This document shows, one piece after another, positions 1 through 21,561 of a DNA stretch of 21,561 nt. Position 1 is the first letter of the stretch. The number at the start of each line of letters is the position of its first letter. The stretch comes from a virus. The stretch is from IMG/VR virus record IMGVR_UViG_3300042301_004602, positions 1-21,561 of that record; one strand, given 5' to 3'. A program made the position numbers and the translations under genes. The notes under the pieces were generated by a model. It was not told the DNA's origin. It did not search any database and saw only the letters and a program-made list of their open reading frames with translations.

Positions 1-2
1 TT

Positions 3-2204
3 TATAAGTGTGAAGAGTCAGAGCAGCTCGTTGGAAATCTTAAGAAAGCAAATCTTCCGGGCGTTGATATTAAGCACAACGGATATGTTCTCATTACTCC
101 GTCACGACACTTCTCTGGAGTTTGTTACGAGTGGGCACCAGGACATGCGCCGTGGGAAATTGAGATGGCAACCGCACCTGAAGAGCTATTGCAGTCTCTG
201 CGTAAAAAGAATAGTCGACGCGGTGGCACAAATCTTGGTGAAGGCGACTGGAGTTTCCTAGAGGATCTAGACTTTGCAGGCGAGCGTATCGACGTCGAGC
301 GTTTGCTTGAAGAAGGAATTGAGGAAGGCTCACGCGCGGTTGATATCTACTCGATGACGTGCGCACTTGCTAATAAGTTCCCGGTTAACACAGAGGCTGG
401 AAAGCTTGCTGTTGAAACAATGATGATTCGCTTTAACGCTGAAAAAGTACGTCCGCCGCTTGAGCTTGAAGGCCAAGGCGGATTGTTAATGCACGTTCGC
501 AGAGCTATACAGTTTGTTATTGACAATCCAAAATCAGAGCGCATGTGGCCAGGATTACAAGAATGGGCTAACAAGTCTCAAGATGAAACACGTTCTAAGC
601 CTGCAAAACAAAAGGAAATTAGAACAACTGAAAATTATTCACCGCAGGACACGTATAACATGCCTGGAACTATCGGCGGATCTATTACACAGTCTATAAC
701 AGACGGTGATTCAATTTCCGAGGCATCAAGTCTTTTAAAGATGGATGTACCTAAGGACGTTGACGCGGTTAACGAAAATGACGGCGGAGAACCTGGTAAG
801 CGCACACTTACAGATACAGGAAACGGTCGTCGTCTTGTAGACTCGTTTGGTCCTGCAATTCGTTACACACCTGGACTTGGTTGGTTTCACTGGGACGGCG
901 GATACTGGAAGCCTGACGTAGAAAATCTTGAACTACAGGAGTTAACAAAGAAGCTTGCACCGGTTATTGCATCCGAGGTTGTTAACTACGAGGATGCAGA
1001 CAAGCAGTCAGAGTTAATGAAGTGGGCACTGCAGGCTAAGTCTAACTCGCGCATCGCAGGCTGTATTGAAAACGCAACGTCCGATCCTCGTGTACAGGTT
1101 GAGGTTAACGCCTGGGACTCAGATGAAACACTGCTTGGTGTTGCAAACGGAGTTATTGATCTTCGTACTGGTGAATTACTTAAAGGCCGTCCTGATTTAT
1201 TTATTACACGCCGCGCACCTGTTGCATACACGCCAGGAATGCGAAATGTTAAGTGGGAACAGTTCTTAGATTTTGCAACAGGTGGAGACAGAGAATTACA
1301 GGATTGGTTGCAGCGTGCAGCTGGATACTCGCTAACTGGTCTACGTACGTACGACGTAATGTTTTTAATTTACGGACCTGCTGGTTCAGGTAAGAACACA
1401 TTAGTTGAAGCTTTAGTAAAGTGCATGGGCACGCAACAATATGCGTGGCCGTTAGACTCTTCTATCCTTGCACAAAACGACGGACAGGCTAATGGCTCAG
1501 ATCTTTATCACTGGGCTGAGCTGCGCGGACGTCGTATGGTATGGGTTGACGAACTTCCAGAGTCTGAAAGACTTAAGGAAAACTCAGTTAAGAAACTTAC
1601 AGGCTCTTCTGAAATCTCAGCTCGTTCACCTGGTGAAAAACCGTTTACATTTTCTTCTCGCGCAAAACTTTGGGTAACTACAAATCACCGACCTATCATT
1701 AACGATGATGCGATGTGGCGTCGTATTCGTCCCGTGCCGTTAACAAACGTTCCTGAAAGTCCAGACCCAGACCTAAAGCACTACATCTTTGATCCTGAAG
1801 GAGCCCTTCCAGCGGTTCTATCCTGGGCAGTTGAGGGCGCGATTAAATTGCTTGGATCTTCCGCACGTGATGCGTTAGGAACATGTAAAGTTGTATCCGA
1901 GGCATCTGAAATTTACAGAAAGAACGAAGACCGTATCGGTATTTTCTTAAACGAAGAGACAAAGGAGTCTGAGGGAACGGTAGTTCCTATCAAGGCTTTG
2001 TACTCCGTCTATCGCGCATGGAGTGAAGAGCGCGGTGAAAGACCAATGACACAGATTGCATTCCAGCGTAAAATATCGGATCGTGGAATGACTGTAGTCG
2101 GTCTTGGTTCAAAGGCAGAAATTCAAGGTCGTGTACTTCTTCCGCGCGCTGTACAAACAGGCGAGGTCGACTGGGGTCTTGCTTCACGCTATTCTCGCGG
2201 TTAG
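3..2204 (+). CDS. Prim-pol / SF3 helicase replication protein, 5'-truncated by the window
   Basis: This is a phage replication protein that joins a primase-polymerase domain to a D5-type superfamily 3 helicase. The frame is open from base 3, so the ATG at 165 is internal and the true start lies outside the window; 733 residues are visible. The first 50 residues carry the end of a prim-pol domain (GVDIKHNGYVLITPS, then SGVCYEW). The helicase part has Walker A GPAGSGKN at about visible residue 458, Walker B VWVDELPE at about 515 and the sensor-1 region TTNHRP at about 560. A charged, low-complexity linker near visible residues 200-270 separates the two parts. It should synthesise primers and unwind DNA at the phage fork in the host cytoplasm. 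The secreted HNH gene follows 8 nt after its stop. The helicase call is firm; the primase call rests on the visible domain end. Confidence 0.9.
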   Translation, partial: YKCEESEQLVGNLKKANLPGVDIKHNGYVLITPSRHFSGVCYEWAPGHAPWEIEMATAPEELLQSLRKKNSRRGGTNLGEGDWSFLEDLDFAGERIDVERLLEEGIEEGSRAVDIYSMTCALANKFPVNTEAGKLAVETMMIRFNAEKVRPPLELEGQGGLLMHVRRAIQFVIDNPKSERMWPGLQEWANKSQDETRSKPAKQKEIRTTENYSPQDTYNMPGTIGGSITQSITDGDSISEASSLLKMDVPKDVDAVNENDGGEPGKRTLTDTGNGRRLVDSFGPAIRYTPGLGWFHWDGGYWKPDVENLELQELTKKLAPVIASEVVNYEDADKQSELMKWALQAKSNSRIAGCIENATSDPRVQVEVNAWDSDETLLGVANGVIDLRTGELLKGRPDLFITRRAPVAYTPGMRNVKWEQFLDFATGGDRELQDWLQRAAGYSLTGLRTYDVMFLIYGPAGSGKNTLVEALVKCMGTQQYAWPLDSSILAQNDGQANGSDLYHWAELRGRRMVWVDELPESERLKENSVKKLTGSSEISARSPGEKPFTFSSRAKLWVTTNHRPIINDDAMWRRIRPVPLTNVPESPDPDLKHYIFDPEGALPAVLSWAVEGAIKLLGSSARDALGTCKVVSEASEIYRKNEDRIGIFLNEETKESEGTVVPIKALYSVYRAWSEERGERPMTQIAFQRKISDRGMTVVGLGSKAEIQGRVLLPRAVQTGEVDWGLASRYSRG

Positions 2205-2212
2205 GAACTACC

Positions 2213-2878
2213 ATGCGCAAGCATAACACAACAAAAGGCGTAATGCCTCTAGTGCTTTTTATTATCATAGCAAACTCAACAGGAGCGTTTGCGGCGGATA
2301 AGCCGAAAACATTTGCAACGGTAGACGCTGGAATTAAGGCACTTAAAATTGCGCCTGACGTTCGTGAAGGATACGCGCGCTCGCAATTTAAGCACTGGTC
2401 AGATCTTGATAAGAACGGTTGCAGTACACGCAACGACGTGATTATCCAGGAGGCTCTTGTTAAGCCTAAGGTTGAAGCTGGTTGCAAGATCGTAAAGGAC
2501 ACAGGCAAGTGGTACTCCGCGTATGACGGATTAACAGTTACAAATTTTTCTGGACTAGACGTTGACCATATGGTTCCTCTAGCCGAGTCATGGGATTCAG
2601 GCGCTAAGACGTGGGATAAGGCTAAGCGCGAGGTATACGCAAATGACATGGGAGACGTTAACGCGTTGATTGCTGTCACCGCAGCGACTAATCGCTCTAA
2701 GTCAGATCAGGATCCAGCCGACTGGCTACCTGCAAAGGACGTTTGCACATACATTAAGAATTGGGTTCACGTAAAACTACGTTGGTCACTTACAGTTGAC
2801 GATAAAGAACTCAAGGCAATTAAGGATGCAAACGCAAAGTGTCCTAAAACTAAGATCTCTGTTGTTATAGTAAAATAA
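2213..2878 (+). CDS. Secreted HNH-family nuclease
   Basis: A 221-aa protein with an N-terminal signal peptide: a short basic start, a hydrophobic core MPLVLFIIIA and an AFA-A cleavage site near residue 27. The mature part resembles secreted actinobacterial HNH proteins of the DUF1524/GmrSD C-terminal type. It has DVDHMVPLAESWDSGA at about 116-131 (catalytic Asp-His near 118-119), YANDMGDVNALIAV at about 142-154 and the finger residues NRSKSDQDPADWLP at 160-173. Four cysteines (70, 91, 178, 210) could form disulfides outside the cell. Family knowledge supports metal-dependent DNA cleavage; export is inferred from the signal sequence. It could degrade extracellular or competing DNA, or recycle nucleotides. 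It starts 8 nt after the primase stop, and a weak AGGA lies upstream of the ATG. Confidence 0.82.
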   Translation: MRKHNTTKGVMPLVLFIIIANSTGAFAADKPKTFATVDAGIKALKIAPDVREGYARSQFKHWSDLDKNGCSTRNDVIIQEALVKPKVEAGCKIVKDTGKWYSAYDGLTVTNFSGLDVDHMVPLAESWDSGAKTWDKAKREVYANDMGDVNALIAVTAATNRSKSDQDPADWLPAKDVCTYIKNWVHVKLRWSLTVDDKELKAIKDANAKCPKTKISVVIVK

Positions 2879-2884
2879 TAGATT

Positions 2885-3559
2885 ATGTCTGCCGTCTATG
2901 CTCTCGTGTCATCTGGTGAACCAGACATAGTTCGCTATGTCGGAAGAACTAAGCCAGACTCACCGGAGCGCCGTCTTAGGGATCATAAGAACGATGCTAA
3001 GGCTGGCGGGAAGTATCACGTTCACAACTGGATTAGAAAAGTACAAGATAGCGGAAACACTGTAGTTGCAATAACTCTAGAGTCTGATCTTACATGGGAA
3101 GAGTCTGGTAGGCGAGAAATACATTGGATAGCGTATTACAAAGAACAAGGCTTCGATCTAACCAATATGACCTCCGGCGGTGATGGTGCTCCTGATCTAT
3201 CAGAAGAAGTTCGTCTAGCTATGTCTGCTAAAATGCGTGGAAAAGGGCACCCACAGCCAGAAGAGACAAGAAGAAAAATAAGTGAAACGCGTAAGAAGTT
3301 AAAAATTAAAGCTTCAGATGAAACTAAAGAAAAGCAAAGAAAAGTAAAGTTAGGAAAGCCAGTTTCTGAAGAAACTAAAATAAAAATAAGTAGAGGAAGT
3401 ACTGGAAAAAAGAAGTCTGAGGCTACACGACGAAAAATGTCAGCATGGCAAATTGGTCGAGTGCTGTCAGACGAACATAAAGAAAAAGTAAAGAATACAC
3501 TAAAAGAATACTACTCAGAGGAGTCAGGTAGACTTCCTGGCGGAAGAAAGAGAAAATAA
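2885..3559 (+). CDS. GIY-YIG homing-type endonuclease with NUMOD3-like repeats
   Basis: A 224-aa protein with an N-terminal GIY-YIG nuclease domain. VYALV at residues 4-8 stands for the GIY strand and RYVGRT at 17-22 for YIG; the helix PERRLRDH follows, and a Glu in GRREIHWI is the likely metal ligand. From about residue 107 there are repeated Lys/Arg-rich units such as EETRRKISETRKK, EETKIKISRG and EATRRKMSAWQ. These match NUMOD3 DNA-binding modules of phage homing endonucleases. The 3' half is richer in A than its neighbours, which fits a mobile origin. It is a free-standing gene, with no visible intron, inserted between the HNH gene (6 nt away) and the endolysin (TAATG overlap). Its target is likely a nearby site in genomes that lack it. 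Confidence 0.85.
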   Translation: MSAVYALVSSGEPDIVRYVGRTKPDSPERRLRDHKNDAKAGGKYHVHNWIRKVQDSGNTVVAITLESDLTWEESGRREIHWIAYYKEQGFDLTNMTSGGDGAPDLSEEVRLAMSAKMRGKGHPQPEETRRKISETRKKLKIKASDETKEKQRKVKLGKPVSEETKIKISRGSTGKKKSEATRRKMSAWQIGRVLSDEHKEKVKNTLKEYYSEESGRLPGGRKRK

Positions 3560-4371
3560 TGAGCGAAAATACATATAACGCGCCTGCGCCATCAGCAGCC
3601 GTGCCGCAAGGAACAGCTGCACGTCTTATCGAGGTAGCTTTATCTCAAGTGGGTTACGTCGAAGGGCCCAAAGACAATGCCACGAAATACGGGGAGTTCA
3701 CAAAGGCAAACTTCTTGCCTTGGTGCGGTTCTTATGTAAATTGGTGCGGAAATAAAGCTGGAGTAAAGATTCCTAACACCGTTTCAACGGTTGCAGGGTC
3801 AACTGCATTTAAGAAGATGAAGCGCTGGTATGACAACGACGGAGTTAACACTCCACAACCTGGCGACATCGTTTACTTTGACTTCCCAGGAGACGGTGTA
3901 GACCGCATCTCGCACGTAGGTATCGTCGTAAAGGATAACAAGGACGGCACAATGATCTGCCTAGAGGGAAACACCTCAGGCAACGCTAAGGGTGACCAGC
4001 GCAACGGAGGGGAAACCTGTAAGAAGGAGCGCGGCTACCTAAAGAACAACAAGAAGAAACTTCTTGTCGGTGTTGTTGGTTGGGGTCGTCCTGACTACGC
4101 GGGATCTGCAGCTGCTCCAGTTGCAGTTAAAGAAGTAAAGGAAAAGGATACAACAGGCAAGGTTTATCCTGGAGAGACAATCGACCCAGGTGAGTCTGGC
4201 ATTCACGTTAAGACTATTCAAGCGGCGCTTGAAATCAAGCCAGTCGATGGTCAATTCAGCCCGGTCACAAAGAAGGCTGTCATGGCCCACCAAAAAGCTA
4301 AGAAGCTACCTGCAACGGGTATCGTTGATGAAAAAACTTGGAAAAGTATTACCGGATTGCCCGTAAAGTAA
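3559..4371 (+). CDS. Endolysin: CHAP amidase/endopeptidase plus peptidoglycan-binding domain
   Basis: A 270-aa cell-wall hydrolase for lysis. The CHAP domain covers about residues 22-180. The likely catalytic Cys56 is in PWCGSYVNWCG, His119 in RISHVGIV, and the acid/amide in LEGNTSG near 136-138. PGDIVYFDFPGDG precedes the histidine, as is usual for CHAP. A Lys/Ala-rich linker leads to a C-terminal PG_binding_1 domain at about 206-266 (GESGIHVKTIQAAL, DGQFSPVTKKAV, GIVDEKTW). There is no signal peptide, so release should need a holin; small membrane-protein candidates lie at 16558 and 17740. The ATG overlaps the stop of the GIY-YIG gene by one base (TAATG). Whether it is an amidase or an endopeptidase cannot be decided from sequence. 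Confidence 0.93.
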   Translation: MSENTYNAPAPSAAVPQGTAARLIEVALSQVGYVEGPKDNATKYGEFTKANFLPWCGSYVNWCGNKAGVKIPNTVSTVAGSTAFKKMKRWYDNDGVNTPQPGDIVYFDFPGDGVDRISHVGIVVKDNKDGTMICLEGNTSGNAKGDQRNGGETCKKERGYLKNNKKKLLVGVVGWGRPDYAGSAAAPVAVKEVKEKDTTGKVYPGETIDPGESGIHVKTIQAALEIKPVDGQFSPVTKKAVMAHQKAKKLPATGIVDEKTWKSITGLPVK

Positions 4372-4433
4372 ACCTTTTAGGTATATAGTAATACTAGTTT
4401 TTGACGTCCCGGGAGAGAGCGTCTAAAACATAA

Positions 4434-4478
4434 AGAGCCGGACATGTGAGTAATCACGCGTCCGGCTCTGTCTTTTTT
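4434..4478 (+). terminator. Strong intrinsic terminator after the endolysin
   Basis: A perfect 10-bp stem, AGAGCCGGAC (4434-4443) with GTCCGGCTCT (4460-4469), encloses an inner 4-bp stem GTGA/TCAC with a GTAA loop. A run of six T's follows at 4473-4478. It ends the plus-strand block. The A-rich bases on its left could also let it stop the converging minus-strand block. Confidence 0.9.
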
Positions 4479-4528
4479 ACTTCTTTAAATCTTTCCTGTC
4501 ATCACCATAAGCTACTGTATCTCCTTAG

Positions 4529-4744
4529 TTATTCAGCATTGATTATTGCCTTAGTCCCATCAAAAGTCATTACGCCTTCACAGGCAAAGTAAGCAAGTTT
4601 TCCTAAAAATGTTTTACAAGGGACATTGACTTCTATTTCGCCAACTACCCATTCCTGTAAAAGTTTAGTACGATCTTGGTTTGTTTCGGTAATACTCCAA
4701 GGCGCCTCTTGTCTCCTGCTAAAGTTAAAGAAGTAATAACTCAT
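4529..4744 (-). CDS. Hypothetical 71-aa protein, last gene of adhesin cassette A
   Basis: I do not recognise this family. The protein is mixed alpha/beta with an aromatic start (MSYYFFNF) and two cysteines (CKTFLG, ACEG), without a signal peptide or membrane segment. Its ATG overlaps the stop of the companion-protein gene by one base (TAATG read on the minus strand), so it is translationally coupled to the adhesin cassette. The segment GTKAIINAE at its end is followed by the terminator region. Cassettes B and C do not carry a copy, so this gene is special to cassette A. A role in virion assembly or as a tail-fibre accessory is only inferred from position. Confidence 0.6.
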   Translation of the reverse strand: MSYYFFNFSRRQEAPWSITETNQDRTKLLQEWVVGEIEVNVPCKTFLGKLAYFACEGVMTFDGTKAIINAE

Positions 4745-5052
4745 TATACTACTGAGTTGGGGTCTACAGGATAATCAAAAGGTGGTTTCCATTGTAAGTT
4801 ATATTCATCAAGTATCCAGTCATCTGCTGGACACGGCGCAATAAAAGCATCTCTAACAGGGTCGTAAGTAAACCCGATACCAGCGTAGTTAAATCTAATG
4901 TTGTTATTATAAGAAGTTCTTATACAACGTTGCCCTCTAAAATTGCCATACCATTCTTCAGGGCTTAACCCTTCAATAGTCTCAGTCTCGTCAATACCTG
5001 TGATGACCTCGGTAACAATATTATTTTCGTCTAAAAATGCATAGTGTGCCAT
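4744..5052 (-). CDS. Adhesin-companion protein A (MAH-type small protein)
   Basis: A 102-aa protein of a small family with three members in this window (here, 10366 and 13784). Shared marks are a start like MAHYAFLDENNIV, a central TSYNNNIRFNYAGIGFTYDPVRDAFIAP, and a C-terminal WILDE..LQWKPP. Similar short proteins follow glycine-rich tail fibres in aquatic phages, from memory; no biochemical role is established that I know of. It is always directly downstream of an adhesin: here the ATG overlaps the adhesin stop by one base, and the junction ACTTTCTAATGGCACAC is the same as in cassette C. A tail-fibre assembly factor or small virion protein is the most likely role. Copy A is the shortest and lacks the final Trp-Asp-Glu repeat seen in B and C. 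Confidence 0.75.
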   Translation of the reverse strand: MAHYAFLDENNIVTEVITGIDETETIEGLSPEEWYGNFRGQRCIRTSYNNNIRFNYAGIGFTYDPVRDAFIAPCPADDWILDEYNLQWKPPFDYPVDPNSVV

Positions 5053-6410
5053 TAGAAAGTTATAGTTCCTGTTCCCGCTGTAAAGCGATAGACGCGATAA
5101 CCTGCGCGGCTTGGTTGGTTATATGTTAATCCGCTAATTGAAGTAGGTGCTGGGAAACTGTCTGGGTAGGCAATAATTACAATACCTGAACCACCGCTTG
5201 CGCTTGATCCCATACCAACATAACCGCCACCACCGCCGCCTGTGTTTGCTGTTCCAGCAACACTTGAACCGCCGCCGCCACCAACGCCGCCTACACCTGC
5301 TGGACCTTCACCAACAGGGTATTGGAAGCCACCAGCACCTCCACCGCCACCAGCGTAAGGAGTAGATGTGCCACTGATAGAAGTATAAGAACCTGCGCCA
5401 CCGCTACCGCCAGTAGCGCTGTAAGTTGCTGCGCCATTGCCGCCTGCAGCGCTTGCACCACCGCCGCCGCCTTGAGAACCTGGACTTGAAGGAGGACCAT
5501 CGCCACCTTTATTTCCTTGACCTGATGTTCCTGCAGCACCAGCTACACCTACCTGAGCAGAACCACCACCTGACCCACCAGTGTTAGGACCAGTATTAGT
5601 AGTATATCCAAGGCGTCCTTGCCCACCGCCAGTCGATGTTATAGAAGAAAATACAGAGTTAGAACCATTAGTAGTGCTGCCTGCCCCAACAGTTACCGTG
5701 TACGCAACTCCTGTTGATACACCAAGAGTTGAAGCCCGATAACCACCCGCACCGCCGCCGCCGCCACTAAACCCAGGGCCACCGCCTCCGCCTGCAACGA
5801 CAAGGTACTCAACGCTAGATAAAGCAGGAGCAACTGGAGTCACTGAGTTAGACGCAGAGCTTGCTGCTGAGGTTCCATTAGCATTAGTTGCAGTAACGGT
5901 AAATGTATATGCGACTCCATTAGAGCCTGAGACTGTAATTGGGCTTGCACCTGTTCCAGTTTGTCCACCTGATGATGTTGCCGTGAATACGCTAACTGCA
6001 GCTCCGCCGTTTGCACCTGCCGTGTAGGTAACTGTAGATGATGCGTTACCTGCCGTGGCAGACCCGATGGTTGGTGCCTGCGGGACCGTTGTTGCAGTGA
6101 TCGAGTTAGATGCGCTAGACGCACCTGACGTGCCAATCGCTGATGTAGCAGTTACAGTGAATGTATAAGCTGTCGCAGACTGCAACCCTGTTACAGTTAT
6201 AGGTGAGCTTGCGCCTGTCCCCGTATAGCCGCCTGGGCTTGAGGTAACTGTGTAAGAGCTGATAGGTAACTTACTTGTAGGAGCTGTGAATGTTACAGTT
6301 GCTGCGCCATTGTTGTATGCTCTCGAGGTACCTACGTCAGTTGCAGTGCCAATAGTTGGAGCAACTGGTGCGCTTTTAGCGCCTGAACCTTGTGCTCCGA
6401 TGATTGGCAT
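5052..6410 (-). CDS. Glycine-rich tail adhesin A with two FN3-like domains
   Basis: A 452-aa virion adhesin candidate. Residues 1-193 form an N-terminal tip (MPIIGAQGSGAK) and two fibronectin-III-like repeats (APTIG...TVTATSAIGTS...SNSITATTVPQ, then APTIGSAT...SNSVTPV). From about residue 200 the strand motif EYLVVAGGGGG starts a glycine-rich region with many GGGG and GGSGG tracts, ending IVIIAYPD and a C-terminal strand cap TAGTGTITF. Such domains occur in phage receptor-binding tips, where polyglycine helices can pack together; this is family knowledge, not seen here. Compared with copies B and C the N-terminal part is conserved and the C-terminal part differs, as expected if the tip sets host range. 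It lies on the opposite strand from B and C, 14 nt downstream of a serine recombinase, and has its own leaderless-type promoter. Confidence 0.85.
   Translation of the reverse strand: MPIIGAQGSGAKSAPVAPTIGTATDVGTSRAYNNGAATVTFTAPTSKLPISSYTVTSSPGGYTGTGASSPITVTGLQSATAYTFTVTATSAIGTSGASSASNSITATTVPQAPTIGSATAGNASSTVTYTAGANGGAAVSVFTATSSGGQTGTGASPITVSGSNGVAYTFTVTATNANGTSAASSASNSVTPVAPALSSVEYLVVAGGGGGPGFSGGGGGAGGYRASTLGVSTGVAYTVTVGAGSTTNGSNSVFSSITSTGGGQGRLGYTTNTGPNTGGSGGGSAQVGVAGAAGTSGQGNKGGDGPPSSPGSQGGGGGASAAGGNGAATYSATGGSGGAGSYTSISGTSTPYAGGGGGAGGFQYPVGEGPAGVGGVGGGGGSSVAGTANTGGGGGGYVGMGSSASGGSGIVIIAYPDSFPAPTSISGLTYNQPSRAGYRVYRFTAGTGTITF
6379..6398 (-). repeat. 20-bp exact repeat in adhesin A start, inverted relative to adhesin C
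   Basis: Read on the minus strand, GGAGCACAAGGTTCAGGCGC is identical to plus-strand 12450-12469 in adhesin C. It encodes residues 5-11 of the adhesins (GAQGSGA). The two copies form an inverted pair about 6 kb apart. Confidence 0.8.
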
Positions 6411-6416
6411 GTAGTT

Positions 6417-6445
6417 ATTCTATCTTACTTTGGTTCTTCTGATTG
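6417..6445 (-). promoter_or_regulatory. Leaderless-type promoter of adhesin A
   Basis: On the minus strand CAATCA (6440-6445), a 17-bp spacer and TAGAAT (6417-6422) end 6 nt before the adhesin ATG at 6410. The box GATAGAAT and the following bases closely match adhesin B (GATAGAATAAnnACATGCC). No Shine-Dalgarno sequence stands before the ATG. It overlaps the 3' end of the recombinase gene. Confidence 0.6.
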
Positions 6446-7114
6446 TTGATCTAACACATATTTAATACTAGAAGCAGACCACTTTCCGCCGTAGGCGGTA
6501 GGAATGCCTTCAACGTCAAGCATCCGCGCTATTACACGAAGAGAGAGACCTTTTTCTCTTTCTGCAATGATACGACTGCGAATCTCATCGGAGATCAACT
6601 GCTTGGGACCTAGATCTACACCCCATACCTGCCCACTGTCTCGTCTATGTTTATGTACATCCTTTTGGCGCTCTGCGATGATGCCTCGTTCCATCTCTGC
6701 AAGAGCGGACATGATTGTTGTGACGAACCTGCCTTGATACGTTGAGGTGTCAAGGTTGAGATCAAGAAGGACTAGACGCCAGTTATTCTTAGCCGCGCGG
6801 TCTACGATTGACAAGAAGTCGGTGGTAGATCTTGCCAATCGGTCGATACGAGTAACAATCAAAGCCTGGGCAGTTCCGTTATCAAGTCTGGTTAGTGCGT
6901 CACGAAGCACGGGTCTGCCTGCGATTGACTTACCACTGCGACCTTCTTCAAGCAAGACTTCTACGCTTGAGAAGCCTGCAAACTCGGCCGCATTGCGTAA
7001 AGTCTTCTCCTGAGCTTCCATACTCATGCCATCATTAACCTGCATCTGTGTGCTGACTCGGGCATACAAAAGTGCGTGTTCTACCTGCTTTTCAGGCTGT
7101 ACATTCTTAGTCAA
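6425..7114 (-). CDS. Small serine recombinase (resolvase/invertase family)
   Basis: A 229-aa site-specific DNA recombinase. The N-terminal resolvase domain shows LLYARVST at 16-22 (catalytic Ser21, with Arg19), GRSGKSIAGRP at 58-68, TRIDRLARS at 88-96 (active-site arginines) and the long E helix ALAEMERGIIAERQ at 138-150. A C-terminal helix-turn-helix follows (KGLSLRVIARMLDVEGIPT), then a short GGKWSASSIKYVL segment as in larger serine recombinases. At this length it resembles resolvases and invertases more than 450-600-aa integrases. The start is TTG at 7114 with AGAAGG 8 nt upstream; no ATG fits better. It is the gene directly upstream of adhesin A, suggesting a role in tail-fibre cassette rearrangement, but its site is unknown. 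Confidence 0.9.
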   Translation of the reverse strand: MTKNVQPEKQVEHALLYARVSTQMQVNDGMSMEAQEKTLRNAAEFAGFSSVEVLLEEGRSGKSIAGRPVLRDALTRLDNGTAQALIVTRIDRLARSTTDFLSIVDRAAKNNWRLVLLDLNLDTSTYQGRFVTTIMSALAEMERGIIAERQKDVHKHRRDSGQVWGVDLGPKQLISDEIRSRIIAEREKGLSLRVIARMLDVEGIPTAYGGKWSASSIKYVLDQQSEEPK

Positions 7115-7136
7115 AAACAGTACCTTCTATCGCTAA

Positions 7137-7180
7137 TGTACAATATTTCAATACCTACAACTATACAAAGACATTGTACA
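7137..7180. promoter_or_regulatory. TGTACAAT inverted repeat upstream of the recombinase
   Basis: TGTACAAT (7137-7144) and ATTGTACA (7173-7180) are perfect 8-bp arms 28 bp apart. A further TGTACA lies at 7098-7103 inside the recombinase start, and TGTAC at 7197-7201. Centre-to-centre distances are about 39, 38 and 22 bp. The arrangement fits an operator or a recombinase-binding site; function is inferred. Confidence 0.4.
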
Positions 7181-7253
7181 CCCTTAAGGTCAAGGATGTA
7201 CGGATTTTAACAGGGTTTAGGCGGTTTGGCAGGGCTTAAAGAATAAAAAATAG

Positions 7254-7400
7254 CTACTGCTGAAAGTCTGGAGGAACGAGCTCGTCTAGCTTCTCCCACA
7301 TAGCTTTAAGGTCTAGATTGTTTAATTGCTCGCGTTGAGTTTCGGCGTCCTGTATAGTCTGTATATCAAGTCTTTCCATATGTACCCCGTACTTTACCAT
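7254..7400 (-). CDS. Possible 48-aa (or 41-aa) small protein
   Basis: A short minus-strand frame ending ..LDELVPPDFQQ. The ATG at 7400 gives 48 residues (MVKYGVHMERLD...) with a weak AAGAAG about 9 nt upstream; the ATG at 7379 gives 41. The product is charged and helical (QTIQDAETQREQL), with no recognisable domain. It lies about 140 nt upstream of the recombinase on the same strand, in a stretch of roughly 400 bases that otherwise holds only the TGTAC repeats. Amino-acid make-up looks protein-like, but there is no strong ribosome site, so it could be a chance frame. Confidence 0.4.
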   Translation of the reverse strand: MVKYGVHMERLDIQTIQDAETQREQLNNLDLKAMWEKLDELVPPDFQQ

Positions 7401-7476
7401 AGCATAAGACTTCTTAGTAGGACTTCTTGGTGCCTTGGTAAGAAGTAAAATAATTTAAGATTCAACTACCCAAAAG

Positions 7477-7505
7477 CTATCACCGCAGGTTATTTGAGAT
7501 ACTAT
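7477..7505 (+). promoter_or_regulatory. Leaderless-type promoter of the acidic protein gene
   Basis: CTATCA (7477-7482), a 17-bp spacer and TACTAT (7500-7505) end 6 nt before the ATG at 7512. The block TATCACCGCAGG (7478-7489) recurs at 11936-11947 with the same 10-bp distance to the -10 box. There is no Shine-Dalgarno sequence. Confidence 0.6.
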
Positions 7506-7511
7506 TAGACA

Positions 7512-7778
7512 ATGGATTATCCTGAGGACCCAGAGTATGCTGAAGATGATGTTCTACAGCAGTACCTTGATGAAGAGGGTCTAGCCTTAGTACCTGTTGA
7601 ATTCATGCGTGAATTGATGCTTCTTATGGAGGCTCACATAGTTAACCTATGCGGAATAGATAGAGACGAACTCAACGAGATAATGATACGCATGGAGGAG
7701 CTTCTTGGTGAAGAGGGTCTTATGGACCTATCCATGGAGGACATCATCGGCTGGGTAAATACCTTAAAAGACGCCTAG
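7512..7778 (+). CDS. Acidic 88-aa hypothetical protein
   Basis: I do not recognise this family. About a quarter or more of the residues are Asp or Glu, with only a handful of Arg/Lys, so the isoelectric point must be very low. It is predicted mostly helical (EFMRELMLLMEAHI, DELNEIMIRMEELLGEE, SMEDIIGWVNTL) without signal peptide or membrane span. The start is the first ATG after a leaderless-type promoter. It is followed by the promoter of the structured RNA at 7800. Very acidic small phage proteins can mimic DNA or bind basic host proteins, but nothing specific in the sequence shows that here. Confidence 0.7.
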   Translation: MDYPEDPEYAEDDVLQQYLDEEGLALVPVEFMRELMLLMEAHIVNLCGIDRDELNEIMIRMEELLGEEGLMDLSMEDIIGWVNTLKDA

Positions 7779-7787
7779 TCTTCCTGT

Positions 7788-7793
7788 TATAAT
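7788..7793 (+). promoter_or_regulatory. -10 box of the structured RNA
   Basis: A consensus TATAAT hexamer lies 10 nt after the stop of the acidic gene. No clear -35 is visible (TTAAAAG lies near the right distance). It would start a transcript near 7800, at the first base of the structured region. Confidence 0.5.
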
Positions 7794-7799
7794 TTAACT

Positions 7800-8028
7800 A
7801 TCGCCACTGGCCTGGAGCCGCTACTAGTAGCTTGTCACGACGAAAGTGAAGTCTAGCTAATCCCGCTACTGCGAATCGTCCTGGACATGACGTACAACTG
7901 TCATCCACTCCAACTTCAGAGTTGAGTGTCTAGCACTGGCTGGGTAGACATCGAGTGGGTAGTTGATTAGCGGGCTACCTTTAGGGTAGTATACAAAGCG
8001 CTGCCAGTGCTAGACTCGATTCTTTTTT
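7800..8028 (+). ncRNA. Structured ncRNA or regulatory leader of about 230 nt
   Basis: A stretch with no credible ORF, starting just after a TATAAT and ending in a T run. Pairings visible by eye: CCCGCTA (7862-7868) with TAGCGGG (7968-7974); CAACT-TCAG-AGTTG near 7911-7924; CTACC-TTTAG-GGTAG near 7975-7989; and GTCTAGCACTGGC (7928-7940) with GCCAGTGCTAGAC (8003-8015). The 3' strand GCCAGTG can also pair with CACTGGC at 7805-7811, and GCTAGAC with GTCTAGC at 7851-7857. So two mutually exclusive folds of the 3' end exist. It does not match RNase P, tmRNA, SRP RNA or a cobalamin riboswitch as I know them. It may be a free phage RNA or an attenuator for the cupin gene. Confidence 0.55.
7928..8028 (+). 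terminator. Long-stem terminator-like 3' end of the structured RNA
   Basis: A 13-bp perfect stem (7928-7940 with 8003-8015) extends to about 15 bp with a 2-nt bulge (GAGT with ACTC). It is followed after a few bases by TCTTTTTT (8021-8028). The loop is about 60 nt and itself structured. The stem competes with a pairing to the RNA 5' end. Confidence 0.55.
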
Positions 8029-8039
8029 ATTATTTATGA

Positions 8040-8045
8040 TACAGT
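8040..8045 (+). promoter_or_regulatory. -10 box of the cupin gene (leaderless type)
   Basis: GATACAGT places TACAGT (8040-8045) 6 nt before the ATG at 8052. It lies directly after the T run of the upstream RNA, so the cupin operon can be read independently of it. No -35 of the ATCA type is seen. Confidence 0.45.
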
Positions 8046-8051
8046 CCGTAC

Positions 8052-8402
8052 ATGACACCGGAGATCTTTGTTCGCCCTTGGGGCTTCTACGTAATTTTAC
8101 ACACCGAGCAAAAGGTGCAGGTTAAACGAATACACGTTGAAAACGGAAGTCGTCTCAGCAAGCAGTCTCACAAACACCGCGCAGAGCATTGGTACATCAC
8201 ACAAGGCTATGCAGAGGTAGAGTTATTTGACCAGATACTTCATCTTGGCCCGGGAGATTATGTCTCAATTGGAGTTGGAGAAGTTCACCGCGTAAGAGCC
8301 GAAGGTGAAGGCGACCTCGTCTTTATCGAGATTCAAACAGGCGAGTATCTTGGAGAAGATGACATCATTCGATATGAAGATGATTTTGGACGTGTAGAGT
8401 AA
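8052..8402 (+). CDS. Cupin of the type II mannose-6-phosphate isomerase family
   Basis: A 116-aa single cupin. It follows the C-terminal domain of bifunctional GDP-mannose pyrophosphorylase/phosphomannose isomerase closely: RPWGFYVIL, VKRIHVENGSRLSKQSHKHRAEHW (metal-ligand histidines), ITQGYAEVELFD, GDYVSIGVGEVHRV, and the end FIEIQTGEYLGEDDIIRYEDDFGR. Family activity is isomerisation of mannose-6-phosphate and fructose-6-phosphate; the nucleotidyltransferase half is absent. The ATG is preceded by a leaderless-type -10 box. Its stop overlaps the methyltransferase ATG by one base (TAATG), so the two form one unit, directly upstream of adhesin B. A sugar-modification role for virion or host surface is inferred. 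It could instead be a sugar-binding regulator. Confidence 0.82.
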   Translation: MTPEIFVRPWGFYVILHTEQKVQVKRIHVENGSRLSKQSHKHRAEHWYITQGYAEVELFDQILHLGPGDYVSIGVGEVHRVRAEGEGDLVFIEIQTGEYLGEDDIIRYEDDFGRVE

Positions 8403-8977
8403 TGGAGCAAGAGCTTCCTACGTGGTTCAACCACGTTAAACCAAACTTTGAAAGCTACCTTACGTTTCCTAATGAAAACATCATACCTGTCCCGTTAAAC
8501 GTGCTGCAGATCGGCGCGTACAAGGGTGACACAACGCAGTGGCTTTTAGACAATAAAAACATCAACAGGATAGTAGACGTTGACACCTGGGAAGGCTCAA
8601 TCGAGCACGAAGGAACGTTTGACTTTAACCAGGTTGAGAGAGTCTACGACGAAAGATTCACCGCAGTTGAGAAGGTTGAGAAGCGCAAGGGTACAAGCGA
8701 TAGATACTTTGCAACGCGCCCTGAAGGTGAAACATTCAACGTCATCTATATAGACGGAGATCACACCGCATTGCAAACGGCGATTGACTCCTTAAACTCG
8801 TGGAGGATCTTAGAGGTTGGCGGGATCATGATATTTGACGATTACGACTGGCACATGTACCAAGGAACACCGTTGCATCCTAAGGACGGTATCGACTGCG
8901 TCCTGAGGTTATTTAGAGGGCGCTACAACCTTATCGTTACGAACTATCAGGTCTGGATTCGTAAGACGGCGGAGTAG
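8402..8977 (+). CDS. Class I SAM-dependent methyltransferase (family 24 type)
   Basis: A 191-aa protein with a Rossmann-type methyltransferase fold. Motif I is NVLQIGAYKGDTTQWLL at about 33-49, the acidic loop is VDVDTWEGS at about 58-66, and the motif FNVIYIDGDHTALQTAIDS near 111-130 with GGIMIFDDYDW near 139-150 is typical of Methyltransf_24 proteins. The DGDH and DDY residues commonly bind a metal in this family. The substrate is unknown; members next to sugar genes often methylate glycans. It is coupled to the cupin by a TAATG overlap, and adhesin B starts 40 nt downstream. Methylation of a sugar made with the cupin is plausible but unproven. Confidence 0.8.
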   Translation: MEQELPTWFNHVKPNFESYLTFPNENIIPVPLNVLQIGAYKGDTTQWLLDNKNINRIVDVDTWEGSIEHEGTFDFNQVERVYDERFTAVEKVEKRKGTSDRYFATRPEGETFNVIYIDGDHTALQTAIDSLNSWRILEVGGIMIFDDYDWHMYQGTPLHPKDGIDCVLRLFRGRYNLIVTNYQVWIRKTAE

Positions 8978-8981
8978 TACA

Positions 8982-9010
8982 CTATCAACTATAGACAGGC
9001 ATGATAGAAT
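8982..9010 (+). promoter_or_regulatory. Leaderless-type promoter of adhesin B
   Basis: CTATCA (8982-8987), a 17-bp spacer and TAGAAT (9005-9010) end 6 nt before the ATG at 9017. It shares GATAGAATAA with the adhesin A promoter. No ribosome-binding sequence is present. Confidence 0.6.
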
Positions 9011-9016
9011 AAACAC

Positions 9017-10363
9017 ATGCCAATTCTAGGAGCCAGCGCATCAGGCGCAAAAGCAAGTCCTGTTGCACCGACTATCGGGACGGCAACTAACGTAGGAACG
9101 TCAAGAGCGTATAACAATGGAGCAGCGACGGTAACCTTCACGGCTCCTAACTCGAAGTTACCTATTAGCTCTTACACGGTGACTAGCTCACCTGGATCAT
9201 TTACCGCTTCAGGTGCGTCAAGTCCTTTAACAGTGACAGGATTACAGTCCGCAACTGCATACACATTTACAGTTACTGCAACGAGTGCGATTGGGACTTC
9301 TGCAGCATCTAGCGCATCTAATTCTATTACTGCCACAACTGTTCCACAGGCACCAACGATTGGAACAGCGACTGGCGGAAACGCGTCAGCGACAGTTACC
9401 TATACGGGTAACAACACGGGTGGAGCAGCTATATCTACTTATACGGTAACTGCATCACCAGGCGGCGCAACAGGGGCAGGAACGTCAGGAACAAACACAG
9501 TCTCAGGATTGAGTAACGGCACAGGCTATACATTTACAGTTACAGCAACTAACGCTAATGGAACCTCAACTGCAAGCTCTGCTTCTAACTCAGTAACCCC
9601 TGTTGTACCTATCCCTGTTGTTACCGGTGGGTCGCTTACATCAGACGCAACTTATTATTATCGCACCTTCACTGGTAATGGAACTTTAGGCGTTTCAAAT
9701 GGAACAGTTTCAACAACTATTCTTCTTGTGGCAGGTGGTGCTTCTGGTGGTACTAGACAAGGCGGCGGCGGGGGAGCTGGCGGAGTTGTTTACGGAGACC
9801 AATCTTTTTCTTCTAATGCATCTATTGTTATTGGCGCGGGCGGTACTGGTGCTGATGGAGGTGATAACGGTACTGCTGGCAATGCTTCTAGTTGTACTGG
9901 AGTAACAACTGCTGTTGGCGGCGGTAGAGGTGGCGGCAACAGTAGCGGTGGCACTGGTGGTTCAGGTGGTGGCGGTAACGGTAGTCAGGAAAACTTTGGA
10001 GGCGGAGGTGTACAAGGAAATGGCGGCGGTAGAGGTAAAGACGGTTCAGGCGGTGGCGGTGGTGGCATTGGTGGAGGCGGCGCTGCTGGAACTGCTAGTG
10101 TGGGTGGCAATGGTGGTAGTGGTGGAACATATTTAGGACTTACTCTTGCTGGTGGTGGTGGTGGTGGTCATGCTGCTTCATTTACTAATAGTACAGGCGG
10201 TTCAGGCGGTGGCGGAGGTGGCGGAGGATTTGGAAATAGTGGAACTAATGCTACTGGCTACGGTAGCGGTGGCGGTGGTGCAGGGTACTCAACAACCATC
10301 TCAGGCAGCGGTTTTCAAGGAATTTGTGTAGTTAGATACACAAGATCACAGGTAGGAGGATAA
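9017..10363 (+). CDS. Glycine-rich tail adhesin B with two FN3-like domains
   Basis: A 448-aa adhesin paralogous to the genes at 5052-6410 and 12438-13784. Residues 1-195 repeat the same architecture (MPILGASASGAK, then two FN3-like repeats ending SNSVTPV). By eye about 13 of the first 116 residues differ from adhesin A. After VTGGSLTSDATYYYRTFTGNGTLGVS the glycine-rich domain begins at about ILLVAGGASGG and runs to the end with long GGGG tracts. The C-terminus (GFQGICVVRYTRSQVGG) differs from the SITF-type ends of A and C, so B carries another tip class. It is probably a receptor-binding fibre protein. Glycine codons are mainly GGC and GGT, with some GGA. The companion gene follows after an AGGAGG ribosome site. 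Confidence 0.85.
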   Translation: MPILGASASGAKASPVAPTIGTATNVGTSRAYNNGAATVTFTAPNSKLPISSYTVTSSPGSFTASGASSPLTVTGLQSATAYTFTVTATSAIGTSAASSASNSITATTVPQAPTIGTATGGNASATVTYTGNNTGGAAISTYTVTASPGGATGAGTSGTNTVSGLSNGTGYTFTVTATNANGTSTASSASNSVTPVVPIPVVTGGSLTSDATYYYRTFTGNGTLGVSNGTVSTTILLVAGGASGGTRQGGGGGAGGVVYGDQSFSSNASIVIGAGGTGADGGDNGTAGNASSCTGVTTAVGGGRGGGNSSGGTGGSGGGGNGSQENFGGGGVQGNGGGRGKDGSGGGGGGIGGGGAAGTASVGGNGGSGGTYLGLTLAGGGGGGHAASFTNSTGGSGGGGGGGGFGNSGTNATGYGSGGGGAGYSTTISGSGFQGICVVRYTRSQVGG

Positions 10364-10365
10364 TT

Positions 10366-10716
10366 ATGGCGCATTGGGCTGAGATAGACGAAAACAACAT
10401 TGTTTTAAGAGTAACTGTTGGAGACAACAATGAACCAGATGAAGGCTATCAATGGTTGATTGATAATTTAGGCGGGACATGGTTACAGACTTCATACAAT
10501 GCAACTATTCGCAAGAACTATGCAGGAATTGGAATGACTTACGATGAAGCACGAGACGCGTTTATTGCGCCTAAGCCTTTTGAGTCATGGATATTAGATG
10601 AAACAACTTGCACCTGGAAGGCTCCAGTAGACATGCCTGTTACAGAAGGCAAGTACTACACATGGAACGAAGATACTCTTTCATGGGACGAGCATACTCC
10701 GGTAACTCCAGAATAA
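10366..10716 (+). CDS. Adhesin-companion protein B (MAH-type small protein)
   Basis: A 116-aa member of the small family also found at 4744-5052 and 13784-14149. It has MAHWAEIDENNIVLRV, a central TSYNATIRKNYAGIGMTYDEARDAFIAP, and WILDETTCTWKAP, then a C-terminal Trp-rich repeat YTWNEDTLSWDEH. Function is not established; position after each adhesin suggests an assembly or virion role. The start ATG has AGGAGG 6 nt upstream, and the adhesin stop lies only 2 nt before the ATG, so expression is coupled. The transcription unit ends at the terminator at 10731. Confidence 0.8.
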   Translation: MAHWAEIDENNIVLRVTVGDNNEPDEGYQWLIDNLGGTWLQTSYNATIRKNYAGIGMTYDEARDAFIAPKPFESWILDETTCTWKAPVDMPVTEGKYYTWNEDTLSWDEHTPVTPE

Positions 10717-10730
10717 ACTTAAACAAAATA

Positions 10731-10766
10731 AAAGACCGCGCCCGTTTGGACGCGGTCTTTATTTTT
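10731..10766. terminator. Bidirectional terminator between convergent genes
   Basis: AAAGACCGCG (10731-10740) pairs with CGCGGTCTTT (10751-10760), with an inner CC/GG pair around a GTTT loop. T's follow on the plus side (ATTTTT, to 10766) and the mirror-image A-rich flank gives U's on the minus transcript. It serves the companion gene and the secreted protein gene at 10773. Confidence 0.92.
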
Positions 10767-10772
10767 GTAACT

Positions 10773-11879
10773 TTACGGTAGGCGAGTACCGGAGATAGTT
10801 GTTTCCTGACCTGTCCCAAGATCTCGTAGAACAACCTTAATTTGATACTCTTCTGTAGGTGATAGCCAGTCAATATGAACTATCTTTCCAACACCGTCTA
10901 GACCAATTGCAGTCGTGGAGCCGTTCTTATCTACAATCATAAGAGTTGCCCATGTCTTATTAGGATCAAAGTTTGGAACGTCCGCAACAGAGATACTTGC
11001 AGAGCGGTGACCGTTTGTCCCTTCTGCCTGTGCAACAACTGTAGGGGCAGCTATCGTTGCCTTATCAACAACTTCATTTCGTGCAGGCTCGGGAGCTACT
11101 ATAGGAGCTGCCGGTGTGGCAACAACTGTATTAGAGGTAACCGTCTCAGTCCCTGTTACAACGTCACGGACAGTGGTTTGAACTGTGATGTTGGCGTCCT
11201 GTGGGACTGCCTTAATCACTACCGTGTCGCCGTTATTAGATACACCGACGCTCGAGTGCGAGCGTCCGTCCGTGATTACCTGGACGGAGACAGTCTTGGT
11301 TGTATCTGTTACAACAGGAGCGGTAACGGTAACGGTTACAGAGTTGTCACTCTCAACCTTAACACCAGTTACAGTAGAAGCATTAGCATCTGCTACTGGA
11401 GTACCTGTAGGTTCAGGATTTGGATTAGCAACAACCTCGCCCGTTGTGTTAACGTCTGGAGTTTCTACAGTAGTAGAAGACGTTTGAACAGAGACGATAT
11501 CTCCTTGGTTGATTGCCTCAAGACGAATAACTCCGTCCTCGTCGATGTGCTTAACTCCACCGGACTCTGTAAGCTTGACAATAACGCCTGTTGCTCGAGT
11601 TACTCGCACAAGAGACGTTGTCTCCTTCCAGGTGATAATCTTATCAACTACGCCGCCTTGAAGAATTGCGTATCTATCTCCTACAACCGGAGTATCTACG
11701 ATCTCGTCTATTGAAACCTTAAAGTACGAGTTAGCGTTGATCTGTGTTCTGTCTTCCTCGTCGAGACGCGTTCGCGTGTCTAAGAAGCTATAGTCAATAC
11801 TCCACCAGGCGCTTGCGCCTTGGGCGGGTAAAAGTGAAATCGCGAGCGCAAGTGGTAGCGCTTTTTTAATAGGTAACAT
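10773..11879 (-). CDS. Secreted beta-rich protein of unknown function
   Basis: A 368-aa protein with a clear signal peptide: KK, a hydrophobic core ALPLALAISLLP and the cleavage site GASA-W near residue 24. The mature N-terminal domain (about 25-135) is rich in beta strands and charged residues (DRYAILQGGVVDKIITWKETTSLVRVTRATG). A Thr/Pro-rich linker (about 140-170) is followed by Ig/FN3-like strands (KVESDNSVTVTVTAPVV, KTVSVQVITDG, KTWATLMIVDKNG, EEYQIKVVLRDLGTG). There is no anchor or catalytic motif that I recognise. AAAGGA stands 6 nt before the ATG. It lies on the opposite strand between adhesin cassettes B and C. Export to the host surface or medium is inferred; the purpose is unknown. 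Confidence 0.72.
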   Translation of the reverse strand: MLPIKKALPLALAISLLPAQGASAWWSIDYSFLDTRTRLDEEDRTQINANSYFKVSIDEIVDTPVVGDRYAILQGGVVDKIITWKETTSLVRVTRATGVIVKLTESGGVKHIDEDGVIRLEAINQGDIVSVQTSSTTVETPDVNTTGEVVANPNPEPTGTPVADANASTVTGVKVESDNSVTVTVTAPVVTDTTKTVSVQVITDGRSHSSVGVSNNGDTVVIKAVPQDANITVQTTVRDVVTGTETVTSNTVVATPAAPIVAPEPARNEVVDKATIAAPTVVAQAEGTNGHRSASISVADVPNFDPNKTWATLMIVDKNGSTTAIGLDGVGKIVHIDWLSPTEEYQIKVVLRDLGTGQETTISGTRLP

Positions 11880-11934
11880 AAGGTGTCCTTTCGTCCTTTG
11901 TCATTGAAGATATAATAACAGGAAAAGTGCAAAA

Positions 11935-11963
11935 TTATCACCGCAGGATAAATAAGATAGAAT
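11935..11963 (+). promoter_or_regulatory. Leaderless-type promoter of the 45-aa/thioredoxin unit
   Basis: TTATCA (11935-11940), a 17-bp spacer and TAGAAT (11958-11963) end 5 nt before the ATG at 11969. The block TATCACCGCAGG (11936-11947) is the same as at 7478-7489, and the two regions align over about 40 bp with one gap. It is divergent from the secreted protein gene. Confidence 0.62.
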
Positions 11964-11968
11964 TAGGC

Positions 11969-12106
11969 ATGGAATTATCAAGGGAAGACATCGCTAAAGA
12001 GGTAGAAGACGCTATTAAACCTTTGATTGAGAAGCCTGGGTTTATGAATGCCCTTGGAACATTAACCATGGCGTTGGAGATAATTAGAGGGCACGATAAG
12101 AAATGA
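11969..12106 (+). CDS. 45-aa hypothetical protein coupled to thioredoxin
   Basis: A short helical protein (MELSREDIAKEVEDAIKPL..., ending IIRGHDKK). I do not recognise a family. The evidence that it is real is its position: a leaderless-type promoter ends 5 nt before the ATG, and its TGA overlaps the thioredoxin ATG in an ATGA junction (12103-12106). No competing start or ribosome site is present. Its role could be minor or purely to couple translation; the segment KPGFMNALGTLTMALEII is hydrophobic on one face but not a membrane span. Confidence 0.65.
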   Translation: MELSREDIAKEVEDAIKPLIEKPGFMNALGTLTMALEIIRGHDKK

Positions 12107-12423
12107 TAGAGGCAACAAACAAAAACTTTAAAGAGCTACTAGAAAACGACCTGCCCGTACTTGTAGACTTTTGGGCGGAGTGGTGCGGACCGTGTCGAAT
12201 GCTGGCGCCTATACTAGAAGAAGTAAGCTCAGATTATAAGTACGTTTTTATCACCGCAAAGTTGAATAGCGACGAGAATCCTGAGATAGCATTCAAACAC
12301 GAGGTTAGATCGATACCCACAATGATACTTTTCAAGAGTGGAATTGAGGTAGCAAGAATGACGGGTGCTAAGCCTAAGCCAGCAATTGTTGCCTGGTTGC
12401 AAGATCACGTTGAGCTAGGTTAG
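12103..12423 (+). CDS. trxA: Thioredoxin
   Basis: A 106-aa thioredoxin of normal length. The redox site WCGPC is at 27-31 within VDFWAEWCGPCRMLAPIL, and the cis-proline is at 72 (RSIPTMILF), followed by GIEVARMTGA. It should reduce disulfides in the cytoplasm. Within this phage the likely client is the ribonucleotide reductase at 14510, whose C-terminal cysteine pair needs such a reductant; this link is inferred from family knowledge. It is translated by an ATGA overlap from the 45-aa gene. The adhesin C promoter begins right after its stop. Confidence 0.95.
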   Translation: MIEATNKNFKELLENDLPVLVDFWAEWCGPCRMLAPILEEVSSDYKYVFITAKLNSDENPEIAFKHEVRSIPTMILFKSGIEVARMTGAKPKPAIVAWLQDHVELG

Positions 12424-12425
12424 GA

Positions 12426-12431
12426 TACAAT
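12426..12431 (+). promoter_or_regulatory. -10 box of adhesin C (leaderless type)
   Basis: GGATACAAT places TACAAT 6 nt before the ATG at 12438, matching the arrangement before adhesins A and B. AGATCA lies 18 bp upstream, inside the end of the thioredoxin gene. The AGGA in the spacer is too close to the ATG to act as a normal ribosome site. Confidence 0.55.
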
Positions 12432-12437
12432 AGGAAC

Positions 12438-13784
12438 ATGCCAATTCTAGGAGCACAAGGTTCAGGCGCAAAAGCAAGTCCGGTAGCGCCCACGATAGGT
12501 ACTGCAACAAATGTAGGCACGAGTCGTGCGTATAACAATGGTGCAGCTACCGTAACATTTACCGCGCCTAGCTCAAAGTTACCTATTAGCTCTTATACAG
12601 TCACCTCTAGCCCAGGCGGGTTTACTGGCACAGGGTCTAGCTCACCTATAACTGTCGCAGGATTACAGTCTGCGACCGCATACACATTTACAGTAACTGC
12701 AACATCAGCAGCTGGAACAAGTTCTGCGTCTAGTGCATCTAACTCAATTACCGCAACTACAGTCCCTGCCGCACCTACGATCGGATCAGCAACAGCCGGA
12801 AATGGCAGCGCTACAGTTGCTTACACAGCGGGCGCGACGGGCGGGGCGGCTGTAAGTACATTCACAGCAACATCATCTGGCGCACACACCGGAACAGGTG
12901 CAAGCCCGATTACAGTTTCAGGCTTAACAAATGGAACTGCATATACATTTACCGTTACTGCAACTAACGCAAATGGAACGTCAACAGCAAGTAGCGCATC
13001 TAACTCAGTAACTCCTATTAACCCTATACCTTCAACCGTTACTTATCTTGTAGTAGCAGGCGGCGGTAGTGGATCTGAGGTTGCTGGCGGTGGCGGTGGT
13101 GGTGGAGGCTATCAATCATCAACTCTTGGAGTGTCCGCTGGTACATACAGCGTTACTGTTGGCGGAGGTAGCGCATATCTTGGCAATGGTAATAATTCAG
13201 CATTTCATTCAGTAACCTCTACTGGCGGCGGCCGAGGCGGAAACCAATTTATGGTGGGTTCACCTCCTACCAGTGGTGGATCTGGTGGTGGCGGTGCTGG
13301 TAATACAAGCAACTCTAGTTTTTATACTGGTGGTGCGGGAATTGCTGGACAAGGAAATAACGGCGGCGGTCTAGGTGGTAATCCTTCTGGTGCTGGTGGT
13401 GGTGGCGGTAAGGGCGCTGTTGGTGGTAATAATAGTTCAACTAACGGCGGAAATGGTGGATCAGGTGCAACCTTTAGCATCAACGGTGGCACATACGCAG
13501 GCGGCGGCGGTGGTGGTGGAGCATACACAGGGCAAGCAAATGGTTCAGGCGGTGCTGGCGGAGGCGGAACTGCGGGTGCTGGAGCAGCAAACACAGGTGG
13601 CGGCGGTGGTGGCGTATTAGGCCAACCAGGGCTTAATAACCAAACAGGCGGTTCAGGTATTGTAATTGTTGCTTATTCAAGTAGTTTTTCTAATGCTTCT
13701 TCAACAACAGGTTCACCGTCATTTGTTAATAATGGAACAAATAAAATTTACACTTGGACTGGAAGCGGGAGCATAACTTTCTAA
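12438..13784 (+). CDS. Glycine-rich tail adhesin C with two FN3-like domains
   Basis: A 448-aa third paralogue. The N-terminal part (MPILGAQGSGAK and two FN3-like repeats, residues 1-194) matches A and B at protein level while many codons differ. A strand VTYLVVAGGGSG at about 198-209 opens a glycine-rich region that runs to about residue 410, then IVIVAYSSSF and the C-terminal cap YTWTGSGSITF. Both the YLVVAGGG entry and the SITF end are like adhesin A, so A and C share a tip class and B differs. It is the likely receptor-binding or fibre-tip protein. Its stop overlaps the companion ATG (TAATG). Glycine codons are mostly GGC/GGT. Confidence 0.85.
   Translation: MPILGAQGSGAKASPVAPTIGTATNVGTSRAYNNGAATVTFTAPSSKLPISSYTVTSSPGGFTGTGSSSPITVAGLQSATAYTFTVTATSAAGTSSASSASNSITATTVPAAPTIGSATAGNGSATVAYTAGATGGAAVSTFTATSSGAHTGTGASPITVSGLTNGTAYTFTVTATNANGTSTASSASNSVTPINPIPSTVTYLVVAGGGSGSEVAGGGGGGGGYQSSTLGVSAGTYSVTVGGGSAYLGNGNNSAFHSVTSTGGGRGGNQFMVGSPPTSGGSGGGGAGNTSNSSFYTGGAGIAGQGNNGGGLGGNPSGAGGGGGKGAVGGNNSSTNGGNGGSGATFSINGGTYAGGGGGGGAYTGQANGSGGAGGGGTAGAGAANTGGGGGGVLGQPGLNNQTGGSGIVIVAYSSSFSNASSTTGSPSFVNNGTNKIYTWTGSGSITF
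12450..12469 (+). repeat. 20-bp exact repeat in adhesin C start, inverted relative to adhesin A
   Basis: GGAGCACAAGGTTCAGGCGC, the partner of minus-strand 6379-6398. The 14-mer ATGCCAATTCTAGG that begins at 12438 also occurs at 9017 and 14153. Confidence 0.8.
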
Positions 13785-14149
13785 TGGCACACTTTGCAAA
13801 ACTAGATGACAGTAACATTGTTCTTGAAGTTAATGTTCTTAACAATGAAGTTTTAGATAACTTACCATTTCCTCAATCAGAACCAATAGGCATTGAATTC
13901 TTTACTGAATGGTCAGGTGGATATACTCATTGGCTGCAAACTTCCTACAATGGAAGTTTTCGCAAGAACTATGCTGGTGCGGGTTTTCTTTATGACCCGA
14001 TCCGTGATGCTTTTATTCCACCTCAGTTATATCCATCTTGGATATTAAACGAAGATACCTGCCAATGGGAAGCACCAGTGCCATACCCAGCGGATGATAA
14101 GCTATATGCGTGGGACGAGGCAACAACTAGTTGGGTAGAGGTTCAGTAA
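13784..14149 (+). CDS. Adhesin-companion protein C (MAH-type small protein)
   Basis: A 121-aa member of the companion family (MAHFAKLDDSNIVLEV, TSYNGSFRKNYAGAGFLYDPIRDAFIPP, WILNEDTCQWEAPVPYP, YAWDEATTSWVE). The frame is open further upstream to 13754, but the ATG at 13784 is chosen because it aligns with the two paralogues and makes the same TAATG overlap as in cassette A. Copy C has extra residues (GIEFFTEWSGGYTHW) before the TSYN core. Function is unknown; a role with the adhesin is inferred from three independent occurrences of the pair. Confidence 0.8.
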   Translation: MAHFAKLDDSNIVLEVNVLNNEVLDNLPFPQSEPIGIEFFTEWSGGYTHWLQTSYNGSFRKNYAGAGFLYDPIRDAFIPPQLYPSWILNEDTCQWEAPVPYPADDKLYAWDEATTSWVEVQ

Positions 14150-14152
14150 CAT

Positions 14153-14191
14153 ATGCCAATTCTAGGTTCACAGGCGTCACGCGGGCGTTAA
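14153..14191 (+). pseudogene. Remnant of a fourth adhesin start (12 codons)
   Basis: ATGCCAATTCTAGG here is identical to the first 14 bases of adhesins B and C. It then reads MPILGSQASRGR and stops at TAA. It lies 3 nt after companion C, where a further cassette would begin. No -10 box stands 6 nt before it. It is best read as the stub of a deleted cassette, though a conserved short peptide or a recombination site cannot be excluded. Confidence 0.6.
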
Positions 14192-14195
14192 GTAG

Positions 14196-14201
14196 TATAA
14201 T
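14196..14201 (+). promoter_or_regulatory. -10 box of the DUF3039 gene (leaderless type)
   Basis: A consensus TATAAT ends 7 nt before the ATG at 14209. It overlaps the end of the adhesin remnant region. No -35 is recognisable. Confidence 0.5.
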
Positions 14202-14208
14202 TGCAAGC

Positions 14209-14436
14209 ATGAGCGACGTAATAATAGAAGTTGATACTGAAGCAGATCTGCGCGTAGACGCAGGAGATCACGACAAGTTTTCGCATTATATTCACCGCGA
14301 CCAGATGATGGAAGCCTTCGTAGAAGGTAAGCCTGCACTGGCTCTATGTGGGAAAATATGGGTACCAACCAGGGATGGAAAGAAATTCCCCATATGCAAG
14401 CCCTGTAAAGAAATCTTTGAAACACTAGATAAGTAA
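14209..14436 (+). CDS. DUF3039-type small zinc-binding protein
   Basis: A 75-aa protein. GDHDKFSHYIHRDQMMEA, GKPALALCGKIWVPTRDG and KKFPICKPCKEIFETL match the actinobacterial DUF3039 family as I know it. CGK, then CKPC, could bind one metal ion together with a histidine from FSHYIH. The function of the family is not known. The frame extends upstream to 14131, but the ATG at 14209 is preferred because a TATAAT lies 7 nt before it and the domain begins just after. Its presence supports an actinobacterial host. Confidence 0.8.
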   Translation: MSDVIIEVDTEADLRVDAGDHDKFSHYIHRDQMMEAFVEGKPALALCGKIWVPTRDGKKFPICKPCKEIFETLDK

Positions 14437-14450
14437 CACGTTTTGGTTGA

Positions 14451-14470
14451 AAGACAGTATAATTTGTCTT
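14451..14470 (+). promoter_or_regulatory. nrdJ promoter with a palindrome over the -10 box
   Basis: TATAAT (14458-14463) is flanked by AAGACA (14451-14456) and TGTCTT (14465-14470), a 6-bp inverted repeat with 8 bp between. This could be an operator. The leader of roughly 40 nt that follows carries GGGGG before the GTG start, unlike the leaderless genes nearby. Confidence 0.5.
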
Positions 14471-14509
14471 CTACTTTTAGATTAAAACACATATTTCACG
14501 GGGGTAACG

Positions 14510-16552
14510 GTGAGCTTTTTCTCTTTCAAACTAAGCGATGACTACGTACAAGGCTACAAAGAAAAGAAAGCTCCGTTTGGTTATACAGACGCAGCGGGTA
14601 ACTCCGTTGGAGAGATTACCTTTCTTCGTACGTACTCTCGCTTAAAAGAGAACGGAGAAAAAGAAAATTGGGCCGAGGTCTGCGAGCGTGTCATCAACGG
14701 CATGTACTCCATTCAAAAGGATCACTGTAAGTCGCAACGACTTCCCTGGAACGATTCACGCGCGCAGGCGTCCGCCAAGGAGGCGTTTGATAGACTGTTT
14801 AACTTAAAGTGGACGCCGCCTGGCCGTGGTCTTTGGGTTATGGGCACACCCTTAGTTAACGTACAAAAGAACTCTGCAGCGTTGCAAAACTGCGCATTCG
14901 TTTCAACACTTGAAATGACAAAGCAAAATCCAGCAAAGCCATTTGCGTTTCTTATGGAGGCGTCAATGCTTGGCGTCGGTGTAGGCTTTGACGATAAAGG
15001 TGCGGACAAGGACTTTGCGATTTATTCACCGCAAGGCGATGAAACATTCGTCATCCCAGATACGAGAGAAGGCTGGGTTGAATCACTCTCGCTTATCATT
15101 AACGCTTACCTAAAGCCAGATCAAAAGAATCCTGTGTTTGATTATTCGCTAGTGCGTCCCGCGGGAGTTCCAATTAAGACATTTGGTGGAACCGCCGCAG
15201 GGCATGAGCCTTTAGAGCGTTTGCACAACTACATCCGCAACATATTCAAAGGACGTAAAGGTGAAAAAGTTAGTCGCGTTGATATTGCTGATATCGGTAA
15301 TCTTATCGGTGTTTGCGTCGTTAGTGGCAATGTTCGTCGCTCTGCTGAGCTTTTAATTGGTCGACTAGACGATGACACATTCCTAAACCTTAAGAATGCA
15401 GAGCGTTTCCCAGAGCGTAACTCCTACGACCCAGCATCACCGGGTTGGGGTTGGATGTCGAATAACTCTATTGAAACAACCGTAGGACAAAACTTAGACA
15501 AGATCGTTGAAGGCATTGCCCGTAACGGTGAGCCTGGCGTAGTCTGGATGGACGTATCGCGTAAGTATGGACGATTAGCAGATCCTGTAAACAATAAAGA
15601 TCACCGCGTCGTGGGATACAACCCTTGCGCGGAGCAGAGTCTAGAATCATACGAGTGCTGCACACTCGTTGAGACATATCTAGGACGTCACGATTCACTA
15701 GAAGATTATAAGCGCACGTTGAAGTTTGCTTACCTATATGCTAAGACCGTAACGCTGCTCCCTACACACTGGGAGGAGACAAACGCAATCATGCAACGTA
15801 ACCGCCGCATCGGGACCTCGATGTCAGGTGTTGCTAACTTTGCAGATAACAAGGGCCTTCCAACTCTTCGCGAGTGGATGGACGAAGGTTACAAGCACAT
15901 CAAGGCGTACGACAACACATACTCAGAGTGGCTTGGTATTCGTGAGTCAATCAAGATGACAACCGTTAAGCCTTCAGGAACAGTTTCAATTCTTGCTGGT
16001 GAGTCACCAGGAGTTCACTGGACACCAGGCGGAGAGTACTTTAACCGCGCAATTCGTTTCTCTAACGAGGATCCAATGTTGCCACTATTCAAGATGGCAA
16101 ACTATAGAGTAGAGCCTGCGTCAGAGTCGCCAGACTCTACAAGCGTCGTGTTCTTCCCTATTAAGTCAAACGCTAAGCGCGCAGAGCGTGAGGTATCAAT
16201 CTTTGAAAAGACAGCCATCGCCGCAACCGCGCAGCGTTACTGGTCAGATAACTCTGTATCTGTAACCGTATCGTTTGACCCTGAAAAGGAAGCCGAGCAC
16301 GTAGGAACAGTCTTGCACATGTACGACGGACAGTTGAAGACCGTATCTTTTCTACCTATGGGTAACTTTACGTATCCGCAGATGCCTTACACTCAAATAA
16401 CTAAGGAAGAATACGAAGCTGATACGATGAAGCTGTTCCCGATTGATTTCACAGGAGTCTACGCGGGAATGGCCTCAGACGCCATCGGTGATGCATACTG
16501 CACAACAGATGCGTGTGAGGTTAAACTAATCGTAGAAAACTTGAAAGGTTAA
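14510..16552 (+). CDS. nrdJ: Adenosylcobalamin-dependent ribonucleoside-triphosphate reductase (class II, monomeric type)
   Basis: A 680-aa enzyme that makes deoxynucleotides using coenzyme B12. It follows the Lactobacillus leichmannii type: Cys128 in LQNCAFVST, the radical-site run NPCAEQSL at 371-378 (Cys373 and Glu375) and partner Cys384 in ECCTL, 11 residues later as in the family. GTSMSGVANF at 435-444 and KPSGTVSILAGESPG at 487-501 form the nucleotide-binding barrel. The C-terminal redox pair is Cys664/Cys669 (YCTTDACE), to be re-reduced by thioredoxin. It is about 60 residues shorter than the bacterial enzyme. The GTG start has GGGGG upstream. It needs host B12, and no cobalamin riboswitch fits in the short leader. 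Confidence 0.95.
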   Translation: MSFFSFKLSDDYVQGYKEKKAPFGYTDAAGNSVGEITFLRTYSRLKENGEKENWAEVCERVINGMYSIQKDHCKSQRLPWNDSRAQASAKEAFDRLFNLKWTPPGRGLWVMGTPLVNVQKNSAALQNCAFVSTLEMTKQNPAKPFAFLMEASMLGVGVGFDDKGADKDFAIYSPQGDETFVIPDTREGWVESLSLIINAYLKPDQKNPVFDYSLVRPAGVPIKTFGGTAAGHEPLERLHNYIRNIFKGRKGEKVSRVDIADIGNLIGVCVVSGNVRRSAELLIGRLDDDTFLNLKNAERFPERNSYDPASPGWGWMSNNSIETTVGQNLDKIVEGIARNGEPGVVWMDVSRKYGRLADPVNNKDHRVVGYNPCAEQSLESYECCTLVETYLGRHDSLEDYKRTLKFAYLYAKTVTLLPTHWEETNAIMQRNRRIGTSMSGVANFADNKGLPTLREWMDEGYKHIKAYDNTYSEWLGIRESIKMTTVKPSGTVSILAGESPGVHWTPGGEYFNRAIRFSNEDPMLPLFKMANYRVEPASESPDSTSVVFFPIKSNAKRAEREVSIFEKTAIAATAQRYWSDNSVSVTVSFDPEKEAEHVGTVLHMYDGQLKTVSFLPMGNFTYPQMPYTQITKEEYEADTMKLFPIDFTGVYAGMASDAIGDAYCTTDACEVKLIVENLKG

Positions 16553-16557
16553 GACAA

Positions 16558-16788
16558 ATGGATATTAAAGATAAGTTAATGTTTTTTATAACTCTAGGTA
16601 TACTAGGGTTTATCGGTCTTGTAGTTGTGGGCGAGTACACGGCTATGATCTCGGCGCAGAAGCTTACAGGTGAAGCTGTAGGAACAAACCCTGACGCTAT
16701 CAACTTAGTGCAGAATGCTCTCGTAGGACTTATTGGAATTATTGGCGGTTACTTTGCCGGTAAGGGCAGTAAAGACGGCGATAAGTAG
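16558..16788 (+). CDS. Small membrane protein with two spans, holin candidate
   Basis: A 76-aa protein with a first span LMFFITLGILGFIGLVVVG (about 7-25) and a second ALVGLIGIIGGYFAG (about 54-68), joined by a loop with the charged/polar stretch SAQKLTGEAVGTNPD. It ends in the polar tail KGSKDGDK. No signal peptide is likely. Size and topology fit a phage holin, but many phage membrane proteins look alike and the endolysin is far away. It starts 5 nt after the nrdJ stop and precedes the FmdB-like gene by 2 nt, so the three are likely co-transcribed. Confidence 0.7.
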   Translation: MDIKDKLMFFITLGILGFIGLVVVGEYTAMISAQKLTGEAVGTNPDAINLVQNALVGLIGIIGGYFAGKGSKDGDK

Positions 16789-16790
16789 TT

Positions 16791-16970
16791 ATGCCTACCT
16801 ACGAATATCACTGTAAAAAAGGTCACTACAACCTCATAGAGCGTAGTATCAACGACCCTGAGGGTAAACCAACGTGCACCGCTCCTGATTGCTCTGAAGA
16901 GCTTAAGAGGCAATACAACGTGCCCTCTGTAAGCTTCAAAGGAAACGGGTTTTACTCGACGTCCAAATGA
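16791..16970 (+). CDS. FmdB-type zinc-ribbon microprotein
   Basis: A 59-aa protein with the FmdB-family start MPTYEYHC and end SFKGNGFYSTSK. The putative metal site is Cys8, His12 in CKKGH, and the CTAPDC pair. The family is often annotated as regulatory, with little proof. No ribosome site is seen; the ATG lies 2 nt after the upstream stop, suggesting coupled translation. It starts a run of small metal-binding proteins (WhiB pair, 18053, 19392, 19804, 20165). Confidence 0.85.
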   Translation: MPTYEYHCKKGHYNLIERSINDPEGKPTCTAPDCSEELKRQYNVPSVSFKGNGFYSTSK

Positions 16971-16993
16971 TGTACTTTAGGCATAGTTCAATA

Positions 16994-16999
16994 TAGGAT
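16994..16999 (+). promoter_or_regulatory. -10 box of the first WhiB-like gene (leaderless type)
   Basis: TAGGAT ends 6 nt before the ATG at 17006. No ribosome site lies between. A -35 is not clear. Confidence 0.5.
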
Positions 17000-17005
17000 T
17001 GTTCA

Positions 17006-17329
17006 ATGCCAAAAGGAAGCCCTTCACTTACCAACGCCCGTAGTTCAATGCATAACCTGCGCCCCGTCTATGACGAGTGGGCTTGGCAGGAAGAGTCAAA
17101 TTGTCGTGGCGAAGACTCAGAGGTATTCTTTTTAGATCCGCAGGCGCGTGGTAAAAACAAACGCGATAAAGAACGCGAAGCTAAAAAGATATGTAAAGGT
17201 TGCCCTGTAGTTCAACAATGCTTAAACCACGCACTTGCAATCCCAGAGTTTTTTGGTGTCTGGGGAGGAATGACCGCGGATGAACGAAACTCTATTCTTC
17301 GCAAGCGAGGATTAAGAATAATCAAGTAA
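17006..17329 (+). CDS. WhiB-like transcription regulator 1
   Basis: A 107-aa WhiB-family protein. Four cysteines at 33, 63, 66 and 72 (NCRGED, ICKGCPVVQQC) are placed to hold a [4Fe-4S] cluster. The turn GVWGGMTADER at 84-94 and the basic tail RKRGLRIIK complete the family pattern. WhiB proteins bind the principal sigma factor and tune transcription; they are limited to Actinobacteria and their phages. It carries a Ser/Asn-rich N-terminal extension and an insertion DPQARGKNKRDKERE between Cys33 and Cys63, making it different from copy 2. Phage WhiB proteins can repress host whiB genes, known for one mycobacteriophage protein. Confidence 0.93.
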   Translation: MPKGSPSLTNARSSMHNLRPVYDEWAWQEESNCRGEDSEVFFLDPQARGKNKRDKEREAKKICKGCPVVQQCLNHALAIPEFFGVWGGMTADERNSILRKRGLRIIK

Positions 17330-17330
17330 G

Positions 17331-17379
17331 TGTAAACTAATAACTTATAGTTTACAAGAGTATCCATTTTGTATATGGT
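17331..17379 (+). promoter_or_regulatory. Promoter of the second WhiB-like gene with an operator-like palindrome
   Basis: TGTAAACTA (17331-17339) and TAGTTTACA (17348-17356) are perfect 9-bp arms 8 bp apart. The last six bases, TTTACA, form a -35; 17 bp later TATGGT (17374-17379) is a -10 that ends 6 nt before the ATG at 17386. The palindrome covers the -35, as an operator would. Confidence 0.6.
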
Positions 17380-17385
17380 CCGTCC

Positions 17386-17670
17386 ATGGCATTGGACATA
17401 CAACTATCTAGCAATTACCCTGTCTTTAAAGATCATGGAGTCCCAGCTTGTGCGACTACAGATCCGGAGATATTCTTTCCAGAAAAAGGAGCAAAGGGTC
17501 AATCTCTGTATATCGTCAACGCGGCTCGAAGAATGTGCGCAGGCTGCCCATATAAGCAACCTTGTCTTGACTGGGCCGTCGTCCACGATGAAATGGGAAT
17601 CTGGGGCGGTACGACCGCTAAAGAGCGACGTATTCACCGCAGAAAGCTTAAAAGTAACAAACAGCAATAA
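17386..17670 (+). CDS. WhiB-like transcription regulator 2
   Basis: A 94-aa WhiB-family protein. Cluster cysteines are 22 (PACATTDPEIFFPEKG), 51, 54 and 60 (MCAGCPYKQPC), with GIWGGTTAKERR at 71-82 and a basic tail HRRKLKSNKQQ. It is closer than copy 1 to the standard pattern (C, D, FFP). Two WhiB proteins in tandem suggest that the phage resets host transcription in two steps or against two targets, an inference. It has its own promoter with a palindrome over the -35; copy 1 or 2 could bind there. A leaderless mRNA is likely. Confidence 0.93.
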   Translation: MALDIQLSSNYPVFKDHGVPACATTDPEIFFPEKGAKGQSLYIVNAARRMCAGCPYKQPCLDWAVVHDEMGIWGGTTAKERRIHRRKLKSNKQQ

Positions 17671-17674
17671 GTGA

Positions 17675-17739
17675 TAAAATAATAAAGCTTTCTTGGGAGA
17701 GGTAAGCAGACCTTACCACCTCTACCCTAGGGAGATTAA
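17675..17739 (+). promoter_or_regulatory. Promoter and structured 5' leader of the 98-aa membrane protein
   Basis: TAAAAT (17675-17680) may act as -10. The leader then holds the hairpin GGTAAG (17701-17706)/CTTACC (17712-17717) and the palindrome CCCTAGGG (17725-17732), which overlaps the ribosome site AGGGAG. Pairing there could hide the site. Confidence 0.4.
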
Positions 17740-18036
17740 ATGGCAAAAAATAATGATGCTATGGCAATTAACGTAACTAAGGCAGGCCCTGTTACGGCTA
17801 TTGGAAACATCATCATGCGTATAGTTGCAGTATTTGCTGCATCTGGGTTAAGCGTTATCGGCGCTGGCGCAGTTGTTGGAATTAGTACTGCAAAGGCAGT
17901 AATCCTTGCAGGCACACTTGGAGTTGCAACAGTAGTTGAAAAACTAGCACGCGGATTCCTAAATGACGGCAAGCTTACAAAAGATGAGATCAACGGCGCG
18001 TTTGCAGCAGTGGATAAGCGAGCGGCTGCAGAATAA
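17740..18036 (+). CDS. Small membrane protein with a GKLTKDEIN tail, holin candidate
   Basis: A 98-aa protein. After a polar start, hydrophobic segments ARE at about 22-45 (IGNIIMRIVAVFAASGLSVIGAGA) and 46-65 (VVGISTAKAVILAGTLGVAT), followed by a soluble helix EKLARGFLNDGKLTKDEINGAFAAVDKR. Small actinophage proteins with two spans and a GKLTxDEIN end are familiar to me; some are annotated as holins or membrane proteins without proof. The AGGGAG site lies 5 nt before the ATG. It is a better holin candidate than 16558 in topology, but it is not next to the endolysin. Confidence 0.7.
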   Translation: MAKNNDAMAINVTKAGPVTAIGNIIMRIVAVFAASGLSVIGAGAVVGISTAKAVILAGTLGVATVVEKLARGFLNDGKLTKDEINGAFAAVDKRAAAE

Positions 18037-18052
18037 CACGTAGGCATACATA

Positions 18053-18196
18053 ATGTCTACATTAAATAGTTCTTACGGCTTTATGAGTGATGACCGACGT
18101 ATGCAGCAGTGGACATGCGCCATCTGCAGTAAAATATATGTCGTGTCGTCGTTAGCAAGAGACTGCGAGGATGAACATCTAGTCACCGGCAGGTGA
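18053..18196 (+). CDS. 47-aa zinc-finger-like microprotein
   Basis: MSTLNSSYGFMSDDRRMQQW is followed by TCAICSKIYVVSSLARDCEDEH, where two CxxC-spaced cysteines, a third cysteine and a final histidine could bind zinc. The stop is TGA at 18194-18196. No family is recognised. There is no clear ribosome site, and the ATG lies 16 nt after the membrane protein stop. The Cys/His spacing is the main support that it is a gene. Confidence 0.6.
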   Translation: MSTLNSSYGFMSDDRRMQQWTCAICSKIYVVSSLARDCEDEHLVTGR

Positions 18197-18223
18197 TTCG
18201 AAAATAAAACCTATAGGAGAATA

Positions 18224-19327
18224 ATGAAGTTAATCAAAAAAGTAGCAATGGCATCTGTCGTTGCGCTAGGCCTTGGAGTGTTTTCAGCACTTCCGGCAAG
18301 CGCCGCGGACATGTCGCTATCAGTAAAGGTGGGAGCGGCTGTTGCAGGTTCGAACGCAACAACAACTCTAGCACCTGCAGCAGTGACGGTACCAGCAGAC
18401 AACACAGTTGACGAAGCAGACGTAGTTCGTTTGGTCGCAACTGTAGACGCAGGTACATCAGTTTCATTCGCGGCAACAGGAGCTATCAAGCTCGTTGCAG
18501 CTCTCGACAATCCAGCGGCAGTACGTGTACGCTCGACTGACGGAGTTTCAGCAGTTGTTGTAGCAACAGGCACAGGTAACACTGCGACTGTTTACGCCTA
18601 CACAACAAGCGTTGCAGCAGGTACAGTTATCGTTTCTAACGGTGGCGTTACTAACACAATTTATATGAAGGGTACAGCGGGAGCTGCTAACGCAATTTCT
18701 CTAGTTGGTCCTTCTTCTGTGGCTTCCGGCACAGTTGCAACATACACATTTACAGCGGTAGACGCTTTCGGTAACAAGGTATCCGGCCTTGCGATTGCAG
18801 CTACAGTTGCAGGTGCAGCAGTTGCAGCAACTGGTCTTAACACAGCAACAGTTACAACAGCCGTTGAGACATCAACAGTAGGTCTTGGCAACGCAGAGCT
18901 TAAGATTCTTGCTCCTGCTAGCGGATCTATTACAATTGTAGCGACAGCTTCAGGGGTTCCTGCAGTTGCAGCTACCACGGCTGTAAGCGACTTAGCGGCA
19001 GAGCTTGTTAAGGTTAAGGCTGAGCTTGCTGCAGAGAAGGCTGGACGCGCTGCCGATAAGGTAGCTGCGGATAAGGCATTGGCTGACGCTAAGGCTGCAG
19101 CTGATAAGTCTTTGGCTGATGCTAAGACAGAGGCTGCACAGGCTAAAGCTGCTGCAGATGCTGCAATGGCTGTAGTAGTTGCAGATGCGTCTGCTGCTAG
19201 TATTGCTGCAAGTAAGGCAGCGGCTGATCTTACAGCCGCAGTTGCTAGCATGATGAAGAGCGTGGCTTCAATGAAGGCCAAGTACAACGCTATGGCGAAG
19301 AAGTATAAGTTCGCACCAATTAAGTAA
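18224..19327 (+). CDS. Secreted Ala-rich protein with Ig-like part and coiled-coil tail
   Basis: A 367-aa exported protein. The signal peptide MKLIKKVAMASVVALGLGVF runs to an ASA-A cleavage site near residue 27. Residues about 30-255 form beta-rich Ig-like repeats (SLVGPSSVASGTVATYTFTA is typical). From about 258 a long Ala/Lys/Glu/Asp heptad-like helix follows (KVKAELAAEKAGRAADKVA, KALADAKAAADKSLADAK), ending in the basic tail KAKYNAMAKKYKFAPIK. The TAGGAGA ribosome site is 5 nt upstream. It resembles surface proteins of small actinobacteria more than virion proteins, so acquisition from a host is plausible. It could mask receptors or be released with lysis. Function unproven. Confidence 0.75.
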   Translation: MKLIKKVAMASVVALGLGVFSALPASAADMSLSVKVGAAVAGSNATTTLAPAAVTVPADNTVDEADVVRLVATVDAGTSVSFAATGAIKLVAALDNPAAVRVRSTDGVSAVVVATGTGNTATVYAYTTSVAAGTVIVSNGGVTNTIYMKGTAGAANAISLVGPSSVASGTVATYTFTAVDAFGNKVSGLAIAATVAGAAVAATGLNTATVTTAVETSTVGLGNAELKILAPASGSITIVATASGVPAVAATTAVSDLAAELVKVKAELAAEKAGRAADKVAADKALADAKAAADKSLADAKTEAAQAKAAADAAMAVVVADASAASIAASKAAADLTAAVASMMKSVASMKAKYNAMAKKYKFAPIK

Positions 19328-19352
19328 CTGACAACTTAATACAGATAAAGGG

Positions 19353-19379
19353 GCGGGTCCGAGAAATCGGGCCCGCTTT
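19353..19379 (+). terminator. Terminator with GAAA tetraloop after the secreted protein
   Basis: GCGGGTCCGA (19353-19362) pairs with TCGGGCCCGC (19367-19376) with one G-T pair and a GAAA loop. TTTCCTT follows, a weak T tract. It separates the plus block from the convergent minus block. Confidence 0.85.
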
Positions 19380-19391
19380 CCTTATGTAGAC

Positions 19392-19595
19392 TTAAGGTTT
19401 AGGCGGAAGAATATCTAGCTTATCATAGATAGCGGTGGCAGCTTCCCAGATTGTGTCGCTGTTGACAAACGCGTGAATGTCACAAAGAAGGATAATCTTG
19501 TTTTGGATCTCAGCTTTCACCGCAGCGAATGATGGGCAGAGATCACAGACGTCACCGTCAACTATAGGTGAGATCATTCCGTAGTTTAGGGGCAT
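19392..19595 (-). CDS. 67-aa putative zinc-binding protein
   Basis: MPLNYGMISPIVDGDVCDLC has a CxxC pair (residues 17 and 20), and a second site is LLCDIHAF (Cys38, His41). Together they fit a small zinc finger. The rest is helical (SFAAVKAEIQNK, DTIWEAATAIYDKL). No family is recognised. The ATG at 19595 follows a leaderless-type -10 box on the minus strand by 5 nt and has no ribosome site, which supports this start. It ends just before the terminator of the convergent block. Confidence 0.7.
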   Translation of the reverse strand: MPLNYGMISPIVDGDVCDLCPSFAAVKAEIQNKIILLCDIHAFVNSDTIWEAATAIYDKLDILPPKP

Positions 19596-19600
19596 GCCTA

Positions 19601-19606
19601 ATTGTA
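19601..19606 (-). promoter_or_regulatory. -10 box of the 67-aa gene (leaderless type)
   Basis: On the minus strand TACAATTAGGCATG places TACAAT 5 nt before the start codon at 19595. The 8 bases after ANAAT, TTAGGCATG, match the promoter at 11958. Confidence 0.5.
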
Positions 19607-19616
19607 TTAGGTTTGA

Positions 19617-19700
19617 TTATCCCATGAGAGATGCCCACAGGGCGCAACCGATGACAACGATGCCAACGATGATACCTGCGAGAAAGAAGAACTCGTACAT
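19617..19700 (-). CDS. 27-aa single-span membrane microprotein
   Basis: MYEFFFLAGIIVGIVVIGCA is followed by LWASLMG; nearly the whole chain is one hydrophobic span. The stop is TAA at 19617-19619. A good ribosome site, AAAGGA, lies 5 nt upstream inside GACGAAAGGA, the same ten bases that precede the secreted protein at 11879. A membrane-acting peptide or lysis modulator is possible; the function is unknown. It lies just downstream of the tRNA gene. Confidence 0.6.
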   Translation of the reverse strand: MYEFFFLAGIIVGIVVIGCALWASLMG

Positions 19701-19729
19701 ATATTTCCTTTCGTCATTTAATTAACTAG

Positions 19730-19802
19730 AGCGGACGACCGGGTTCGAACCGGCGACCTGAACCTTGGCAAGGTTCCGCGCTACCAACTGCGCTACGTCC
19801 GC
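19730..19802 (-). tRNA. tRNA-Gly (anticodon GCC)
   Basis: A complete cloverleaf on the minus strand. The acceptor stem is GCGGACG/CGTCCGC, the D arm GCGC-AGTTGGTA-GCGC, the anticodon arm GAACC-TTGCCAA-GGTTC with anticodon GCC, and the T arm GCCGG-TTCGAAC-CCGGT (one G-T pair). The discriminator base is U, usual for bacterial tRNA-Gly. CCA is not encoded. It reads GGC and GGT, the main glycine codons of the adhesins. Confidence 0.95.
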
Positions 19803-19803
19803 G

Positions 19804-19944
19804 TTATCTATTAACTATAACCTTTTCCCAATCAGAGTTGCAATCATAGCAGGTATCATCACCGTCGATGACGAGGGAGTCTGACACTACTCCATAGGCT
19901 GTACCCTTACAGTTTGGGCAAAAGAACGTGAACTGAACTGTCAT
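19804..19944 (-). CDS. 46-aa zinc-ribbon microprotein
   Basis: MTVQFTFFCPNCKGTAYGVV has a CPNC knuckle, and CYDCNSDW later gives the second pair, so it is a minimal zinc ribbon. The stop is TAA next to the tRNA. The start is fixed by the ATGA overlap (19941-19944) with the membrane protein stop. It is the last gene of an operon of at least five overlapping small genes. DNA or RNA polymerase contacts are common for such ribbons but not shown here. Confidence 0.75.
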   Translation of the reverse strand: MTVQFTFFCPNCKGTAYGVVSDSLVIDGDDTCYDCNSDWEKVIVNR

Positions 19945-20168
19945 ACTTCGCTATCCCCGCGCCTCCAGTGCAGGTATGATTTAACATATACCGCGGAGTA
20001 AGCGGTGGCTGCAAATATAAATCCGTATTGATCTGTCGCAAGAGCGTACACAATCCAGATACACTCGTTAAGTATAAGAACAAGCCAACCCCAGATAGTC
20101 TTGCGACCTACGAAGTATATGCCTGTTACACCTACCGCCGCAAGAATCCAGGACCAGTACTGCGTCAT
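19941..20168 (-). CDS. 75-aa membrane protein
   Basis: A protein with two or three membrane spans: WSWILAAVGVTGIYFVG, then TIWGWLVLILNECIWIVYAL, and YGFIFAATAYSAVYVKSYLHW. The pattern, a Trp-Gly-Trp turn and a QYGF loop, is familiar from small actinophage membrane proteins and loosely recalls PnuC transporters. The ATG at 20168 is chosen because it makes an ATGA overlap with the 63-aa gene; a GTG at 20174 would add two residues. Function is unknown; a holin role is possible. Confidence 0.75.
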   Translation of the reverse strand: MTQYWSWILAAVGVTGIYFVGRKTIWGWLVLILNECIWIVYALATDQYGFIFAATAYSAVYVKSYLHWRRGDSEV

Positions 20169-20356
20169 TTGCACATCGAACAGTAGAAAGGAATACGAAG
20201 GTTATCCTTATTAGTTCTGGTAACAGCAGAGCACTTAGAACACTTTGCGTGAATAAGATCTTTATTGTCAAACTTGCTTGTCTTAAAGATAGGTGATTTC
20301 GTGTAATAGAGTTTAGTTAGGTACCAGGTAAGCAATATTGCAAGAAGGGTAATCAC
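20165..20356 (-). CDS. 63-aa membrane-anchored zinc-ribbon protein
   Basis: An N-terminal span (ITLLAILLTWYLTKLYY, residues 2-18) is followed by a cytoplasmic-looking tail with CSKCSAVTRTNKDN and YCSMCK, two CxxC pairs that fit a zinc ribbon. The start is GTG and overlaps the upstream stop (GTGA, 20353-20356). The stop overlaps the next gene (ATGA). No family is recognised. Confidence 0.7.
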   Translation of the reverse strand: MITLLAILLTWYLTKLYYTKSPIFKTSKFDNKDLIHAKCSKCSAVTRTNKDNLRIPFYCSMCK

Positions 20357-20835
20357 TTCTTCTTGGCTTCCTGCAGACGCGTCTCATGACGCTGGACCGC
20401 GTAGTACAAGGGAGCAGAGGATGATAAGCCAAGTGCCTTAGAGACGGTTGCAAGGGAGATGCCTGCGTGATACGACCTGTGAAGCTCTTGATGGTAATCC
20501 TCGGTTGATACCTCGCGTGCCTTAAGAATGGACTCCATGGCCTTTGCGATGGTCTCCTCAGTTGCGCGTGAACGATTCTTACGAGCTACAGGAGGAATGG
20601 CCGAGGTAAAAACTCGTCGCCGCAGGCCGGAATAGGCAACACCTAGCTTAGAAGCAAGCGCAACTAGTGAGCCGCCCTTAGAGTAGTATTCCTTAACAAG
20701 CTCTGTGTACTTAGCCGAGGCCACATGCGCAGGAGTTGCTTGCCCTCTGAGGCCGTACGCCCTCTTTGCAAGATCAAGGTGAGGCGCAATTTTAGCCGCG
20801 TACTTTTCGGTAATCTCTTCGAAGTCTTTTTTCAT
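20353..20835 (-). CDS. 160-aa putative DNA-binding protein with two helix-turn-helix segments
   Basis: A basic helical protein. Two helix-turn-helix-like segments are visible: SLVALASKLGVAYSGLRRRV near residues 56-75 and SLATVSKALGLSSSAPLYYA near 126-145. Both have the small-residue turn and glycine typical of such motifs. The ATG at 20835 is chosen because it overlaps the upstream stop (ATGA, 20832-20835); the frame extends to 20883 but without ribosome-site support. It could be a phage transcription regulator or a terminase-small-subunit-like protein. It sits in a tight operon between the 104-aa gene and the membrane zinc ribbon. Confidence 0.75.
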   Translation of the reverse strand: MKKDFEEITEKYAAKIAPHLDLAKRAYGLRGQATPAHVASAKYTELVKEYYSKGGSLVALASKLGVAYSGLRRRVFTSAIPPVARKNRSRATEETIAKAMESILKAREVSTEDYHQELHRSYHAGISLATVSKALGLSSSAPLYYAVQRHETRLQEAKKK

Positions 20836-21146
20836 TTTGGGTTTCCTGATTCTGTCATTACGCGAGCTGCAGATACGTTCCACAGGTTGGATTTAATAAT
20901 TGCCTGGATTGCTTCATGCACCGCGACGGATGCCTTTTTTATATTAGTATTATCGGGATCCGATATAGATAGGTCATAGTCAAAAGACGCGACGATTCCA
21001 CGGTAGTCATCATGTGGCTCAACGGTAATCGTTTTCTTCTTTATATCTACAAAAGGTAAAAGAGAAGTAGCCTCGACAGCATTGTTAAATGCTTTCTCGG
21101 CTACATCTTCATCAACGTTTACTACGTATACTACAAGTCTTTTCAT
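20832..21146 (-). CDS. 104-aa hypothetical protein, first gene of an overlapping operon
   Basis: The protein is alpha/beta, starting with a strand RLVVYVVNV, then a helix AEKAFNNAVEATSL, strands FVDIKKKTITVEP and GIVASFDYDLSI, and a helix KASVAVHEAIQAII. No domain is recognised. The ribosome site AGGAGAG is 7 nt before the ATG, and a promoter lies upstream. Its stop overlaps the DNA-binding protein start (ATGA). It has no cysteine and no signal peptide. Confidence 0.75.
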   Translation of the reverse strand: MKRLVVYVVNVDEDVAEKAFNNAVEATSLLPFVDIKKKTITVEPHDDYRGIVASFDYDLSISDPDNTNIKKASVAVHEAIQAIIKSNLWNVSAARVMTESGNPK

Positions 21147-21178
21147 CTGTAATCTCTCCTGTGCTATTAACAGGTTTG

Positions 21179-21188
21179 ATTATATACA
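21179..21188 (-). promoter_or_regulatory. Extended -10 promoter of the minus operon
   Basis: On the minus strand TGTATATAAT contains TATAAT (21179-21184) with a TG four bases before it. No clear -35 is seen. A second TATAAT lies at 21203-21208. Transcription would start near 21172, giving a leader of about 25 nt with the AGGAGAG site. Confidence 0.5.
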
Positions 21189-21220
21189 GGAAATGCTAAG
21201 TTATTATAATTGAGGGAAGG

Positions 21221-21394
21221 TTACTCTTCATCTCCAGAGTTACGTAATGGGTACGTAATTGCCCACAACGTGGTGCAAAATATGATGGCGTAACCTGTAA
21301 CAGTCTTTGCAGATCCGTCAAGGACTAACCATGCGACGAACATACCTAAAAGGGTAAATGTCTGGTCAAGCATGTCGCGAATAAAGTTCTTCAT
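21221..21394 (-). CDS. 57-aa two-span membrane protein
   Basis: MKNFIRDMLDQTFTLLGMFV starts a first span that runs to AWLVL; TGYAIIFCTTLWAITYPL is the second, with the polar end RNSGDEE. AAGGAG lies 9 nt before the ATG, and the start overlaps the upstream stop by one base (TAATG). The small size, two spans and a charged tail fit a holin or another membrane protein. Being next to a structural-looking C-terminus suggests a late gene. Confidence 0.65.
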   Translation of the reverse strand: MKNFIRDMLDQTFTLLGMFVAWLVLDGSAKTVTGYAIIFCTTLWAITYPLRNSGDEE

Positions 21395-21561
21395 TACTTT
21401 GGTCTCCTTAGACGTATACGACTTATTCTACCCGATTTTTGAGCGGGCTTCTTTGTTTTGGTTGACGGTTTTCTGCGTGTTGTTCCGTTTTCACGGGCAA
21501 CGGGTGCTCCTGCGTCTCCGCCTCCACGAGGAGTAGAAGACGAAGATGAAGGAGCGCTAGT
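21394..21561 (-). CDS. C-terminal end of a basic, low-complexity protein (cut by the window)
   Basis: Fifty-five residues are visible, with the start outside the window. The stretch begins SAPSSSSSTPRGGG and ends in a very basic tail (RRKPSTKTKKPAQKSG, RLRRPK). Such tails occur on structural or nucleic-acid-binding phage proteins, and the identity cannot be told from this end. The stop overlaps the ATG of the 57-aa gene. Confidence 0.6.
   Translation of the reverse strand, partial: TSAPSSSSSTPRGGGDAGAPVARENGTTRRKPSTKTKKPAQKSGRISRIRLRRPK

Follow-up and report, generated by a model that had tools for sequence, protein, structure and literature searches.

A large freshwater actinophage with a multi-slot set of probable tail adhesins, apparently varied by whole-cassette replacement and not by DNA inversion

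Introduction

The adhesins of T-even phages are reportedly exchanged by recombination between conserved motifs, a finding attributed to Tetart et al. in 1998. Motifs of gp38 and glycine-rich adhesins are mentioned in another source, which also covers the invertible tail-fibre segments of Mu Gin, P1 Cin and e14 Pin, where a small serine recombinase adjoins the tail-adhesin genes, as it does in the locus described here (PMC12529663). In aquatic phages, work on metaviromic islands describes host-recognition genes that vary between otherwise similar phages (PMC3909814), and a variable host-recognition island is reported for the Planktophila phages E7 and F5 (PMC10202952).

The DNA analysed here (the window) is a stretch of 21,561 nucleotides from the virus record IMGVR_UViG_3300042301_004602, for which an earlier note had proposed host-range switching by inversion or cassette exchange among three adhesin cassettes beside a serine recombinase. 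Among the listed titles of open-licence papers, none concerned this adhesin locus. From sequence comparisons, we consider it quite probable that the source is a large actinophage of freshwater which carries probable tail adhesins in several slots, and that the variation of these adhesins between phages arises by replacement of whole cassettes and not by inversion of DNA.

Results

Three adhesin cassettes and their surroundings

As the earlier note had described, the window holds three adhesin-companion pairs, A on the minus strand and B and C on the plus strand. Adhesin A (5052..6410) has the N-terminus MPIIG, while adhesins B (9017..10363) and C (12438..13784) both start with MPILG, and each is followed by a companion open reading frame matching phrog_7759 (4744..5052, 10366..10716 and 13784..14149 for A, B and C, respectively). 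The FN3-like N-terminus said to be common to the adhesins is confirmed by an fn3 Pfam match in 3/3, passing as one stretch in A and as two stretches in both B and C, and the predicted structure model of adhesin C contains two FN3 domains. The C-termini had been called different; B does align least well, but a Gly_rich_2 Pfam match in all three indicates that they are homologous and not unrelated. The similar promoters are also real, since GATA(G/C)AATA precedes the starts of A, B and C, and the promoter-like gaps are GATAGAATAACTAC (14 nt, 6411..6424, minus strand, from the recombinase stop to adhesin A), GATAGAATAAACAC (9003..9016, plus strand, before adhesin B) and GATACAATAGGAAC (14 nt, 12424..12437, plus strand, from the thioredoxin stop to adhesin C); in the logo of promoters and starts, the coding part is forced by the search pattern. 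Based on domains, PHROG matches and context, the adhesins are probable tail proteins with a putative host-binding function.

Searches of the PDB with the companion gave 0 matches by fold (E at most 0.001) and 0 by sequence (E of 1), and viral models gave 14 matches at E of at most 0.001, the named ones being uncharacterised. The glycine-rich end of C had no PDB sequence match at an E of 0.1, and in a PDB sequence search with this end alone no relation to T-even gp38 was found; fold searches with the whole adhesin were filled by FN3 matches and barely probed the fold of the glycine-rich end. With adhesin C as tblastn query no match turned up among phages, perhaps owing to the low-complexity filter.

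A probable bidirectional terminator (4424..4479), an inverted repeat with T runs whose 26-nt arms are 81% complementary, separates cassette A from the endolysin-like gene. The stretch 4366-4477 is about 90-91% identical in the related loci L048 and L051. Behind companion A lies a 71-aa open reading frame (4529..4744, minus strand), with profile matches behind the companions of L084, L094, L096 and L099. Thioredoxin, HNH, endolysin-like and ribonucleotide reductase are names assigned by eye; NCBIfam gave no match for the HNH protein and, for the endolysin-like protein, matches under cut-off only.

Inverted identities among the cassettes

Over the first 590 nt, DNA identity among A, B and C is 75-78%. 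Both inverted identities previously pointed out are present, namely the 20-bp exact pair (6379-6398 and 12450-12469) and the 23-bp near-match (6250-6272 and 9155-9177), which consists of two exact 11-mers flanking one mismatch. The 20-bp pair is not singular, because the longest exact run shared by A and C reaches 29 bp (5884-5912 and 12939-12967, within the second FN3 repeat), somewhat above the 17-20 bp or so that simple arithmetic, without a control, predicts at 75-78% identity. To judge from these alignments, the inverted identities are ordinary paralogy, and inversion at them was rejected on the grounds of coding paralogy and of a longest run inside an FN3 repeat. No recent exchange or conversion is evident among the three cassettes of the window, as had been remarked before.

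The recombinase and its orientation in relatives

The recombinase gene REC (6425..7114, minus strand, 229 aa) ends 14 nt ahead of adhesin A, as previously stated; this spacing was discarded as a sign of coupling, since the gap from thioredoxin to adhesin C is also 14 nt. Its matches to PF00239 (117.6 bits) and, partially, PF07508 place it among the small serine recombinases (resolvase/invertase superfamily). The best PHROG match is the integrase family phrog_95 (156.7 bits), with phrog_125 (DNA invertase) at 137.8 bits; the PDB matches include TP901-1 integrase and a DNA invertase, and the best NCBIfam match, CcrB, scores 85 bits, far under its cut-off of 900.

Upstream of REC, where no dimeric site had been located before, we found a 26-bp dyad, GTACATCCTTGACCTTAAGGGTGTAC (7176..7201, minus strand, 62 bp from the REC start), which may be a REC site or an operator. 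Further TGTAC half-sites are also seen. There is no second copy within the window and none at the adhesins; the dyad occurs once per contig in 24/24 contigs, REC is single in 10/10 records, and each is single-copy in four contigs of 75-136 kb, a search in which the reversed control pattern also matched once in each of two contigs. Among 53 contigs with a more distant REC (300-340 bits), 30 have no dyad within 300 nt of REC, and ten further dyad matches (strands counted apart) occur elsewhere in such contigs, some of them 1.0-1.4 kb upstream of REC.

Related contigs were sampled as the best 80 of 586 and the best 80 of 231, and all counts apply to that sample. To remove duplicates, REC contigs contained in others and six loci sharing a contig (L184, L236, L237, L240, L261 and L263) were dropped; near-identical contigs from different samples were kept. 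Of the resulting 95 REC contigs, 21 lack the left marker and 54 the right marker, and these are uninformative on orientation. REC lies opposite the helicase/HNH marker in all 74 contigs holding both, and opposite the nearest right-hand marker in 40/41, the exception being the distant phage L072. The most diverged recombinase (L238, 281 bits), which is differently placed, on the strand of its own thioredoxin gene, is among the contigs without a marker. Thus the comparison with related phages, proposed earlier as a way to find alternative arrangements, returned a single orientation relative to the helicase/HNH marker at the contig level.

These counts bear directly on a switch of the Gin/Cin/Pin type, in which REC would invert the DNA between cassette A and sites at B or C and thereby change the adhesin that is made. 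The inverted position of cassette A, the phrog_125 match and the invertase-like size of the dyad upstream of REC fit such a switch, but the uniform orientation in 74/74 contigs, the single REC and dyad in the four long contigs, the lack of dyads at the adhesins and the mere 75-78% likeness of A, B and C render it highly improbable. An inversion switch by REC is not supported among the assembled contigs.

Cassette replacement at slot A

At slot A, the position beside REC, the 42 closed proteins fall into 15 C-terminal clusters. In contig pairs whose endolysin-like genes are at least 88% identical, the slot-A cluster differs in 110 of 130. In 105 different-cluster pairs the promoter shows an identity of 0.80 and the first 15 coding nt one of 0.85, against 0.34-0.58 beyond, and in 85 of the 103 pairs with a drop it falls at 0-19 nt from the ATG; since selection required at least 85% upstream identity of the pairs and an MPI-like start of the gene, this hinge is partly built in. 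Slot-A homology mostly ends within about seven codons. The cassette exchange that had been suggested is thus upheld at slot A as an exchange between phages, with constant endolysin-like and REC flanks, an exchanged adhesin and a break at the short shared start, and modular replacement between related phages is well supported there at the level of compared contigs.

Homology breaks lie near 6384-6416, 7241 and 7409, and none at the dyad. In close relatives (REC of at least 450 bits), an MPI-like gene stands directly behind REC in 25/26 contigs. Two variable fibre loci flank REC in 20/32 contigs. Both observations leave room for a role of REC; it is no more than a candidate driver of exchange, because cassettes also vary in slots without an adjoining recombinase and beside REC alleles without a dyad. 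The 41-aa frame of the window (7254..7379, minus strand) stands at the place of a longer fibre island in 20/32 contigs, and a conserved 20-bp element, ACTTCTTAGTAGGACTTCTT (7409..7428, plus strand), marks the far border of that island, near the start of a 118-aa island gene; in the window it lies 103 bp before ORF88. As a recombination site this element is disfavoured, being found once per contig and in a single orientation.

If REC were an integrase-like enzyme inserting or replacing cassettes of fibre and adhesin genes next to its own gene, the variable loci that flank it would be accounted for, in agreement with the phrog_95 and CcrB matches and with the lysogenic lifestyle predicted (PMC10611076) for the closest named relative found, DSL-LC01 (OQ999401). 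Such a role is nevertheless unlikely, since the homology breaks lie away from the dyad, no hybrid dyads were found at the island ends, slots without REC are variable as well, and dyad-less REC alleles adjoin varied slots. REC was also rejected as a known bacterial prophage integrase: among the best 80 of 103 confirmed stretches (titles of all but three enterobacterial) none exceeds 41% identity, although absence is weak evidence in a scan by short exact peptides.

We also consider it very unlikely that REC, with its single dyad, provides a fixed place at which the genomes of co-infecting phages cross over and reassort two host-binding modules. A single site in each genome would lead REC to join two genomes instead of inverting one, and, with the dyad placed between the adhesin slot and the slot of the collagen-like fibre, both modules would be reassorted at each crossover.

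A scar in slot C and further slots

Behind companion C, a 12-codon frame, MPILGSQASRGR* (14153..14191, plus strand), joins the start and stop regions of the slot-C adhesin type of L238 and L239, a type that relatives keep in slot C. Cassette C therefore stands in front of the remnant of another adhesin type, and comparison with these relatives supports cassette turnover. Counted by contig, cassettes lie on the strand of their marker behind the methyltransferase-like gene in 7/7 and behind thioredoxin in 3/3, leaving out cassettes with odd slot labels in L238, L085 and L086. Extra or tandem cassettes occur in L045, L121 and L237.

That the three cassettes are old, fixed paralogues which only diverge, without exchange, is consistent with their 75-78% identity without recent conversion and with the arrangement retained in two identical contigs from IMG/VR samples 3300042569 and 3300044846; the differing C-termini between near-identical slot-A flanks and the turnover seen in the slot-C scar make this disfavoured reading barely credible.

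Discussion

From these results we draw the following picture. A cassette comprises an adhesin gene, usually with a companion behind it and often with its own compact promoter, and occupies a fixed slot: slot A follows REC on the minus strand, slots B and C, both on the plus strand, follow the methyltransferase-like gene and thioredoxin, respectively, and relatives have others. In slot A, the adhesin is exchanged between constant flanks, the endolysin-like gene and REC, with homology ending at a hinge of promoter and first codons, ATGCCNATTCTNGG. Exchange may proceed by general or illegitimate phage recombination near the short shared starts, and selection would keep it because the adhesin putatively sets which host strains are bound. 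REC would be a conserved neighbour that has a site of its own upstream and most likely acts in resolution, integration or self-regulation.

The slots, the hinge and the scar show where, and how precisely, freshwater actinophages swap putative host-binding genes, and can be followed in natural populations. The attractive claim of an invertase-driven host-range switch is set aside as unsupported, and the single conserved site upstream of REC provides a concrete lead on the role of lone small serine recombinases in phages.

Unlike in the Gin, Cin and Pin systems, the search for the dyad turned up no inverted partner here, and the contigs showed no second orientation. The res site of a Tn3-type resolvase would comprise binding sites of the recombinase just upstream of its gene, one set per genome; the single dyad here, 62 bp upstream of REC and with further TGTAC half-sites, may or may not be of this kind. 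DSL-LC01, an Actinomycetia phage assembled from a metagenome, has a primase/helicase 78% and a REC 65% identical to those studied here, with REC opposite the primase/helicase as in our window, but no adhesin cassette is annotated beside its REC, and in place of a match to the dyad pattern there is only a diverged GTACA...TGTAC dyad. In Zooman, a related cultured phage, minor-tail genes occupy the corresponding place, and REC has no match.

Phages E7 and F5 also gave no REC match, unlike here, yet they carry the same companion family, with glycine-rich proteins upstream of the companion in E7. In E7/F5 and in metaviromic islands, host-recognition genes vary among otherwise similar aquatic phages, as they do here. 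With T-even phages the locus shares glycine-rich adhesins and the swapping of receptor-binding genes between phages at short conserved motifs; here, in contrast, the conserved part is the promoter with the first codons, the N-termini are of FN3 type, and several slots are spread over the genome. The slots, hinge and scar are what the present locus adds; the kind of variation resembles T-even adhesin exchange and the host-recognition islands of metaviromes.

Adhesin cassettes of the window

Compared by primase/helicase, the window, a 21,561-bp virus record in IMG/VR, shares 78% identity with the 129-kb Actinomycetia phage DSL-LC01 and about 52% with cultured Microbacterium phages such as Zooman; DSL-LC01 is metagenome-assembled and has been predicted to be lysogenic (PMC10611076). 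The three adhesin-plus-companion pairs described in the earlier note are indeed present, with fn3 and Gly_rich_2 matches in adhesins A (5052-6410, minus strand), B (9017-10363, plus) and C (12438-13784, plus) alike. For adhesin C, the predicted model (mean pLDDT 84.7) shows two FN3 domains; its best row in fold comparison had Z 13.7 and rmsd 6.6 over 170 residues, and single-domain rows gave Z of about 12-13 with rmsd 1.4-2.0. The companions belong to phrog_7759 and the one companion model is confident (pLDDT 94.8), with no solved relative found by sequence or fold search of the PDB. A 71-aa ORF (4529-4744, minus) closes cassette A and, since its matches come after companions in other phages (L084, L094, L096 and L099), some cassettes may consist of three genes.

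The 20-bp inverted pair reported between adhesins A and C is real, but it is exceeded by a 29-bp exact run elsewhere, the longest between these two genes; by our own arithmetic, runs of about 17-20 bp are expected from such paralogues, whose DNA identity is 75-78% over the first 590 nt. Identical contigs aside, the closest relative of A is the adhesin at the same position behind the recombinase (slot A) in L160/L161, at 90.5%. The distance of B and C to A is no smaller than to adhesins of other phages, and there is therefore no sign of a recent exchange between any of the three, in agreement with the earlier caveat.

Adhesin A begins 14 nt from the stop of REC, the 229-aa small serine recombinase (6425-7114, minus). 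This spacing is not special, since in the window as well as in L236, L237 and L239 the thioredoxin stop and the slot-C adhesin are equally far apart; the spacing reflects a compact promoter-like element, GATAGAATA, between stop codon and ATG. A 49-nt direct repeat (7473-7521 and 11931-11979, 76%) ends at or near an ATG and contains TATCACCGCAGG plus a -10-like box; it represents a promoter type shared by both places, perhaps serving leaderless genes.

Orientation of the recombinase locus

Contigs were annotated with profiles built from the window's genes, and orientation was tallied over 95 de-duplicated REC contigs, using a helicase or HNH gene plus a right-hand marker. REC runs opposite to the helicase or HNH gene in 74/74 contigs with both, and opposite to the right-hand marker in 40/41, the sole exception being the distant phage L072. 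Where an adhesin immediately follows the methyltransferase-like gene or thioredoxin, it lies on the marker's strand in 7/7 and 3/3 contigs, respectively. Two further IMG/VR contigs match the window without a difference, over 14,661 bp and 7,896 bp. The earlier note had suggested, as one of two possibilities, inversion switching, in which REC flips the adhesin cassettes. An inverted arrangement of the REC locus was not seen in these contigs, and we consider such a switch very improbable.

L238, which has no tally marker, holds the most diverged REC (281 bits), on the same strand as thioredoxin and further on from it (oriented 14525-15148); a degenerate adhesin start without ATG follows its thioredoxin (oriented 10840-10950).

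REC and its putative site

REC matches Resolvase and, partially, PF07508. Among PHROG families it matches an integrase family best (156.7 bits), followed by DNA invertase (137.8 bits), and its best NCBIfam match, CcrB, lies at 85 bits, far below the CcrB cut-off. A 26-bp dyad, GTACATCCTTGACCTTAAGGGTGTAC, is located upstream of REC (7176-7201, minus; 0 in 100 shuffles of the window), a feature that had escaped the first reading. Scanning viral contigs with a degenerate dyad pattern returned 24 contigs with one copy each, all of them REC contigs within the annotated set. When at most five mismatches were allowed within 300 nt upstream of REC (five contigs being too short), the dyad was found in 36/36 contigs whose REC scores at least 340 bits, in 23/53 at 300-340 bits, and in 0/1,800 shuffled upstream stretches. 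Elsewhere in the first group, over 341,549 bases, no further dyads occur; the second group has 10 additional matches elsewhere, some of them lying 1.0-1.4 kb upstream of REC. Four long contigs (130,553, 136,434, 74,850 and 129,506 bp) contain one dyad and one REC apiece, a reversed control pattern also matching once in each of two of them. DSL-LC01 does not match the pattern and holds only a diverged dyad.

We infer that the dyad is a REC site. Resolution, integration or self-regulation would fit a single copy per genome better than inversion does; a lone recombinase with a single invertase-sized dyad is an odd combination, open to testing. Immediately upstream of their diverged REC, L045, L048, L160, L161, L176 and L260 carry a GIY-YIG-like gene, and in these six contigs no dyad was found within 300 nt.

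Outside the clade, DSL-LC01 keeps REC near the primase/helicase without an annotated adhesin beside it. In the equivalent position, minor-tail genes of Zooman converge on the primase/helicase, and the 192,730 bp of this phage gave no REC match. The companion family and REC are separable, because Planktophila phages E7 and F5 (PMC10202952) have the companion, in E7 with glycine-rich proteins upstream of it, and a search of both gave no REC match. A gene starting MPI-like stands behind REC in only 17/60 contigs with a distant REC relative (300-400 bits), versus 25/26 at 450 bits or more.

Loci on the far side of REC

An island of more than 600 bp lies between REC and a conserved 20-bp element (7409-7428, plus) in 20 of the 32 contigs with both. 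All 20 encode an ORF of 118-120 aa, and 13 are listed with a long collagen-like ORF; the one short ORF scanned has matches to phrog_1084 and phrog_3304 (L-shaped tail fibre assembly), and the two collagen-like ORFs scanned both match tail-fibre families. The C-terminal tip of the collagen-like fibre varies, with at least four kinds. The island of L005, for example (oriented 9245-12543, upstream of REC), encodes a collagen-like fibre and a 118-aa fibre-assembly-like protein. The window is one of the 12 contigs without an island, having a 41-aa ORF there instead (7254-7379).

Since REC sits between two variable loci in many relatives, it may have a part in the variation of its neighbours. However, homology breaks near 6384-6416, 7241 and 7409, not at the dyad, variation is also found in slots without REC, and REC alleles lacking the dyad (e.g. 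L039, L160, L176, L183) adjoin slot-A genes of several types.

The interval from ORF88 to the cupin gene holds a probable structured non-coding RNA (7796-8032, plus), preceded by a TATAAT box and followed by a T-run. Three helices, which come from the RNAalifold consensus of the very alignment they were tested on, pair in 330/330 cells across 15 different sequences, and double-sided changes number 33, versus 8.0 in shuffles. Folded singly, the window sequence is only moderately more stable than shuffles (z -1.69), and Rfam gave no match at E up to 5.

A slot-C scar and changes in copy number

Behind companion C lies an ORF of 12 codons, MPILGSQASRGR plus stop (14153-14191, plus). Its start matches the slot-C adhesin starts of relatives (MPILGTQSSRGGGTP in L239, MPILGSQASRGGGTP in L238), and its last bases, together with the DNA that follows, correspond to the stop and downstream region of the L239 adhesin (90.8% from window position 14187 on). 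In the simplest history, with the order of steps presumed, cassette C would have arrived in front of a resident slot-C adhesin, which would then have lost its body by internal deletion at a short G+C-rich match. A scan of 118 contigs found the scar only in the window and the identical contig L002; other short ORFs from that scan were discarded, as they either lay inside adhesin genes on the opposite strand or did not start with MP. L045 has an extra cassette between the non-coding RNA terminator and the cupin promoter, its companion 3' end being 96.1% identical to companion C over 152 bp, and tandem cassettes are present in L121 and L237.

Probable cassette replacement at slot A

Grouped on their last 150 residues, 42 closed slot-A proteins form 15 clusters, and 110 of the 130 contig pairs with endolysin-like genes at least 88% identical over at least 500 nt differ in slot-A cluster. 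The hinge profile was drawn from 105 different-cluster pairs (27 contigs), selected for at least 85% upstream identity. Among them, DNA identity runs at 0.86-0.92 as far as -17, falls to 0.80 over the promoter and to 0.38 for the final three bases before the ATG, returns to 0.85 across the first 15 coding nt, conserved partly by construction as the gene was required to begin MPI-like, and is 0.34-0.58 past them. Of 103 pairs with a 20-nt window below 60%, 85 have the first such window starting 0-19 nt from the ATG. In same-cluster pairs (n=27) identity holds at 0.85-0.98.

Judged from these alignments, whole genes are replaced between near-identical flanks at slot A. Cassette exchange, which the earlier note had offered as its alternative to inversion, is thus well supported between phages by the different-cluster pairs. 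Of the readings compared, replacement at a short 5' hinge has the strongest support, and we regard it as probably correct. Adhesin exchange in T-even phages is reportedly a known kind of mechanism, and the replacement described here would be of that same kind. It would equally belong with the known kind of variation represented by metaviromic islands (PMC3909814).

Follow-up and report, generated by a model that had tools for sequence, protein, structure and literature searches.

The glycine tRNA gene in a virus genome fragment raises the question of what a phage gains from it; why phages carry tRNAs at all is debated, with codon bias, defence evasion and lysogeny among the explanations offered. 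The DNA analysed is an IMG/VR virus record of 21,561 bases (the window), for which a first-pass annotation had proposed that a phage tRNA-Gly(GCC) matches the glycine codon demand of tract-bearing adhesins and might relieve stalling there, perhaps late in infection. The window is a 21.6-kb fragment and its relatives are ~130 kb long, so its tRNA count covers the fragment only and the full phage may hold further tRNAs. The window's primase shares 78% identity with that of the Actinomycetia phage DSL-LC01, and the presence of two whiB-like genes and an RNR fits an actinophage. The whiB-like genes are adjacent (17006–17329 and 17386–17670), and many relatives carry similar genes. The long relatives G003, G010 and G014 measure 130–136 kb; in the closest two, tRNA-Gly(GCC) is either the sole tRNA (G010) or accompanied by Ile(TAT) (G003).

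The tRNA gene and its bacterial counterparts

The only tRNA that ARAGORN reported for the window was a minus-strand tRNA-Gly(GCC) at 19729–19802, and Rfam scored it at 68.3 bits (gathering score 29), bearing out the single tRNA and anticodon noticed at first pass. The full cloverleaf was the minimum-energy fold, and G1:C72, C2:G71, U73 and C35C36, which are the bacterial glycine identity elements, could all be read from the sequence. The CCA end is not encoded. Promoter-like matches showed no excess over shuffled sequences. Beside this locus, the window encodes a 367-aa alanine-rich protein (18224–19327) whose N-terminus resembles a secretion signal and which matched no Pfam family; its homologues lie near the same site (locus A, see below) in several relatives.

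Table 1. Positions of the tRNA gene, its neighbours and the glycine-rich genes in the window
Feature	Position	Strand	Evidence and properties
tRNA-Gly(GCC) gene, CCA not encoded	19730–19802	−	ARAGORN, Rfam, fold, 73/73 bacterial identity
Downstream tRNA neighbour, locus A	19392–19595	−	Weak DUF7455 match; kept in G010, G447, G011, G013
Upstream marker gene, locus A	20353–20883	−	Homologues in tRNA-plus G003, G010 and tRNA-minus G011, G013
fn3 + Gly_rich_2 protein 1, presumed host-binding	5052–6410	−	452 aa, 24% Gly, 8 runs of at least 3 Gly
fn3 + Gly_rich_2 protein 2	9017–10363	+	448 aa, 28% Gly, 11 runs of at least 3 Gly
fn3 + Gly_rich_2 protein 3	12438–13784	+	448 aa, 25% Gly, 10 runs of at least 3 Gly

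Bacterial copies of the tRNA were sought in 395 genomes belonging to the same class as G050 (Pimelobacter simplex, class Actinomycetes). An identical tRNA-Gly(GCC) (73/73) was carried by 18 of them, all of 1.2–1.9 Mb and with one 100% copy apiece, so that the gene is apparently single-copy in the host. The small size and moderate GC of these genomes suggest Nanopelagicales (acI). The bacterial gene adjoined tRNA-Cys in all six loci that were typed, and four of these also had tRNA-Val or tRNA-Leu farther along. A search of genome contigs with the adhesins identified no host, because the fn3 part is widespread, and no glycine-rich ORF was found in the 400 kb read from each of two genomes of the inferred host order. 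Among relatives of the phage, the tRNA copies differed by 0–5 bases, and the stem changes preserved pairing: in the G014 copy both the acceptor stem and the T stem had paired changes, in the G451 copy the T stem did, and the copies of G010 and G447 had single T-loop changes. The G014 tRNA resembled a second bacterial group more closely (97% identity) than the first (93%), which would be consistent with either separate capture or host tracking.

A phage tRNA equal to a bacterial one might reflect lysogeny, either as an attachment site or as a replacement for a host tRNA disrupted by integration. Actinophages with tRNA-dependent lysogeny exist (PMC10865867), and a predictor called DSL-LC01 lysogenic (PMC10611076). 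However, the identity between phage and bacterium ended at both edges of the tRNA, for which reason the attachment-site reading was rejected. A motif scan of the window and six long relatives found no tyrosine-integrase box-II motif, and a small serine recombinase was present in tRNA-plus and tRNA-minus relatives alike. We regard a role in lysogeny as very improbable.

The same identity bears on a possible defence counter-measure, in which the phage would make good the loss of a tRNA-Gly that the infected host has itself destroyed or blocked. There is precedent for phage tRNAs acting against tRNA-targeting defences (PMC10264068, PMC11555353), and the supply of only one isotype would fit such a counter-measure. 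The known evading tRNAs, however, usually differ in the anticodon loop; with an identity of 73/73, a nuclease cutting the host tRNA should also cut the phage copy, unless the latter is supplied in bulk. Nor does a counter-measure of this kind predict the link to glycine tracts described below, and we consider it improbable.

Glycine-rich proteins and their codons

Three proteins of the window (Table 1) contain 110, 124 and 114 glycine residues (24–28%) respectively, against 0–17%, mostly 3–9%, in the products of its other genes. These are the three tract proteins that the annotation had placed from about 5052, 9720 and 13030. In each, Pfam detected fn3 followed by Gly_rich_2 (PF21722), all above the cutoff. 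In PHROGs the trio belongs to phrog_2295, which has no assigned function, and two of them had weak tail-protein matches; that they are adhesins is plausible from these sequence features. The pattern (GGN)5 matched the window 26 times and 100 shuffled versions not once. A DNA-pattern search for common adhesin N-termini, in which the query sequence was a guess, gave no matches.

The surroundings of these genes had further features. Within 5052–14149, the gene for protein 1 is inverted relative to those for proteins 2 and 3; it adjoins a small serine recombinase gene (6425–7114; PHROG ‘integrase’/‘DNA invertase’) that is kept in nearly all relatives, and a 504-nt inverted repeat, 75% complementary, has its arms at 5924–6427 and 12421–12924. 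This arrangement suggests that host-binding cassettes may be inverted or shuffled. Each tract gene is followed by a gene for a small phrog_7759 protein (4744–5052, 10366–10716 and 13784–14149), possibly a dedicated partner or chaperone of the tract proteins.

Within runs of at least three glycines, GGT and GGC (GGY) made up 117 of 133 codons (88%) and GGA/GGG the other 16, compared with 217 of 356 (61%) and 139 in the other genes of the window (Fisher p=2e-9). The claim that GGC and GGT fill the adhesin tracts thus agrees with the counts, and glycine codon use in adhesins is not that of other genes, the difference being mostly confined to glycine. In six of seven records with tRNA-Gly(GCC), GGY in the glycine-rich genes exceeded the background by 12–18 points and the other four-fold codons, pooled, moved by −5 to +4, so the third-base shift was glycine-specific; G447 was the exception, having the tRNA without the glycine-specific shift. 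Records in which no GCC tRNA was found gave a mixed picture for this shift.

Does the tRNA itself drive the bias? Phages without Gly(GCC) had a similar tract GGY of 76–82% (G031, W01 and G035), and two genomes from the order inferred for the host showed a mild rise in GGY, from 63–65% of all glycine codons to 71–79% in glycine (GGG) runs. GGY-rich tracts are therefore not caused by the window tRNA alone, and the idea that the tRNA drives them is weakened. For whole adhesin genes, the glycine-specific excess differed weakly between tRNA-plus and tRNA-less phages (one-sided p=0.035, with non-independent rows). The tract codons did differ according to the isoacceptor carried: GGA/GGG made up 9–16% in five GCC records and 22, 36 and 20% in three TCC phages (one-sided p=0.018), the tract codons of G588, G590 and G591 being taken from pattern matches only and G572 being left out of the comparison. 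Compensation for rare codons was rejected, since GGY is commonly used by the inferred host (63–65%, as above) and accounts for 54–61% of glycine codons in phage genes outside the glycine-rich ones, in the long GCC relatives and the window.

Association of glycine tRNAs with glycine tracts

Our survey took in 29 phage records with a minimum length of 90 kb, which may themselves be incomplete; in these we counted (GGN)5 matches and typed the tRNAs. Records with at least 17 matches were called tract-rich and those with at most 8 tract-poor, a cut-off set after the gap between 8 and 17 had been seen. A glycine tRNA was present in 12 of 14 tract-rich but only one of 15 tract-poor records (Fisher p=2.2e-5, kinship ignored). 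The association persisted when the four records found via the tRNA pattern were removed (8/10 compared with 1/15, p=3.4e-4), and for the family that was sampled through its major capsid protein the records of at least 90 kb gave 8/8 and 0/3.

Gly(GCC) occurred in the tract-rich records G003 (27 matches), G010 (37), G014 (116), G451 (43) and G572 (62), as the sole tRNA in four. Among other lake phages, Gly(TCC) was the sole tRNA in G590 (L602; 96 matches), G591 (L611; 20) and G463 (L630; 17), and was joined by Asn in G588 (L610; 20). An Asn–Gly(GCC)–Gln set was found in G567 (21) and G579 (30), and G586 (17) had both glycine isoacceptors together with Asn and Gln. The two tract-rich records without any tRNA were G476 (58) and G459 (39); G035, at 87.6 kb under the length limit, has 33 matches and no tRNA, and would be a third exception. 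No glycine tRNA was found in the tract-poor DSL-LC01, G031, G589, G456, G457, G461, G462, G464, G465, G470, G471, G472, G474 and G479, several of which have Thr, Pro, Arg, Ile, Ser, Asn, Met or Glu tRNAs. The tract-poor G034 has Gly(TCC) among nine tRNAs. Below the length limit, a 62-kb fragment (G598, L629) has Gly(TCC) with no tract matches seen, and L494 (IMGVR_UViG_3300027271_000063, 69,499 bases) packs 24 tRNAs of many isotypes into 3 kb, one of them a Gly(GCC) matching the same tRNA pattern.

Thus, every record of at least 90 kb in which tRNA-Gly(GCC) was found also had abundant tracts. The proposed match between this tRNA and adhesin demand held as an association with tracts, but not as one peculiar to the GCC anticodon, as Gly(TCC) takes its place in G588, G590, G591 and G463; that GCC tracks adhesins and nothing else was rejected on G590, which has 96 matches, no GCC and Gly(TCC) as its sole tRNA. 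Nor is the link obligatory, given the three tract-rich phages without a tRNA. Total glycine does not explain the association, since DSL-LC01 and G031 contain 8.7–8.9% glycine and have no glycine tRNA, whereas G451 has one at 7.6%.

Insertion sites and shared ancestry

The tRNA-Gly(GCC) gene was found at three distinct loci in relatives. At locus A (the window, G003, G010, G480 and G447) it lies beside homologues of one or both neighbours listed in Table 1; at locus B (G014, G001 and G002) it lies beside a different gene; and at locus C (G451) it separates two genes, the homologues of which are direct neighbours in G003, G010 and G014, with no tRNA between them. In G033, locus B is occupied by tRNA-Glu(CTC) (37459–37533; L236) instead of glycine, so that the site takes different tRNAs. 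G011, whose primase is 97% and whose homologue of the upstream marker protein is 92–93% identical to those of the window, covers loci A and B and has no tRNA in the record; a glycine-tract gene was likewise absent from the 40 kb read, which included both loci. Five adhesin-bearing fragments without the tRNA (G013, G450, G449, G005 and G006) were discarded as counterexamples: not all known tRNA sites are covered by them, and they are therefore uninformative. Three of the five look closest to G451, which has its tRNA at locus C.

These observations need to be weighed against shared ancestry and chance, by which this group of lake actinophages would gain host tRNAs at tRNA-prone sites with little or no functional link to the glycine-rich tail genes. 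The records contain few independent events, and the correlation could thus partly reflect common descent: the label is clustered on the trees of both RNR and capsid, and each tree offered only two usable independent pairs, concordant or neutral and none discordant, which leaves this comparison underpowered and short of formal phylogenetic significance. The acceptance of Glu(CTC) at locus B, the other tRNAs of many tract-poor relatives (e.g. Thr(TGT), Arg(TCT) and Ile(TAT)) and the tRNA-less G476, G459 and G035 are all in keeping with such an origin. On the other hand, two isoacceptors and three loci are involved, glycine is often the only isotype that tract-rich phages carry, the tracts of TCC phages are richer in GGA/GGG, the tRNA copies keep their pairing, and the Fisher probability is 2e-5, albeit with relatedness ignored. 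On balance, we think it rather unlikely that ancestry and chance account for the whole pattern.

A proposed role for the phage tRNA

As a whole, the evidence is best explained, with a slight leaning in its favour, by the phage tRNA raising the supply of glycyl-tRNA for glycine-tract proteins. The gene would yield a functional glycyl-tRNA of host type, which during infection would supplement the product of the apparently single bacterial gene. Runs of 3–8 successive glycine codons, mostly GGT or GGC, would drain one tRNA locally, and the larger supply would then serve translation of the fn3/glycine-rich, probably host-binding, proteins. Expression and charging of the tRNA, the identity of the host and a causal benefit are what we infer here. 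The glycine tRNAs of this group, with one anticodon or the other, appear to result from repeated acquisition at different sites, in parallel with glycine-tract proteins. A broader and more tentative proposal is that freshwater actinophages repeatedly recruit host glycine tRNAs, GCC or UCC according to their tract codons, specifically for polyglycine host-binding proteins.

If true, this would be tRNA provisioning at the level of an amino acid and for a single class of protein, comparable in a virus to the glycine tRNA of the silk gland. The group offers a testable case in the debate on phage tRNAs, as one isotype, often the sole tRNA, tracks one protein class and not genome-wide codon rarity. 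Confirmation would tie the tRNA content of a phage to the make-up of its host-binding proteins, such that each could help to predict the other in metagenomes, and an unaltered tRNA gene could point to the host lineage.

Comparison with known systems

The nearest named genome, DSL-LC01 (OQ999401), is a 129-kb genome from a lake metagenome (PMC10611076) and shares with this group its size of ~130 kb, WhiB, RNR and the serine recombinase. Unlike the window, it has Thr, Pro and Arg tRNAs, no glycine tRNA and 8 (GGN)5 matches; several of its glycine-containing proteins carry a collagen-like annotation. The tRNAs with which phages escape tRNA-cleaving defences (PMC10264068, PMC11555353) are likewise supplied by the phage during infection, but anticodon-loop changes are typical of them, whereas the window tRNA is identical to bacterial copies. 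A works-like analogy may be drawn with E. coli, in which a raised glycyl-tRNA pool allowed a large spider-silk protein to be made (Xia et al. 2010, as described in PMC8957953): more glycyl-tRNA would in both cases support glycine-dominated proteins, one system being an engineered bacterium and the other a phage gene, with no evolutionary relation between them. Finally, codon usage has been offered as the reason for phage tRNAs (Bailly-Bechet et al. 2007, cited in PMC10611076; PMC13015707), and here too the anticodon matches codons heavily used by phage genes. The present case differs from that explanation in that the host, too, commonly uses the codons in question, the demand lies in a few genes with glycine runs and not across the genome, and it is the isotype, not codon rarity, that tracks.
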